Part shown: positions 1-64,000 of the stretch, one piece after another
Layout: every line of letters starts with the position of its first letter
Position numbering within the stretch: the stretch's first letter is position 1
Assembly: GCF_023282985.1 (NCBI RefSeq)
Contig: NZ_JAGQDC010000011.1
Coordinates: 1-64,000, forward strand
Source of the DNA: Serratia silvae
Lineage (GTDB): Bacteria; Pseudomonadota; Gammaproteobacteria; Enterobacterales; Enterobacteriaceae
DNA: 64,000 bases
Direction of reading: 5' to 3'
Made by a program: the position numbers and the translations under genes
The notes under the pieces: model-generated
Databases searched by the model: none
What the model was told of the DNA's origin: nothing
Seen by the model: the letters and a program-made list of their open reading frames with translations, nothing else

Positions 1-70
1 GAAGTGAAACGCCGTAGCGCCGATGGTAGTGTGGGGTCTCCCCATGCGAGAGTAGGACACTGCCAGGCAT
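1..70 (+). rRNA. rrf: 5S ribosomal RNA, 3' part
   Basis: The first 70 bases match the 3' half of enterobacterial 5S rRNA, ending in the canonical CTGCCAGGCAT. About 50 bases of the 5' end lie outside the window. A strong hairpin terminator follows directly. In E. coli the rrnG 5S gene lies beside kgtP, yfiM and pssA, and the same neighbours follow here, so this is probably the end of the rrnG-equivalent operon (inference). Confidence 0.95.
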
Positions 71-81
71 CAATTAAGTAG

Positions 82-111
82 AAAGCCTCATGCGAAAGCA
101 TGGGGCTTTTT
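82..111 (+). terminator. rRNA operon terminator
   Basis: A GC-rich hairpin with a GAAA tetraloop (CTCATGC / GCATGGGG arms) is followed by a run of T. It starts 11 bases after the end of 5S rRNA, the usual place for an rRNA operon terminator. Confidence 0.85.
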
Positions 112-133
112 GCTATGGGTCGGAAATGGAAAT

Positions 134-336
134 CCCCCTTATCCCCACCCTCTCCCAGAGTACCAACCGAGAACATCCTAAACACCCGTGCGGGGGAGAG
201 GGAGCAGCCCGGCGTTGTGGGTGAGCCTGTGCTGCTTCGGGAAATGACGAGTAAGAAGAGAGATGAAGTATTACGCAGAGAAATCAGCGGACTCGATCGG
301 TTCCCTCTCCTGGATGAGAGGGTTAGGATGAGGGGG
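134..336. repeat. Interspersed repeat with inverted ends (MITE-like)
   Basis: The ends form 21-base imperfect inverted repeats (134-154 and 316-336, 18 of 21 pairing) built on CCCCCTnATCCnnACCCTCTC. The interior has a second pair of CCCTCTC/GAGAGGG blocks. No credible protein is encoded. A related element lies at 44821-44976. The region between the 5S terminator and yfiM holds nothing else, although E. coli has kgtP at this position. Confidence 0.55.
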
Positions 337-368
337 CATTACTCGATCTGGCTTAAATTAACTGACCC

Positions 369-701
369 TCAACGCGCTAGATGATAAATACTGTACCCTG
401 TCGCAGCCCCTGCCACATCCCAGGCAAAATCCTTCCAGCTCCAGCCTGTACCGCCTTCCCGGCTGTCATACAGCTCTTTCGCAGCGCCCAAGCCAATCGA
501 AAATAGCAGGCCAAAACTGCGGCTACGTGCCTCATTCCAGTTCTGGTGATCGCCATAGGCCGCGCCAGCGGCCGCAAATGCAGCGGAAGCGACAAAGTGT
601 TGAGCCTTGTCTTTGCCGGTCCAGCTATCATTGGCCATGTGGGTACAGCCACTGGAGAATAACAGTACCGGAAGGAGGATAAGCGGGCGGAGTGGGCGCA
701 T
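369..701 (-). CDS. yfiM: YfiM family lipoprotein
   Basis: This 110-residue protein starts with a signal peptide ending in a lipobox (LLFSSGC), so it should be lipidated and held in the envelope. The rest matches the small YfiM family, with the conserved start KDKAQHF and glycine/alanine-rich hydrophobic stretches. The start at 701 is preferred over upstream codons because it places the signal peptide at the N-terminus. It lies beside pssA as in E. coli, but a hairpin separates the two genes. The function of YfiM is not established. Confidence 0.85.
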
Positions 702-729
702 AGTGAAAACATCCTGTCTCAATATGTAC

Positions 730-754
730 AAAAAAGCCCGGCATTGCCGGGCTG
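730..754 (-). terminator. Terminator downstream of pssA
   Basis: Read on the minus strand, the hairpin AGCCCGGC-AAT-GCCGGGCT is followed by six T residues. It lies 24 bases past the pssA stop and upstream of yfiM, so pssA and yfiM are probably separate transcripts or joined only by read-through. Confidence 0.85.
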
Positions 755-777
755 TGGTGCAGTTAATTATAGCGAGT

Positions 778-2133
778 TTACAATATACGGCTAATCAAGC
801 GATCGATACGGATCCGACGCAGACGGCGGATCAGTTTGCGCACCTTGACCGGATATTGCTGGATACTTTGCAACTCGAGATAGTGGCCCACCACCGTGGT
901 ATGTGTGCGAATGGTATCCAGCTCTTTATAGCGCTGTTCCTGCATTTCGTGCTTGGGATCGTGGATCAGGATGGCGTTCTCCAGATCCAACCGCCAGGCG
1001 CGCGGGTTGAGGTTGTTGCCGGTGATCAGTTGCCACTCATCATCGACCCACATCCCTTTCAGGTGATAGCTGTTATCGCCGTCTTTCCATAAGCGCACAA
1101 TCAGCTGGCCGGTATCGACATAGCGTTGCAGGCGGCTCAGGAAGCGGCGCAGGTTGATTTCGTAGAGATAAGGCAGCGCGCCGATAATCTTGAACGGCTG
1201 ATCTTCAGGAATGTAAAAGTCATTGGCCGTCTTGTCACCCACGATGATTTCCACCTGTTTCCCTTGGCGCAGCAGATAAATGATATTGCGCACCAGCAAG
1301 GCTGGCAGGTTGAAGTAAGGCGTGCACAGCGTCAGTTTCTGATCGGTGCTGGACATCAGGTGGTGGATCGTTTTATTCAGAATGCTCTGTTTGCCCAGGC
1401 CGACTAACGGGGTAACGGCCAGCTCATCATTACTGGCGCTCCCCTGAAATTGATAGGCGGCACGGCGTAGGGCAAAGCGAAACAGCCGGGTTTCGTTCTT
1501 GATCTCCAGGCTTTTGGGTCTGTCGTCACGATCAAGACGCTGCACGGCACCGGCGGTTAACAGATGCTGTTTGATGTAATCGCACAGGGTCAGCGCCAAC
1601 AGATTATTGGTGATCAGCTGATAGCGATCATAACGATATTTCTCATGTTGGTGCAGATAGACATCATTAATACTGGCACCACTGTAGATCACCGTATCGT
1701 CAACGATAAAGCCCTTCAAATGCAGCACGCCGAGTGCTTCGCGAGTATTGACCGGAACGCCGTAAATCGGCACCGAAACCTGCGGGTGCTGTGCAGCCAT
1801 TGCGCAGTACCAGTCGGCATTGGTATTAGCCGCTGCTGCACCGATACGCCCACGTTGAGCACGATGCCAGTCAACCAACACGTAGATCTCCAGCTCAGGG
1901 CGCTGCTGCTTGGCTTGATAGAGCGCATTGAGGATGTCACGGCCCGCATCGTCATGCTCCAGATAGAGCGCTACCAGATAAATGCGAGTTGTTGCGTTAG
2001 CGATCGATTCCAGCAACGTTGCACGGAAATCAGCTGGCGTATAAAGGGTACGGACATCAGCAACCGTCTGGGGGAGTTTGGGCAGTTGTGCAAGGTGTTG
2101 TTGATGTTTGCTACGTTTAAATTTTGACAACAT
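778..2133 (-). CDS. pssA: CDP-diacylglycerol-serine O-phosphatidyltransferase
   Basis: Phosphatidylserine synthase makes phosphatidylserine from CDP-diacylglycerol and L-serine, the committed step toward phosphatidylethanolamine. The 451-residue length equals that of the E. coli enzyme. Two phospholipase-D type HKD motifs are visible, HLKGFIVDD near residue 138 and HLKGMWVDD near residue 355. The basic C-terminus ([14 protein letters not shown]) suits peripheral contact with the inner membrane. The ATG at 2133 is chosen over a GTG one codon upstream. Its own terminator follows. Confidence 0.97.
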
Positions 2134-2286
2134 CACAGTGCGCTTCTTCTCTCATATTTGGATGGCCGGAACGCCACTTCCATGAATAAAATGCTTCGAA
2201 CAATCGGGCGATAATACCACTAGTTGTCTCGATTGTGCGTATGTTTTGGCGTTAACTAGTGGATTCGTATTACATTGCGACAGCGG

Positions 2287-4938
2287 TCACGGCGTCGCCC
2301 CATCCTGTAGCGGCAGGGTTAAATTGACAATCCCCTCGTCAATTTGCACATCGACCGTGAACCCCAGCTTTTGTGCCAGCGTGACCATTCCGCGGTTATT
2401 CGGCATGGTAATGCCCGTCAGGCGCGTCAGACCTTGCGCTCGCGCATAACCAATCATTTTCATCAAGAGCTGTCGGCCCAGACCCAGGCCTTTCAGATCG
2501 GAACGTACCAGTACGGCGAACTCGGCATCGGTGTTGTCCGGATCTGACAGGGCACGCGTCACGCCGATGATCTCTTCGCCATTGCGTACCGCTACGAAAG
2601 CCATTTCTCGATCGTAGTCAATTTGGGTCATGTTAGCCAAATCGTCGTGGCTAAACTCGTTGATCTCACTAAAGTAGCGGTAATAGAGATCTTCCTTGGT
2701 GACACGGTCGATAAAGTGCTTCAGCGCCGGTTCATCCTCCGGCAGGATTGGGCGGAACAGGCAGTGTGAACCGTCTTTTAATTCAATGGTTTCTTCCAGT
2801 TCATGGGGATAAGGGCGGATCGCCAACCGCGCCTGAGGATCGCCACTGAAAGGCGTTAACTGCATGGAAACGTCCAGCAGGGTAAATTCGCTGCCGGAGG
2901 CTAATACCGGATGAATATCAAGGCGTGAGATCTCCGGGCAGTCGAGGATCAGGTTGGAAACCTGCACCAACAGGCGGCTTAAACCGGGGATATCAAGCGG
3001 CCGCAATGCGCTGCGCCCACGGATCTTGCCTCCTTTCACCGCCTGCAACACCAGATAACGCGCCAGCGCCATATTCAGCGGCGGCAGGGCAACGGCGACC
3101 TGGTTTTCATTACGCCATTCGATGCCGCCTTCGCCCAGCATTATCAGCGGGCCGAAGGTCGCGTCCTGTTCAACGGCAATCCGCAATTCCTGTGCTCCGG
3201 CACGGTTGGCCATGCTTTGCACTAACAGACCGTGGATGCGCGCCTGCGGATAAGTACGCTTCACCCGATCGAGGATCGCTTCCGCCGCACGTTGCACCTC
3301 GGTGGCGGTACGTAAATAAAGCATGACCCCCTGAACTTCGGATTTATGCGAGATATCTGGAGAACGCAATTTCAGTGCTACCGGGTAGCCAATCTGTTCG
3401 GCAATGTGCACCGCTTCGGCGCTGTCACTGGCAATCCAGGTTGGCAGGGTGCTGAGGCCGTAAGCCTGCAAAATCGGCTGGACTTCATGGGTATCCAACT
3501 GGCTAGCCCCTTCGGCCAATGCCTGATGGATTAACTGGTGCGCGGCAGCGGTATTGGCTGTAAGCCCAATTGGTAGCGCCGGCGTTTCCTTCAGCTGCTT
3601 CTGGTTACGGCGGTATTCCACCATATGCATAAACGCGGTGACCGCGCCTTCTGGCGTGCGATAGGTTGGGATCCCGGCCTCGGTAAACAGGCGGCGGGCC
3701 TCCTGAGAGGAGTATTCGCCACACCAGTTGGTTAACAGCGTGATGCGTTTTCCTCGGGGGTGCTGGCGGATGGCCTCGATCAGCCGTTCGGCGGTCTCAG
3801 TGCCCGGAGAGGCAGCGCTAGGGGCATGGATCAGCAGCAGGGCGTCATAGTCGTGGCTGTCGAGCAGCGGTTGCAGCGCTGCCAGATAGCGCTTGGGGGT
3901 TGCATCATCACGCAGATCGATAGGATTGCCTGGCCGGATAAACTCCGGCAGGGCTGCGCTCAGCTTCTCCTGTGTATCATCCGTCAACGTTGCCAGCTTA
4001 CCGTTGCGGGAAAGTAGTTCGTCCAGCGCCATGGCTGCGGGGGCCGCGCCGTTGCTGATAATCATTAGTCGCTCACCGCGCAGCGGGTGCATATGGCTCA
4101 AGGTTTCCACGGCGGAAAACAGCTCGTGAGTATCCTGTACACGCAGCAAACCGGCGCGTTGGATAGCGGCATCGTAGGCGGCGTCCAATCCCTGCTGGCT
4201 ATTGAGCAGTCGCTGTGCCTGTTGGCTACGGCCACTTTTGATCACCAGGATTGGCTTATTGCGCGAGGCACTGCGGGAGGCGGAAAGGAAACGCCGCGCG
4301 TCGTTGATGTTCTCCAGATACAGCAGAATGGCGCTGGTTTTGCTGTCACGGGCCAGGAAGTCGAGCAGATCGTCGACGTCGATATCCAGGCTATCCCCTA
4401 ACGCGATGAAGTAAGAGAAGCCAACCTCCCGTTGTTGCGCCCAGTCCAGAATGGTATTCGCCACGGCGGCAGACTGAGAGATAAACGCCAGCTTGCCTTT
4501 CTGAATGGGGACCGGTGAGAAACTGGCGTTGATACCTTGCCAAGGTGCCAGCAAACCCAGGCTATTTGGCCCCAGCAGGCGCATTGAGTAACGTTGTGCG
4601 GTGGCCTTCAGCTCGGCAAATTGTTCCACGGGGGAGGAGAGTACGATGGCGGTTTTGCAGCCGCGTTCACCCAGGGCTTCGATCAGTGCCAGGTTACGCT
4701 GGGCATTGGTACACAGCACGGCCAGATCGGGGGTTAGTGGCAGGCTGGCCACGTCGGGGTAGGCCATCACGCCACAGACTGCCTTGTAGCGCGGTGTGAC
4801 CGGCAGGATCGGGCCGGTAAATCCGCCAGCCAGCAAATTGCGCATCATCAGGTAGCCAGCCCGGCCGGGCTGTTGCGAAGCGCCGAGCACGGCAATTGAT
4901 TTGGGGCGTAATAGCGCTTCTAACCCTCTCTGGCTCAT
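2287..4938 (-). CDS. pat: Protein lysine acetyltransferase Pat (YfiQ)
   Basis: This 883-residue protein has the Pat/YfiQ architecture. A CoA-binding Rossmann domain (about 10-130) and succinyl-CoA ligase-like domains (about 150-450) come first. An ATP-grasp region (about 480-690) follows, then a C-terminal GNAT domain (about 725-880) with the acetyl-CoA motif RSDLKGLGLGRQ. In enteric bacteria Pat acetylates lysines of metabolic enzymes such as acetyl-CoA synthetase, and cAMP-CRP induces it. The ligase-like part is regarded as regulatory. tapT lies 55 bases upstream on the same strand, so they are likely co-transcribed. Confidence 0.95.
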   Translation of the reverse strand: MSQRGLEALLRPKSIAVLGASQQPGRAGYLMMRNLLAGGFTGPILPVTPRYKAVCGVMAYPDVASLPLTPDLAVLCTNAQRNLALIEALGERGCKTAIVLSSPVEQFAELKATAQRYSMRLLGPNSLGLLAPWQGINASFSPVPIQKGKLAFISQSAAVANTILDWAQQREVGFSYFIALGDSLDIDVDDLLDFLARDSKTSAILLYLENINDARRFLSASRSASRNKPILVIKSGRSQQAQRLLNSQQGLDAAYDAAIQRAGLLRVQDTHELFSAVETLSHMHPLRGERLMIISNGAAPAAMALDELLSRNGKLATLTDDTQEKLSAALPEFIRPGNPIDLRDDATPKRYLAALQPLLDSHDYDALLLIHAPSAASPGTETAERLIEAIRQHPRGKRITLLTNWCGEYSSQEARRLFTEAGIPTYRTPEGAVTAFMHMVEYRRNQKQLKETPALPIGLTANTAAAHQLIHQALAEGASQLDTHEVQPILQAYGLSTLPTWIASDSAEAVHIAEQIGYPVALKLRSPDISHKSEVQGVMLYLRTATEVQRAAEAILDRVKRTYPQARIHGLLVQSMANRAGAQELRIAVEQDATFGPLIMLGEGGIEWRNENQVAVALPPLNMALARYLVLQAVKGGKIRGRSALRPLDIPGLSRLLVQVSNLILDCPEISRLDIHPVLASGSEFTLLDVSMQLTPFSGDPQARLAIRPYPHELEETIELKDGSHCLFRPILPEDEPALKHFIDRVTKEDLYYRYFSEINEFSHDDLANMTQIDYDREMAFVAVRNGEEIIGVTRALSDPDNTDAEFAVLVRSDLKGLGLGRQLLMKMIGYARAQGLTRLTGITMPNNRGMVTLAQKLGFTVDVQIDEGIVNLTLPLQDGATP

Positions 4939-4993
4939 GTACGACTCCTGCTCCTGATCGGTTTGCCTGAAAGAGGCAAATTATCGTCTGATT

Positions 4994-5698
4994 CTAGGTG
5001 CTTTGTGGCAGATTTGCTGTGACCGGTGCCTCTGGGCGGTGAGGTTTCCCGGCCAGATACTGTTCACGGAAGTAATTGAAATGTTGGTTCAGCCCGGTCG
5101 CGGCCTGTTCATCCCCCGCCTGTTGCAGCAGGGCGGCAGCGACTTCTGCCGTACAGTGTTGTTCGGGGCGGCTGGCAACACGTAACAAATAGTCCGATGA
5201 GGCCAACACGTTCAGTGAAAAGACCGGGAACTGATTCAGATAGGGGCTTTTACGGAACATTTTGCGCGCTTCCGACCAGGTACCGTCGAGCATGATAAAT
5301 AAAGGCGGCTTGCCACCTGCGGGCAGGGTGCTAACCACCGGGCGATCTGCATCGGCATAAGAGGCCGGGAATACCACGTAGGGCTGACGAGTGGGATCGT
5401 TGATGGCTGCCAGCAGGCCCGGATCGATTTCGGTGCGTGACCAGGTAAACGCCTGGGTATCAGGCAGGATATCGGCGATCAGGCGGCCGGTATTGCTGGG
5501 CTTTAACGGCTCTGCGCCGAACATGATCAGGCAAAAGCGGCTGTTGGCCTGCTGCGGTTTGATGGTGGCACACAGGCAGTTTTGCTGCGGCAGCAAACAA
5601 CCCTGACAGCGTACGGCGCGGCTACCTCTGGCCAGAAACGGGCGTGTGGCGCGGTCTAAACGGTCTTGGCGCAGACGAAGTACGGCGTTGTCAGTCAT
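4994..5698 (-). CDS. tapT: tRNA-uridine aminocarboxypropyltransferase TapT (DTW domain)
   Basis: TapT (YfiP) transfers the 3-amino-3-carboxypropyl group of S-adenosylmethionine to uridine 47 of tRNA, giving acp3U. The protein has 234 residues. A cysteine cluster near the N-terminus (CQGCLLPQQNCLC) probably binds zinc, and the family motif appears as LDGTWSEARKM in mid-protein. It lies between trxC and pat, in the order seen in E. coli. A terminator separates it from trxC, so it probably shares a transcript with pat. Confidence 0.93.
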   Translation of the reverse strand: MTDNAVLRLRQDRLDRATRPFLARGSRAVRCQGCLLPQQNCLCATIKPQQANSRFCLIMFGAEPLKPSNTGRLIADILPDTQAFTWSRTEIDPGLLAAINDPTRQPYVVFPASYADADRPVVSTLPAGGKPPLFIMLDGTWSEARKMFRKSPYLNQFPVFSLNVLASSDYLLRVASRPEQHCTAEVAAALLQQAGDEQAATGLNQHFNYFREQYLAGKPHRPEAPVTANLPQST

Positions 5699-5732
5699 AA
5701 CTATCCTGAAAAACCGCCATTGTAGCGCAGAA

Positions 5733-5763
5733 AAAAGCCCGGCGGGAGAGGCGCACGGGCTAT
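5733..5763 (-). terminator. Terminator downstream of trxC
   Basis: On the minus strand AGCCCG and CGGGCT arms flank a C/G-rich loop and lead into six T residues. It lies about 50 bases after the trxC stop. Confidence 0.7.
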
Positions 5764-5814
5764 CGAGGCGATGTTATGCCGACAACAACTGGCGGCATAG
5801 TAAGCGCTTTTGCG

Positions 5815-6234
5815 TTAAACTAGCTCGTTAAGCCAGTTATCGAACGGCGCTTTCGGCATCGCGCCGTTAAGCATATCGACCATCTTGCCTTCACGGAACA
5901 CCATGATGGTAGGGATGCTGCGAATGCGGAAGCGGGCGCTCAACTCGGGTTCGGCTTCGGTGTTGACCTTCACGAAACGCACCTTGCCAGCACGTTCCTG
6001 TGCCACGTCTTCAAAGATTGGCGTGAAGCTGCGGCACGGGCCACACCATGGGGCCCAGAAATCGACCACGATCGGCAAGTCGTCTTGCAGGAGTTGGTCC
6101 AGCGTGGCGGCGGTGGCGTTAATCACTTCACCGTCGAACAATTCATGGCCGCAGCGGCCACATTTAGCGCCGTCCGCCAGACGTTCTTCCGGCACGCGGT
6201 TGGTGGCATTACAAGCTGCACAAACTGTATTCAT
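5815..6234 (-). CDS. trxC: Thioredoxin 2
   Basis: This 139-residue cytoplasmic disulfide reductase has the typical TrxC layout. An N-terminal zinc finger of two CxxC pairs (CAAC and CGRC) precedes a thioredoxin fold with the active site WCGPC and the cis-proline segment RSIPT. In E. coli TrxC is induced by OxyR under peroxide stress; no OxyR site was identified here. The start at 6234 puts the zinc-finger cysteines at the expected distance from the N-terminus. yfiF is divergent, 197 bases away. Confidence 0.96.
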
Positions 6235-6431
6235 GATGACCTCTGGGGCTAACGCAGCACATCGAGCTGCGAATATGTCTCTTTAATGTTGCTTATTATC
6301 GGTAAAAGCGCGGCATTCGACCAAGTGATTTGTTCGATGAATTTGATAGATGCTAGCTTTTAGCGCAAGTTGGTGGCTTAGCGCACCAACATCAGGTAAT
6401 CTTCGCGCCCTGCGCGTTGGTGGAGAAGACA

Positions 6432-7523
6432 ATGAACGATTCATTTAGTGGCAAGAACGGTAAAGTTAAAGTGATGTTCGTCCGTAGTGACGACGATAGC
6501 GGCGACAACCGTAACAAGAATAAACGACCTGACGGCAAAGGCCGCCCGGCTGACAATGCACGCTCTGGCCGTGCCGGTCAGGATAAGGCGCGCGGTGGTG
6601 ACCGTCGGGGTGCCGATCCCCGTCGCAGCAGCAGTGAAAGCGATCGTCCTCGCCGTCCGGCGCGCACCGAAGACAGCGGTGGTTATGAATCACCGTGGAA
6701 AACCGTGTCCCGTGCTCCGCAAGAAGAACCGGCGTTCGATCATGGTGGCATCAGTGGCAAAAGCTTTATCGATCCCGAGCAGCTGCGCCGCCAACGTGCG
6801 GAAGAAACCCGTGTTTACGGCGAGAACGCCTGTAAAGCCCTGTTCGCCAGCCGTCCAGATGCCATCGTCCGTGCCTGGTTTGTGCAATCCGTAACCCCAC
6901 GTTTCCGTGAGGCACTGCGTTGGATGGCGGCTAACCGCAAGGCTTACCATGTGGTGGATGAAGAGGAACTGGCCAAAGCGTCCGGTACCGAACATCACGG
7001 CGGCGTGTGCTTCCTGATTAAAAAGCGTCAAGGTCTGGATGCGCAGGCTTACCTGCAGAATGCACCGGCCAAAGATTGCGTGCTGGCACTGGAAGAAGTG
7101 GGCAACCCACACAACCTGGGTGCGATCGTTCGTTCTTGTGCTCACTTTGGCGTGAACGGCGTATTGCTTCAGGATCCAGCGGTGCTGGAGTCTGGTGCCG
7201 CGGTGCGTACGGCTGAAGGCGGGGCGGAACACATCAAGGCAATCAATGCCGATGATTTCCTCTCCGTGCTGGATACGTTCCGTAAAGCGGGTTACACCAT
7301 CGTCACCACGTCCAGCCATAAAGGCACGCCGTTGGCGCAGGCTAAACTGCCAACCAAGATGGTGTTGGTGTTGGGCCAGGAACGTGATGGCCTGAGTGAC
7401 AGCGCTTGGCAACAAGGTGATATGAGCGTGTCTATCGGCGGGACTGGCAAAGTAGAAAGCCTGAACGTCTCGGTAGCTACCGGTATTCTGTTGGCCGATT
7501 GGTGGCGTCAGAATCAGGCGTAA
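6432..7523 (+). CDS. yfiF: SpoU (TrmH) family RNA methyltransferase YfiF
   Basis: This 363-residue protein has a basic, disordered N-terminal third (runs of R, G, D and S to about residue 95). An RNA-binding substrate domain follows, then a SPOUT 2'-O-methyltransferase domain with the motifs [23 protein letters not shown] and [13 protein letters not shown]. The RNA target of YfiF is not established. The ATG at 6432 follows GGAGAAG at good spacing and is preferred over an upstream GTG. It pairs divergently with trxC as in E. coli. Downstream, ung is replaced by an accessory island. Confidence 0.92.
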
Positions 7524-7555
7524 TGCTTTACGCTATATAAAATCCGATTAGTGAT

Positions 7556-7583
7556 AAAGCCCTGGCCGCAAAGCCAGGGCTTT
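7556..7583 (+). terminator. Terminator downstream of yfiF
   Basis: A perfect 11-base stem (AAAGCCCTGGC / GCCAGGGCTTT) with a six-base loop lies 32 bases after the yfiF stop. The T tract is short, so efficiency is uncertain. Confidence 0.7.
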
Positions 7584-7682
7584 GGTCTATCAGGGTCAGT
7601 AGAAAAAACAGACTGACTACTATGCTCAAAAAGATCCCCCTCATTCTTATTCATCTATACATATGCTAGGCATATCCTTATA

Positions 7683-7701
7683 CTGTACAACATACGTACA
7701 G
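7683..7701. promoter_or_regulatory. Palindrome upstream of vapBC, probable operator
   Basis: CTGTAC and GTACAG arms are separated by seven bases, 69 bases before vapB. Further GTAC-containing half-sites follow near 7740-7755. AbrB/MazE-type antitoxins usually bind palindromes in their own promoter, so this is a likely autoregulatory site (inference). It is not a LexA box, because the spacing between CTGT and ACAG is 11 rather than 8. Confidence 0.45.
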
Positions 7702-7769
7702 AAATCCTCCGTGCTAGCGGCTTCTCTGTATAGAGTTTACATGTACAAGTAACTTCGGGAAGGATCACT

Positions 7770-8000
7770 ATGAGAATTGTATCGGTATTTAAAAACGGCA
7801 ATAACCGTGCTATCCGTTTGCCCCGAGATATGGATTTTGAAGGTGTGAGTGAGCTGGAAATTACCCGTGAAGGCGACAGCATCATTCTACGCCCGGTTCG
7901 CCCCACCTGGGGTTCTTTCATGCATGAAGAAAAGGCTGATGCTGACTTTATGACGGATCGCGAGGAGATTGTCAGCGACGAAGGACGTTTTGAGCTATGA
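7770..8000 (+). CDS. VapB-type antitoxin (AbrB/MazE fold)
   Basis: This 76-residue protein begins with a swapped-hairpin AbrB-like DNA-binding domain (FKNGNNRAIRLPRDM and a beta-rich stretch to about residue 45). An acidic tail follows, of the kind that wraps the toxin. It should neutralise the PIN toxin encoded next and repress the pair. Its stop overlaps the toxin start (ATGA), indicating translational coupling. GGAAGG lies upstream at good spacing. It is the first gene of the accessory island after yfiF. Confidence 0.88.
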   Translation: MRIVSVFKNGNNRAIRLPRDMDFEGVSELEITREGDSIILRPVRPTWGSFMHEEKADADFMTDREEIVSDEGRFEL

Positions 8001-8413
8001 ATAAAACCTACATGCTGGATACCAATATTTGCTCCTTTATCATGCGTGAGCAACCAGAGGCCGTGATCAGACGCCTAGAACAGGCAGTGATGCGCAATCA
8101 CCGTATCGTGGTGTCAGCTATTACTTACGCTGAGATGCGTTTCGGGGCGATTGGTAAAAAGGCCTCACCGCGCCATGTCCGGTTGGTTGAAGCGTTCTGT
8201 AGCCGTCTTGATGCGGTGCTGGCTTGGGATCGGGCTGCGGTTGATGCGACAACAAACATTAAGGCAGCGCTTGCTGCGGCTGGTACACCTATCGGCCCCA
8301 ACGACACAGCCATTGCTGGCCATGCCATTGCAACAGGTGCGATTCTGGTGACCAATAACACGCGGGAATTTGAGCGGGTAACCGATCTGATACTGGAAGA
8401 TTGGGCAAAATAA
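7997..8413 (+). CDS. VapC-type PIN-domain ribonuclease toxin
   Basis: This 138-residue PIN nuclease has the expected acidic metal-binding residues: D8 in MLDTN, E46 in ITYAEMRFG, and an aspartate in GPNDTAIAGHA. TNNTREF closes the fold. VapC toxins of enteric bacteria cut initiator tRNA-fMet, but the target here is not shown by the sequence. It overlaps the antitoxin gene by four bases. The intact active site suggests a functional pair that could stabilise the island. Confidence 0.9.
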   Translation: MNKTYMLDTNICSFIMREQPEAVIRRLEQAVMRNHRIVVSAITYAEMRFGAIGKKASPRHVRLVEAFCSRLDAVLAWDRAAVDATTNIKAALAAAGTPIGPNDTAIAGHAIATGAILVTNNTREFERVTDLILEDWAK

Positions 8414-8478
8414 CAACGAGAGGGGATCGTACTAAAAAGAGCGCACTGAAGATCGATACCTAATATGTCAGTCAACTT

Positions 8479-8498
8479 TGTGCCAGGAGTGGACGTTG
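8479..8498. repeat. 20-base boundary motif, copy 1
   Basis: This copy of the pattern TGTGCCARNAGYGGACSTTG lies between vapC and the DpnII/MboI-like gene. Copies 2 (9574-9593) and 3 (11470-11489) share 16 or more of the 20 positions. The rest of the 8414-8686 gap holds no gene. Confidence 0.5.
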
Positions 8499-8686
8499 AT
8501 ATGTCAGGACCTTATTAATTATTAGGGAACAGGTCAACTGTGCATTGCTGACTGTGTATCAGCAGCAGGTCGAGATTCGATGGACAGAATCACCTGTGTG
8601 TCCAAAGTGAGTTAGGATAAAGAGCAACATGGTAGAATTCGAGCATTCACTTATGTATCCAGATAAAGATAACTACGGAAGGCACT

Positions 8687-9484
8687 ATGATGCAGAAGAC
8701 CTTAGCAGAACGATTTGACTCACTTGAAGATGATTATCAGGACGTTTTATCAACCAAATCTCTACAATACGGTTCTATACTGAACGCAAACAAAACGTAT
8801 GTGGATGCGGCAAAATATAAGATATGGATTGGAAGGGTTAAAAAGTTACTTGAAGACAGCTATGGAAAAGATTCTGATTTTTACAATGACTTTATAAAGG
8901 CCCAGAGAGGGTATTACGCTTCAAACCATGAGATTCTGACTAGACAATTAAAACCGGCCTTCGACGCGGCTAAAGCTGACCTACCTTATGCCCTTCCTTT
9001 GAATTCAAATCCAGCGGTTAAGGAAACTGACCAGTTAAAGGTGATAATTGACGTTCTTGAAAGGTTTCCTGTGTTCTGCCGTCAGCTGAAAAAGCGATAT
9101 AACGACAGGGATACCATTGAAGTTAACGACGAGTATGACGTGCAGGATCTGGTGCATGCGCTTCTGACGCTGCATTTCGATGATGTCAGACCCGAAGAGG
9201 CTTCGCCGAGTTATGCAGGTTCATCCTCCAGACAGGACTTTCTGCTGAAGAAGGAAAAGATAGTCATTGAGGTAAAGAAAACCCGCAGGTCTCTGGGGGC
9301 GGGTAAAATTGGAGAGGAACTGATCATCGATATGGCCCGTTACCGCGCACACCCGGACTGTGACACGCTGGTCTGTTTTGTGTATGACCCAGATTGTTGG
9401 GTAAATAACCCGAAAGGAGTGATCGCCGATCTTGAAGGGGGGGATACAGAAGGAAAGACCAGAGTCGTGATAGCCCAATTTTGA
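8687..9484 (+). CDS. PD-(D/E)XK nuclease-fold protein, DpnII/MboI-like
   Basis: This 265-residue protein has a helical N-terminal half (about 1-145) and a C-terminal nuclease-like domain. The candidate catalytic residues D184 and E195-V-K197 follow a predicted helix. The segments around them resemble the DpnII/MboI-like restriction-fold domain found in many defence-associated proteins. No cognate methyltransferase is adjacent, so a classic type II restriction role is unlikely; a solitary defence or regulatory nuclease is possible (inference). GGAAGG precedes the start. The gene is more A+T-rich than the core. Confidence 0.6.
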   Translation: MMQKTLAERFDSLEDDYQDVLSTKSLQYGSILNANKTYVDAAKYKIWIGRVKKLLEDSYGKDSDFYNDFIKAQRGYYASNHEILTRQLKPAFDAAKADLPYALPLNSNPAVKETDQLKVIIDVLERFPVFCRQLKKRYNDRDTIEVNDEYDVQDLVHALLTLHFDDVRPEEASPSYAGSSSRQDFLLKKEKIVIEVKKTRRSLGAGKIGEELIIDMARYRAHPDCDTLVCFVYDPDCWVNNPKGVIADLEGGDTEGKTRVVIAQF

Positions 9485-9987
9485 TACTCACTGTATCACC
9501 CGGACAAAATTACCTGAGTGTCCAGGTGATACAGGGGCTCTACCCTGGCAGTAATGGTTCTGAATGTCTCCTGTGTGCCAACAGCGGACGTTGCTACGAC
9601 TCAACCTAAAGTAAAGCAATTGTACTCATTAAATAGTGGTAATTGGGGTCTGATGCTCAGTCGAACGAAATCTCACGTTAGGCTAAAAAATCCGTCTGAA
9701 AAATCGATTAACACACACGCATGTGTACTATGTTCCGTTTTTCGATTTAAAAGACGCCATTTCCGATATGATTTTCACTGCCCATAATATTTTGATTTAT
9801 CAGACAAAATAGCCTTGGCGTGTGAAACCGTTCCGTTGAGCGTCGAACCCCACTAACAAATCCGCGCGCATTTGCAGAATATATTATGTTCACGCCATAT
9901 AACCATGCCAAGTAAGATATTGCACATCGAGCATGGTTATGATAATAGTCTTCCAAAAATGAAGCATCTTAGTTAAAGGATTAGTAA
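9485..9987. other. Intergenic region without a gene
   Basis: No convincing coding sequence is present on either strand. It contains an inverted repeat just after the nuclease gene (ATCACCcGGACA and TGTCCAGGTGAT, 9495-9530) that could terminate transcription. It also holds copy 2 of the 20-base boundary motif. The 3' part is A+T-rich and should hold the promoter of the next gene. Confidence 0.5.
9574..9593. repeat. 20-base boundary motif, copy 2
   Basis: This copy of TGTGCCARNAGYGGACSTTG lies between the DpnII/MboI-like gene and the Mrr-like gene. It shares GGACGTTG with copy 1. Confidence 0.5.
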
Positions 9988-10923
9988 GTGGTTACATATA
10001 ATTCAATGTGGTTAGCTCCCCCTAAATCATGGGACGAATTTGAGGATATGTGCAAAAGTTCATTCCAGCTGCGATGGTCCAATCCTAATCTGAGCAGACA
10101 TGGGCGGTCAGGGCAGAAGCAGGACGGAGTTGATGTGTATGGTGCTGATTCCCTTGGGCACTTCGTTGGAATACAGTGTAAAAATACAGTATCAAGAATC
10201 AGCAAGGCGACAATCGATGATGAATTACTTAAGGCTGAAAAATTTAGCCCAAAAATCACGGCTCTTTACATCGCTACGACGGCACCCAGGGATGTTAGCA
10301 TTCAGAGTTATGTAAGAACACTCAACGAGGCCAGAAAATTAAAAGGCCTGTTTCCTGTCGATGTGGCTTTCTGGGACGATGTTAGCTTTGATTTAACGAA
10401 AGACCCAGCTGTACTTAGAATGTATTACCCACAAATGTTCGAACAACCCCAACCGACGAGGGGGGAACTTTTGCGCAAGAGAGATATCTCAAATTTGTTG
10501 ACATTGTTGAATTTTATTGATTTCTATTCAACAATAGACCACTTGCAGTGGGGCGCAAAATACATTCATTCATTAATTATTTCTGAATACGATAATATTC
10601 ATAGCACTTTCAATTCACCAGTTTTTCAACTGAGTGATGCAGATTTAGAGAATGTTACATATGATCTCGCAACGGCCTGGCGTGATCTAATTGTCTTATT
10701 CAGAAGAGCTCCATATAATTTCTTAGCACCACAGGATACTTATAGTTTTATAACCCCCGGTGACTTCTGTCGAAATCAGGAGGAGAACGATTTATTCGAC
10801 GAAATCACGCATAGCATAAGAAATCTTCGAGTTAAAATTAGTGATTTTTGTGACTTTATAAATAATCACTACCATGAAATAAACTTAACCGAAACGAGCG
10901 CGCGAGCCAGGAAGTATTATTAA
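9988..10923 (+). CDS. Mrr-like restriction-fold protein with helical C-terminus
   Basis: This 311-residue protein carries an N-terminal PD-(D/E)XK domain of the Mrr/restriction-endonuclease-like type. The motif QDGVDVYG includes candidate D48, and GIQCKN supplies Q62-x-K64. About 150 residues of mainly helical, unrecognised sequence follow. Such proteins often act as defence nucleases or effectors. No methyltransferase or helicase is adjacent, so the mode of action is unknown. The GTG start at 9988 follows AAAGGA at good spacing; an in-frame ATG occurs at 10006. Codon use is A+T-rich, suggesting transfer. Confidence 0.6.
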   Translation: MVTYNSMWLAPPKSWDEFEDMCKSSFQLRWSNPNLSRHGRSGQKQDGVDVYGADSLGHFVGIQCKNTVSRISKATIDDELLKAEKFSPKITALYIATTAPRDVSIQSYVRTLNEARKLKGLFPVDVAFWDDVSFDLTKDPAVLRMYYPQMFEQPQPTRGELLRKRDISNLLTLLNFIDFYSTIDHLQWGAKYIHSLIISEYDNIHSTFNSPVFQLSDADLENVTYDLATAWRDLIVLFRRAPYNFLAPQDTYSFITPGDFCRNQEENDLFDEITHSIRNLRVKISDFCDFINNHYHEINLTETSARARKYY

Positions 10924-11530
10924 ACCTTTCCTCTTAAGGGCTGCACGCACAGCCCTTAACACAGTCATATCTTCATATTTTGTAATCGGTACGCGGTTGG
11001 TTACTTTTCTTGTACACGCTCGTAAGCGTCCCTACGGGCCACTAACGCGGAGATACGCTCCGACCGCGCACATTACGTTCTACTTTGCTGAAAGCGGGTT
11101 TGGGCTTAGCAGCTACCGTGTTAAGTTCCCTGGTGTCGCTGGAATAACTGAAGACCCCCCTAAGCGTCAGCAGCAAGCTGCCGCCGCCAATCACGCCCTT
11201 TACGTCGCAAGCGCCGTAAAGCCCGCTCACCGGGGTTAAAAGGGATTACCTTAACTTCTTCAGCGCTGTACGCGTGTTAAAGCTAATCAGGGCGGGGGGA
11301 GGACAGGCAGAATTTATAGCCCGGTAACCGGCTATGCCAGGCTTACGGCGCCATTTAGCTATACAGACACAGCAGCATCATCTGGCGCCTCCATGCCGCT
11401 GAAGCGGCATTAAGAAGCTTCTCGATGTCGTTAGACTGGGAATTTTATATCAGAATTTAACGACTGCTTTGTGCCAAAAGCGGACCTTGCCAGTATCACG
11501 GTATATTATCAATGGAATAGCTCAGGAGAT
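10924..11530. other. 607-base non-coding stretch with GC-rich block
   Basis: The stretch from about 10990 to 11420 is clearly more G+C-rich than the genes on either side and contains several short inverted repeats, such as GCCGCTGAAGCGGC near 11395-11408. No convincing gene was found: an 80-codon frame lacks a start context and an 81-codon frame opposes it. It may be a structured RNA, a remnant of a mobile element or a recombination site. Copy 3 of the boundary motif lies at its right edge. Confidence 0.4.
11470..11489. repeat. 20-base boundary motif, copy 3
   Basis: The third copy of TGTGCCARNAGYGGACSTTG lies just upstream of the small HTH-like gene. It differs mainly by C for G in GGACCTTG. 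Confidence 0.5.
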
Positions 11531-11776
11531 ATGATGGTAACAAGAGAAAGCATGAAACAATGGATCATTGAGTGTCTTCAAGAGCGGAATGGCAGTGCCT
11601 GGCCTCGTGAAGTCTCAAAGTACGTCTGGGATAACTATGAAGCAGACCTCAAAAATTCAGGTGATATGTTATACACGTGGCAATATGATATTCGTTGGGC
11701 TGCTCAACAATTGAGATACGAGGGTACTCTTAGACCAGTAAATAGGCGTAGAGATTTGCCATGGGAATTAGCTTAA
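11531..11776 (+). CDS. Small winged-helix-like protein, unrecognised
   Basis: This 81-residue protein has the pattern of a small winged-helix or Mrr N-terminal-like domain: a first helix around MKQWIIECLQ, a WPREVSKYVWDNYE segment and a basic strand region (LRYEGTLRPVNRRRD) near the end. The function is unknown. An AGGAG ribosome-binding site precedes the ATG at 11531, which is favoured over an upstream in-frame start. It closes the accessory island before the emr operon and could regulate its neighbours (inference). Confidence 0.55.
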   Translation: MMVTRESMKQWIIECLQERNGSAWPREVSKYVWDNYEADLKNSGDMLYTWQYDIRWAAQQLRYEGTLRPVNRRRDLPWELA

Positions 11777-11870
11777 TCATAGTAATAACGTCAGCTTTTC
11801 GCTCTTAGCTGACATATATACGGTAACCGGGGCTCTGATGAACTCTGCAAACCTAGTAACAGTCGTCCAA

Positions 11871-11902
11871 TTTTAAGGGGCGGTTCATCTTTGAACCGCC
11901 CC
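11871..11902 (-). terminator. Terminator of the emr operon
   Basis: A perfect 11-base stem (GGGGCGGTTCA / TGAACCGCCCC) has a four-base loop and an A/T-rich tail on the minus strand. It lies about 65 bases past the emrB stop. Confidence 0.85.
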
Positions 11903-11965
11903 CATATCATAGAAGATCTGAAAGGGCCTTCGCCACTCCCAAGAGTGACTGCGGGAGTAGTTCGA

Positions 11966-13501
11966 TCAGTGGGCTCCGCCCCCGCCGCCCCCGGAACTGA
12001 ACGGGGGTTTGGCGAACCAGACCAGCGCCAGCAATATCAGGAACACCCCTGCCGATAACCAGAATATCTCGTTGGCCGAGATGATCAGCCCCTGCGCGGT
12101 GATCTCGTTGGCGATATACGCCGAAGCCTGCTGCTTGCTCATGCCTAGCTGCTCCAGCTTGCTGTACATCTCCTGCGACTGCGGGTTGAACGGATTCACA
12201 AACTCGGTCAGGTGCGAGTGGTGCATCGCCTCCCTGCTGGTCCACAGGGTGGTGGTGATCGAGGTGCCGATAGAACCTGCCAAGGTACGGGTAAAGTTCG
12301 ACAGGCTCGATGCTGCCGCTATGCGCTCCGGCGGCAATCCGGACAGGGTAATGGTCGTCAGCGGCATAAAGAAGCAGGCGATGGCAAAGCCCTGGAAGAA
12401 CTGCGGCCAGGCGGAAGCGCCAAAATCCATCCCCGGTTCAAACGTGTAGGCACGCCAGTAGAAGCACACGGCATACATGATGAAGCTGAAGGTGACCAAA
12501 CGGCGCATATCCAGCCGGTTACCGAAGCGGCCGATAATCGGTGACAAGATCACCGGCAGCAACCCGATCGGCGCAGACGCCAAGCCGGCCCAGGTGGCGG
12601 TGTAGCCGTAGACCTCCTGTAGCAACTGAGGCAACAGCACGATCGCCCCGAAATACAGCATGTAGGCCAGGCTGATACACAGACAGCCGATGGTAAAGTT
12701 ACGCGATTTGAACAGCGACAAATCTACCACCGGGTGATCGTCCGTCAGCTCCCACACCACCAGGAACACCAACGCCACCACGGCCACCACGGTCAGGACA
12801 ATAATTTCGGTCGAGTTGAACCAGTCCAGCTCCTTGCCCTGATCGAGCATGATCTGTAGCGCACCGATGCCAACCACCAGCAGCACCAGCCCGACGGTAT
12901 CGATAGGTTTGATCTCGGTTTTGGTCTCCCGGCCTTTCAGCGTCGACATTGCAATCAGGATCACGAACAGCCCAATCGGGATGTTGATGAAGAAGATCCA
13001 GCCCCAGTGATAGTTATCGCTGATATAACCGCCCAGGATCGGCCCGAAAATCGGCGCGACGATCACGGTCATCGACCATAGCGCCAGGGCCATCGATCGT
13101 TTGGCGGGGGGGTAGTTATTCAGCAACAAACTCTGCGATAACGGGATCAGCGGCCCGGCGACGATGCCCTGGATCACGCGGAAGAAGATCAGCATGCCCA
13201 GACTGTTGGAGATACCGCACAGCCAGGAGGCCAGGGCGAACAGCGCCGTGGACCACAGGAACAGGCGAACTTCACCTACGCGTTTAGCCAACCAGCCGGT
13301 GATCGGAATGGAGATGGCGTTGGCCACCCCAAACGAGGTGATCACCCAGGTGCCCTGCGAGTTGGAAGACCCGAGGTTACCCGAAATGGTCGGTATCGCC
13401 ACGTTGGCAATGGTGGAGTCCAGCACCTGCATAAAGGTCGCCATGGCGAGCGCGACCGTCATCCAGGCGAGCTGGGCACCTTCAAGCGGTTTTTGTGCCA
13501 A
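11966..13501 (-). CDS. emrB: Multidrug efflux MFS transporter EmrB
   Basis: This 511-residue inner-membrane proton antiporter of the DHA2 family has 14 predicted membrane segments. It carries the DSTIANVAIPTISG motif in the first segment and the GPILGGYISD motif C. With EmrA it forms the inner part of a tripartite pump for hydrophobic drugs and uncouplers. It ends in a glycine run followed by AH. The gap to emrA is 17 bases, so it is the last gene of the emrR operon, followed by a terminator. Confidence 0.96.
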   Translation of the reverse strand: MAQKPLEGAQLAWMTVALAMATFMQVLDSTIANVAIPTISGNLGSSNSQGTWVITSFGVANAISIPITGWLAKRVGEVRLFLWSTALFALASWLCGISNSLGMLIFFRVIQGIVAGPLIPLSQSLLLNNYPPAKRSMALALWSMTVIVAPIFGPILGGYISDNYHWGWIFFINIPIGLFVILIAMSTLKGRETKTEIKPIDTVGLVLLVVGIGALQIMLDQGKELDWFNSTEIIVLTVVAVVALVFLVVWELTDDHPVVDLSLFKSRNFTIGCLCISLAYMLYFGAIVLLPQLLQEVYGYTATWAGLASAPIGLLPVILSPIIGRFGNRLDMRRLVTFSFIMYAVCFYWRAYTFEPGMDFGASAWPQFFQGFAIACFFMPLTTITLSGLPPERIAAASSLSNFTRTLAGSIGTSITTTLWTSREAMHHSHLTEFVNPFNPQSQEMYSKLEQLGMSKQQASAYIANEITAQGLIISANEIFWLSAGVFLILLALVWFAKPPFSSGGGGGGAH

Positions 13502-13518
13502 GGTAGCCTCCCGCTCGC

Positions 13519-14691
13519 TTAACCGGCGTTTGCATGGATCACATCGGCGATCATCTGATTCACCGGCGCCAGATCCAGCGTCAGCGCGCTGGTTTCAAAC
13601 AGCGGTTTTTGACGTACCGTATCGGAGAGCACCAGGCCGTCCAGATTGGTGGTGTCGACTGTGACCAGCGTAGAAAGACCGATACGCAGAGGATGCTCAG
13701 CAACCTGTTGCGCATCCAGTTCGATACGCACGGGTAAACGCTGCACCACTTTGATCCAGTTGCCAGTCGCGTTCTGTGCAGGCAGCAGCGAGAACGCGCT
13801 GCCGGTACCCATATCGATACCCACGACCTTGCCTTTGAACACCACGTCGCTACCGTACAGGTCACTGACCACGGTGGCCGATTGCCCTATACGCATATTG
13901 GCGATCTGCGTTTCTTTAAAGTTGGCATCCACCCAGACATGGTCCGGTGCCACTACGGCTAGCAGAGGCGTTCCAGGGGAGATCTGCGCCCCAACTTGCA
14001 CGCTGCGGCGTGAAACGAAGCCGGTGATCGGGCTGACGATGCGGGTACGTTGCAGTGCCATCCAGGCGTCGCGCATCTGTGCAGCGGCTTGCAGCACGGC
14101 GGGCTGTTTATCCAACGGGGTATTCAGCACCATCGCCTGATTGGCATTGTATTGCTGCACCGCGACTTCCAGTGCCGCTTTGGCATTGTCTACCGCGTCA
14201 CGCGCATGTTGCAGCTCTTCGCGGCCAATGGCATCGGCGTTGCCCAGCACGATACGACGCTTGAGATCGTTTTCTACCTTGCTCAGCTCGGATTTGCGCA
14301 GCGCAATGTTAGCCTGATACTGCTTACCGTTGATCACCAACTGATGCGTTTGGCGCACGCTGTTGGCCAGCGCAGTTTTGGCCCGCTCAAACGCCTGTTC
14401 GGCGTCGGTAGGATCCAGCGTTAACAGCACATCGCCTTTACGGACAAAGTCGGTGTTATCGAAGGTAACGCTGTTCACGCTACCGGAAACCTGGGCCATG
14501 ATCTGCACCTGATTACCGGCCACGTAAGCATCATCGGTTTCTTGGTGATGACGCAGCACCAGGAACCAATAGACTAAATAGGCCACCCCAATAATCACAA
14601 AAATAAACGTCAACAGCAGCAGCCAGAATTTACGCTGCCGCTTTTTGCCAGCCGGTTGCTGCGGGGCTTGAGTTTCCGCGCTTGCACTCAT
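13519..14691 (-). CDS. emrA: Multidrug efflux periplasmic adaptor EmrA
   Basis: EmrA links EmrB to an outer-membrane channel. The 390 residues equal the E. coli length. There is a short cytoplasmic N-terminus, one membrane helix (about 22-45), a biotinyl-lipoyl part beginning at ETDDAYVAGNQVQIM, a long helical hairpin (about 95-205) and beta-barrel domains with NATGNWIKVVQRLPVRI. The ATG at 14691 is preferred over an upstream GTG because it follows GGAG and matches the family start MSASAETQ. The outer-membrane factor gene ends 21 bases upstream. Confidence 0.95.
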   Translation of the reverse strand: MSASAETQAPQQPAGKKRQRKFWLLLLTFIFVIIGVAYLVYWFLVLRHHQETDDAYVAGNQVQIMAQVSGSVNSVTFDNTDFVRKGDVLLTLDPTDAEQAFERAKTALANSVRQTHQLVINGKQYQANIALRKSELSKVENDLKRRIVLGNADAIGREELQHARDAVDNAKAALEVAVQQYNANQAMVLNTPLDKQPAVLQAAAQMRDAWMALQRTRIVSPITGFVSRRSVQVGAQISPGTPLLAVVAPDHVWVDANFKETQIANMRIGQSATVVSDLYGSDVVFKGKVVGIDMGTGSAFSLLPAQNATGNWIKVVQRLPVRIELDAQQVAEHPLRIGLSTLVTVDTTNLDGLVLSDTVRQKPLFETSALTLDLAPVNQMIADVIHANAG

Positions 14692-14712
14692 GGTATTCTC
14701 CACGCTCTAAAA

Positions 14713-16164
14713 TTATGCTTTAGGTTCCGCTGCCGTCGGGGCCTGGTAGCCACCCCCCAACGCGCGAACCAATGCTATCTTCGCCTGCATCAAGTTGCTG
14801 CTGGCATTCAGTTGTGCCTGTTGCTGCTGTAATAGCTGCGTCTGGCTGGTCAACAGTTCATCACGCCCAATAATCCCTGCCTGGTATTTGGCGTTGGCGA
14901 CCCGGTACACATCCTGCATGGATTGGGAGGCAGAGGTTGCCTGCAGCAGCTGCTTGCTACTGCTCTGTTGAATGGTGATGGCGTCGGCCGTTTCCTGTAA
15001 CGCATTGACGAGCGTTTGGTTATAGGAACCTACCGCCTGATCGTAGAGTGCGGACTCTTCACCCAGCTTGCTGCGTAGCGCACCGGCATGGAAGATAGGC
15101 AGGGAAATGGCGGGAACCACGCCCCACGCCTGGCTGGCGGCTTCAAACAGATTCGGGTTGGTACCGCCGACGTTGGTGGTGGTCAAGCCAGCAAAGGCCG
15201 AGATCGACAGGCTAGGGTAGAACTCTTTGCGTGCCGCACTGACCCGTTGGTTATAGGACTCCACCAGTTGGCGCTGTGCCACGATATCCGGGCGTTTACC
15301 CAGCAAATCCGCGGTGAGTTCGCCTTTGGGGGCTAACTGTTCTTCGCTTGGCATGGCCACTGGATGCAGAGACTGCATCGCATTCGGGCCAAGACCGGCC
15401 AGGGCGGCCAACTGGTGTTTCAGTTGTTCAATCTGTGACTGCAGCTGGGTGATCTGCTGCTTGGCACTGTCTGCTTGTGCCTGGGTTTGTTGCGGGATTT
15501 CCACGCCGTAGATCCCGGCTTTATATTGCTTTTGGCGCAGGTCGGCCAAGCGTTGATTATTATCCACTTCTTGTTGCAGCACATTCTCAAGCGCGTAATT
15601 CGCCTGCAACTGATAATAGGCTGAGGCTACCGAACTGGTTAGTGTCAGAGCGGCCTGTGCCTGCTCGGCACGAGCGGCATCGATCTGCGCTTTTGCCGCA
15701 TTGACCTGATTGCGATATTTGCCCCACCAGTCAAACTCATAGGCCAGATTCAGGCCCAGCGAGTTGGAGGATTCATACACCGGGTTGGGCAGGTAGCCAA
15801 AGCCCAGGTTGGTGTTTTGCGCCACACGCTGACGGTTGATGCTGGCATTCAGATCCAGGTTAGGGCCGTTGGCGGCACTGGCTTCCCCTGCCACACTTTG
15901 GGCTTCACGCACGCGAGCGCCCGCCTGTTGCAGCGAAGGCGAGTTTTGCAGCGTCTGGGTCATCAGGCTATCAAGCTGGGGATCGTTAAGCGTGCGCCAC
16001 CATTGCGGGCTGATGGCAAGCGAGCTGACTTTCGGCTGGGCAAGCTGCAGTTGTTGCGGCTCCATCATCTTGGATTGTGGGGCAATATTATCGGTAGATG
16101 CGCACCCCGCCAGCAACAGAACGGCGAACAGCGGGGTGAATCTCCAGTTTAACGGGGATCGCAT
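14713..16164 (-). CDS. Outer-membrane efflux lipoprotein (NodT/OprM family)
   Basis: This 483-residue outer-membrane factor has a signal peptide with lipobox LLAGC. Two repeated halves of coiled-coil helices follow, typical of trimeric TolC-like channels (for example QAGARVREAQSVAGEA and LGLNLAYEFDWWGKYRN). It is encoded between emrR and emrA with gaps of 22 and 21 bases, so it probably supplies a dedicated exit duct for EmrAB. E. coli EmrAB uses the unlinked TolC instead. It could also pair with other pumps. Confidence 0.9.
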   Translation of the reverse strand: MRSPLNWRFTPLFAVLLLAGCASTDNIAPQSKMMEPQQLQLAQPKVSSLAISPQWWRTLNDPQLDSLMTQTLQNSPSLQQAGARVREAQSVAGEASAANGPNLDLNASINRQRVAQNTNLGFGYLPNPVYESSNSLGLNLAYEFDWWGKYRNQVNAAKAQIDAARAEQAQAALTLTSSVASAYYQLQANYALENVLQQEVDNNQRLADLRQKQYKAGIYGVEIPQQTQAQADSAKQQITQLQSQIEQLKHQLAALAGLGPNAMQSLHPVAMPSEEQLAPKGELTADLLGKRPDIVAQRQLVESYNQRVSAARKEFYPSLSISAFAGLTTTNVGGTNPNLFEAASQAWGVVPAISLPIFHAGALRSKLGEESALYDQAVGSYNQTLVNALQETADAITIQQSSSKQLLQATSASQSMQDVYRVANAKYQAGIIGRDELLTSQTQLLQQQQAQLNASSNLMQAKIALVRALGGGYQAPTAAEPKA

Positions 16165-16186
16165 AAAATGATTACCTGAACAGGAA

Positions 16187-16708
16187 TTATTGGGATAACT
16201 GCTCTGAAACTTCCATCTGATCCAAACGGGTCAACAATTTGCGCGTCAGCATTTCAAGCTGCTGCTGCTCCTCGTCGTTCAGCGTAGACCACAGAAAGTG
16301 CAGACATTTATGCTGCGGTGGCAGCAATTGTTCGAGAAACGCTTCCCCAGCCTGGGTCATATGCAGATGCAGGCAGCGGCGATCGTGATCGCTCTCCCGG
16401 CGCTCAATCCACCCGCGTTTCTCTAGTTCATCGGCAATGCGGGTAGCATTGGTGCGTGACGAACCCAGGGCTGAGCTTAACTCAGAAGGCTGGATACTGT
16501 GGTTTTCCTGCGCATCCAGCGTAATGAGAGCCATAAACAAGGTTTCGTTGATTCCCTGTGCTTTCAGCATTTTATTGCGATTTTCCAACAGCTTGCCTTG
16601 CATATGCATGCACAGGCGGGTCAGCAGGATTTCCTGGTATGGGAAGTCTTTCTGACGTTTGGCGCGGAAATTCAGCATTTGCTCTATGGGGGTAAACGAG
16701 CTTTCCAT
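16187..16708 (-). CDS. mprA: MarR-family repressor of the emr operon
   Basis: This 173-residue winged-helix regulator closely matches EmrR/MprA, including the start [16 protein letters not shown], the recognition helix region [22 protein letters not shown] and the wing [10 protein letters not shown]. EmrR dimers repress the emr promoter and are released by hydrophobic drugs such as salicylate and uncouplers. It is the first gene of the four-gene operon, which makes the system autoregulated. The outer-membrane factor gene starts 22 bases after its stop. Confidence 0.95.
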
Positions 16709-17101
16709 AATTTAGTGCCTCATTAATTTCGTTCGGTATAGTAACGATAGTGATTAATAATGTAAATCTTCAGCAAGGGGAATAATTTAGCAATTTGTGT
16801 CATTTGTAAGTTGTTTGTAAATGCTTAACGCCACAGACCCTAAGGTCTTGTGATTGAAGGCACAAACTCTGCCGTTCCGCAGGCTGAGATAGGTAAGATT
16901 TGTTTATGTAACTGGGCGGGGAACTACGGCATCCTGCGGAGGGGATAGAAGGAAAACTTACGTGAGTAAGGTCGTTCATGGTTGTCCGGGGCGCAGGGTG
17001 TATAGGTCGCCAATAATTTACCGCGACAATATTACCAGAGTGTAAGTAATTTTTACACCCTGCGGTCTAATAAATTTCTATGGTTATTATTTTCTTGCTA
17101 A
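16709..17101. other. Intergenic region upstream of mprA
   Basis: No gene is visible in these 393 bases. The A+T-rich stretch from about 16730 to 16830 should hold the mprA promoter and operator. The half near 17000-17100 is downstream of the MFS gene and includes GGTGTAAAAATTACTTACACTC-type complementary segments near 17032-17062 that may terminate it. Confidence 0.4.
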
Positions 17102-18301
17102 CTAGCTAATGACTGGCCCCTGTGGGTCATAGCGCTTACCACGCCACCAGGTCAGCAGATTCATCACGCACAATACGCCACCAATCGCCGCTACGCCGTT
17201 CCAACCAGCATGTTGATAAGCGGCGGCGGAAAGCACTGAACCCACGGCACCCCCGATAAAATAGCTGGTCATGTAACCGGCAGTCAGGCGATTACGCGCC
17301 TCCGGCATGATGCGGTAAATCACGCTTTGGTTGGTGACATGCACCCCCTGCACTGCCAGATCCAGCACCAGAATACCGATAATCAGTGCCCAGAGAGAGT
17401 ACGGTGCCAACGCAATCGGGATCCAGGACAGCAACAGCAGTACCAGCCCGACGCTGGTGGTTAGCCCCGCTTTGCCCTTATCGGCCAGATGACCGGCGCG
17501 TGAGGCAGCCAAGGCACCAGCAGCACCCACTAGACCAAATAGCCCAATTACGCCTTCGGAGTATCCGAACGGTGGGGAGGCCAGCAGGAAAGCCATTGAG
17601 GTCCACAACACGCTGAAGTTGGCGAACGACAAAGCGCCGATGATCGCACGGGTACGCAGCAACGGGGTGAAGCAGAACAGGGAAAAGATGGATTTAAGCA
17701 GCTGCGGGTAATTCAGGCCAGAATGCAGCTTATAGCGCGGCAAGGCACGCCACAGCAGAAGGGCCATCAGGATCATCAACACGCTGGCCACCCAGTAGAT
17801 AGTACGCCAGCCGCCGAGGGCCGCCAAAGCACCGGCGACGGTACGTGCCAGCAAAATCCCCAGCAGCAGGCCGCTCATGATCACACCGACGGTTTTACCG
17901 CGTTTTGCTGGGTGCGCCAAAGTGGCGGCGAGTGGCACTAAAAGCTGGGCCACCACCGAGAATAGGCCGGTGAGAGCCGTACCGAGGATCATCATTGATA
18001 AGGTGCTGGAGGAAGCGGTGATCAGCATTCCCCCGGCGGCTAACAGCGTCATAAAGACAATCAGCCCACGTCGCTCAAACATATCGCCCAACGGCACCAG
18101 AAACAGCAGGCCAACTGCATAGCCTAGCTGGGCCGCGGTGACGATAAATCCGGCCTGGTTAACCGATAGATTAAAGTTTTGTGCGATGGTTTCCAGCAGC
18201 GGCTGGGCGTAGTAGTTGCTGGCAACCGCCAGGCCGGTGGCCATCGCGATTAACAGCGTCAGTGCAGGGCTAAGGCCCGGGTGTTCGGTTGGTTGGTTCA
18301 T
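17102..18301 (-). CDS. MFS transporter, 12 membrane segments
   Basis: This 399-residue inner-membrane permease has about 12 hydrophobic segments and the sequence GDMFERRG in loop 2-3, a version of MFS motif A. Such proteins export drugs or metabolites, but the substrate cannot be told from sequence. E. coli carries the degraded MFS gene ygaY near proX, so this may be the intact counterpart (inference). A LysR regulator is divergent 103 bases away, which suggests it controls this pump. Confidence 0.8.
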   Translation of the reverse strand: MNQPTEHPGLSPALTLLIAMATGLAVASNYYAQPLLETIAQNFNLSVNQAGFIVTAAQLGYAVGLLFLVPLGDMFERRGLIVFMTLLAAGGMLITASSSTLSMMILGTALTGLFSVVAQLLVPLAATLAHPAKRGKTVGVIMSGLLLGILLARTVAGALAALGGWRTIYWVASVLMILMALLLWRALPRYKLHSGLNYPQLLKSIFSLFCFTPLLRTRAIIGALSFANFSVLWTSMAFLLASPPFGYSEGVIGLFGLVGAAGALAASRAGHLADKGKAGLTTSVGLVLLLLSWIPIALAPYSLWALIIGILVLDLAVQGVHVTNQSVIYRIMPEARNRLTAGYMTSYFIGGAVGSVLSAAAYQHAGWNGVAAIGGVLCVMNLLTWWRGKRYDPQGPVIS

Positions 18302-18404
18302 AATTGTTCAATAATGGAAATTTGTGATCGAAGTATCAGGCAGAACAGAATGTTAAACCAATGTATAATTTTCATCTGATCCATCTCATTTCGCGATAGA
18401 TAGT

Positions 18405-19283
18405 ATGAATCTGAAACAGATCCGTTATGCCCTGGCGGTGGCCGAGGAGCAGAGCTTTACCCGTGCTGCCCAGCGCTGCCATACGGTTCAGTCAGCCCTG
18501 AGTCATCAGGTCGCCAAACTGGAAGAAGAACTCGGTTGTACGCTGTTTGAGCGAACTTCGCGTCGCGTTGAGCTGACCACCGCTGGCCGGGCTTTCATTC
18601 AACCGGCGCAGCGGTTGTTGGCCGCCAAGCAGACGTTGGTGGAGGAAGTGGTGGCGGCCGCTGGTACGGTATCCGGTACGTTAACGATTGGTACCATTTC
18701 AACCATCAACGCGATTGACCTCACCGAAAAGCTGGGGGAGTTCCACCGTCATCATCCGGCGGTGAATATCCGGCTGTACGTTGGCATTAGCGAGGTGTTG
18801 TTGGAAGATATTCGCCAGCAGAAGACCGATGTGGCATTCGTTGGCATCTGGCCGGGCGATAAAGACATGCTGCCAGAGTCGCATCGCCAGTTGACCGATG
18901 AGCCGCTGGTTGCGTTGGTGGCCGCAGAACATGCGCTGGCGGGGCATCAACGCATCAATCTGCAAACGCTGTCAGAAGTGCCGCTGGTGGATTTCTATAG
19001 CGGAACCGGGGCGCGGCGGCAGACCGACCGGGCCTTCCAGGCGGCAGGGATCAAACGCCATGTGAGCTTTGAGATCGACCATATCGAATGGCTGGAGAAT
19101 CTGGTACGGCGAGGCCTGGCTGCGGGGATCGTGCCGATTTCCACGGCCCAGCGTTTGAGTTCGCTGGTGGCTATTCCGATCGTCGATGGTCCACGTCGTC
19201 AGGTGTATTGCGTATGGAACCCACCTCTGTCGAAGACGGCAGAACGATTTTTACAGTTTACCGAGATGATGTTGCCGGAATGA
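18405..19283 (+). CDS. LysR-family transcriptional regulator
   Basis: This 292-residue regulator has a typical N-terminal winged helix (MNLKQIRYALAVAEEQSF, then a recognition helix around TVQSALSHQVAKLEEELG) and a two-lobed inducer-binding domain (about 90-290). It is transcribed away from the MFS pump, the classic layout for LysR control of a divergent target. The effector is unknown. It ends 33 bases from proX, with which it converges. Confidence 0.9.
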   Translation: MNLKQIRYALAVAEEQSFTRAAQRCHTVQSALSHQVAKLEEELGCTLFERTSRRVELTTAGRAFIQPAQRLLAAKQTLVEEVVAAAGTVSGTLTIGTISTINAIDLTEKLGEFHRHHPAVNIRLYVGISEVLLEDIRQQKTDVAFVGIWPGDKDMLPESHRQLTDEPLVALVAAEHALAGHQRINLQTLSEVPLVDFYSGTGARRQTDRAFQAAGIKRHVSFEIDHIEWLENLVRRGLAAGIVPISTAQRLSSLVAIPIVDGPRRQVYCVWNPPLSKTAERFLQFTEMMLPE

Positions 19284-19316
19284 GGGCGCAGCGTATAAGC
19301 CGCGCCCATGGGGATA

Positions 19317-20318
19317 TTATGATTTGGCGGCTTCGGCGGCGGTTTTCACCCAACCGTCAAACGTGGCCTGGTGAGCCTTGATCCAGCCATTAACATGGTT
19401 TTGGATGTCGGCTTCGGAAGCCTGGCCTGCATGCATCCGCAGGTTCTGCGCGTTGACGTCGGCAATCGGCAGTTTCATGATGGCAAACAGCTTGGCGGCG
19501 GCGGGGTTGGCCTGCGCCCACTGCTTATTGGCGGCAATATGCATGGTGTTGACCGGGAAGCCATAGTTGGCCCCGTTCGGCAGCTTGGTATCGACATCTT
19601 TCATTTTGCCCGGCAGGGAAGAGAACGGCACCTGCAGCCAGACAACGTCACGCCCAGGCACCATCACGTCGCTGACCCAGTACGGCGTCCAGGTGTAATA
19701 CAGCACCGGTTTGCCTTCTTTGAAGCGGGTGATGGTATCGGAGATCATGGCGGCGTAGTTGCCCTGATTGTGTTCCACGGTTTTGCCCAAGCCATAGGCT
19801 TCGATATGGTGATTAATCACCGTTTCACAGCCCCAGCCCGGGGTACAGCCGGTCAAGTCGGCCTTGCCGTCACCGTTGGTATCAAACAGCTTGGCAATTT
19901 TCGGATCTTTTAGCTGCTCAACGTTGGTGATGTGATACTGCTCGGCGGTTTTTTTGTCGATCAGATAGCCCTGAGCAGCACCGCTGACGTAAGCCCCTTC
20001 GCGGTAGAATTTGTTATCACCCCCGGCGGCCTGATACTGATCGGCGTGCAACTGATCCCAGTTCACCGCCAGAAAAGTGGCATCCCCTGCGGCGATGGAA
20101 GTGTAGGCCACGTTGTAGTCCACCTCACGCGGTTCTTTCACGTCATAACCGAGCTTTTCCAGTGCTTTGCTGACCAGCAGCGTCTGGAAGGTCTCCTCGG
20201 AGATGGTGCTCTGTATCGGTTGTACCGAAATACCTTTTCCTGGCAAATCAGCAGCGGAAGCAACCTGTGAACCAAGCAGTGTGGTAAGGGCAATCGCCCA
20301 GATCCCTGTAGTGCGCAT
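19317..20318 (-). CDS. proX: Glycine betaine/proline-betaine binding protein ProX
   Basis: This 333-residue periplasmic protein has a cleavable signal peptide ending in ASA, followed by a substrate-binding fold. It includes [15 protein letters not shown], whose cysteines can pair, and tryptophan-rich segments such as [11 protein letters not shown] that form the aromatic cage for quaternary amines. It delivers glycine betaine to ProVW for osmoprotection. It is the third gene of the proVWX operon, 73 bases after proW. Confidence 0.97.
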
Positions 20319-20391
20319 AGTTTTTCCTCTGTTATTGATGTTGTTTGGAGATAGCCCGCCAGGGCAAGAAAGCCGCCGGCGGGAAGTACGA

Positions 20392-21501
20392 TCAGGCTTT
20401 TTTGATAAACGGGCGAGCGATCAACCCGATTGGGCCGTGGGTATACCAGCGGCCTAGCCCTTTACTGCGGCGATCGCGCCCCAGCGACTGGGTGAGGCGA
20501 TCGAGAATAATGGCCAGAATAACGATACCGACGCCACCTACGGCGGCCAGCCCCATATCCAGGCGGCCGATGCCGCGCAGCACCATTTGGCCCAGGCCAC
20601 CTACGGCGATCATCGAGGCGATAACCACCATCGACAGTGCCAGCATCAGCGTCTGGTTAACCCCGGCCATGATGGTTGGCATGGCCAGCGGCAGCTGCAC
20701 TTTAAACAGCATCTGTCGTGGGCTGGAACCGAAGGATTCGGCGGCTTCGATCAGATCTTCTGGCACCTGCTTGATGCCCAGAATGGTCAGGCGCACGATG
20801 GGGGGCAGGGCGAAGATGATCGTGACTACCACCCCCGGCACGTTACCGATACCGAACAGCATGACGATCGGCACCAGATAGACGAACGCCGGTGTGGTCT
20901 GCATGGCATCAAGCAGTGGCCGGATCACCTTGGCGGCATGTTTGCTGCGTGCCAACCATATGCCCAACGGCAGGCCGATAAGGATGCAGAAGAACAGGGC
21001 GGTGAGCACCAGCGCCAGCGTGACCATCGCCTGTGACCAGGCCCCGATAGCGCCAATGGCGACTAACGACAGCAGCGTGGCGGCCCCCATGCCGAGACTG
21101 GATATCTGCCAGGCGATCAGCGAGAACAGCACAATGGCGAGTGGAGCAGGCATACCTAGCAAAAACTGCTGGAAACCGCTGAGGATGAAATCCACCGGCA
21201 CGCGAATGCCCTGGAATAACGGACGGAAGTGCAGTACCAACCAATCGATGCCGTGGGTGACCCAGCTGTCAAACGGCACCCAAGCCTTGTGGAACGGATC
21301 CAGCAGGCTAAAGTGCTCGGGTTCCACCGGGGCGCTGTTGAGCCAGTCAGCGCTTGATGCGGCCTGATTAGCGGCATCATGCGGCACACTGTCTGCCGGT
21401 GTGCTGGTTGCCCAGGGATCGCTGCTGGTGGCAGCTTGGGTTACCGGGGCGTCGTTAGGGGATGTGGCAGCAGTTGCCCATGGATCCTGATTATCACTCA
21501 T
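20392..21501 (-). CDS. proW: Glycine betaine ABC transporter permease ProW
   Basis: This 369-residue permease has the long hydrophilic N-terminal extension (about 1-75, rich in A, D, S and T) typical of enteric ProW. Hydrophobic segments and the permease loop for the ATPase ([20 protein letters not shown]) follow. Its start overlaps the end of proV by eight bases, indicating coupled translation. It forms the inner-membrane channel of ProU. Confidence 0.97.
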
Positions 21502-22696
21502 TCGTAGGGCCCTCTTTATCTAAAGCCTGCAACAGCATGCCTTTGGAAATGATACCGATATAGTTGTTGTCTTCCCCGACTACCGGCACGGCGCAAGGGG
21601 CCTGTGCTACCAGTGAGATCAGCTCGCTCAGCGGCATATCGGCCGGAACGGGCAGTGGGGCATCCAGCAAGGCGTCGTCCAGCGTTTGATTGGCCGCTAG
21701 CGCCTGCTTGAGAGAGTCTATCGATACCACGCCGATAAATTTCTGGCCGCGTTCAAGCACGTAGCCATAGTCACGGTCTTCATCACGCAGGATCTGCAAC
21801 GCAGAGCGCGGACCAAAACCGGGGGTCTTACGGATCAGCGTCACCGGGCGACGTTTGGCGATATCTTTGGCACTGAAAACGTGGCTGATATCGACGCCGC
21901 GGAAGAAGGTGCGCACATAATCGTTGGCCGGATTATTTAATATTTCATCCGGGGTACCCACCTGGATCACTTCGCCGCCCTGCATAATGGCAATGCGATC
22001 GCCAATACGCATTGCTTCATCCAGATCGTGGGAAATAAAGACGATGGTGCGCTGATGTTTCGCCTGTAATTTGACGAGCTCATCCTGCATTTCGGCACGA
22101 ATTAATGGGTCCAGCGCAGAGAAGGCTTCATCCATTAACAATATATCCGGATCGTTAGCCATAGCGCGGGCTAAGCCGACACGCTGACGCATGCCACCGG
22201 ACAGTTCATCGGGATAGGCATTGGCATAATTTTCCAGCCCAACCTGACGCAAAGCGTCCAGCGCTTTTTCCTGGCGTTCCTGTAAAGGAATACCCGCTAA
22301 TTCCATGCCGAAAGCGGTGTTATTTAATACGTTCATATGCGGCATTAAGGCGAATGATTGGAACACCATGCTGATCTTATTACGCCGTACGGTGCGCAGC
22401 GCAGCATCGGATATTTTGGATATATCCTCGCCGTCAATCAGCACCTCACCGCGGGTGGGTTCTATCAGACGATTGAGAAGGCGTACCAAGGTGGATTTAC
22501 CGGAACCGGAAAGCCCCATGATGACAAATATCTCGCCTTCTTCAATGGCCAGAGAGGCGTTCTTGACGCCAAGTGATAACCCCGTTTTTTCCAGCAACTG
22601 GTCTTTCGTCAAACCTTTGTCTATCAGCTTAAATGCGCGTTCCGGGTGTTCACCAAATATCTTATATAAATTTTTAACTTCTAGTTTAATTGCCAT
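21494..22696 (-). CDS. proV: Glycine betaine ABC transporter ATPase ProV
   Basis: This 400-residue ATPase drives ProU uptake. Walker A (GLSGSGKST), the signature ([14 protein letters not shown]) and Walker B ([12 protein letters not shown]) lie in the first 220 residues. A tandem CBS-domain C-terminus (about 280-395) can sense ionic strength in this family. In E. coli the operon is repressed by H-NS at low osmolarity through sites including the 5' part of proV; the upstream 300 bases here are A+T-rich, as that model expects. Confidence 0.97.
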
Positions 22697-23010
22697 GCAA
22701 TTCGCTGTTTCCTTTGTTTATTATCAAACGATAAAAATATCCTAATAGAAAATAAGAGTGCCCTATACCCTAACACACTGACATTCTGAGACAACCCTCA
22801 ATGTTCATGTTGTCGGATTTTTCTTGTTATTTCACGATGGGTGACTGGACATAATTACCCGATTTTTACGGGGTTATTTAACCGTAATGAGCAACAGAAA
22901 ACGGTGGGGTATATTGGCCGATATCACGGCCATTTCAGGTAATATAGGTTTTGTCAATTTCCCTAATTACCTTATGTATTTCAAGCGCTACAGTCTGAAA
23001 TGAATTTCCC
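22697..23010. promoter_or_regulatory. proV upstream region
   Basis: These 314 bases contain no gene and are A+T-rich, with long T/A runs at 22697-22760 and 22870-22960. The proVWX promoter and its H-NS-type silencing sequences should lie here by analogy with E. coli; I cannot fix the start site. The half next to the response-regulator gene shows no clear terminator. Confidence 0.45.
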
Positions 23011-23697
23011 CTACGCCTTGCGATACAAACGGCGCGGATGACCGATATTGCCGTAGAGCATTTCGACGCATATAAACTGGGTCGTCACGCAGTATTCCAG
23101 ATAGCGACGTGCGGTGGTTTTGCTAATGCCAGCATGTGCAACCACGTCTTCCACCGCATGGGCCACCTCCGGCCGATTGATGAATAACGCCTGCACTAAC
23201 TCCAGGGTGATGGTTTCAATCCCTTTGGCGCTGGGTTCGTTGGAAAACTGTTTGGACTGCAGGTTATACAGCGCATCGACACTGTTTTGGTCGATGACCT
23301 TGAAGGTGCGCTGGGTCTGCACAAACTGCATAAAGCGTTCCAGCGAATTACGCAGCCGCTTATAGGAGACGGGTTTAATGATGTAGTCGAAGGCCCCGTT
23401 GCGGATCGCCTGGCTACAGGTATTCATGTCGCTGGCCGCAGTGATAAAAATCACCGAGCAACCGGGTTTTTTAACCGCAGCCTCTTCCATTAGCGCAATG
23501 CCCTGGCCGTCCGGTAGAAAGTTATCAAGCAGGATCAGCCGGGGTTGGTGAGCATTAACTTTTGCTCTAGCTTCCGCCAGGGTAGCGGCATAGGCCACCA
23601 CCCGCAGGTTGAAATTTTTCTCAAGAAATTCGGCGTGCAGCGTGGCCAGTTGCGGCTCGTCTTCCACGATCAGAACGTCTAGGGTCTCAGGTTGCAT
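23011..23697 (-). CDS. Response regulator, CitB/DcuR family
   Basis: This 228-residue regulator has a receiver domain (acidic pocket VEDE, phospho-acceptor aspartate in LILLDNFLPDG, signalling lysine in YIIKPVS). The C-terminal HTH contains GISKTTARRYLEYC, diagnostic of the CitB/DpiA/DcuR group. These regulators activate uptake and use of citrate, malate or fumarate. The kinase gene ends 17 bases upstream on the same strand, and a 2-hydroxycarboxylate transporter lies just beyond, its probable target. Confidence 0.9.
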   Translation of the reverse strand: MQPETLDVLIVEDEPQLATLHAEFLEKNFNLRVVAYAATLAEARAKVNAHQPRLILLDNFLPDGQGIALMEEAAVKKPGCSVIFITAASDMNTCSQAIRNGAFDYIIKPVSYKRLRNSLERFMQFVQTQRTFKVIDQNSVDALYNLQSKQFSNEPSAKGIETITLELVQALFINRPEVAHAVEDVVAHAGISKTTARRYLEYCVTTQFICVEMLYGNIGHPRRLYRKA

Positions 23698-23714
23698 AGA
23701 TCGGATCCGGGTGC

Positions 23715-25307
23715 TTAAGCTTTGGGGATAAACAGCGAGAAAATGGCGCCGTGTGGATCGTTGTCCGACACTTCGATGCTGCCATGTGCCTGAGCGACGT
23801 GGCTGGCCACCAGGTGCAGGCCAATACCGTGGTCGCCCTTATCTTTGGTTGTCACGCCTTGTTCAAATAGCGTATCACGAACCTGTGGTGCGATCCCGGT
23901 GCCGCGATCGGCCACTTCGATCACCAGCTCGTTACTGCTGTCATTGATATAGAGTTCTACCGCTTCATGCGGTGCCGCGCAACGCAGCGTAGCATCGAAT
24001 GCGTTATCCAGCAGGTTGCCAATGATCGACATCAGCTCGGTTTCATTCAGCACGGCGGGGATTTGGCGCAGCTGGCAGGCGGGATCGAAGCGGAGTTCGA
24101 TGCCTTTTTCCCGTGCGCTGGAGTATTTGCCCAACAGCAGGCCACACAGCGCGGCGGAGCTGAAACGCTGGGAAATAAAATCGAGGATCTCCTGTGCACC
24201 TTCCGACTGGGCTTCCACATAGCGGATGGCTTCGTCATAACGTTGCATATGCAGCAAACCGGCGAGCGTGGCCGTCCAGTTCAGCTGTTCGTGGCGCATG
24301 ATGCGCAGGTTATCGGCATAGCGTTTTACCTGGCTAAGCTGGCTGCTGAGGGTATTGATGTCGTTCTTGTCGCGGAAGCTGATCACCCAACCCTGTAGCT
24401 CATCTTCCTGCATGATCCGCACCCGGCTGGCAATCACTCGCACATGGTTGAAACGGCACACCTCATCGTGGGTGTCGTGCCCCAGTTGCGCAGTGGCAAA
24501 GAAATCGGGCTGTGACTGGATAATCTCACCGATATGCTGGCCCATCAGATTATTGGCCGGTTGGCGCAGATCCAGCAGCTCACGTGCGGCGTGGTTAATC
24601 GTGATGATGCGTAGTTGCGGATCTATGGCGATCACCCCTTCATAGATGGCTTCCAGCAGGGCTTTCTGCTGGCGTACCAGTAGCGCGATCTCTTTGGGCT
24701 CTAATGAAAACATCTGGCGTTTCAGGTTTTTCGATAATAGCCAGGAAAACACAAACAGCGCCATCAACAGCAAGACGACCGAGGCCACGATCTGGGTCAG
24801 CGTGCGGGCATTTAAACTGTCGATATGGGATTTAAGATAGCCGACGGAAACAATACCGACCACCTGGTTATTACCATCGACAATCGGCGCTTTACTGCGC
24901 AATGAAATACCGATGCCGCCTTTACGGATCGAGATAATACTTTTACCTTGCAGCACCTCTTTATTATCGCCGCCGACCATGGGTTTACCCAATTGCTCAG
25001 GGTGTTCGGAGTGGTAAAGGTGCATGGTATGGCTGTCGCCGATCACAATATAGCTGGCATCGCTGCTGGCACGGATTTTTTTCATCAGTGTGGCAATGTA
25101 TTGCGTGTCGTTATTTTCAACGGCAGTGACCAGGGATGGGATCAGCGCAATCTCACGTGCCTGCACTTGGGCACGGGCACCCAGATCTCGGTGTAGTTGG
25201 GCATCCAGTTGGTAGTAAGTGTAAACCCCGATCAACGTCAGCAACACGCAGGAAAAGGCGACCAGGCACAGGAACAGCTTGATATGAAAGGAGAGCTTGA
25301 TGCGCAT
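23715..25307 (-). CDS. Sensor histidine kinase, CitA/DcuS family
   Basis: This 530-residue kinase has two membrane segments (about 9-30 and 170-192) flanking a periplasmic PASp domain. That domain shows GKPMVGGDNKEVLQGKS and SLRSKAPIVDG, as in CitA and DcuS. A cytoplasmic PAS domain follows, then the H-box RHEQLNW and an ATPase domain (NLLDNAFDA, DRGTGI, GIGLHLV). It senses an external carboxylate, most likely citrate or malate given the adjacent transporter. It is transcribed before its response regulator. Confidence 0.93.
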   Translation of the reverse strand: MRIKLSFHIKLFLCLVAFSCVLLTLIGVYTYYQLDAQLHRDLGARAQVQAREIALIPSLVTAVENNDTQYIATLMKKIRASSDASYIVIGDSHTMHLYHSEHPEQLGKPMVGGDNKEVLQGKSIISIRKGGIGISLRSKAPIVDGNNQVVGIVSVGYLKSHIDSLNARTLTQIVASVVLLLMALFVFSWLLSKNLKRQMFSLEPKEIALLVRQQKALLEAIYEGVIAIDPQLRIITINHAARELLDLRQPANNLMGQHIGEIIQSQPDFFATAQLGHDTHDEVCRFNHVRVIASRVRIMQEDELQGWVISFRDKNDINTLSSQLSQVKRYADNLRIMRHEQLNWTATLAGLLHMQRYDEAIRYVEAQSEGAQEILDFISQRFSSAALCGLLLGKYSSAREKGIELRFDPACQLRQIPAVLNETELMSIIGNLLDNAFDATLRCAAPHEAVELYINDSSNELVIEVADRGTGIAPQVRDTLFEQGVTTKDKGDHGIGLHLVASHVAQAHGSIEVSDNDPHGAIFSLFIPKA

Positions 25308-25651
25308 GGTTTGCCGTGGGTCCTGGTGTCTGCTTGGATGTCTACCCTATCATGAGAAGGCATCGGAGTAATATTGTTCGGGATCAAGTTGTGAGCATCG
25401 GCACGGCTTTATTGTCGGGGGGGAATATTCCACAGTGGCATGGCTAACACCGAACGTGCGATAAAATCAGTAAAACTTAAAATAAGCCTATTATTAACGC
25501 CATTAACTCCATGGGTTATTTTACATAACCGTCATTAACACCATAGAAACCATAACTCCCATTAAAAACCCTTTTTTATTTTGAACAAAATCACAGCGGT
25601 GACTCCAAGCGTTTCTCTATGATGGCCGAACAAACAATAAGAGGCCAGATT
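25308..25651. promoter_or_regulatory. Divergent promoter region of kinase and carboxylate transporter
   Basis: No gene is present. The 25440-25560 stretch is A+T-rich with repeated TTAAC/ACATAACC-like segments, plausible sites for the CitB-type regulator. GAGG precedes the transporter start. Exact promoters cannot be fixed by eye. Confidence 0.4.
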
Positions 25652-27004
25652 ATGAGCACAACCGATGATTCCTACCTCGTTGCCAAAGATAAAACCGCCG
25701 ATATTCCGCTGCGTGAAAGGTGGTGGCACATTCTGGATAATTACAAAATAGGGATTATACCGCTGCCATTCTTTGTGTTGGCCGGAGTGCTGATCCTGCT
25801 CGATTGCCTGGCAGGTAAATTGCCCAGCGATATCGTGGTGATGGTGGCAACGCTGGCGTTCTTCGGCTTTGCCTGCGGTGAGTTTGGCAAGCGCCTGCCG
25901 CTGGTAGGCAAAATGGGAGCTGCCGCTATTTGTGCCACATTTATTCCCTCGGCACTGGTCCACTATGGTTTGCTGCCGGACGTGGTGGTTGAATCCACCA
26001 CCAAATTCTACAAGTCGACCAATATTCTTTATCTCTACATCTGTTGCATCATCGTCGGCAGCATTATGAGTATGAACCGCCAGGTGCTGATCCAGGGCTT
26101 CCTGCGTATCTTTGTCCCTATGTTGTGCGGTGAAGTGGCCGGTATGCTGGTCGGGATGGCGGTGGGTATGGCGTTAGGTCTTGATCCGTTCCAGATCTTC
26201 TTCTTCCTGATCCTGCCGATCATGGCGGGTGGCGTAGGGGAAGGGGCGATCCCATTGTCGATGGGCTATGCTGCCATTTTGCATATGGAGCAGGGGGTGG
26301 CCTTGGGGCGTATCCTGCCGATCGTGATGTTGGGCAGCCTGACGGCGATCGTGATTGCCGGCCTGTTGAACCAATTGGGGAAACGCTATCCACACCTTAC
26401 CGGCGAAGGCAGCCTGATGCCGAGCAAACAGGGCGATCGCGAGATCGCGGCAACGGAGAAACTGAGCGGTAACGTGGATGTCGCCACTATCGCCTGTGGC
26501 GCGCTGCTGGCCATCCTGCTGTATATGGTGGGCATGTTGTTACACCGGCTGATCGGTTTACCTGCCCCGGTGGGGATGTTGTTTGCCGCAGTTGCGGTGA
26601 AGTTGGCACACGGCGTTTCGCCACGCATTCAGCAAGGATCGCAGGTGGTGTATAAATTCTTCCGTACCGCCGTCACCTACCCGATCCTGTTTGCCGTAGG
26701 CGTTGCTATTACGCCGTGGCAAGAATTGGTGGATGCTTTCACCGTGCAGAACCTGATTGTGATCGTGGCGACGGTAAGCACGCTGGTGGCAACGGGTTTT
26801 CTTGTCGGCAAGAAGATCGGCATGCATCCGATCGATGTGGCTATTGTTTCCTGCTGCCAGAGCGGGCAAGGCGGAACCGGTGACGTGGCGATCCTGACGG
26901 CGGGCAACCGGATGTCGCTGATGCCCTTCGCCCAGATTGCAACGCGCATCGGCGGTGCGATTAACGTTTCGCTGTCACTACTGGTGTTATCGCATTTCTA
27001 TTGA
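25652..27004 (+). CDS. 2-hydroxycarboxylate transporter (CitS/CimH/MaeN family)
   Basis: This 450-residue membrane protein belongs to the 2HCT family of Na+ or H+ coupled citrate/malate transporters. Both inverted halves show the signature re-entrant loops, GGVGEGAIPLS (near residue 205) and SGQGGTGDVAILTAGNRM (near residue 415). About eleven membrane segments are visible. Whether citrate, malate or both are taken up cannot be decided. The ATG at 25652 follows AAGAGG and is preferred over an upstream start. It is divergent from the CitA-type kinase. Confidence 0.9.
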   Translation: MSTTDDSYLVAKDKTADIPLRERWWHILDNYKIGIIPLPFFVLAGVLILLDCLAGKLPSDIVVMVATLAFFGFACGEFGKRLPLVGKMGAAAICATFIPSALVHYGLLPDVVVESTTKFYKSTNILYLYICCIIVGSIMSMNRQVLIQGFLRIFVPMLCGEVAGMLVGMAVGMALGLDPFQIFFFLILPIMAGGVGEGAIPLSMGYAAILHMEQGVALGRILPIVMLGSLTAIVIAGLLNQLGKRYPHLTGEGSLMPSKQGDREIAATEKLSGNVDVATIACGALLAILLYMVGMLLHRLIGLPAPVGMLFAAVAVKLAHGVSPRIQQGSQVVYKFFRTAVTYPILFAVGVAITPWQELVDAFTVQNLIVIVATVSTLVATGFLVGKKIGMHPIDVAIVSCCQSGQGGTGDVAILTAGNRMSLMPFAQIATRIGGAINVSLSLLVLSHFY

Positions 27005-27022
27005 GCAGTGTGTTGCCGATTT

Positions 27023-27048
27023 GCCCCGCGAGGATGCGGGGCTTTTTT
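27023..27048 (+). terminator. Terminator downstream of the carboxylate transporter
   Basis: The stem GCCCCGC / GCGGGGC with a short loop is followed by six T residues. It lies between the convergent transporter and nrdF genes. Confidence 0.85.
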
Positions 27049-27069
27049 ACGCTTGATGGCGTCAGGCAT

Positions 27070-30163
<3,094 letters not shown>

Positions 30164-30182
<19 letters not shown>

Positions 30183-30565
30183 AATGCGGTGACTCCCTGT
30201 TGAACGATAGCGACGTCTTGTGTAGTGCCGAGTAGCTCAAAACGATAAAGCACCGGTACCTGGCATTTTTTTGCGATGATGTCACCGGCGATGCCATACG
30301 CTGCGCCGAAATTGGTGTTACCTGCGGCAATCACACCACGCAGGTAAGCGCGATTCTGCGGATCATTGAGAAAACGGATCACCTGGATCGGTACGGCACC
30401 GATGCTGCTGCCGCCGCCGTAACTGGGCACGATCAGGATATAAGGGTGCTCCATCAGCACTTTTTTACTGCCAGCGATCGGAATACGTATCGCTGGCAGA
30501 GCCAGTTTCTCAACGAATCTGTGGGTGTTCTCCGAACTGCTGGAGAAGTAGACCAGCGGATCCAT
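30164..30565 (-). CDS. nrdI: Flavodoxin-like NrdI
   Basis: This 133-residue flavoprotein supplies the oxidant used to assemble the dimanganese-tyrosyl cofactor of NrdF. The FMN-binding region [13 protein letters not shown] lies at the N-terminus, with [11 protein letters not shown] and [10 protein letters not shown] further on. It lies between nrdH and nrdE; the gap to nrdH is eight bases. Confidence 0.96.
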
Positions 30566-30573
30566 GGCACACC

Positions 30574-30810
30574 TCAGGAGGTTAGGGCGTTGGCTAACGC
30601 GCCGATCTTGTCCGGGCGGAAACCAGACCAGTGATCGTCACCGGCGATAATCACCGGAACCTGCTGATAACCCAATGATTTAACGTGGTTCAGCGCCTGC
30701 TGATCCTGAGCCAAATCGACCACGCTATAGTCGATCCCTTGTCTATCCAGAGCACGGTAGGTGGCATTGCACTGGACACAATCCGGTTTGGTGTAAATAA
30801 TAATACTCAT
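30574..30810 (-). CDS. nrdH: Glutaredoxin-like protein NrdH
   Basis: This 78-residue redoxin is the electron donor to NrdE. It has the active site CVQC near the N-terminus and the family motif WSGFRPDKI near the end. An in-frame ATG three codons upstream (30819) is also possible and sits closer to AAAGG; I favour 30810 because [11 protein letters not shown] then lies at the usual distance from the N-terminus. It is the first gene of the operon, downstream of two NrdR-like boxes. Confidence 0.93.
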
Positions 30811-30924
30811 GATTCGCATTTACCTTTTATGTTGAAGGAAAGGCGGATAAGTCAGAAAATTGAGCATGATAGGGCGTTTCTGACGGCGTCACCCACTCAA
30901 GGCGTTTTCCCTTGCGGTGATGAA

Positions 30925-30974
30925 TCAATGCTATATGTTGATATTTATTTTATCAACACCGCTATATGTGGTGT
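30925..30974 (-). promoter_or_regulatory. Two NrdR boxes upstream of nrdH
   Basis: Two palindrome-like sites share the core GCTATATGT: 30925-30941 (TCAA...TTGA arms) and 30956-30974 (ACACC...GGTGT arms). Their cores are 31 bases apart, about three helical turns, the spacing known for NrdR boxes in E. coli nrd promoters. NrdR represses nrd operons when dATP is plentiful. Confidence 0.75.
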
Positions 30975-31088
30975 TTTTCGGTTTTGGATGCGCGGGCCGC
31001 GCCGAGGCTGGAAAAGCGGTAGGTAAATATTTTTTGCGGTGAGGTTATCCAGCGGGCCTTTTCCAATCCGCCCAATGCGCTCAACATT

Positions 31089-31556
31089 CCGGCGTTACGC
31101 ATGGCCTATCTGGTGGTGCCTGCGCAACAGACGGCGGCTTTTGAGCGCTGTAGCCAGCTGCGAGGCTGTGGTTGCCCAGCGTTACTGCAAGCCGGGGTGG
31201 CCGATTTTATCAACGGCGGGCATTTTTACCGTCATCTGAAGCGGATGCGGTTGCTGTATCGCCAGCGGCGTGTATGGCTGGCACAAGCCCTGACACAGCG
31301 TCTTTCAGACTATTTGACGGTGGCACCCCAGGCGGGGGGCATCCAGATGCAGGCTCACCTGAAAACAGGGTTCAACGATAATGAGTTGGCGAAGAGAGCC
31401 TGGCAACAGGGGTTGTCGATACAGGCACTGTCGGATTGGCAGATGTCTTCGCTTGCTGATAATGGCTTATTGATGGGCTTTGCCAACTTCACCAGCTATA
31501 GCGAAGCAGAGCGCGCGGTAGCCCGGCTGGCGGCGATTATCGGGAGCGGAAAATAA
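31089..31556 (+). pseudogene. Remnant of a MocR/PdxR-type regulator, C-terminal part
   Basis: The frame from about 31089 to 31556 encodes the last 150 or so residues of an aminotransferase-like MocR regulator (PALRMAYLVVP, then YRQRRVWLAQAL and LSDWQ...GLLMGFANF). The N-terminal HTH and the PLP-binding lysine region are missing and nothing matching lies upstream, so it is a truncated remnant. Whether the fragment is translated is doubtful. Confidence 0.65.
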
Positions 31557-31559
31557 AGC

Positions 31560-31581
31560 GGCCCACGGAAAACCGTGGGCC
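31560..31581. terminator. Hairpin between the MocR remnant and ygaM
   Basis: A perfect nine-base stem (GGCCCACGG / CCGTGGGCC) with an AAAA loop lies between two convergent transcripts. The minus-strand tail GCTTTATTTT suits termination of ygaM. Confidence 0.65.
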
Positions 31582-31622
31582 AGACGCACATCTGTTTTTA
31601 TGGTAAAAACCAGCTACATGGG

Positions 31623-31931
31623 TTAACGCCGAGCAAGCAAGACGCCGAGCACGATACCAACAGCAGCACCGATGCCTACGCCCTGCCAAGGTTTGTCTCG
31701 TACATAGCTATCGGCATTGCCAGCTACGTCGCGAGCATGTTGTGTCAGGCTGCTGGAACCGCTGAAGCGTGCACGGGCATCGCGTAATATCCCTTTTGCC
31801 TTGCTGTGCAGTTCATGCAGTTCTTCTTTGGTCTTGCTGCTGGAGTCGCGTAATACTTCATCCAGCGTATCGGCCAGCAGGTTCACGTCCTGATCGATGT
31901 CTCGTTCTACTTTATCTGTCTTGTTAAACAT
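31623..31931 (-). CDS. ygaM: YgaM, ElaB/YqjD/DUF883 family membrane-anchored protein
   Basis: This 102-residue protein has an acidic and basic helical N-terminus and a C-terminal glycine-rich membrane helix (GIGAAVGIVLGVLLARR). That is the pattern of YqjD/ElaB proteins, which tether ribosomes to the inner membrane in stationary phase. In E. coli ygaM is immediately upstream of nrdHIEF; the same neighbourhood is kept here apart from the MocR remnant. Confidence 0.88.
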   Translation of the reverse strand: MFNKTDKVERDIDQDVNLLADTLDEVLRDSSSKTKEELHELHSKAKGILRDARARFSGSSSLTQHARDVAGNADSYVRDKPWQGVGIGAAVGIVLGVLLARR

Positions 31932-32077
31932 TCGACTCTCCGTTACGACACATGTCCTTTAAGTGTAGACCATTTTGGGAAGTGTGCTGGCGATCACGAA
32001 AATTAATGGCTATCCACGCGAATAACGAGGCTTTTTTCGGGCATCACCCCAGCCTGAGGGCCTGGCTACAAGCTCTG

Positions 32078-32091
32078 TACATTTGGTTACT
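32078..32091 (+). promoter_or_regulatory. RstA box upstream of asr
   Basis: The sequence TACATTTGGTTACT differs at one base from the RstA consensus TACATNTNGTTACA. It lies about 100 bases before asr, whose E. coli homologue is induced by RstA at low pH and by phosphate limitation. Confidence 0.7.
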
Positions 32092-32192
32092 CAGCGAAAC
32101 CAATCACTCACGGAAGCGGCGAATTGATTCCTCTATTATCTCTTCAACGGCCCAACCGGGCTTACCGAAAAACACAATCTGAGGATTTAAAG

Positions 32193-32465
32193 ATGAAAAA
32201 AGTATTAGCGCTGATCGTTGCTGCCACCATGGGCCTGTCTTCTGTTGCTTTCGCTGCTGAAACTGCGGCTGCACCGGCACCAACTGTGACTGAGAAAGCT
32301 CCAGCTAAAGCGACTCACCACAAGAAAGCCACTAAAAAAGCACCAGAGCAGAAAGCTCAGGCCGCTAAAAAGCACAGCAAAAAAGCGCCAGTAGCTCAGA
32401 AAGCTCAGGCTGCTAAAAAACACCACCAATCAAGCAAGAAAGCCGCTGCTCCTGCTGCTAAATAA
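32193..32465 (+). CDS. asr: Acid shock protein Asr
   Basis: This 90-residue periplasmic protein has a cleavable signal peptide ending in AFA. A low-complexity, lysine- and alanine-rich basic tail follows with repeats of [14 protein letters not shown]. Asr is strongly induced by acid and thought to buffer or protect periplasmic proteins. The ATG at 32193 is chosen because it begins the signal peptide and follows GAGGA. An RstA-like box lies upstream and a terminator downstream. Confidence 0.92.
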
Positions 32466-32515
32466 GTGAAGATAGCGGAGCCGTCTAAGGTTCCGCATCC
32501 TCTGCTGAATACTCT

Positions 32516-32544
32516 GACACCCGGTTTACCGGGTGTCTTCTTTT
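32516..32544 (+). terminator. Terminator downstream of asr
   Basis: A perfect nine-base stem (GACACCCGG / CCGGGTGTC) is followed by TTCTTTT. Confidence 0.88.
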
Positions 32545-32558
32545 GAGGTGAGGTCATC

Positions 32559-32657
32559 ATGATGAACCGCTACCTTTTTGAAGTGATCTTCAGTGCCGTC
32601 ACGCTATGTGGTCTGGTGGTTGCCTGGGAATTGTTCCTGGCCAGCAGCTTCCTGTGA
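32559..32657 (+). CDS. Small single-helix membrane protein, 32 residues
   Basis: A 32-codon frame starts with ATGATG after GAGGTGAGGT, a strong ribosome-binding site at good spacing. It encodes a short start (MNRYLFEV) and one hydrophobic helix (IFSAVTLCGLVVAWELFL) ending in ASSFL. It looks like a genuine small inner-membrane protein. The function is unknown. It follows the asr terminator directly and its stop abuts the convergent NTF2-like gene. Confidence 0.6.
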   Translation: MMNRYLFEVIFSAVTLCGLVVAWELFLASSFL

Positions 32658-33038
32658 TTATTGCCCGATAGGGGTTTCGTGCAGGTGGAGCCAGCGTAGC
32701 CCGTCGGCGGTCTGGGTAAAGACCACGGTAGAATAACGCAGGGTCGCAGGTTGGCCTGGCAGCGTTTGCTTCTCGCGATAGTTGACTACGGCCCCCGTTG
32801 CCCATTCTGCGACCATCTTCATTTCTTCGATCACAATCTCCAGCCCCGGCTTTGCAGCTCGATGCGCCTGGAAAAATGCCCCTAGCTCGTTAGATCCCAG
32901 CTTGCTGCCGTTTAGGGCAATCATGCAAAAATCTGCGTGAAACCGCGCCAAGAGCGGTTGCAGTTCCCTAGCCCCTTTTCCCAGCCATTCGGCGATAGCC
33001 ACATGGGCGTCAATCACTTCGGTAAAATAACGATTCAT
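32658..33038 (-). CDS. SnoaL/NTF2-like domain protein
   Basis: This 126-residue protein has a single cone-shaped NTF2-like fold pattern: an N-terminal helix pair, FHADFCMIALNGSKLG and a C-terminal beta strand LHLHETPIG. DUF4440-type proteins of this kind are small enzymes or ligand binders of unknown role. The ATG at 33038 overlaps the MFS stop by one base (TGATG), so it is translationally coupled to the transporter. Longer in-frame starts would lie inside the MFS gene and are rejected. Confidence 0.75.
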   Translation of the reverse strand: MNRYFTEVIDAHVAIAEWLGKGARELQPLLARFHADFCMIALNGSKLGSNELGAFFQAHRAAKPGLEIVIEEMKMVAEWATGAVVNYREKQTLPGQPATLRYSTVVFTQTADGLRWLHLHETPIGQ

Positions 33039-34417
33039 CACGATTCCTGTTGAGCGTTGAGATGGCGCACGATGGCGCGGTTGGTAATACGCAGGCACAG
33101 CAGCATCGGGAACAACGTACTGACTGCGGCGAGATAAAAACAGTAACGATAGGCCACGAGCGGTTCCATATGGCCGAGCAACAGATTGAGCAACAGGCTG
33201 AGCAGGGTAACGCCAAAGCAAAAGCTCAGCTGGCGGTTGATATTCCATAGGGCGCTGGCATCGGCCAACTGGGTATCGGCAATGGTGAGAAAGGCACAGC
33301 TTTGTGCTGTGCTGCTACACAGGCTGCCACCCAAGCCCATCAAGGCAAACGCGAAGATTTGCCAGCTATGCTGCCCGGCATCGCCGATCTGCGATAGGGC
33401 CAGCATCCCGAAGCCTTGCAACGCACAACCGGCAACAAACAGCGGGCGTGGGCCGCAACGGTTGAAAACCTTGCCGGTCAGGGTGATGGCGGCGAAAGAG
33501 GCCAGTGACCAGGGAACCATCAGCCCGCCAACCTGAGTGGCCGACATACCCAGCTGGTTTTGCAGATACAGCATAGCCACCAGGCTGACGCCGATGAACA
33601 GACCAGGGATGCACTGGTAGACGATCATGGCGATACGCAACTGCGGATCCCGCACCAGCCGCAGGTTCAGCAGCGGGTATGGATGGCGCAGGCTGTGCCG
33701 CAGGTAGTAAGCAAACACCAACAGCCCAGCGAACAGCAAGATTGCGCCTTGCAACAGCAAATGGGGTTCGCTCAGACGGGTCAGGCCAAGCAGGATCAAG
33801 GTGAGTGCCAGACAGGCGCTAATCAGCCCGGTGACGTCCAGCCGCTTAACCTCGCTGGCCGTAGGCTCGTTACGCAGCCACAGAATAGCCAACAGCAGAG
33901 CCAGCGCCGCCAGCGGCAGGTTGCTGAAAAACACCCAGCGCCAGTCAAGATGATCGACAATCAGGCCACCCAATGCCGGGGAGAGCGCCGGAGCCAGCAG
34001 CCCCACCAGCATGATGGCGGCAGAAAGCCCGGCGCGTTCATGGCTACGAAACAGCTGATAGGTGAGCGTTTGGCCAATCGGGATTAGCAACCCTCCGCCC
34101 ATACCTTGTATCACCCGCCAGCCGATCAGTTCTTCGATCGATCCAGCGCGGCCTGCCGCCGTGGTTGCCAGCATAAACAGCACCAACGACAGTAAAAAAA
34201 CCTGCCGCCCGCCAATACGTTGCGCTAGCCAGGCGCTGAGCGGGATCACCAGCGTCAGGCCAAGCAGGTAACCATTGCTGATCCAGGCCAGTTGGCTGAT
34301 GCTGGCCTGCAAGGTGTGTCCGATCGCTGGGTAGGCGACGTTGGCGATAAACATGTTGATCAGATCGACAAAGAATCCGAGCAGATAGACGATTGCCACT
34401 TTAGTGCGATAAGCCAT
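33038..34417 (-). CDS. DHA2-family MFS drug transporter
   Basis: This 459-residue permease has about 14 membrane segments, the motif-C sequence PALSPALGGLIVDH and the first-segment motif DLINMFIANVAYPAI. It resembles EmrB/QacA-type drug-proton antiporters, without an adaptor gene nearby. The substrate is unknown. It is divergent from a LysR regulator with a near-perfect palindrome between them, and is co-transcribed with the NTF2-like gene. Confidence 0.85.
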   Translation of the reverse strand: MAYRTKVAIVYLLGFFVDLINMFIANVAYPAIGHTLQASISQLAWISNGYLLGLTLVIPLSAWLAQRIGGRQVFLLSLVLFMLATTAAGRAGSIEELIGWRVIQGMGGGLLIPIGQTLTYQLFRSHERAGLSAAIMLVGLLAPALSPALGGLIVDHLDWRWVFFSNLPLAALALLLAILWLRNEPTASEVKRLDVTGLISACLALTLILLGLTRLSEPHLLLQGAILLFAGLLVFAYYLRHSLRHPYPLLNLRLVRDPQLRIAMIVYQCIPGLFIGVSLVAMLYLQNQLGMSATQVGGLMVPWSLASFAAITLTGKVFNRCGPRPLFVAGCALQGFGMLALSQIGDAGQHSWQIFAFALMGLGGSLCSSTAQSCAFLTIADTQLADASALWNINRQLSFCFGVTLLSLLLNLLLGHMEPLVAYRYCFYLAAVSTLFPMLLCLRITNRAIVRHLNAQQES

Positions 34418-34488
34418 GAAGCCTCCGGTTGAAGGCGTGCAGTGTAGCGGGCGGGAAAGGGCTGATAAATCGGCGCTGGGCGATTACA

Positions 34489-34509
34489 CTGTCAAAAATA
34501 TTTTGACAG
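34489..34509. promoter_or_regulatory. Palindromic operator between LysR and MFS genes
   Basis: Nine-base arms CTGTCAAAA and TTTTGACAG, perfectly complementary, flank ATA. The site is 15 bases upstream of the LysR start and about 70 from the MFS start, and probably binds the LysR protein. TTGACA within it may also be a -35 element. Confidence 0.7.
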
Positions 34510-34523
34510 TTGGTGGGTGAAAG

Positions 34524-35420
34524 ATGCTCAATTTAGCCAGGTTAGCGATGTTTGTTGCGGTGGTCGACACCGGCAGTTTTACCGCTGCGGCGGAGGCACT
34601 AGGGCAAACCAAGGCGGTGGTCAGTTTTAACATCAAGCAGTTGGAAAGCGAGCTAGGCGTTTCATTGCTGGTGCGAAGTACGCGGCGGCTGTCACTCACC
34701 GACGCTGGCGAGCGTTTTTATCCACGTTGCCAACGGCTATTACAGGATGCGGAATACCTGCTCGACGATGTGCGCCGCGATCATCATGGCTTGAGTGGCA
34801 TTCTGCGCATCACCAGCACGCCAGAATATGGTGCGCAGGTGGTGGTTCCGGCCTTGGCCGCCTTCGCGCAGTTGCACCCGCGCTTACGCATTCAGCACGT
34901 TTCTTCTTCTTACCATGCGGATTTGATTTCCGAGCGGTTTGACGTGGCTATCCGCCTGGGCCAACTGGCGGACTCCAACCATCATGCAGCGCTGATCGAT
35001 AATTTCGCCATCTTACCGGTGGCGGCACCGGCCTATCTGGCACAGCGGCCGATCGCGTCACTGCCTCAACTGGCTCAGGCTGCCTGGCTGGCCCACAGCC
35101 GTCTCCCTTCGCCGCTGAGTTGGCAAGTGCTTACCCCTGAACGTCAGGCGGTATTGTTCAGGGTGGAAGATGACGCCAGGCTGATGGCCGATAGCGCCAC
35201 TGCGTTGCTGACTTTCGCGTTACAGGGGGCGGGTGTGGCCCTGCTGCCAGAATGGCTGGTTCGGCCCGTTATTGCTAACGGGCAGTTATGCCACCTGCTG
35301 CCAGATCACCAGTTCCCGGTACAGAGCATTTATGCGCTCTATCCCAACACACGCCATGTGCCGGAGAAGGTGAGAGGGTTTATTGATTTCCTGCGGGGGC
35401 GGGTAGCCACGGCTGAATAA
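34524..35420 (+). CDS. LysR-family regulator
   Basis: This 298-residue LysR protein has the usual HTH (SFTAAAEALGQTKAVVSFNIKQLESELG) and inducer-binding domain. It is close to the group with DVRRDHHGLSGILRITS and FDVAIRLGQLADSNHHA. The effector is unknown. A palindrome lies directly upstream, and it probably controls the divergent MFS pump. Its 3' end overlaps the convergent hydrolase gene by 41 bases. Confidence 0.88.
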   Translation: MLNLARLAMFVAVVDTGSFTAAAEALGQTKAVVSFNIKQLESELGVSLLVRSTRRLSLTDAGERFYPRCQRLLQDAEYLLDDVRRDHHGLSGILRITSTPEYGAQVVVPALAAFAQLHPRLRIQHVSSSYHADLISERFDVAIRLGQLADSNHHAALIDNFAILPVAAPAYLAQRPIASLPQLAQAAWLAHSRLPSPLSWQVLTPERQAVLFRVEDDARLMADSATALLTFALQGAGVALLPEWLVRPVIANGQLCHLLPDHQFPVQSIYALYPNTRHVPEKVRGFIDFLRGRVATAE

Positions 35421-36408
35421 AAGCCAGCACGGCAGCGATGGTTTGCTGGTGGGCACGTTCACGCTCGGCGGGGGAAGATCCACAGATAAAGGCTTCCCCT
35501 TCCTCCGCTAATATCTCCAGAGCGGCTGGGGTACAAAGCTGTAGGAAATCGAAGTGATTGCTGCCCGGCAAGACGACGGCCTTGATTGGCTGCTGCCCGC
35601 TGTGCGTTGCTAGCGACTCAGCTCCCAGACTTTCCGGATCGTTACCCGGCATAAAATGTTGTGCGGCGATGACCAGCAGCGGCGCGCTGATTTGGCGCAG
35701 GCTGGCCGGTTGCAGATAGGGCACCATGCCTGGGTCCAAGGCGATGGCGAAGCGGATGCGGGCATCGGTGTAATTAGCGCCAAACTGGGTGGCAGAGATA
35801 CTGTTCTTGTTAACACCGGCATAAAACAGGCAGTTAGGCGAGCGTGGTTGGTGTTGGCAGCCGGCGATAAAATCCTTTAACGCGACTCGGCCACCAATCG
35901 CAGAGATAGCGCTGTAACCTCCTTTGGAATGCCCCGCCACGCCAATGGCCTGTGTGTTGATCCGCGGCTGCCATGTACCATCCTTGAGCATGGCGTCGAT
36001 CAGCGCCGAGATATCGCGTGTTTGTTGCCACAGTTCGAGCGATTTTGCCGGGATGGAATCACCGCTGGTACTACCCGGATGATTGGCTGCAACCACGATC
36101 ATTCCTTGTTCCACCAGCGCCTTCGCCAGCCAGGCTTGGCTGCTATTATTGCCACCGCTGCCGTGGCTGATGATCATCAGTGGAAAATGCCCGGTTGCTG
36201 GCGGGGCGTCCGGCATGGCCGAGATGCCTGCAAATACCGGCCTGCCACCAACCTGCTGTGGCTGGCCTTGGGCGTGAGTGGGGTAATAGATACGGGTCAC
36301 CAATGGGCGATCGCCGTTATAAAACGTTTGCAGGCGGCTGGCAACCTGCCAGGGCGCGGCGGTGGCTATACTGCTAAACAGCAGACACAGGATCCATAAC
36401 TTTTTCAT
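35380..36408 (-). CDS. Secreted alpha/beta hydrolase
   Basis: This 342-residue protein has a signal peptide ending in ATA and an alpha/beta-hydrolase fold like platelet-activating-factor acetylhydrolase or dienelactone hydrolase. It shows an oxyanion segment SHGSGGNNSS, a nucleophile elbow GHSKGGYS, an aspartate in FAIALDPGM and a histidine in PGSNHFDF. It likely hydrolyses an ester in the periplasm; the substrate is unknown. The ATG at 36408 is preferred because it begins the signal peptide. It is divergent from the AraC-type gene. Confidence 0.8.
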   Translation of the reverse strand: MKKLWILCLLFSSIATAAPWQVASRLQTFYNGDRPLVTRIYYPTHAQGQPQQVGGRPVFAGISAMPDAPPATGHFPLMIISHGSGGNNSSQAWLAKALVEQGMIVVAANHPGSTSGDSIPAKSLELWQQTRDISALIDAMLKDGTWQPRINTQAIGVAGHSKGGYSAISAIGGRVALKDFIAGCQHQPRSPNCLFYAGVNKNSISATQFGANYTDARIRFAIALDPGMVPYLQPASLRQISAPLLVIAAQHFMPGNDPESLGAESLATHSGQQPIKAVVLPGSNHFDFLQLCTPAALEILAEEGEAFICGSSPAERERAHQQTIAAVLAFIQPWLPAPAGNQ

Positions 36409-36551
36409 AATTGCTCCTTCAAGGGGAAAACCAAACCATCGCATCCGTGTTCTCCTGGCGCGACCTCGATCGCGATCCAGGTCGTTAAGCGATTGTTTTA
36501 GCTGATTATGGTCTCTACACTGGGGTGTTCCCGAATAATCACAGAGGTAAC

Positions 36552-37556
36552 ATGCCGCTTATCCCGCTGTCTTTTCTCTTCAGCCTGTTGTGCCTGGTGT
36601 TGATCGTGCGCCTTGGTTGGCCACGGCCACGCAGTTGGTTGCTACAGCTGTTGCTGTTGATCTGCGCCTGGCAAAGCCTGCTGGTGGGGATCCGTTTTGG
36701 CTATCAGCAACCTTGGGTCGCTATTTTGCAACCGCTGGGGGCCGCCCTGATCCCGCCATTGTGTTATCTGGTGCTGATGTTACAAGCCCGTGGGCTGATG
36801 GGGTGGCGCGTCGTTGGGCATCTGACGTTCCCGCTACTGGTGTTATTGGTGCAGTGGCGAGCCTTGGCTGCGCTGGATGGGCTGATCGTTATTGGCTATC
36901 TCGGTTACGGCGCGGCTATTTTGCTGTACCTGCGGCGCGGTGAGAATGCCTTGCAACAGGTGGCGCTGGCGGACAGTTGGCTGAGCTATCGCTTATGGTG
37001 CGGATTAGGCGGCCTGCTGATCGTCTGCGGCCTGGCCGAGTTGGCGATTACCCTGGATTATTCGCTGTTAGCCGGGAGACATGCTGGCGCACTGGCGGCC
37101 TTTGGCAATGTGATGATGGTCTTGGGGGTAGGGTTGGTGCTTGGCCGCGAGCGCCGACAGCCGGAACCCGAAGATCAGCCCTTGCCGCCAGCGCAAGCCG
37201 AGGCGCTAACAGAGGATGACCAGCACTGCTTTGAGCTGATCAACCAACGGCTACGCCAGGACGATCTCTATCTGGAACCGACGCTGAACCTGGCCCGGTT
37301 AGCGCGCAAGGTAGGCATACCGGCACGTAAAGTCTCCCAGGCGATTAACCAGCAGGCGGGGATGAACGTATCCCAATACGTGAATCAATTACGCATTCAG
37401 CAAGCGGCCCAGTGGCTGAGCAGCAGCGATCGCCCGGTGACTGAGATTATGTTGGAGGCCGGTTTCAGCACTAAATCCAACTTTAACCGTGAGTTTCTGC
37501 GTGTTCAGGGGATGAGCCCCAGCGAATGGCGTAGACAGCAGGCAGGGGTTCCATAG
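36552..37556 (+). CDS. Membrane-linked AraC-family regulator
   Basis: This 334-residue protein has an N-terminal half with about seven hydrophobic segments (to about residue 205). A C-terminal AraC/XylS DNA-binding domain follows, with LARLARKVGIPARKVSQAIN and TEIMLEAGFSTKSNFNREF. Such regulators sense signals in the membrane. AGAGG lies before the ATG at 36552, preferred to a GTG at 36525. It is divergent from the secreted hydrolase and may control it. Confidence 0.85.
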   Translation: MPLIPLSFLFSLLCLVLIVRLGWPRPRSWLLQLLLLICAWQSLLVGIRFGYQQPWVAILQPLGAALIPPLCYLVLMLQARGLMGWRVVGHLTFPLLVLLVQWRALAALDGLIVIGYLGYGAAILLYLRRGENALQQVALADSWLSYRLWCGLGGLLIVCGLAELAITLDYSLLAGRHAGALAAFGNVMMVLGVGLVLGRERRQPEPEDQPLPPAQAEALTEDDQHCFELINQRLRQDDLYLEPTLNLARLARKVGIPARKVSQAINQQAGMNVSQYVNQLRIQQAAQWLSSSDRPVTEIMLEAGFSTKSNFNREFLRVQGMSPSEWRRQQAGVP

Positions 37557-37659
37557 CTGCAGATTATTCCTAAACCAGAAATCATACGGATAAATTAATT
37601 GTTTCATCTTCTGATTACGGTAAGGTCGCACAGCTACCCAGAACTGAGAGGAGAAATCG

Positions 37660-37998
37660 ATGTATTTACGGCCGGATGAAGTGGCTAAGGTGTTAGAGAG
37701 TACCGGTTTTGAGCGTGATTATGTCACCGATCAGACCTACGGTTTTCGCAAGGGCGAGCACTACGTGTATGTGAATCGGGAAGCGCGAATGGGCAGAATG
37801 GCGTTGGTGATCCACCCGGCGTTAAAAGAGAAGAGCCTCCATTTTGCCACGCCGACCTCATTGATGCGCAACAGCGAGCAGTATCTTGAGTTTCCCCTGG
37901 ATTTAAGCGGTGATACGCCAAACACGCGTTACGGCATTCCCCACGGTTTCAGCTCTCGTGATGCGCTCTCGCGCTATCTCTACAGCATGTTCCTTTAA
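37660..37998 (+). CDS. ygaC: YgaC, DUF2002 family protein
   Basis: This 112-residue protein begins [17 protein letters not shown] and has [12 protein letters not shown] and [11 protein letters not shown] recognise these as features of the small YgaC family of enteric bacteria. In E. coli ygaC lies beside ygaM and the nrd operon, and it is in the same broad neighbourhood here, which supports the call. The function is unknown. The start follows GAGAGGAG. It converges on yicN. Confidence 0.8.
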
Positions 37999-38025
37999 AC
38001 TCTCCCCCGTTGCCGGGGGAAAGCT

Positions 38026-38472
38026 TCACCAGTTGGTCAGCGCTTCCCGGTTATAACGTTCGTTGTAGGCCCGGCGGAACTGTGCCAGTTCAAACGCATC
38101 CAGATCCAGTTCGGCAAAGTAAAACAGCGCCGCTTCGGTGTGCTCGGCGTGCAGTTCCGGCGACAGCCCGGCGCGCAGCAGCGTTTCCCGCCACAGGCCA
38201 ATCTGCTCATCGTCCGCCTGCTTGATAAACGTCAGGTAGATAAACAGCAGATAGGCGGCCTGATGCATCTCTTCGGTATAGCCGTTGTTCAACATGCGGA
38301 TAAAGCTTTGGCTGTGGCGGCTGCCCATCTCCTGCAGCATGGACTCCACCAGCATCGGTTTTATTTTCAACAAGTGCGCCAGTGAATCTATCGCCTTGCG
38401 GGTGTCGGAAGTCAGGACACGATAGCCAATAATGAAAACTACGATCAGGGCGGCGATGATGATCCACGTCAT
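38026..38472 (-). CDS. yicN: DUF1198 family protein, YicN-like
   Basis: This 148-residue protein has one N-terminal membrane helix (MTWIIIAALIVVFIIGY) followed by a soluble helical domain with MLQEMGSRHSQSFIRML and AALFYFAELDLDAFE. It matches the DUF1198 family to which E. coli YicN belongs. The function is unknown. It is likely anchored in the inner membrane with the domain in the cytoplasm. Confidence 0.7.
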   Translation of the reverse strand: MTWIIIAALIVVFIIGYRVLTSDTRKAIDSLAHLLKIKPMLVESMLQEMGSRHSQSFIRMLNNGYTEEMHQAAYLLFIYLTFIKQADDEQIGLWRETLLRAGLSPELHAEHTEAALFYFAELDLDAFELAQFRRAYNERYNREALTNW

Positions 38473-38518
38473 GTATGATTTTTACCGTCTTGGTGCGCAA
38501 CATACGCGCCTGAAATTG

Positions 38519-38854
38519 TCAGTGTTGCTCGCCGCTGAAATTGTCTGCGGCCCGTTGTTTATTATGCACATGGCGATTAAAGGTCGCGGCATCTTGCGCC
38601 AGCGCATCCAAATGGGCACCCAGCATCTTGATCTGCTTGACCAAGGCATGCTGTTCCGGCACCGAACTGGCGGTGCTCAGTTTGTTGACCAGCTGTTCAT
38701 TCTGCATACGCAGCGCGATTTCACGCCGTTGCGCTTCGGCCAGCTGCTGTTGCAGAGCCTGGTAGCCTTGTTGCCATTCACGGTGCTGCTGTTCGAAGCT
38801 GGTTTGTAACTCATTCATTGCATTCTGAAACTGGATTTCCAGCTCGCGCATATT
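38519..38854 (-). CDS. Coiled-coil protein, unrecognised
   Basis: This 111-residue protein is almost wholly helical, with a heptad-like glutamine- and leucine-rich coiled coil (about 1-70) and a helical tail. There is no signal peptide or membrane segment. AAGGATCC lies before the ATG at 38854; an in-frame start eight codons upstream is less likely. It is downstream of nothing obvious and may form an oligomer. No function can be proposed. Confidence 0.6.
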   Translation of the reverse strand, partial: NMRELEIQFQNAMNELQTSFEQQHREWQQGYQALQQQLAEAQRREIALRMQNEQLVNKLSTASSVPEQHALVKQIKMLGAHLDALAQDAATFNRHVHNKQRAADNFSGEQH

Positions 38855-39023
38855 CATGGGTTGGATCCTTTGCGGCACTCAATAATGGCCTGCAGTATAA
38901 CGAAAAGCGCTCCTAACCTCACCCGTTGCCGTTAATTCCTCACTTGCAACCCTGGCGAGGCGTCTTACAATCAAGCCATTCAACAGTCCGCCGGTGGGTG
39001 AAATCTCCCGAGAGTGATGTGAA

Positions 39024-39596
39024 ATGAGCGACGAAGAGAACGATTTTTTTGCCCAGGCGATGACTGATGTGAAGCCGTTATCCGCGGGGCAACCCACGCT
39101 GTACCTCAAAGCGCAGGATCCTGTCGATAAACGTGCTCGCCGGGAAGCTCAGGCGTTGCAGTTGGAGAACTTTCTCAGCACCGGCTTCCTGGACATCATT
39201 CCCTGCGATACTCCGTTGGAATATAAGGGCGAAGGTATTCAGCAAGGGGTGCTAGATAAGCTGCGTCACGGCTACTATCCGCCACAAGTCAGCCTCAATT
39301 TGCTGCGCCAGCCGGTCGAGATCTGCCGCCAGGCGCTGTTCCGTTTTATCATCCAGGCGGAGAAAGACAGCTTGCGCTCGTTGCTGATTGTGCATGGCCG
39401 TGGGCGCACGGATCAAAGCCATCCGAATATCATCCGCAGCTACCTGGCCAAATGGTTGGGGCAGTTTGAACAGGTGCAGGCGTTTTGCCGGGCACTGCCA
39501 CGTGACGGTGGTGAAGGGGCTTGCTACGTCACCTTACGTAAGTCTGCCGCTGCCAAAGCGGATAACTTCGAACGTCATGCCAAACATAGCCGTTAA
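39024..39596 (+). CDS. smrA: DNA endonuclease SmrA
   Basis: This 190-residue protein matches enteric SmrA (YdaL). The start DFFAQAMTDVKPL is followed by an N-terminal motif LQLENFLSTGFLDIIP and a C-terminal Smr domain with LLIVHGRGRTDQSHPNIIRS and YVTLRK. SmrA has nicking and endonuclease activity; its biological role is not settled. It is divergent from the coiled-coil gene. Confidence 0.93.
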   Translation: MSDEENDFFAQAMTDVKPLSAGQPTLYLKAQDPVDKRARREAQALQLENFLSTGFLDIIPCDTPLEYKGEGIQQGVLDKLRHGYYPPQVSLNLLRQPVEICRQALFRFIIQAEKDSLRSLLIVHGRGRTDQSHPNIIRSYLAKWLGQFEQVQAFCRALPRDGGEGACYVTLRKSAAAKADNFERHAKHSR

Positions 39597-39640
39597 GGTG
39601 TAATCATGGCGGCGCAAGGGAGCGCCGCCACAGGAGAGAG

Positions 39641-40054
39641 CTAGCGTTTAAACCACTTATAATCCAGAGAGTAACGACCAGCACCGGTAACGGCAAGCAG
39701 CAGCAGGCCGGCGATAATACTGATGTTTTTAAAGAAGTTGATCTCGTTGCCGATCATTTCTGCCCCGCTAAAACGCCAGAACGGGTGGCCGATAAAGGCG
39801 GTGCCCAGCACATAGAGCGCATAAATGATGGCTATCGGCCGGGTGAAGGCCCCCAGCACGATGAAGATACCGAAAATGAACTCCACCACCACGGCGACAA
39901 CCGCGGCCAGGTAGGGCATCGGCGTGCCGTAGCCCTCCATTGCCGTGACCGTGGCACCAAAGTTGGTCAGCTTCATCCAACCGAAAATCAGAAACAGGAT
40001 CATCAGCAAAATTCTGGCCAACAGAATGGTGCCGTCTTTTACACTTTCGCTCAT
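39641..40054 (-). CDS. DoxX family inner-membrane protein
   Basis: This 137-residue protein has four membrane segments and typical DoxX sequences (LILFGWMKLTNF-like start, AAVVAVVVEFIFGIFIVLG, YALYVLGTAFIGHPFW). E. coli YphA is a close type. DoxX proteins are linked to redox or sulfur chemistry, but the role here is not known. The ATG at 40054 is preferred over an upstream start. It is the last core-like gene before the tail cluster. Confidence 0.82.
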   Translation of the reverse strand: MSESVKDGTILLARILLMILFLIFGWMKLTNFGATVTAMEGYGTPMPYLAAVVAVVVEFIFGIFIVLGAFTRPIAIIYALYVLGTAFIGHPFWRFSGAEMIGNEINFFKNISIIAGLLLLAVTGAGRYSLDYKWFKR

Positions 40055-40601
40055 TGTGAACCCCTTAACCACTACCCAAAAAAGGTTGCTGTACCTGGTA
40101 AATACTAGATCAACTTCACATTTTATCTAGCGAGAAGGCATGAGGAGAGTTCACGGAATATCAGCAGACGCCGAAGTCGTCGTCTTCGTGATAGGGGTTC
40201 ACTTCATTGGCCTATACCTCGGTCGCGACATTACGTAAGGAGCGCTGCGCCCATTCAGATACCCGGTAAATTGCTGTTTATGACTGAATGGGTAACAGGT
40301 AAATCATTCTACTTAGGGATCATTATGACAATTGAAATCCGCTCAGTGGTAAAAGCCTCGTTGCGCCATATCGCCCAGCTTGCCATGTCTTGATCTGCGC
40401 CCGCCACCTCATCAGAAGGTTGATATTTAATGTTTTTCTTCAGCGCTGGCGTTCTTCTCCAGCAATATTACTGCATCTGTCCCCCCCTATTTATTCTCGG
40501 TTTTTTTCCGCTTTGTCCTGCCACACTTCCTACAACACCCATCGATGGGCGGCTTTGCCTCGTCTGGTTACACTAGAGCCAATAAAAAATAAGGAGGTCT
40601 T
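40055..40601. other. Boundary region between core and tail cluster
   Basis: No complete gene is visible. The minus strand at about 40139-40200 encodes the apparent C-terminal fragment ANEVNPYHEDDDFGVC, which may be the end of a lost gene. A 22-codon plus-strand frame (40324-40392, starting MTIEIRS after a purine-rich stretch) looks like a truncated acetyltransferase start. The last 80 bases before the Q gene should contain its promoter. No integrase site or attachment repeat was recognised. Confidence 0.4.
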
Positions 40602-40967
40602 ATGCGGGACATTCAACAGGTTTTGGGGCGTTGGGGTGTGTGGGCAAGAGAAAGCTCTTCTCTGGGATATTCGCATATCGCCGCCGGTTTTAAAGGGTTG
40701 CTGCCGGGCAGTACCAAACCGCAGACCTCTTGCTGTGACGAGGACGGCTTGGTGGTGGATCGCGCCGTTGCTCACTTGCAGGCCCTACGTCAGCCGGAAG
40801 AGCTGGAACTGATCTTGCGTTACTACGTTTACGGACAATCGAAGTCCGCCATTGCTCGCGGCTGGAAATGTTCGGAAGGCCGGGTAAGGCAACAGATGCA
40901 GGTGGCGGAAAGTTTTATCGAAGGTTGCTTGGTCAGTCAGAATATTCGTTTGGAAATGGATAGATAA
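40602..40967 (+). CDS. Phage antitermination protein Q
   Basis: This 121-residue protein matches the Q antiterminator family of lambdoid prophages, with RDIQQVLGRWGVWARE, AGFKGLLPG, CCDEDGL and the HTH-like part SKSAIARGWKCSEGRVRQQM. Q proteins bind near a late promoter and let RNA polymerase read through terminators into late genes. GGAGG precedes the start. A hairpin terminator follows and then the tail operon, so Q probably controls tail expression. Confidence 0.85.
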   Translation: MRDIQQVLGRWGVWARESSSLGYSHIAAGFKGLLPGSTKPQTSCCDEDGLVVDRAVAHLQALRQPEELELILRYYVYGQSKSAIARGWKCSEGRVRQQMQVAESFIEGCLVSQNIRLEMDR

Positions 40968-41017
40968 ACTATTATCGATAATAAAAAATAAAGGCTTTAT
41001 AAATTGAAGTAATTACT

Positions 41018-41044
41018 ACCCCGCAATGCGGGGTGGTTTTGTTA
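41018..41044 (+). terminator. Terminator downstream of Q
   Basis: The seven-base stem ACCCCGC / GCGGGGT with a three-base loop is followed by GGTTTTGTTATTTT. It could be the tR'-like site suppressed by Q. Confidence 0.7.
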
Positions 41045-41150
41045 TTTTAAATTAATGGTGAAAAATAATTTAATAAAAATCTATTCGCTACGAGTTTTAT
41101 CTAGTAAATTGATAGCGTGGTTATTTGATGTTTTGGTTTTTAATAATGCT

Positions 41151-41277
41151 TATGCCCTATGGATTTCGAGTTGCAGCTAGGCGACAAGCTTGCCCATCCC
41201 CAGGAGCTTACTATTGTAAGTGACTGGGGTGGGCAAGTGCAGGTAACAACGCTGCAGCTCGAAATACGACGGGTATA
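41151..41277. repeat. ERIC (IRU) element
   Basis: This 127-base element carries the core sequences of the enterobacterial repetitive intergenic consensus: CCCCAGGAGCTTAC and GTAAGTGACTGGGGTGGGC in its central hairpin, with complementary ends TATGCCC...GGGTATA. It is a non-autonomous palindromic repeat of Enterobacterales and supports the taxonomic placement. Here it lies upstream of the tail operon and could affect its leader RNA. Confidence 0.9.
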
Positions 41278-41379
41278 TCAAAATAAACTTCTCGCTACGA
41301 AATATATCAGCTAGAGTGCTATTACTGGTTTAACCCAAGGTGATGCACTCTTATCAATATGGTTAAACCTGGAGGCGCT

Positions 41380-41784
41380 ATGAGCACCTTGCGTATCAAT
41401 GATTTATTTGAGTCCAAGTTAACTGTCTGGGCTGAAGAGAACAATATTAAATACACCTTGGCTAACGTGACGTTTACGGCGGATGATGATCTTCATCTGG
41501 AACCGTTTATTGCTCCGGAGCCTGCGGTGGCGTTAGGTATTTCCCAGGAGGTGCAGACCTACAGCGGAAATTATCAGGTTAATATTGTGATGAAGAAAGG
41601 AACGGGCGCGAAAACTGGCTACCAACTGGCGGAGGAGATTATCTCATTATTCCCCAGGGGATTGGTGCTGGCGGACGATGCTTTTAACTGTTATGTCAAT
41701 GCTGGCGGTAATATCCTGCCAGCGATTACCAAAGATGAGTTATATACACTGCCGGTCACCATCGGTTATTGGGCCGGGTATTAA
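41380..41784 (+). CDS. Phage tail terminator protein
   Basis: This 134-residue protein fits the lambda gpU-like / DUF4128 tail-completion family, which caps the tail tube at its upper end. The typical parts are the N-terminal FESKLTVWAEEN, the mid strand YSGNYQVNIVMKKGTG and the helix YQLAEEIISLFPRG. GGAGG precedes the ATG at 41380. It is the first gene of the tail operon, directly before the tail tube gene. Confidence 0.75.
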   Translation: MSTLRINDLFESKLTVWAEENNIKYTLANVTFTADDDLHLEPFIAPEPAVALGISQEVQTYSGNYQVNIVMKKGTGAKTGYQLAEEIISLFPRGLVLADDAFNCYVNAGGNILPAITKDELYTLPVTIGYWAGY

Positions 41785-41887
41785 TGTCACAATAGTGTAG
41801 TAAACATCGCTGGAGATATTCTCCAGCAAATAAACCAACCCTACCGCCATCCGGCGGTTTTTTTATATCTGAAATTGGAGAATTACC

Positions 41888-42550
41888 ATGGGTTTTGCAT
41901 TACCAAATGGCGCCACCGTATTTGCTGGCGCAGCAACAGCACCAGGCGTAGTAACCACCGCAGTCAGCAATGCTAATGGCGCCGTATTTACCGTGGCCAC
42001 CGGCCACACTCTGAAAGTGGGTGACATCGTGATGGTACGCTCCGGTTGGGGCCTGATTGACAGCCTGGTGGCCAAGATCACTGCCCAAGTGGATACCAGC
42101 ATCACCATCGGTGCCATCAATACCACCGACGTGAGCTTCTTCCCGGCCGGTGGCGGCAAAGGCTCCTTGCAGAAGATCTCAAGCTGGACGCAAATTCCTC
42201 AGATCACCGAGGTAGCACAGTCTGGCGGCGATCAGCAATACGTGCAGGTGCAGTTCCTGGAAGACGATCGTCAGCGTAACCTGGCCACCTTCAAAGCGGC
42301 CAAAACGCAGACCTTTACCTTTGCACACGATGCTTCCCAGCCGATCTACAGCCTGCTGCAGGATGCCGATCGCAATGGCGTCACGCTGGCGTTCTACATG
42401 CACGTGCCAAAAGCCAAGGAGCTGCGCTACTGGTCTGCGGTACCGGCTTTTGATCCGCAACCCACCACTGCGGTCAACCAGGTTGAAACCGTACAGGTGG
42501 CGCTGGCGGTGCAGTCTTGCGATATGACGTTCTATAAAGTGACTGCTTAA
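41888..42550 (+). CDS. Phage major tail tube protein
   Basis: This 220-residue protein has the beta-rich pattern of siphophage tail tube subunits (lambda gpV type): FALPNGATVFAGA at the start, then LKVGDIVMVRSGWGLID, and SLLQDADRNGVTLAFYMHVP in the second half. Many copies stack as hexameric rings to form the tube. It follows the tail terminator and precedes the tail assembly chaperone pair, as expected. Confidence 0.85.
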   Translation: MGFALPNGATVFAGAATAPGVVTTAVSNANGAVFTVATGHTLKVGDIVMVRSGWGLIDSLVAKITAQVDTSITIGAINTTDVSFFPAGGGKGSLQKISSWTQIPQITEVAQSGGDQQYVQVQFLEDDRQRNLATFKAAKTQTFTFAHDASQPIYSLLQDADRNGVTLAFYMHVPKAKELRYWSAVPAFDPQPTTAVNQVETVQVALAVQSCDMTFYKVTA

Positions 42551-42627
42551 ACACGTCTATTTCCCCCTCAGGCTTGGTTGCCCGAGGGGCTGATAGCGAT
42601 GAGTTAAACCTGGAAAATGAGGAAATC

Positions 42628-42978
42628 ATGGTTGAATTTAAATTGAATCCCAAGCCGACCTTTAAGGCGGATGTCACCGTTCCGCGCCCTGGAGATGAAG
42701 ATGGCGTGCTGACTTTTACCTTCAAGCATAAAAAGCGTACCCAGCTAGAGCTGTTGGAAAAGTCTTTGCGTGAAACTCTGGAACAGCAGAGTGAAACGGG
42801 TGTTTACAGCAATGAGCCGATGGCAGATTTTTTGATGGAAATCTGTGCTGGCTGGGCTTTGCCTGACGAGTTTAATCGCGAAAACATGCTGGTGTTGTTG
42901 GATAACTACCCGCGGGCGTTTGATTCCATTGCCACTCTGTTTACCCGCGAACTGATGGCCGCACGCGGAAAAAACTGA
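42628..42978 (+). CDS. Tail assembly chaperone, G-type
   Basis: This 116-residue protein is the G equivalent. It is an acidic, helical chaperone that coats the tape measure during tail assembly. The ATG at 42628 follows GAGGA. The end of the gene contains a slippery heptamer A-AAA-AAC at 42969-42975, just before the TGA stop, so a fraction of ribosomes should shift to the -1 frame and make G-T. Confidence 0.8.
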   Translation: MVEFKLNPKPTFKADVTVPRPGDEDGVLTFTFKHKKRTQLELLEKSLRETLEQQSETGVYSNEPMADFLMEICAGWALPDEFNRENMLVLLDNYPRAFDSIATLFTRELMAARGKN

Positions 42979-43280
42979 TAGCGCTTGCCGAAGCGTTTTA
43001 TACGCCAGAGCCTGCCATTGAAGATCTCGGTGCTTTTGGCCTGAGTGCCGCCGATTATGATCCGGTGATCGTTGAAGCCTGGCCCGATATCTGGCCAGCG
43101 TTTCAGGTTTTTCAGGCCATGGGAACCCAGTGGCGCATGGGTATGCGGGGTGTCAGCGGGTTGGATTATAACTGCCTGCCCTGGCTGATGACGCTTTATG
43201 GCGTGGACGATGAGGCAAGCGCGTTCAGTGATATTCGCGTAATGGAAAGCGCAGCACTTAGGATCATTCATAGTAAATAA
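42975..43280 (+). CDS. Tail assembly chaperone extension, T part of G-T
   Basis: This frame has no strong start of its own. Entered by a -1 shift at A-AAA-AAC, it adds 101 residues to the 116-residue G protein, giving a 217-residue G-T fusion. The T part is tryptophan-rich (EAWPDIWPAFQVFQ, GVSGLDYNCLPWLMTLYG). In lambda the T part recruits tail tube protein to the tape measure. Internal GTG initiation at 43065 is a less likely alternative. Confidence 0.8.
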   Translation: MIALAEAFYTPEPAIEDLGAFGLSAADYDPVIVEAWPDIWPAFQVFQAMGTQWRMGMRGVSGLDYNCLPWLMTLYGVDDEASAFSDIRVMESAALRIIHSK

Positions 43281-43316
43281 ATACTTATACCAGCATTAAG
43301 TTGGTTGGAGGGCAGT

Positions 43317-44744
43317 ATGGCCAATTCAGACTCTATGTTGCTGCGTGAGAACATCAATAAGATGCAGCAGCTATATAATAAAGATTTACCTCAAGCAACT
43401 CTTGGCTTTGTGAGGGCTACTACTCGGATAACCGAGGCGGCTAAGTCATATTCTTTTGGGCTGCGAACCATTAATGAGAACTCCGGGGCCAAGGCGATAC
43501 TGCTCATTGCCCAGTTGGGTGAGCTGGAGAAAACTATCAAAGGGGATAGGATACGGCAAGAGAACCTCCGTAAATCATTGCGTCCATTGCCAGCTTATGA
43601 ACTTAAAGTAGATCCGAAAAAAGAACCAGGTTTGCTGAGTGACTATATTTCAGATAAACAGGCAGAGGCCGGTAGAAAAAGCTGGCAGAGCTACCTGGAT
43701 ACCGCAACCGATATTTCTGCTGCGGTAGTTCAGGTGGCCAAGGCCAGCCACGAGGGGCTGACGGAGATCCTTACCCGATTACTTACTACTGGCCGCTTTA
43801 GTTTTCATACTTTTTCCTCTTCTATTTTGCAGATGTCCGCCGGGTTATTCAGCAAAATCATTAGCGGGTTTGCGGTTGATAAAGCGGTGAAATGGATAGA
43901 CTCAACCTTTTTCCCTGCGGCGGATCCCAATAAAACGGCTACGGATAACGCCGCCAAAACCGCGGCAGGCGGCGCTGATGCTGCCGCATTGGCAGAAGGT
44001 GGTGGCGGAGAGGAAAAAGGGGACTTTACCAAAGAGAAGCTGGATGAGGATAAGAAAACCTGGCAGGAATATTTCGAAAGCGTCACCGATGGTTATAAAG
44101 GGCTCAATGAAATTGGCCAGGCGACCCACAAAGGGTTATCTGACAATCTGACCGAATTGGTGACGACCGGTAAAGCTAACTTCAAGGAATTTAGCACGTC
44201 GATTATCACCATGATTGTCCAGATAATAAACCAAATGCTGGTGGCTTATGCCATACAAGCAGCAATGGGATGGCTCAAAAGTGCGTTCGCCCCTGCAGCT
44301 GATGCAGGATCGGCAAATAACGCTTTCTCTTTGGGCGCATACGACAACTTATCGTTTGATTCAGGTGGCTATACCGGCGACGGTGGTAAATACGATCAGG
44401 CGGGCGTGGTGCACCGTGGCGAGTTCGTGATGACCAAAGAGGCTACCCAGCGGATCGGTGTGGGTAATCTCTACGCCATGATGCGCGGCTATGCGGATGG
44501 TGGCCTGGTGGGTGGCAACAAAGCCCCGATGTACGGCTTGGCGGCAGAGCAGGGGGGCGGCATTACGGTCAACAGCACCGTAGTCATGAACAATGACGGC
44601 TCAGCGAATGCGGCCAATAGCTCCTCTGCCGGTGACGGCATGGGCAAGCTGGTGCAGGGCATTGTTAATCAGGCGATCACCGAACGTTTGGGCAAAGAAC
44701 TCAAACCGGGCGGCCTGATCTGGAATGCCTCAGCGGCTCGCTGA
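43317..44744 (+). CDS. Short phage tail tape measure protein with internal duplication
   Basis: This 475-residue protein has the lambda gpH-type C-terminal signature GGYTGDGGKYDQAGVVHRGEFVMTKEA (quoted in parts: GGYTGDGGKYD, VVHRGEFVMTKEAT). Two copies of an 85-residue helical unit lie about 126 residues apart: KSWQSYLDTATD...TTGRFSF and KTWQEYFESVTD...TTGKANF. Hydrophobic helices (MSAGLFSKIISGF, MIVQIINQMLVAYAI) sit within. A tape measure sets tail length; lambda gpH is 853 residues, so this tail should be short. GGAGG precedes the ATG at 43317. Confidence 0.8.
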   Translation: MANSDSMLLRENINKMQQLYNKDLPQATLGFVRATTRITEAAKSYSFGLRTINENSGAKAILLIAQLGELEKTIKGDRIRQENLRKSLRPLPAYELKVDPKKEPGLLSDYISDKQAEAGRKSWQSYLDTATDISAAVVQVAKASHEGLTEILTRLLTTGRFSFHTFSSSILQMSAGLFSKIISGFAVDKAVKWIDSTFFPAADPNKTATDNAAKTAAGGADAAALAEGGGGEEKGDFTKEKLDEDKKTWQEYFESVTDGYKGLNEIGQATHKGLSDNLTELVTTGKANFKEFSTSIITMIVQIINQMLVAYAIQAAMGWLKSAFAPAADAGSANNAFSLGAYDNLSFDSGGYTGDGGKYDQAGVVHRGEFVMTKEATQRIGVGNLYAMMRGYADGGLVGGNKAPMYGLAAEQGGGITVNSTVVMNNDGSANAANSSSAGDGMGKLVQGIVNQAITERLGKELKPGGLIWNASAAR

Positions 44745-44820
44745 ATCTCCTTATCAATTATCAATAGTAACAACCGCAGTCTGGCATCAGGCCTCATTAA
44801 TTGCTCCTCAATCGTTGTTT

Positions 44821-44976
44821 CCCCTCACCCCAACCCTCTCCCACAGGGAGAGGGAGCTGGTATGGCGCCGTGTTCAGGTACAGAAGTAACCTGTAACAAG
44901 GGTGATAGGAAAGACGAATGCATGATCCAATATGTGGCACGTACAGTCCCCTCTCACTAAAGGAGAGGGTGAGGGG
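44821..44976. repeat. Interspersed repeat with inverted ends inside the tail operon
   Basis: CCCCTCACCC at 44821 and GGGTGAGGGG at 44967 are inverted ends, with an internal CCCTCTCCC/GGGAGAGGG hairpin at the left. It belongs to the same family as 134-336. It fills most of the gap between the tape measure and the M gene. Confidence 0.6.
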
Positions 44977-45023
44977 TAATGTCTGGCCCTGCTGGCTGAC
45001 GGTTATTACTGTTCGGAGTCTTT

Positions 45024-45365
45024 ATGCTTATCGATACTTTCCAATGGCAAACCCAGGCCTCGCCTAGCGGTAACTTTGTCCATAACGTCAGAAGTGCGCA
45101 GTTCGGCGACGGCTATAAACAGGTCAGCAGCAACGGGCTGAACCAGGCGGTGCAGCAGTGGCAGTTGGCCTATACCGGCCATCCGGCCGTGACCCAGTCG
45201 ATGCTGGCCTTTTTAAATCAACACGTGCTCGTAGCCTTTTTCTGGACGCCGCCCAACGGCAAGAAAGCGCTATTTCGCGTCAAGTCGGATTCAATTTCCG
45301 TCACGCCGCTAGCGCGCAATGTGGAGGCATTGAGTTTTGCCTTTGAACAAGCTTTCGGCGTATAG
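45024..45365 (+). CDS. Minor tail protein, lambda gpM-like
   Basis: This 113-residue protein is the tail-tip hub subunit equivalent to lambda gpM: MLIDTFQWQTQASPSGNF, then VRSAQFGDGYKQVSSNGLN and AFFWTPPNGKKALFRVKS. It forms part of the distal tail ring to which gpL and gpJ attach. The next gene starts eight bases after its stop. Confidence 0.85.
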   Translation: MLIDTFQWQTQASPSGNFVHNVRSAQFGDGYKQVSSNGLNQAVQQWQLAYTGHPAVTQSMLAFLNQHVLVAFFWTPPNGKKALFRVKSDSISVTPLARNVEALSFAFEQAFGV

Positions 45366-45373
45366 GTGCAATC

Positions 45374-46126
45374 ATGTCATTTAACAGTCAAGTGCAAAAG
45401 CTGGCGCCAGGGGAACTGATCCAGCTGATTGAAATTGATGGCACCGCCTTTGGCGCGGCCATCATGCGCTTTCATGCGCACAATATTCCCCACACTCAGG
45501 CCGAGATCGCGGCGGCGGGCAACGATGCCCAGCGGCTGAAACCAAAATCGATCTGGTGGCAGGGAAACGAGTATGAAGCCTATCCCTACGAGATCACCGG
45601 CCTGGCAGCAACCAGCGATGGTTCGCAACCAACGCCCAGGCTCAGCGTCGCCAACCTTAGCAATCTGGTGTCTTCGTTGTGTCTGACCTTCAACGATATG
45701 GTGCAGGCGAAAGTGCGGGTACATGACACCTTTGCCAAATATCTGGATGCGGTCAACTTCCCCGAGGGAAACGCTCTGGCCGATGCTTCGCAGGAGCGGG
45801 TGCAGGTTTTCTATATCGACAGCAAAAGCACCGAAACCAACAGCGTGGTGGAGTTCCAGCTCTGTACACCGTTTGATCTGCAAGGCCAGCAATTGCCCTC
45901 GCGGCAAATTCACGGGCTTTGCACCTGGTGCATCCGGGGTTGGTACCGCAGCGGCAGAGGTTGCGATTACAGCGGCGGAGCCTGTTTTGATAAAGACGAT
46001 AAACCGATCGACGATCCGGCGTTGGACGTCTGTGGTGGCCGGGTGTCCTCCTGTAAAAAACGCTTTGGTGACGCGCAACCTCTGGCCTTTGGCGGGTTCC
46101 CAGGTTCCAACCTGTTGGGGAGGTAA
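45374..46126 (+). CDS. Minor tail protein, lambda gpL-like
   Basis: This 250-residue tail-tip protein has a beta-rich N-terminal domain and a cysteine-rich C-terminus with CTWCIRGWYRSGRGCDY and VCGGRVSSCKKRFG. Lambda gpL carries an Fe-S cluster there, and the conserved cysteines suggest the same. It links the hub to gpJ. The final TAA codon overlaps the K gene start by one base. Confidence 0.88.
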   Translation: MSFNSQVQKLAPGELIQLIEIDGTAFGAAIMRFHAHNIPHTQAEIAAAGNDAQRLKPKSIWWQGNEYEAYPYEITGLAATSDGSQPTPRLSVANLSNLVSSLCLTFNDMVQAKVRVHDTFAKYLDAVNFPEGNALADASQERVQVFYIDSKSTETNSVVEFQLCTPFDLQGQQLPSRQIHGLCTWCIRGWYRSGRGCDYSGGACFDKDDKPIDDPALDVCGGRVSSCKKRFGDAQPLAFGGFPGSNLLGR

Positions 46127-46839
46127 TGATGCAGGCTGAAATCATGCAGGCGATCTGTGAGCATGCCGCAGCGGAATATCCCAATGAGTCCTGCGGTTTT
46201 GTGGTGCAGAACGGGCGTAAGGCGCGTTATCTGCCGTGCCGCAATGTGGCGGAGAACGCGTTGGATAACTTTGTCATTTCCCCTCAGGAATATGCGCAGG
46301 CGGAGGACCAAGGCGAGATCATCCGCATCATCCATAGCCATCCTGATGTACCCGTATTGATCCCTTCGGAGATGGATCGCCTGCAGTGCGATCACTCGGG
46401 CATTGTCTGGGGCATCGTTTCGTGGCCGGAAGGAGATTACACCGAGGTTGTGCCACGCGGCGAGCGTCCGTTAGTAGGCCGTAGCTGGTTGCTGGGCCAT
46501 GCTGACTGCTGGTCATTGATCCGGGATTACTATCGCCAGGAACACGGCATCGTGCTGAATGATTACTCGGTGGAGCATGAATGGTGGATCGACGGCAAAA
46601 CCCGCCTGTATGACGATCACTGGTACGCCGAAGGGTTCCGAGAATTTCAGGGGCCGATGCGCGCGGGCGATATGATCATGATGCAGGTTTCAGCCCCGGT
46701 TACCAACCACGCGGGCATCTATCTGGGGGACGGGATGATGCTGCACCATCTGTTCGGCCAGCTCAGCCAGCGTTATCCCTACAGCGGATATTTTCAGGAG
46801 CGGACGGTACGCGTAGTCCGCCGAAAGGAGCTTCTATGA
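46126..46839 (+). CDS. Tail-tip peptidase, lambda gpK-like (JAMM plus NlpC/P60)
   Basis: This 237-residue protein has an N-terminal JAMM metallopeptidase domain (ESCGF, then HSHPDVPVLIPSEMD with the H-x-H...D zinc ligands, about 15-85). A C-terminal NlpC/P60 cysteine peptidase follows (HADCWSLIRDYY, with the histidine in NHAGIYLG, about 120-225). Lambda gpK is a tail-assembly factor; NlpC/P60 domains cut peptidoglycan stems, so a role in local wall degradation is also possible. It overlaps the I gene by four bases. Confidence 0.88.
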   Translation: MMQAEIMQAICEHAAAEYPNESCGFVVQNGRKARYLPCRNVAENALDNFVISPQEYAQAEDQGEIIRIIHSHPDVPVLIPSEMDRLQCDHSGIVWGIVSWPEGDYTEVVPRGERPLVGRSWLLGHADCWSLIRDYYRQEHGIVLNDYSVEHEWWIDGKTRLYDDHWYAEGFREFQGPMRAGDMIMMQVSAPVTNHAGIYLGDGMMLHHLFGQLSQRYPYSGYFQERTVRVVRRKELL

Positions 46840-47459
46840 TGCAAACAACAAGACTGATCCGGTTGGGTGGCCAACTGGGTAAAAAGTTCGGTAAAACCCA
46901 TCGGCTGGTGGTGGCGGATACTCGCGAAGCGCTGCGGGCGCTGTGTATCACCTTGCCCGGATTTGAGAGCTTTATGATGAATGCCCATAAAGACGGCGTG
47001 CAGTTTGCCTTCTTCAATGGCCCGCAGAATATCAGCCTAGCCGAGTTTGCCACCTCTAAAGGCAGTGCCGATATTCGCATTATGCCGGTGATCGCCGGGA
47101 GTAAAAATGCCGGGATGTTCCAGATTGTGATTGGGGTGGCGGCGCTGGTAGGGGCATTCTTCACCGCAGGCGGAACGATGGCGTATTGGGGGGCGGCATT
47201 AGCGGCTCAAAGTGCAGCGGTAACCGGTTTAACCATGATGGGAGCTTCGATGGTGCTGGGTGGCGTAATGCAACTGATGACGCCACAACCGGATTTCGGC
47301 ATGTCCTCTTCCCAGTCGGTAGAAAACAAACCGTCCTATGCCTTTGGCTCACCGGTCAACACCACGGCGCAGGGTTACCCGGTGCCGGTGCTGTACGGCG
47401 AACGAGAAATCGGTGGCGCGGTGATTTCCGCCGGTATTTACGCCGAAAATCAGCAATAA
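46836..47459 (+). CDS. Tail assembly protein, lambda gpI-like
   Basis: This 207-residue protein has a ubiquitin-like N-terminal part (LIRLGGQLGKKFGKTHRL) and a glycine/alanine-rich hydrophobic middle (VIGVAALVGAFFTAGG and AQSAAVTGLTMMGASMVLGG). It ends with YPVPVLYGEREIGGAVISAGIY. This matches lambda gpI, a tail-tip assembly factor. It overlaps gpK and is separated from J by an ERIC remnant. Confidence 0.88.
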   Translation: MMQTTRLIRLGGQLGKKFGKTHRLVVADTREALRALCITLPGFESFMMNAHKDGVQFAFFNGPQNISLAEFATSKGSADIRIMPVIAGSKNAGMFQIVIGVAALVGAFFTAGGTMAYWGAALAAQSAAVTGLTMMGASMVLGGVMQLMTPQPDFGMSSSQSVENKPSYAFGSPVNTTAQGYPVPVLYGEREIGGAVISAGIYAENQQ

Positions 47460-47480
47460 TCCTTCTCTATTGGTCGTTTT

Positions 47481-47521
47481 ATACCCTAAGAATTTCAAGC
47501 TGCAGCTAGGCGACGGGTATA
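47481..47521. repeat. Internally deleted ERIC element
   Basis: These 41 bases match the first 32 and last 11 bases of the ERIC at 41151-41277 (ATACCC...TTGAAGCTGCAGCTAGGCGAC-type left end fused to CGACGGGTATA). About 85 internal bases are missing. It sits between the I and J genes of the tail operon. Confidence 0.75.
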
Positions 47522-47545
47522 ACGGCCTTTTTTTATGGGCGCAAT

Positions 47546-50500
47546 ATGACAAAGAAACTTATTCATGGGCGCAAGGGCGGTGGTGGATCGGCGCATACGC
47601 CGGTTGAAGCTCCCGATGATTTGCAGTCCAACGCTAAAATCAAAATCCTGCTGGCGCTGTCTGAAGGGGAGATTGCCGGTGGGTTAGACGGCACCCGCAT
47701 CCTGCTCGACGGCACCCCGGTGCATAATCCCGATGGCAGTGAAAACTTTACCGGCCTGAAGTGGGAGGTGCGTAATGGCACTCAGACTCAGGATTATATC
47801 CAGGGCATGCCGGATGTAGAGTCTGAAACACCGGTCAACGTCAAGTTGACCACCACCAACGTCTGGACCAAAACCTTCACCCGAACTGATATCGACGCGC
47901 TGCGCATTCGCATGGGCTTCCCGGCGCTGTTCCAGCAGGAAGATAACGGCGATATGAACGGTTCGCTGGTGGAATACCTGATTGAGCTTTCCACCGATGG
48001 CGGAGCCTATAAAACCGTGGTCACCGGAACGCTAAAGGGCAAAACCACCAGCCTGTACGAGCGCGATCACCGGATTAATTTGCCAAAAGCGACCACCAGC
48101 TGGACGCTGCGTATCAAGCGCATCACCCCAGACTCAACCAGCAGCAAGCTGGTAAACACTACCCAGATCCAGACCTACACCGAGATCGTGGACGCCAAGT
48201 TCCGCTATCCCAACACCGCCTTGCTGTTTATCGAGTTTGATGCCCAGCAGTTCAGCTCGGTACCGAAAATTACGCTCAAGCCAAAGGGCAAAATCATTCG
48301 CGTCCCGGCCAACTACGATCCGCTGGCGCGGACGTATAGCGGCAATTGGGATGGGAATTTTAAATGGGCTTGGAGCAACAACCCGGCCTGGGTGTTTTAC
48401 GATATCGCGTTGGACAAGAATTACGGCTTAGGCAACCGGGTTACCGCCGCTGAGATCGACAAATGGGGGCTATACAGCATCGCGCAGTATTGCGATGAGC
48501 TGATTGATGACGGTTTGGGGGGCGGCGGTAAAGAGCCGCGTTTCCTGTGCGATGTGTATATCCAGTCACAGCAGGATGCTTACACCGTATTACGTGATAT
48601 CGCCGCCATCTTCCGCGGTATCACCTACTGGGGCAACGACCAGCTATTTGCCTACGCGGATATGCCGCGCGATGTGGATTTCGTTTATTCGCGGGCCAAC
48701 GTCATCGGTGGCGAATTTGCCTATGCGTCGGGTTCTTACAAGAACCGCTATACCTCGGCGCTGGTGAAATGGGGCGATCCGGCCAACCATTATGCCGACG
48801 CAGTGGAAGCGGCTTACGATAACGAACTGGTGAAGCGCTACGGCGTTAACCAGACAGAAATCACCGCTATCGGTTGTACGCGGCGCACTGAGGCTCACCG
48901 CCGTGGGCGCTGGGCGATCCTGAGTAACGCCAAAGATCGTACCGTCAGTTTTACCGTCGGGTTGGACGGCAATATCCCGCTACCAGCTAGGATCATCGGC
49001 ATTGCAGATGCCATGCTGGCAGGCAAGACCAACGGCGGGCGCATCCATTCCGCGCAGGATCGTGTAGTGGTGCTGGATCGTGAAGTGGCGTTTGGTAAAG
49101 GCGATCGCCTGATCGTCAATCTGCCAGACGGCACGGCGCAGACTCGCACCATCGCCAGTATCGCGGCAGACAAGCTTACGGTGACGCTGACTGCCCCGTT
49201 CCGCCAGCAACCGGAGGCTGAAGCAGCCTGGAGTATCGACTCCGACAGCCTGGCGATCCAGCAGTTCCGCGTGGTGTCGGTCCAGTCCAACGATGATGGC
49301 ACCTTCGCCATTAACGCCGTTGAGCACGATCCGGATAAATACGCCTTTATCGATAACGGCATCCGCCTGGATGCTCCACCAATTACCGTTACGCCACCAG
49401 GAGCGATGCCTGCTCCGGTGAATATCGCTATCTCGCGCTACGACTATGTCAGCCAGGGGATTAACGTTGCCTCAATGCGTGTGCAGTGGCGTGCCGTTGC
49501 TGGCGCGGTGGCCTATGAGGCCCAGTGGCGTAAAGATAACGGCAACTGGGTAAATGTGGGCTCGACGCCTTCGCTCGGGTTTGATGTTAACGGCATTTAT
49601 GCCGGTAACTACGACGTGCGGGTACGAGCGGTGAATGCGGTGGGCGTTTCCTCGCAGTGGGGCCATGCCGAGCCGAGCTATCTGGCAGGAAAAGCAGGTT
49701 CGCCGCCCAATATTGTCTCGTTGGCGGCAACCAAGGACGTCGTGTTTGGTATCCAGCTTTCCTGGAGATTTGGCCAGAACTCTGCCGATGGCCTGAAAAC
49801 CACCCTGATGGTAGCCAGCCGGGCGGATTTCGCCGACGAACGTTTACTGGCCGATGTGCCTTATCCACAGCATCGCTATGACATGCAGGGCCTGCGTGCC
49901 GGTCAGGTGCTGTATTTCCGTGCGGCCTTTACCGACAAAACCGGCAACCAGTCCGACTGGAGCGAGTTTGTACGCGGGATGGCTTCGGACAGCGCGGACG
50001 TGGTGCTGGCGCAAATTGCGCAAAGCATTACCGAGACCGAACTGGGCAAAGAGCTGTTGGAGAAGATCAACAGCCTGCCTTCGGATCAGAACGTCCAGGA
50101 TCTGGCCGAGAAGATCGCCCAGGCACAGGCCGATATCGAGGCGAACAGGGATGCGCTGCAAGGGGATGTCGATACCCTGCAAGCAGCGCTGAACAAGGTT
50201 AACGCCGAGCTGGCGGGTAGCAATGCCGATCTGAGCAATGCTGTCGATGTGCTGCAACAGGATTTGACGCAGCTGGGCAAAGCCGCCATCGAAAACAGCC
50301 TGGCCATCGAGCATAACCACCAAAAACTCTCCCAGGTCCAGGAGGCGCTGAATAACGATATCAAGGACGTGCGCGGGGAAATTGACAGCACCCGGGCCAG
50401 CTTGGCGCGTGCAGATGTCGAACTGCAAGCCAAGGTCGATGTCCTTACCGGTGGCACCAACGCAGCAATGGCCGAGGTTGCTTCGCAGATCACCCAATTG

Positions 50501-53329
50501 CAGGACGGCGACCAGCAGCTGGCCAGCAAGCTTGACGTAGTGATTGCCAAAGCAGAGGGGAACACCGCGCAAATCGCGCAGGAGAAAGCGGCGCGTGTTG
50601 ATGCTGATGGGGCGTTAGCCAAGGATATTAGCTCGGTGAAAGCCACGGCGGATAATCAGCAGGGTTTGATTATCAAATTGGAGCAGGCGCAGGCCGATGC
50701 CGATTCGGCACTGGCTAAAGTGGAGTCCAACGTATCCGCTAATACCAAGACGATCGGCAGCAATAAGCTTGAGCAGGATAAGGTTAACTCGCAGGTCACG
50801 CAGAAAACCGAAGCGCTGGTCGATCAGCAGAAAACGCAGGGCCAGCAGCTCAGCGGGCTGACATCTGAGTTTAGCGAAAACCGAGCGGAGGTGACCCAAC
50901 AGCTGAAAACGCTGGCGGCGACAGACTTGGCTCAGGCCTTGCAGATCTCCGGTTTGCAGGCCAGCACGGGCAGTAACACTGCGGCTATCCAGGCAGAGGC
51001 GAAATCCCGTGCCGATGCCGACGGTGCGCTGAGCCAACGGGTTGACGTGATCCAGGCGAGCAGCCAGGAAAACACGGCGGCTATCACCCGCCTTGGCATC
51101 GCGCAAACCGAAGCCGAAAGCAGTACGGCCAGCCTGCAACAGGCTTTGGAGGCCACGGCCAAGGCGAATATCGAACAGGCGCTTAAGCAGGATAACGATG
51201 TTCAACGTCTGGACGAGAGCAGCGCCCGGTTAACCACGGCACAAACCGTTTTCGCCGATCGGCAGCAGGCGCAGGTCCAGCAGATCACGCAACTGGATGC
51301 GAACTTTGGTGATGTGTCTGCGCAGTTGCAGCAAGAGATCACCACCAGGGCCAGCGAGACCGGTGCACTGTCGCAACGGTTTGACCATTTGAGCGCAGAT
51401 GTCGGCAGTAATCAGGCCGAGGTAAATCAGCGTTTGCAGGCCCTGGTGGATAGCGGCAGTGCTCAAGCGTCGTTAATTACCGGCCTGGGGGCAGCCACTG
51501 GCGAAAATAAAGCGGCGATCGCCGCTGAATCGCAAGCGCGGACCACGGCGGATGACGCGTTATCTCGGCAATTGAGTTCGCTGGATTCCACCGTTGGGCA
51601 AAACACGGCTGCTATCAACGATCGGCTGCAGACGTTGACCAATCAGGACTCGGCCATGGCGGAGCAGATTGGTTCATTAACGGCGACCTCTGGCGAAAAC
51701 AGCGCGGCGATCGGCGAGCTGAAGCAGGCACAAAGCGACTTGGCCGGTTCGCAGGCCTCGCTCAGCAGCTCGCTTGAAGCCATTGCCAAGGCGGATATTG
51801 AGCAGTCGTTAAAGCAGGCGGAAGACGTTATCAGCAATGATGTGGTCACTGCATCGATCAAGACCCAGCAGAACGTAATGGCGGACGATCAGCGCGCCCA
51901 GGCGCAGCAGATCACCGAATTACGCGCGAGCTTTGGTGATGTTGATGCGCGCTTGATGACGGAACAGACGGTGCGTGCGGAAGCTGACAAAGCGTTATCC
52001 CAGCAGGTGACAGCGCTGGCAGGCACCGTGGGGGACAACAATGCCCAACTCAATCAGCAACTGCAGGTGCTGGTGGATACGGACAGCGCCCAGGCCAAGC
52101 TGATTAACGACCTGACTAGCAGAGCAGGGGCGAATGAGACCTCGGTTACCGCTCTGAGTCAAACGCTAACCGATAGCAATAGCGCGACGGCTCAGCAAAT
52201 TGGTGCTCTGCAATCCGCTACCGGTGACAATACGTCGGCGATTACCTCGCTGTCGAAAACCGTGACCGATAACCAAAAATCAACTTCACAGCAAATAACC
52301 AACTTATCTACCACCGTAGGGGGAAATACTGCAGAGATTGAAAAGCGAGGACAAACTGTTTTTGATATGGCAGGGGTTGGTAAGGCCACATTTTCAATCA
52401 AAACCGGCGTTAATTTTAAAGGCCAGTATCACAGTGCAGGAATGGCCATTGGAGTCGAAACGCGCGCGGATGGAACCGTTGATAGGCAAGTTTTATTTGA
52501 TGCCAATAGATTTGCTTTCCTTGATAGTTCTACATCCAAGGTTTCGGTACCATTCGCCATCCAAAATGGACAGGCGTTTATTAACTCTGCATTTATTGCT
52601 GACGGAACGATTACTAATGCAAAAATTGGTGGTTATATATCTTCAGATAATTACAATTGGGATAATAAAACCGGGTGGGTAATAAGTAAAACAGGTGATG
52701 CGGCATTTAATAGTGTGACTGTTCGTGGGCATATCGAGGCATGGAGTGGCTATTTTAATGGCGCGATATATGCTGATAGTGGTGTTTTGAATGATGTTAC
52801 CATTAATGAATCCTGCACCATAAAGGGGACCTTAGATGCGAGTAATATAACTGGTGATATATACAATACTCAGTCTGGAGGCATTTATGTAACGCCAGTA
52901 ACTCCTTTTTCATCTGGTTTTAGTTGGTCTGGTCAGTCTGGAGATCATATTTTATGGAGTATTATCGGTGAAAACTTCGATAGAGTAATGGACACTAATG
53001 TGACGGTACATGCTAGCAGTTCTAGGCGTCAATATTTCTCACTTGTCCTTGTTAGTCCTGGATATGCAGATACGCTCCTCGCTTTTAAAGACACGGGGAA
53101 TGATGGTAATAATGGGCCAATGACTTATTTGATTGCTGACGTAAGGCTGCCAAGGATTGGCAGGGAACAACAGCATAAGTTAATAATGAGAATTGGTGAG
53201 TCTAGAAGTGGCACGGTAACAATAAGTACGCCGATCCTTAGTGGGAGCGGTAATTCAGCTGTTTACGCTTCGCCAAAGCTTCAAGTTTATAAAGCTGGAC
53301 GAATAATCGCTACAAGTGGACCGATTTAA
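47546..53329 (+). CDS. Host-specificity protein J, unusually long
   Basis: This 1927-residue tail-tip protein is far longer than the 1132 of lambda J. The N-terminal 600 residues are the conserved hub (GGSAHTPVEAPDDLQSNAKI at the start). Fibronectin-like modules occupy about 615-830. A long coiled-coil-like region (about 825-1600) contains repeats such as EATAKANIEQALKQ and EAIAKADIEQSLKQ 209 residues apart. A DUF1983-like part (about 1625-1740, YHSAGMAIGVE and VPFAIQNGQ) and an A+T-rich end follow. It contacts the host receptor. Confidence 0.88.
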   Translation: MTKKLIHGRKGGGGSAHTPVEAPDDLQSNAKIKILLALSEGEIAGGLDGTRILLDGTPVHNPDGSENFTGLKWEVRNGTQTQDYIQGMPDVESETPVNVKLTTTNVWTKTFTRTDIDALRIRMGFPALFQQEDNGDMNGSLVEYLIELSTDGGAYKTVVTGTLKGKTTSLYERDHRINLPKATTSWTLRIKRITPDSTSSKLVNTTQIQTYTEIVDAKFRYPNTALLFIEFDAQQFSSVPKITLKPKGKIIRVPANYDPLARTYSGNWDGNFKWAWSNNPAWVFYDIALDKNYGLGNRVTAAEIDKWGLYSIAQYCDELIDDGLGGGGKEPRFLCDVYIQSQQDAYTVLRDIAAIFRGITYWGNDQLFAYADMPRDVDFVYSRANVIGGEFAYASGSYKNRYTSALVKWGDPANHYADAVEAAYDNELVKRYGVNQTEITAIGCTRRTEAHRRGRWAILSNAKDRTVSFTVGLDGNIPLPARIIGIADAMLAGKTNGGRIHSAQDRVVVLDREVAFGKGDRLIVNLPDGTAQTRTIASIAADKLTVTLTAPFRQQPEAEAAWSIDSDSLAIQQFRVVSVQSNDDGTFAINAVEHDPDKYAFIDNGIRLDAPPITVTPPGAMPAPVNIAISRYDYVSQGINVASMRVQWRAVAGAVAYEAQWRKDNGNWVNVGSTPSLGFDVNGIYAGNYDVRVRAVNAVGVSSQWGHAEPSYLAGKAGSPPNIVSLAATKDVVFGIQLSWRFGQNSADGLKTTLMVASRADFADERLLADVPYPQHRYDMQGLRAGQVLYFRAAFTDKTGNQSDWSEFVRGMASDSADVVLAQIAQSITETELGKELLEKINSLPSDQNVQDLAEKIAQAQADIEANRDALQGDVDTLQAALNKVNAELAGSNADLSNAVDVLQQDLTQLGKAAIENSLAIEHNHQKLSQVQEALNNDIKDVRGEIDSTRASLARADVELQAKVDVLTGGTNAAMAEVASQITQLQDGDQQLASKLDVVIAKAEGNTAQIAQEKAARVDADGALAKDISSVKATADNQQGLIIKLEQAQADADSALAKVESNVSANTKTIGSNKLEQDKVNSQVTQKTEALVDQQKTQGQQLSGLTSEFSENRAEVTQQLKTLAATDLAQALQISGLQASTGSNTAAIQAEAKSRADADGALSQRVDVIQASSQENTAAITRLGIAQTEAESSTASLQQALEATAKANIEQALKQDNDVQRLDESSARLTTAQTVFADRQQAQVQQITQLDANFGDVSAQLQQEITTRASETGALSQRFDHLSADVGSNQAEVNQRLQALVDSGSAQASLITGLGAATGENKAAIAAESQARTTADDALSRQLSSLDSTVGQNTAAINDRLQTLTNQDSAMAEQIGSLTATSGENSAAIGELKQAQSDLAGSQASLSSSLEAIAKADIEQSLKQAEDVISNDVVTASIKTQQNVMADDQRAQAQQITELRASFGDVDARLMTEQTVRAEADKALSQQVTALAGTVGDNNAQLNQQLQVLVDTDSAQAKLINDLTSRAGANETSVTALSQTLTDSNSATAQQIGALQSATGDNTSAITSLSKTVTDNQKSTSQQITNLSTTVGGNTAEIEKRGQTVFDMAGVGKATFSIKTGVNFKGQYHSAGMAIGVETRADGTVDRQVLFDANRFAFLDSSTSKVSVPFAIQNGQAFINSAFIADGTITNAKIGGYISSDNYNWDNKTGWVISKTGDAAFNSVTVRGHIEAWSGYFNGAIYADSGVLNDVTINESCTIKGTLDASNITGDIYNTQSGGIYVTPVTPFSSGFSWSGQSGDHILWSIIGENFDRVMDTNVTVHASSSRRQYFSLVLVSPGYADTLLAFKDTGNDGNNGPMTYLIADVRLPRIGREQQHKLIMRIGESRSGTVTISTPILSGSGNSAVYASPKLQVYKAGRIIATSGPI

Positions 53330-53377
53330 ATGAACATCCCTCCGCACTGCGGAATTTTTTATTTGGAGTAAATATCT

Positions 53378-55291
53378 ATGTGGTACAAAACAGGCACGAT
53401 CAATTTAATCGCTAATAACGCCACCGTAACGGGTACCGGTACCGCGTGGGCCGATGCCAAGTTTGGCGTGATGCCAGGGATGATTTTGCTGGCACCGGAC
53501 AATAAGCTGTATGAAGTTAAACAGGTGAATAGCAATACCTCGCTGACCCTTAACAGCAATTATACAGGTTCAACGGCCAGCGGGCAGAGCTATGCGATTA
53601 TCACCACTTATGAAGGTGATATCAGCCAATTCTCCGCTCGCTTTGCGGCAATGCTGACCTTCTTCCAAGGCAGCCGCAATGATACGGTGAGCTGGTTTAC
53701 TGGCTCCGGGGACATGACCTTCACCAAGGATGATGGTACAAAGCTGACCGTTCCGACGCTGGCTAAAATTCAGTCAGACTATTTGTCCAGGTCATCAACG
53801 GCAAATCAACATGTAGCCGGATCTGTCTCGTTTAGCCAGCCTACGGGGCTTTCTCTCAGCACTTCGCCTGGTTTTTTACCTCGAGCACAAGGTGCTTGGG
53901 TTGGTTGGAATCGAATGCAAGCAACCCCAGGCTATGCAGATGGCGCAACTGAATTTATGAACCATAAAGGGTCTCGGCCTGGTGGCTTTAACTTTTGGAA
54001 CTCCGATGGTAAAACAGCAGATATTTTAACCATTATTGGCGCAACAGGGAATATAACCACAAAAGGCCGTTTGTCGTCAATTGGCGATCAACACATGCAA
54101 ACTGATCCTGCTACGGCAAATTTGTTGCTACGTTTCAAAGATATTGATGGTGTAGAGAAAAGCTCTATTTATTCGCAAACGGACACTGGGCAACTTAATA
54201 TTAGATGGAATGGTACAGCCTATACGATGGCTTACCGCACAGATGGTTTAATTTCGGTGCCAAAGGGCTATGTTATATCAACAGCAATGGCAACTCCTCA
54301 AGAGGTTGCTGATATTGTCGGGAATAATAGTGCGCCAATGGCATTTCGTGGAGCGGACACGGCAAGCTTTAATGCTCCAAATAATTATAGTATAGGGACT
54401 TGGTACGGTTTTTCTGTTGTTCCTACAATTGGTTCATATTTAGGGGAAGGGGTAGAGCAAGGCAAGCCAGTGTTCTATGTTAATGCACGCCAAGGAACAG
54501 CATATGTATTAAATAATATGTATATTGGTTCAACACCTGTCGTGAAGGTTGGAGATTTCGGATTAGGTGTTACAAATAGCACTGAGGTTTTTGATTTTAC
54601 TAAAAATTCATCTCCTGCGGGTATACATCGTGCTATTGAAAGCCAAAATGGTGCACCGGCAGGTGGCTCTGCAATGGTTGGGATGACGGCCTCTATTTCC
54701 GGGGCTTACTCGGGGCATATCTATACATCTCATGGAGCTACACCAGGGGCAATAAAACTATACGCCGGTTGGACACGTTCCAATGGAACATTAGACTTTG
54801 TTTCAGCGTGGCATAATGGCAATACTACAGTTGATTCAAATGGTTTCATTAAGAAAGCATCACCAATCGCCCGTCTCTCCAGCAACCCAGAGAAAATGTC
54901 CGATGAATACCTGGATGGCTTTACCCTGTCCGGGCTGGCGGCGGTAAATGACGAGGCTGCGGGCGTTACCGCTGAGCGAGTCTCTGTCGGCATATATAAA
55001 GTGACGGGGTCGTTAGGTTTCGCGCTGGAAGGCTGGAACATCGAAGTCCCACAAGACGTCAACGGTAACCGCCTATGCTTCGTCGCCACCGAAGCGGCCG
55101 AAGACGGTACGATCACGGTTAAAGTCAGCAAACGCCGCTTTGATATTGATACCGCAGCAATCGTTGCCGGGGAGCCGATGGATATTCCAGAAGGGCGCTG
55201 GATCGATCTGCGCTTGGAGATGCCGCCGGTTGAAGAAGCTCAGAGCGAGCCAGAACCGGAAGGCCACGAAGGTGAAATGGCGAGCGAGTAA
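53378..55291 (+). CDS. Phage side tail fibre protein
   Basis: This 637-residue fibre has an N-terminal attachment domain (MWYKTGTINLIANNATVTG to about residue 130) like those of many siphophage and enteric prophage fibres. An A+T-rich variable middle (about 135-500) follows, then a conserved G+C-rich C-terminus (SSNPEKMSDEYLDGF and DIPEGRWIDLRLEMPP). The middle part probably determines the surface receptor. It is the last gene of the operon and is followed by a terminator. No chaperone gene is adjacent. Confidence 0.8.
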   Translation: MWYKTGTINLIANNATVTGTGTAWADAKFGVMPGMILLAPDNKLYEVKQVNSNTSLTLNSNYTGSTASGQSYAIITTYEGDISQFSARFAAMLTFFQGSRNDTVSWFTGSGDMTFTKDDGTKLTVPTLAKIQSDYLSRSSTANQHVAGSVSFSQPTGLSLSTSPGFLPRAQGAWVGWNRMQATPGYADGATEFMNHKGSRPGGFNFWNSDGKTADILTIIGATGNITTKGRLSSIGDQHMQTDPATANLLLRFKDIDGVEKSSIYSQTDTGQLNIRWNGTAYTMAYRTDGLISVPKGYVISTAMATPQEVADIVGNNSAPMAFRGADTASFNAPNNYSIGTWYGFSVVPTIGSYLGEGVEQGKPVFYVNARQGTAYVLNNMYIGSTPVVKVGDFGLGVTNSTEVFDFTKNSSPAGIHRAIESQNGAPAGGSAMVGMTASISGAYSGHIYTSHGATPGAIKLYAGWTRSNGTLDFVSAWHNGNTTVDSNGFIKKASPIARLSSNPEKMSDEYLDGFTLSGLAAVNDEAAGVTAERVSVGIYKVTGSLGFALEGWNIEVPQDVNGNRLCFVATEAAEDGTITVKVSKRRFDIDTAAIVAGEPMDIPEGRWIDLRLEMPPVEEAQSEPEPEGHEGEMASE

Positions 55292-55362
55292 GTTGTACCG
55301 ACAGTGAAACGGTGTTGTCCTGAAGTTGCCCAGAACCGATCTCTGTGAATAAGCTTGAAAAG

Positions 55363-55398
55363 TATTGGGGGGAGGCAGCCTCCCCAATATTGGATGTT
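55363..55398 (+). terminator. Terminator of the tail operon
   Basis: ATTGGGGGGAGGC and CCTCCCCAAT arms around a two- to four-base loop are followed by ATTGGATGTTTT. It lies 72 bases after the fibre gene, between convergent genes. Confidence 0.75.
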
Positions 55399-55427
55399 TT
55401 AACGATATTTAATAAAGCGAATAGCCA

Positions 55428-56165
55428 TTACGCAGCGGGTTTTTGTACCGCCAGGATAAAGATCATCGGGCGTTCTTTCTCTTCATCCAGTGCCGGGTTG
55501 TCGGCGATCTGCTGAGCCGAAGGGCCCCACTCGTTCAGATAGCGGATGGTGAATCCCTGCTTGACCAGCAAATTGATATAGGTGCCCAACATACGGTGCT
55601 GCTTGATCACTCCTTCTGCCAGCCAGTTGGAAATACGTTGCCCTTCTTGCTGATAGCCATTGATTGGCCAGGATTTTTGCCCTGTCTCATCCACCAACCA
55701 GCCCTGATGTTTTGGCGCAGTATAAATCGGGTGCTCGGCGGTAAAAATAAACTCCCCACCATTCACCAATGCCTGATAAACCGTAGCGAACAGCTTGCCG
55801 AGGTCTTCAATATAGTGCAGCGTCAGCGAGCTATACACCAAATCAAAGCTGGCTGCCGGGAGCTGTAGAGCTTCCAGATCCTGCTGGCGGTATTCAATCG
55901 CCGGATCTTTGGTCATCTCTTTCGCCTTGCCCAGCATCTTCTCTGACAGATCCATTCCCAGAACCTGAGCTGCGCCTTGTTCACGAGCGCTGCGGCAGAA
56001 CCAACCGTAGCCACAGCCAAGATCGACCACTTTTTTGCCCTGCAAATCGGGCAGAATGCTGCGGATGGTTGACCATTCCGGTGCGCCATCCAAACCCTGC
56101 ACCGAACGGCTGAGCTGTGCATAGCCGTCGAAGAAGGTTTGATTGTCATAGATATTTTGCGACAT
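55428..56165 (-). CDS. Class I SAM-dependent methyltransferase
   Basis: This 245-residue protein has the class I methyltransferase fold: SAM motif VVDLGCGYGWFCRSA, motif II LGMDLSEKML and SFDLVYSSLTLHYIED near the catalytic face. The substrate is not clear; it resembles small-molecule (Ubi/Menaquinone-type) methyltransferases. The ATG at 56165 is preferred over an upstream start. It is divergent from the GNAT gene. Confidence 0.85.
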   Translation of the reverse strand: MSQNIYDNQTFFDGYAQLSRSVQGLDGAPEWSTIRSILPDLQGKKVVDLGCGYGWFCRSAREQGAAQVLGMDLSEKMLGKAKEMTKDPAIEYRQQDLEALQLPAASFDLVYSSLTLHYIEDLGKLFATVYQALVNGGEFIFTAEHPIYTAPKHQGWLVDETGQKSWPINGYQQEGQRISNWLAEGVIKQHRMLGTYINLLVKQGFTIRYLNEWGPSAQQIADNPALDEEKERPMIFILAVQKPAA

Positions 56166-56288
56166 AACGTCTCCTGTGTTAAATAAGCCGCATAACAGCA
56201 CGGCGCATTAATGGTATTCGTTCAGCAAACAGGCTGCCAACAAAAATAGGGCATAATGTAGCGACCACAGAATAAATCAGGAGCTTAG

Positions 56289-56744
56289 GTGAACATTGTT
56301 TCGGTGCGTCAGGAGCCAGCCTATCGCGATGTGGCTATCGATTATTTCCAGCGTCAGTGGGCATCGCCAGAAACCCTGATGCTGTATCAAGACTCGATAA
56401 CCCGTTGTATCGACGCGGTAAACCCGCTGCCGCAGTGGTATTTGTTGCTGGATGGAGAAACCGTTGTGGGTTGCGCGGGTCTGATTACCAATGACTTTAT
56501 CAGCCGCATGGAACTGTATCCGTGGTTATGTGCTCTGTATGTCGATGAGCATTATCGTGGGCAGGGTTGCGGCGCATTGTTGGTGAACCACGTAGCCAAG
56601 GCCGCAGGCGAGCTAGGATTTCTCCGTTTGCATCTGTGTACCGATCATGTGGGTTATTACGAGAAATTGGGTTTCAGCTTTGATGGGCTTGGTTATCACC
56701 CGTGGGGCGAGTCGTCGCGGGTTTATTCGCTGGATCTTGCCTAG
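56289..56744 (+). CDS. GNAT family N-acetyltransferase
   Basis: This 151-residue GNAT protein has the acetyl-CoA motif VDEHYRGQGCGALLVNHV and the C-terminal motif YYEKLGFSFDG. The GTG start at 56289 follows CAGGAG. The substrate is unknown. It converges on ygaP. Confidence 0.85.
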   Translation: MNIVSVRQEPAYRDVAIDYFQRQWASPETLMLYQDSITRCIDAVNPLPQWYLLLDGETVVGCAGLITNDFISRMELYPWLCALYVDEHYRGQGCGALLVNHVAKAAGELGFLRLHLCTDHVGYYEKLGFSFDGLGYHPWGESSRVYSLDLA

Positions 56745-56801
56745 GGGGCTTAGGGGGAAAGCGGGCGCAGCATGCAGCGCCCCTACAAAAGAGTGAGTGG
56801 G

Positions 56802-57329
56802 TTATTTGGGCTGATTCCAAGGCATTTTGACCAACAGCGTCGCCATCCCGCAAAATCCGCTGATGCCGGCAAATAGCAACCCAGCACCTACAAAGCCGGA
56901 CAGCAGGAAGAACAGGGGAGATATGACATACCCCAAGATTGTCCCAGCCAGAATAAGTGAGCCAGCAGCAATCTGCACCTGTCGCATGATAGGGAGTGGC
57001 TGGTTGTTACCCTTTACGACAGCCAATTCCTGTTGTTTCCAACTATTGATACCGCCTTCAAGTAGATAAACCTTGGCAGGCGTTGCGGCACTAGCCAACA
57101 ATGTTGCATTTTCTGCCGTACGACGGCCAGACTGACAGTGAAAAATCACCACATCTTGTTCGCTAACGGCCTGCGGTTTGCCACCTTTCTCAATTTCAGG
57201 CAGCGACAGCAAGCTGGCTTGGGCAATATGCTCGTGGGCATACTCATCGACTCCGCGAATATCCAGCAGCCGCGCCCCCTGCATGATTAATGTTTGTGCT
57301 TGCTGGGCAGTTATCGTTTCTACGTTCAT
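56802..57329 (-). CDS. ygaP: Membrane-associated rhodanese YgaP
   Basis: This 175-residue protein matches E. coli YgaP. An N-terminal rhodanese domain has catalytic cysteine in FHCQSGRRTAEN (about residue 65). Two C-terminal membrane helices follow (SLILAGTILGYVISPLFFLLSGF and VGAGLLFAGISGFCG-like parts), ending KMPWNQPK. It transfers sulfur to acceptors such as cyanide in vitro; its true acceptor is not known. The ArsR regulator gene ends seven bases upstream, forming an operon. Confidence 0.95.
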   Translation of the reverse strand: MNVETITAQQAQTLIMQGARLLDIRGVDEYAHEHIAQASLLSLPEIEKGGKPQAVSEQDVVIFHCQSGRRTAENATLLASAATPAKVYLLEGGINSWKQQELAVVKGNNQPLPIMRQVQIAAGSLILAGTILGYVISPLFFLLSGFVGAGLLFAGISGFCGMATLLVKMPWNQPK

Positions 57330-57336
57330 GGTGTCC

Positions 57337-57639
57337 TCAGGGGCAATAGATGGCTTTTAGCGTGCCGATGACCTGCTGTACGGCGCTATTTTTAATCGAG
57401 TAGTTGATGCGCTGCCGATCGCGGGTGCTTTCAATCAGCCCTTCCTCGCGCATTTTGGCCAGATGCTGTGAGGTGGCTGATGGGCTAAGCCCGGTAGCTA
57501 GTGCTAACTCACCGGCACTGGTGCCTGGAGCATCAACCAACATACAAAGGATCAGCAAGCGGCGGGGGTTGCTCATGGCTTTGAGCAACGTCGCGGCGGT
57601 ATTGGCGCTGGCAAGCAGTGAGGCATTTTCGTCAGTCAT
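57337..57639 (-). CDS. ygaV: ArsR-family regulator YgaV
   Basis: This 100-residue winged-helix repressor matches YgaV: LLKAMSNPRRLLILCML, the recognition helix TGLSPSATSQHLAKMREEGL and the C-terminal TLKAIYCP. YgaV responds to reactive sulfur or tributyltin in E. coli and represses its own operon. Two inverted-repeat operator-like sites lie just upstream. It is followed by ygaP. Confidence 0.93.
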   Translation of the reverse strand: MTDENASLLASANTAATLLKAMSNPRRLLILCMLVDAPGTSAGELALATGLSPSATSQHLAKMREEGLIESTRDRQRINYSIKNSAVQQVIGTLKAIYCP

Positions 57640-57648
57640 TGGTTATTT

Positions 57649-57678
57649 TAGTTTTTGCTAATTTTAGCTAATGCTAAA
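57649..57678. promoter_or_regulatory. Two probable YgaV operators
   Basis: TTTAGC-TAAT-GCTAAA (57663-57678) is a perfect 16-base palindrome. TTAG-TTTTTG-CTAA (57649-57662) is a looser one. They lie between 10 and 40 bases upstream of ygaV, the expected place for autorepression. Confidence 0.7.
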
Positions 57679-57899
57679 GTTTTTGACGAAAAAAAGCACG
57701 CGTTTTTTTAGACGGCAAACAAAGCCCCAAACTTGAGCTTATTCACACAATTGGATAAGAGTCGTCAGCTGCACAAAAAATAGGAAGTAAATGAACAATA
57801 AATCGTCATCATCGCTGGATTACTTGGTGCTTTAATCAAGGCGGTTGTTACCGTGAATGGAGGCGTGGCTATTGCATAACGTATTCAATAACGATCCGC

Positions 57900-58067
57900 A
57901 GGCGATCAAGGGCTTTAGCGCGATCCAGCAGTCAAGATCGGAATATATTTTCCGCCGGTATTAAGCGTATCGAACAACAATATGGCTCGGTTGATCGCTA
58001 TCTTGAGCAAGAAGTGGGCGTGACGGCGCAGGACATTGCCAGATTAAAACAGCTATATACCGAATAA
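57900..58067 (+). pseudogene. Remnant of a tyrosine-phosphatase-like gene
   Basis: The last 40 codons encode a C-terminal pattern (IKRIEQQYGSVDRYLEQEVG, then IARLKQLYTE) like the end of bacterial tyrosine phosphatases of the Y_phosphatase3 type. The preceding SRSEYIF segment is in another frame, so a frameshift is present. No catalytic HCxxGxxR region remains. It is not expected to be functional. Confidence 0.45.
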
Positions 58068-58226
58068 GGCATGTCTGGCTGTTATCGGTGGCAGAAAAAG
58101 GCCACCGATAACAGGGGAGTCAGTTATAGGGAACAGCGCATTAATGGCGTTGCAGACAAGTTTGCTTACTGAGGTTGCGTGGAAACTCGTCTGAGCTAGT
58201 TTGATTAGCCTCTGCAAATAGTGTGA

Positions 58227-58484
58227 TCAGTCTTTCGGTAATAAAGCACCAATCAGTGAGGTAAACACGCCACCAGTGGCAAAGGCATGTGCTGTTTTGT
58301 ATTCCTCACCCTTGATGTTTTTAAATCTGGCAAGGGCAGCTTGCGGGGAGGTAGCTTGCAACTCTTCAAATTGTTGTGTATACCCTTGGTCCAACAGGTG
58401 TTTCTGATTGTCTGCGAAATCAGGCACAGAGTTGTCCAGTACCACAATCTGCTCGCCCTTCACGAAAAAACTGTAAATCACCAT
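58227..58484 (-). CDS. Small protein of unknown function, 85 residues
   Basis: AAGGAAG precedes the ATG at 58484 at good spacing. The protein has a beta-like start (MVIYSFFVKGEQIVVLDN), a charged middle and a glycine/alanine-rich hydrophobic end (HAFATGGVFTSLIGALLPKD) that could enter a membrane. I do not recognise the family. It lies at the edge of the accessory region after ygaV. Confidence 0.5.
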   Translation of the reverse strand: MVIYSFFVKGEQIVVLDNSVPDFADNQKHLLDQGYTQQFEELQATSPQAALARFKNIKGEEYKTAHAFATGGVFTSLIGALLPKD

Positions 58485-58785
58485 AGTATCTTCCTTAGGT
58501 TGGTGTCACGACGATCCCAAGATCGGATGAATGCTGTGCGCTGTCAAGGCGGGCTATCAGGAAACCACTTTTCGATTCGGCACCTTTGGTCAAGTTGTTC
58601 ACGCCTTCGGTCTGTGCTACTGGGGTCACGGATGCCTGAATTTGGCTGGCCGTCCAAGGGCGAGCTGCATTTTTACGCAGAGAAACGTGCGCACCATCCT
58701 CTGGATTGTGCGCTTCTTTCTGTTACGTCCTTTGCAGACACCTTCTCGTCTTTGGCACTTCAAAAATGATGCGTGAAGGCCGCAT
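58485..58785. other. Intergenic region without a gene
   Basis: Some 80-codon frames run through on the plus strand but lack ribosome-binding sites and resemble no family. No terminator or repeat stands out. Confidence 0.4.
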
Positions 58786-60054
58786 CTAGTATCGAGACTT
58801 GCGATCATGAGAAGACGCCCATATCCCTATACTTTCATCAATTTGATCCATGAGATCGCCGTTCGCATCAACATCTGCAACGAGGGCTACGCTGACGAAA
58901 CCCGGTTCATTCGTAACGGCCGGCAGTCGCCACGCTTCGTACCGCGTAACACCTGCTTTTGTTCCTGGCGGTGGCGTGGGATTAGCCCCCCAAGATGCTG
59001 CGAGCTCAGGATTGGTTCTCTGCAATTCGTCGAAATCAATTGTCCAGCGATGATCAGATACCGTGCCGAACTCAGGAATAATGCGGGGAAGAAGATAGTC
59101 TCGAACAATATTGTCGAGGTCATGAAGTACAGCCGGTGGTGTCGTCGGATCGGGGCGAATAACAACTTCAAGAGCCACTGCGATGACAAGGGGATTGATG
59201 AGCCAATCCCAGCGTTTCTTGAAGGCCTTAATTTCGTTCAACACTTTCTGCTTGAACATGGTTGAACTACCGCTAGTAATCGGCAGTTCTCCGACTTGGA
59301 GGCGGAGTTTCGACTTGCCTAAAAGCTCCGCCCATATTTCTTTCCCAAGGCCAGTCGCGGTGGCTTGAGGGCGGCCATACATCGAGCCCAGTACAGGAAT
59401 TGTGGCGCCGCTGCTCTTGAGCAAGGCGTGTTGTGCGTACCATCTCGTCATCTTCAGGTAGGCATTGTATAGATCATTGCCAAGATTCTGACGTTTGTAT
59501 GCCTCGTTGTCTTTGAGATCGCGGAATGTCTTGATCCAGTCTGCTTCGTGGTCTTGCTCATAGAGATAATCGATGTTCGTTTCAATTGAGTACCTTGCCT
59601 CGGTCGCAAGTTCAAGATCATCAAGCATTGCAGTGAATGGTCGTGCTTCAATTCGGATAGACGGGTAAGGTTCTCCGTGCCGACAAGAAACGGAAAGTGC
59701 CTGGATTTGCCGATCGTCTTTATACAAGAGATGCTGGCGTTGCCATGACACACTCGGGCGTCGCGTTCCGAGAAGGTCTAGCAGGTTTTTGGCTATTGTG
59801 TGTGCTTGGGGAGCGTTTTTGCTTGTCGTCCCCAGCTCAATTTTTAGAGCAACGCCACCTGTAAAGGTCGATCGTTTCACTAAGGTTAGCTGTTCGGCTA
59901 TAGCCTGCTGGAATTTATCCCGATCAGCCTCAGGCATTCTTTTCGATTGAGGTTCAATATCATCAATATAAATATGTACGCGTCGTTTCTTCCTCGACTG
60001 ATAGCGGGCGTGAGCGCCAGCATCACTGCTCATGAAATCCTTGAATCTGCGCAT
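58786..60054 (-). CDS. RusA-like nuclease-fold protein, possible double domain
   Basis: This 422-residue protein has two regions that look like the RusA Holliday-junction resolvase fold. The first (about 30-150) has HTIAKNLLDLLG, then LLYKDDRQIQAL and PSIRIEARP. The second (about 320-400) has HDLDNIVRDYLLPRIIPEF. A helical middle (about 150-300) separates them. The order of aspartates (DNI and KDDRQ) is as in RusA but split between copies, so activity is uncertain. AGAGGT precedes the ATG at 60054. Its island setting suggests a role in mobile-element biology or defence. Confidence 0.45.
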   Translation of the reverse strand: MRRFKDFMSSDAGAHARYQSRKKRRVHIYIDDIEPQSKRMPEADRDKFQQAIAEQLTLVKRSTFTGGVALKIELGTTSKNAPQAHTIAKNLLDLLGTRRPSVSWQRQHLLYKDDRQIQALSVSCRHGEPYPSIRIEARPFTAMLDDLELATEARYSIETNIDYLYEQDHEADWIKTFRDLKDNEAYKRQNLGNDLYNAYLKMTRWYAQHALLKSSGATIPVLGSMYGRPQATATGLGKEIWAELLGKSKLRLQVGELPITSGSSTMFKQKVLNEIKAFKKRWDWLINPLVIAVALEVVIRPDPTTPPAVLHDLDNIVRDYLLPRIIPEFGTVSDHRWTIDFDELQRTNPELAASWGANPTPPPGTKAGVTRYEAWRLPAVTNEPGFVSVALVADVDANGDLMDQIDESIGIWASSHDRKSRY

Positions 60055-61063
60055 GATACCTCTAATCACGTTTCTTCGTTCAACTTTGCCATGTTCAAAT
60101 AGTTGTTTCGATGTTCTCTATGGCCGGAAATTGTCACTTTACGATCGGTACGGCAGGGTGGCAAGATGCCTGAGATTTTTGGACTTAATCAGGATATTTC
60201 AGACTTCCCAGGGCAATAATTTGACTAGTCCTGGTATCACTGGCGACCTATTTGGTGAAGCTGGGTCTTATCGCCACCCAATCCTAACTGACTGATTGTT
60301 TAGGTAACATGACTAGAAGGTATGGCTCACGGTATGGCACAGTGGTTGCAATGGTTTAGGATTTACAGTAACCATGAAGTTTTTTCGGACGACAGTTCAG
60401 TTTCCATTTCAGGAGCTGAATTGAAATACCATGATTGGGATGGAGTGTTAAGCTAGCGGTGCGTGCTATAAAAACGTCTCCAGCCGAAACAAAGGGCAAC
60501 TGCAAGCATGGTTATGCTACCTCGTTTGTATCCGGTGGTGACTCACCGGGACTGTGTGGACTCGTGTGGTAGCGCCCTATTATGTGAATATTTTTCATGA
60601 TGGCAACAAGGGCTTGTTGTGTGGTGGTGAGCTATAACTGATTGTAAAACAGACAATTTTATCTATTGGCTTATATTGCCCATTATTGCCTTCTATTGAC
60701 CCACATAGCCAAAATTACTTATTACAAAAATCAGAATAACTATTATCTGATAGATAAAAATGTGATTAACAGCGGGTTAGATGGCTAGCCAGAAAAAGGT
60801 CGATTTTGGGCAGGGTGAACAGTAGTGAACAGTGAGTGATGAGTTTTACAGTAACTGTTCACTACTTTACTTATTGATTTAACTCTATTTTTTATTAAAG
60901 TGAACAGTAGTGAATAGTTTATATAAAAACTAAAATCTCGGTGGTGGTTTTCTGGGCAATTTCACGGGGTGTTGTCCTGCCGGTGATCCAACGGGGATTG
61001 ATAGCGATGTTGTGCGGTTATCAACAGAATGGCGACACATTGACGAACACCGGAGACACCACA
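60055..61063. other. Non-coding region with iterons before the Psu-like gene
   Basis: These 1009 bases hold no convincing gene. The first 400 are featureless. From about 60630 the sequence becomes A+T-rich and contains an array of iterons (60814-60918). The stretch just upstream of 61064 contains GGAG eight bases before the Psu-like start. Confidence 0.45.
60814..60918. repeat. Array of (A/G)GTGAACAGT iterons, P4-type origin-like
   Basis: Five copies of a 10-base unit occur: 60814-60823 and 60824-60833 in direct tandem; 60854-60863 inverted; 60899-60908 and 60909-60918 direct, the last with one mismatch. The tandem pairs have a 10-base period, so they face the same side of the helix. P4 alpha protein binds iterons built around GGTGAACA-like sequence at ori and crr, so this may be a P4-like replication region. 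Confidence 0.65.
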
Positions 61064-61786
61064 ATGAGTACCACGCTACCCAAGTCCATCACCCAAAAGC
61101 TGCAAGCGCTGCGTGATGCCCGCGCCGCCCACGACAAAAACGCCCAGGAGTTAACGGAGGTCGTAACAGGCATCGCCCGTTGCCATCAACAGAAGAAAGA
61201 CACCGAGGTGGAAAGTCATGAAGCGGAAAGCCAATGGCGTACCCTGTTCCGCAAACTGCGTGGGGAAATGACCCCGGAGTTGCAAGCGCAGCACCACAGC
61301 CGGATCTCCAAGCGGGAGCTGACCAAAGAGTTCGACGGCCTGATAGAAGAAATGGAGGTGGATAAAATGTATCTCCACCTCTGTTGTGGAACGACAGCCC
61401 CCAAGCTGGTTGACGCGCACCGAGAGGCTTTGAACGCCTTTGCCGGGCACGCAATGAGCCAGGCCGTGGACGCCCTGGGGAAAGCGCTCTTGAGCGCCGA
61501 TGTTGTCAATGCCTGCTCCCTGGCAAAGAAAGCCTACAGTGTTTACCACGATAACCCGATGAGAGTGATTGAACAGAGTGTATTGGGGGCGCTGACTGCT
61601 CATGTTATTACGGCTACGGCGCAAAAGAACATTGAGCACCCGGTGCTGAGTGAAATCGGACTGACACAGCCCGAGGAAACGGGGGTATTACCGGCGCTGC
61701 GCGACAGCCCAGTCAAACGCTGGCAGTTGGCAACGGAAATAGCGGAAAAACGCAAGAAATTTAAGGAACGGGGGATTAAATCATGA
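61064..61786 (+). CDS. Psu-like polarity suppression / capsid decoration protein of P4-type satellite
   Basis: This 240-residue helical protein has a basic coiled-coil start (SITQKLQALRDARAAHDKN) and a mid helix AVDALGKALLSADVVNACS. These resemble P4 Psu, which blocks Rho and decorates satellite capsids. Similarity is by eye and moderate; the protein is longer than P4 Psu (190). The ATG at 61064 is chosen because it follows GGAG and upstream frame sequence looks non-coding. It overlaps the Ogr/Delta gene by four bases. Confidence 0.55.
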   Translation: MSTTLPKSITQKLQALRDARAAHDKNAQELTEVVTGIARCHQQKKDTEVESHEAESQWRTLFRKLRGEMTPELQAQHHSRISKRELTKEFDGLIEEMEVDKMYLHLCCGTTAPKLVDAHREALNAFAGHAMSQAVDALGKALLSADVVNACSLAKKAYSVYHDNPMRVIEQSVLGALTAHVITATAQKNIEHPVLSEIGLTQPEETGVLPALRDSPVKRWQLATEIAEKRKKFKERGIKS

Positions 61787-62022
61787 TGCGTTGTCCCTTT
61801 TGCCGCAGTGGTTCACATACCCGCACCAGCCGGTATTTAACCGAACAGACCAAAGAGGCGTATTACCAGTGCCAGAATATCGACTGTTCCAGCACCTTTA
61901 AAACGCGGGAAAGTATTGAGCATGTTATCCGACGGCCCTCGCCACCGGAAACTATTCCGGCACCGCCCCCACCGGAACGCCGAACGTTAAACCGTTACGG
62001 CAACAATAATCACCTGCACTGA
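61783..62022 (+). CDS. Ogr/Delta-like zinc-finger late-gene activator
   Basis: This 79-residue protein has the Ogr/Delta zinc-finger pattern: CPFCRSGSHTRTSR, then YYQCQNIDCSSTF, with four cysteines binding zinc. P2 Ogr and P4 Delta activate late promoters of helper and satellite. A proline-rich C-terminus (PSPPETIPAPPPPER) is added. The start overlaps the Psu-like gene (ATGATG). A terminator follows. Confidence 0.85.
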   Translation: MMRCPFCRSGSHTRTSRYLTEQTKEAYYQCQNIDCSSTFKTRESIEHVIRRPSPPETIPAPPPPERRTLNRYGNNNHLH

Positions 62023-62032
62023 TTAACCATCC

Positions 62033-62061
62033 CCGCATCTTTTACCAAGATGCGGTTTTTT
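62033..62061 (+). terminator. Terminator downstream of the Ogr/Delta gene
   Basis: A perfect nine-base stem (CCGCATCTT / AAGATGCGG) with a five-base loop is followed by six T residues. Confidence 0.9.
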
Positions 62062-62349
62062 GCCTTCCACCGTTCTCCCGAAACCCGCCTTTTCTCTGGC
62101 TAGCCTGCCTCAAACTGCGCGTGCATGCATAGAGTGCATGATTTTGCATGAATCCCCTTGTCCTCAAAACAGACGAAACTCCGCGCCACAAGGGCTTACA
62201 TTGCCTCTACATCATGCATGAAATGTGCATGATAAAGTCAGAGCGCGTAGGCGAGGGAGTATTGCGCGCGCGCAGCATTGGAGGATGTTTTATCATTACT
62301 TTTGATCAATAATCGGTCCATAGAGAACATTAACTTTTTGTCAACGAGG
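62062..62349. promoter_or_regulatory. Satellite junction region with clustered TGCATG motifs
   Basis: No gene is present. TGCATG occurs at 62122, 62135, 62145, 62215 and 62226, with 10-13 base steps within each group. A CCCTTGTG-type inverted repeat (about 62156-62194) separates the groups. GGCGAGG at 62250 resembles the start of the P2/P4 cohesive end. In P4 the cos site lies just past psu, so a packaging site is possible here; the A+T-rich last 60 bases hold the promoter of the next gene. Confidence 0.4.
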
Positions 62350-64000
62350 ATGGAAACTGTGCAAAATCATGTTGAGCCATTTTTAGCAGATATTTTAGAT
62401 AAGCTTTGGTCAAATCATGCCGCCGTACTTGTCGGGGCTGGATTTAGTAAAAATGCCAAACCAAATAGCGCAAATTGTTTAACGTTCCCTTCTTGGGAGG
62501 AATTAGGTGATGTCTTCTACAGGAAAATTCATTGTAATGATAATAATGGAAAGTATTTAAATGTTCTGAAGTTAGCTGATGAAGTTGAAGCTGCATTTGG
62601 TCGAGGTAGTCTGGAGCAAATTTTAATTAACAATATACCAGATAAAGATTACGAGCCTTCAGATCTTCATGTTAAATTACTAAACCTTCCATGGGTGGAT
62701 GTATTTACAACGAATTATGACACTTTACTTGAACGTGCATGTACATCGGTAATATCACATAAGTATGATGTGGTTTTAACTAAAGCTGACCTTATTAACG
62801 CCGAACGGCCTAGGATAATTAAGCTTCATGGTAGTTTTCCCTCAGAACGGCCTTTTATCATAACTGAAGAGGATTATAGAAAATACCCATTTGATTTCTC
62901 CCCTTTCGTGAATACAGTACAGCAATCTTTAATAGAAAATACGTTGTGTCTAATTGGTTTTTCTGGTGACGACCCTAATTTTCTAAAATGGATTGGTTGG
63001 ATTAGAGATAATTTAGGTGCTCATAATTCCCCGAAAATATATTTAATAGGTGTTTTTAACTTAAGTAACGCACAAAGTAAATTACTGGAAAAAAGAAATG
63101 TCACAGTTATAGATCTAGGAGGATGTGATGGTGTAAACCATAATCATTATTTAGGGATGGAGTTTTTCATCAAGAGTATGATGAAAGGTAAAATGAAAAG
63201 AGATAATTTAAGTTGGCCTTCAAGTGAAACTGTTGAGCGTTACTCTATTCGTGATGATAGTTCAATTTCCATTTCAAAAATTTCGAAATTAGATAATGTC
63301 TGGAGGGGGTCACGGTTAAGATATCCAGGTTGGTGTATTCTTCCAGAGGAGAATAGGAACACTCTTTGGAGTTTTACAAATGGTTGGGTTAATTTTCTAG
63401 CATCACCTATTGAGATTGAGGACGAGTTGGAGTTCTCTATCATATTTGAAGTTCTGTGGCGCTTAGATAAAGCTTTGTGTCCGCTTATAGATGGGTTATC
63501 TCTTCGAGTTGAAAATATAATCAATAGAAATTGGGGTTTATTAAGTGGTGAGATGAAATTTATAACTGGAAATAGAATTGGTACATTTAATGAAGCAAGG
63601 GAAAAACTGATATTTCTATGTAATATGTTATTGCGATTTTATAGGCAAGAGGATAATCGAGTTGGCTGGGAGCGACTGAGTCAAGATATAACCGTTCATT
63701 ATGAGTTGCTTTCACCAGAGGAAAAGGCGCTATATAATTACGAGAGATCTCTCTTTTCTTTATTTAAACTTGACATTAAGAGTGTGAATTATTGCTTAAG
63801 TAATTGGGAACGAAATGAGGCTCTCCCATTCTATGAGGCAAAAAGGGCTGGTATATTGGCTGAGTTAGGGAAAGTTGATGAGGCCATATCTATTGTTGAA
63901 AAATCATTAAACACCATTAGGAAGAGGCTTTCCCTTAAACCTATTACTATTAATTATGCTGATGTGTCGCAAGAGGCATATGTGATGCTTCTTGTTCAAT
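62350..64000 (+). CDS. SIR2-domain protein with helical C-terminus, incomplete
   Basis: The frame runs from the ATG at 62350 (after GAGG) to the window end, at least 550 residues, with no stop. The N-terminal SIR2 domain has all key motifs: GAGFS (29-33), TTNYD (119-123), catalytic histidine in LHG (159) and GFSGDDPN (202-209). The long C-terminus is helical and ends in TPR-like sequence (AKRAGILAELGKVDEAISI). SIR2 defence proteins deplete NAD+ after phage infection. The gene is strongly A+T-rich and lies in a P4-type hotspot position. The 3' end and any partners lie outside. Confidence 0.85.
   Translation, partial: METVQNHVEPFLADILDKLWSNHAAVLVGAGFSKNAKPNSANCLTFPSWEELGDVFYRKIHCNDNNGKYLNVLKLADEVEAAFGRGSLEQILINNIPDKDYEPSDLHVKLLNLPWVDVFTTNYDTLLERACTSVISHKYDVVLTKADLINAERPRIIKLHGSFPSERPFIITEEDYRKYPFDFSPFVNTVQQSLIENTLCLIGFSGDDPNFLKWIGWIRDNLGAHNSPKIYLIGVFNLSNAQSKLLEKRNVTVIDLGGCDGVNHNHYLGMEFFIKSMMKGKMKRDNLSWPSSETVERYSIRDDSSISISKISKLDNVWRGSRLRYPGWCILPEENRNTLWSFTNGWVNFLASPIEIEDELEFSIIFEVLWRLDKALCPLIDGLSLRVENIINRNWGLLSGEMKFITGNRIGTFNEAREKLIFLCNMLLRFYRQEDNRVGWERLSQDITVHYELLSPEEKALYNYERSLFSLFKLDIKSVNYCLSNWERNEALPFYEAKRAGILAELGKVDEAISIVEKSLNTIRKRLSLKPITINYADVSQEAYVMLLVQ

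Follow-up and report, generated by a model that had tools for sequence, protein, structure and literature searches.

The window, the stretch of 64,000 nucleotides that was analysed, ends inside an open reading frame that begins with a SIR2 domain, and the question raised by this locus is what the complete gene encodes, which element carries it and what would trigger its product. The window corresponds to positions 1-64000 of the 167,683-base Serratia silvae contig NZ_JAGQDC010000011.1 (C3), and coordinates above 64000 lie outside it. The open-reading-frame list leaves the frame open at position 64000, and the contig sequence completes it: the gene runs from an ATG at C3:62350 to a stop at C3:66000 and encodes 1216 residues with no internal stop. 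The incomplete SIR2 gene proposed by the initial annotation is therefore a real and complete gene. Its features within the window are as follows.

62350..64000, + strand: first 550 codons of dsr2 (remainder to C3:66000), an apparently single-gene SIR2-HEAT/armadillo defence protein, assigned from profile matches
62350..63204, + strand: predicted SIR2 NADase domain, residues 1-285 (Pfam SIR2_2, 1.3e-23; conservation; fold match to the SIR2 domains of ThsA and DSR2)
62713-62715 and 62827-62829, + strand: codons of the catalytic Asn122 and His160, within the SIR2 domain
Protein residues 29-33 and 203-210: SIR2 motifs GAGFS and GFSGDDPN, with TTNYD (containing N122) and KLHGS (containing H160) between them

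An alternative TTG start at 62278 would give a protein of 1240 residues, and the ATG at 62350 agrees with the start of the Pectobacterium homologue. Counted from this ATG, the catalytic histidine first placed at residue 159 is residue 160. The description of a complete set of SIR2 motifs is borne out, as is the A+T-rich composition (33.9% G+C in dsr2 vs 52.7% in the window). The dsr2 stop is separated by 101 bases from an integrase gene (C3:66102-67313), so dsr2 looks like a single-gene system, which narrows the original choice between a single- and a multi-gene system.

The protein matches the PADLOC Dsr2 profile (PDLC02184) with 1408.8 bits over residues 3-1213 of 1216. The NCBIfam model NF041819 (anti-phage defense-associated sirtuin Dsr2) scores 1368.3 bits over residues 6-1211, which is 32 bits under its curated cut-off of 1400 bits (98%); the Pectobacterium peruviense relative (G308) clears this cut-off with 1526.2 bits. 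Pfam detects SIR2_2 only. With scores near 1400 bits along the full length, a chance match is excluded. The gene is assigned, with a probability of about 0.85, as dsr2, defence-associated sirtuin 2 in the PADLOC and NF041819 sense, with an NADase effector and in the context of a P4-type satellite. The novelty implied at the outset does not stand: the family is already named and has profile models, and its E. coli members are annotated dsr2 by NCBI. The analysis thus settles the unfinished gene at the window edge as an intact defence gene of a known family in a known kind of slot.

Other SIR2 systems were considered as assignments and rejected. The SIR2 domain matches ThsA of Thoeris, but the remainder of the protein forms a solenoid, and the element holds no recognised partner gene. 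STAND/Avs5 proteins give only weak structural matches (Z ~20, rmsd 27-29 Å). The two-gene SIR2 systems with HerA or pAgo were rejected because dsr2 and the integrase gene leave no space for a further gene between them and the neighbours on the opposite side are delta and sid.

The Dsr2 profile matches 32 of the 392 genomes of the host's family (E <= 0.001), and two of these matches are full-length, in the window genome and in P. peruviense (NZ_LXFV01000005.1). A scan of named genomes recovered at least 593 stretches and at least 386 relatives, with the best 80 loci ranging from Proteobacteria to Methanosarcina. A distant search of 5426 complete E. coli genomes with the Pectobacterium gene, which more divergent copies would escape, returned five genomes. 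Four carry a copy spanning at least 80% of the query that is annotated dsr2 (e.g. NZ_CP030939.1), and the fifth retains the last 5% of dsr2 beside the same integrase at tRNA-Leu. The distant E. coli search with the window gene returned four genomes with 11% of the query covered, and the near search with the window DNA returned no E. coli match. Matches occurred in 170 plasmid records and two phage records, none of which spans 80% of the query. E. coli Dsr2 shares 77% identity with Pectobacterium Dsr2 and 40% with the window protein, which is about equally distant (~40% identity) from its homologues in E. coli, Pectobacterium and G394, the last a congener described below. None of the papers listed in literature searches on DSR2 deals, by title or abstract, with Dsr2 in satellites.

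Conservation was examined in an alignment of 60 sequences consisting of the window protein and 59 open frames of at least 1150 residues out of the best 80 loci. N122 is kept in 60/60 sequences and H160 in 59/60. Mean identity of the 59 homologues to the window protein falls from 53.7% in the SIR2 domain to 29.0% at residues 286-600, 24.9% at 601-900 and 20.4% at 901-1200, a sequence gradient that reads as a kept effector joined to a drifting putative sensor. The AF2 model of residues 1-1200 built from this alignment (pLDDT 86.3, pTM 0.72) has the SIR2 domain at ~1-285 followed by a long, almost entirely helical solenoid. The C-terminus had been described as long and helical or TPR-like; the helical part of this description is correct, and the TPR part is replaced by armadillo/HEAT repeats, which the last part of the family's sequence profile matches. 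Folded alone, residues 601-1216 gave pLDDT 88.4 and pTM 0.86, and the structure search of the C-terminus proposed in the initial annotation returned generic HEAT/armadillo proteins. Importin-beta, CAND1 and designed armadillo proteins match this model at Z 9-12, values that helical repeats often reach, and no DSR2 appears among the 50 matches listed by either structure-search program.

The full-length model behaves differently from its C-terminal half. Foldseek against the PDB ranks DSR2 chains at positions 1-47, the best with E 1.3e-14 over 1166 columns. The VIA alignment to full DSR2 has Z 29.4 with 658 residues aligned, pairs model residues 4-906 with chain residues 22-872 and is collinear through the HEAT part; the SIR2 domain of DSR2 alone gives Z 29.3, so the full chain brings no gain. 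Published domain limits for DSR2 (HTH 301-400, helix bundle 410-547, HEAT 548-858, C-terminal domain 859-1005; PMC11263360) place the end of the aligned region close to where HEAT stops. The window protein continues for ~310 residues after position 906, against 133 after DSR2 residue 872.

Bacillus subtilis DSR2 (PDB 8wkx, 8wyb), a sensor of the SPR tail tube, has the N-terminal SIR2 domain, helical middle and HEAT solenoid in common with the window protein. It is shorter, at 1005 vs 1216 residues, and the C-terminal solenoid is longer in the window protein. Its active-site pair is N133/H171 where the window protein has N122/H160, with a spacing of 38 in both, and PMC11087589 describes N133 and H171 as required in DSR2 and conserved in ThsA. 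According to PMC10981675 and PMC11087589, tail tube protein in its monomeric form attaches to the C-terminal sensor of DSR2 and activates a tetramer. The profile of the 60 sequences matches B. subtilis DSR2 at residues 26-298 (SIR2) only, with 55.8 bits, and found no sequence relation outside SIR2; it scores the Thoeris effector ThsA (7uxt) higher, at 69.8 bits. ThsA likewise has the SIR2 domain in common (Z ~27 over 267 residues) but ends in a SLOG domain where the window protein has its long solenoid. Judged by sequence, the name DSR2 joins two families, and the many solved structures of B. subtilis DSR2 cannot simply be carried over to the window protein for this reason.

The gene lies in an element with the following parts.

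60249..60265, + strand: candidate attL; 16/17 bases match the ssrA 3' end at the other end of the element, and the left boundary is otherwise unproven
60495..62150, + strand: satellite backbone that matches the much fuller satellite of congener G394 at 92% DNA identity; 62150 is the left edge of a swapped dsr2 cassette
60815..60919, + strand: P4 ori type-1-like iterons, four GTGAACAGT copies (three +, one -) and one GTGAATAGT, upstream of sid as in P4
61064..61786, + strand: Sid-like protein, 240 residues (capsid size determination in P4; X51522 annotation); 28.7% identity to P4 Sid by blastp, E 3e-23, nearly full length
61783..62022, + strand: Ogr/Delta-like zinc-finger protein, 79 residues (Pfam PF04606, 1.7e-20; blastp to P4 delta ~8e-10); overlaps the sid stop as P4 delta does
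62250..62269, + strand: degenerate remnant at the place of a P2/P4-type cos, GGCGAGG followed by altered sequence
C3:66102-67313, strand opposite to dsr2: P4-type tyrosine integrase, 35% identity to P4 Int, E 1.7e-84
C3:67508-67871: ssrA (tmRNA), ~195 bp from the integrase gene

The gene past ssrA was recognised as what we take to be smpB. Extension to the right, proposed with the original reading, thus yielded the whole gene, a P4-type integrase gene and ssrA. The right flank, with its integrase gene and ssrA, supports the reading of a P4-type satellite whose cargo slot holds a SIR2 defence gene. Of the two neighbours named initially as Psu-like and Ogr/Delta-like, the second is confirmed and the first is corrected to Sid: the best E to P4 Psu for the 61064-61786 protein is 0.4 vs 3e-23 to P4 Sid. 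No P4 Psu match at E <= 0.01 was found in C3:1-77000, in L004 (C74:216001-236000, a second locus of the same genome) or in loci L131-L135. PHROG 6165, which the window Sid-like protein matches, carries the name 'Psu-like', and NC_001609.1 likewise names 9595-10314 Psu-like where X51522 annotates sid; a search by the name psu may consequently return sid.

The arrangement agrees with the P4 psu-int hotspot, for which Rousset et al. 2022 (PMC9122126) place defence cargo just before int and mention SIR2 and Septu cargos. Compared with that account, the window copy lacks psu, has Sid-like and Ogr-sized Delta-like genes before the cargo and has lost alpha and cI. P4-like satellites are also reported at tmRNA in E. 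coli (hotspot #9; PMC10121019), and the window case is in a different host. In the flanks fetched from five congeners (G273, G392, G337, G393 and G394; L131, L145-L148), an integrase related to P4 Int stands beside ssrA in all five, and ssrA is a strong integration hotspot in these congeners and the window genome. Neither of two pattern searches, run with 33 and 25 bases from the ssrA end, detected an exact attL in the window. The left boundary is unproven because all four relatives compared for it have another P4-type integrase beside ssrA and left synteny is seen in G392 only, up to C3:57678. A 427-residue protein with no Pfam or PADLOC match is encoded at window 58786-60069 (- strand), between the G392-conserved DNA and the satellite remnant.

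The satellite at ssrA in congener G394 has int, a gene for a 1207-residue Dsr2, delta, sid, ORF88, cI, ORF106 and alpha (59% identity to P4 alpha). No psu was found in it, and its contig ends before any left attachment site. DNA identity between the window element and G394 is 92% over C3:60495-62150 and C3:66143-71612, the latter covering int, ssrA and the chromosome beyond. Between these blocks the DNA aligns only partly and the two Dsr2 proteins are 41% identical. The dsr2 cassette has therefore been replaced by another allele on a near-identical backbone, with swap edges between delta and the cos region on the left and within the last codons of int on the right. Two sister species thus show a precise exchange of Dsr2 alleles.

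A third version of the backbone is present in the same genome on contig C74, beside tRNA-Sec, with 95-98% DNA identity to the window in two long matching pieces. It keeps the ori type-1-like iterons, and its cargo is Septu, with PtuB whole and PtuA split in two frames. The element occupies 5407-10155 of L004, with an internal deletion in sid and alpha reduced to ~40 residues. Near its left end, L004 4322-5323 encodes a 333-residue protein with hydrophobic stretches noted by eye and no Pfam or PADLOC match, and this region is possibly a second cargo slot. The two Dsr2 alleles and the Septu version of the same backbone form a natural set for mapping sensor recognition.

Comparison with G394 shows that the window element is a deletion derivative and not an intact satellite. 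ORF88, cI, ORF106 and alpha, which all lie to the left of sid in G394, are missing. The cos core is altered in the window element and looks intact in the C74 and G394 elements (17/19 bases) and in Pectobacterium (16/19). A search of the whole genome with P4 alpha found only the 41-residue remnant on C74 and a 76-residue match (42% identity) in a 675-residue frame on contig C52. The C52 frame could be the primase of another element, in which case replication help in trans is possible. A P2-type capsid gene, also located on C52, points to a present or former P2-like prophage. The window element is probably the immobile remnant of a P4-type satellite fixed in the chromosome, given the loss of alpha, cI and the canonical cos, and dsr2 is kept whole within it. 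An autonomous lineage of alpha-less mini-satellites, to which the C74 element without most of its alpha would also belong, was considered; this idea is weakened because G394 retains alpha and cI, and deletions are the simpler account.

Dsr2 is carried by satellites elsewhere. The gene stands beside a P4-type int in P. peruviense and in two IMG/VR contigs (L152, L153), which encode P4 alpha, a P4-type integrase and full-length Dsr2. In each of the three full-length E. coli loci inspected, out of four, dsr2 is flanked by an Ogr/Delta-like gene on one side and a P4-type int (93% identity to P4 Int) on the other, at tRNA-Leu, together with alpha (73% to P4), cI, ORF88, ORF106 and Sid-like and Psu-like genes. 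The E. coli proteins (PDLC02184/NF041819) have the same full-length match and domain order as the window protein, and the same gene position between Ogr/Delta and integrase; the sites differ, with E. coli dsr2 at leuX with psu and the window gene at ssrA in a degenerate satellite without psu. In the wider family, a home-made profile from five integrases of this type found an integrase in 5/80 loci, a lower bound because many loci are incomplete, and on this survey Dsr2 cannot generally be called satellite-borne.

A 66-row tree groups five satellite-borne Dsr2 proteins in one clade (SH-aLRT 100) in which the window protein branches first, and a quicker tree of the N-terminal 600 residues (80 rows) recovers the same clade with support 99. 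Both trees were built without E. coli rows. From the best 80 loci, 14 shorter frames entered the N-terminal tree only and seven loci without a usable frame entered neither; five of the 14 IMG/VR loci had long frames and entered the trees. All five members probably come from one host order, so host kinship explains the clade equally well, which speaks against taking it as evidence of a special satellite lineage. Neither the gene family nor the type of slot is new, and the find is largely expected. The analysis adds the full extent of the gene, relabels the Psu-like neighbour as Sid, and documents both the decay of the satellite and the exchange of alleles; it also cautions that two sequence families share the name DSR2.

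In the preferred reading, dsr2 by itself forms the cargo of a P4-type phage satellite inserted at the ssrA 3' end, and its product would be inactive in the uninfected cell. Once infection begins, a freshly synthesised structural protein of the phage, probably from its tail, would bind the C-terminal HEAT/armadillo solenoid and activate the N-terminal SIR2 domains to hydrolyse NAD+ through N122/H160, so that the infected cell would stop before progeny release. The satellite would have carried dsr2 as protection against phages competing with its helper; in the window genome it has decayed, with the defence gene retained whole. NADase activity is likely, given the intact residues and the analogy with DSR2 and ThsA, and expression and the abortive outcome are presumed. 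For the trigger, the leading candidate is a structural protein of the phage, and the odds that it is the tail tube are about even. The tail tube is proposed by analogy only, because sequence similarity to DSR2 is confined to SIR2, DSR2 is absent among the matches listed for the C-terminal half and the full chain adds nothing to the SIR2 Z-score. The first two of these points also favour a different sensor in the same family with the same NADase effector, whose solenoid would recognise a portal or assembly protein, some other part of the virion, or a host process that the phage disturbs. The longer C-terminal part past the aligned region and the high variability of that region (mean identity 20% vs 54% in SIR2) point the same way, whereas the first rank of DSR2 for the full-length model and the collinearity through the HEAT part favour a tail-tube sensor. 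A cue other than the tail tube has somewhat less than an even chance of being correct, and it overlaps with the preferred reading, whose tail-tube part is itself so evenly balanced.

The presumed loss of satellite mobility and regulation also raises the case that dsr2 is an intact passenger that is silent or inactive. Besides the missing alpha, cI, ORF88, ORF106 and canonical cos, the sole purine-rich ribosome-binding candidate found by eye abuts the ATG. However, the frame has stayed open over 1216 codons and retains its catalytic residues, while satellite genes next to it have been lost, in contrast to the Septu cargo of the sister element, where PtuA is split, and a silent or inactive gene is considered unlikely. 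SIR2 domains are also present in metabolic and regulatory deacetylases and in stress NADases, and the protein could in principle be such an enzyme with no defence role. Its SIR2 type matches the ThsA and DSR2 NADases, and the gene sits in a satellite cargo slot that holds another dsr2 allele or Septu on the same backbone, which make this reading very improbable.

The preferred reading can be extended, tentatively, to a long-standing lineage of Dsr2 in Enterobacterales P4 satellites. The effector would be kept and the solenoid sensor repeatedly replaced by allele swaps; the sensor would be tuned to the tail proteins of competitors, blind to those of the P2-like helper and tolerant of the host's own tail tube. 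As a whole this extension is rather unlikely. The window also holds a lambda-type tail-only locus at 40602-55291, apparently either a flexible (F-type) tailocin or the remains of a prophage. No capsid, terminase or integrase was found among the frames scanned in it. Its genes include those for a Q-like antiterminator, a tail terminator, minor tail proteins, a 1927-residue J-like protein, a fibre, a short tape-measure protein (475 residues) and the major tail (tube) protein at 41888-42550. This siphoviral tail tube gene lies ~20 kb from dsr2, and the proposed satellite lineage requires tolerance of the host's own tail tube for this reason.
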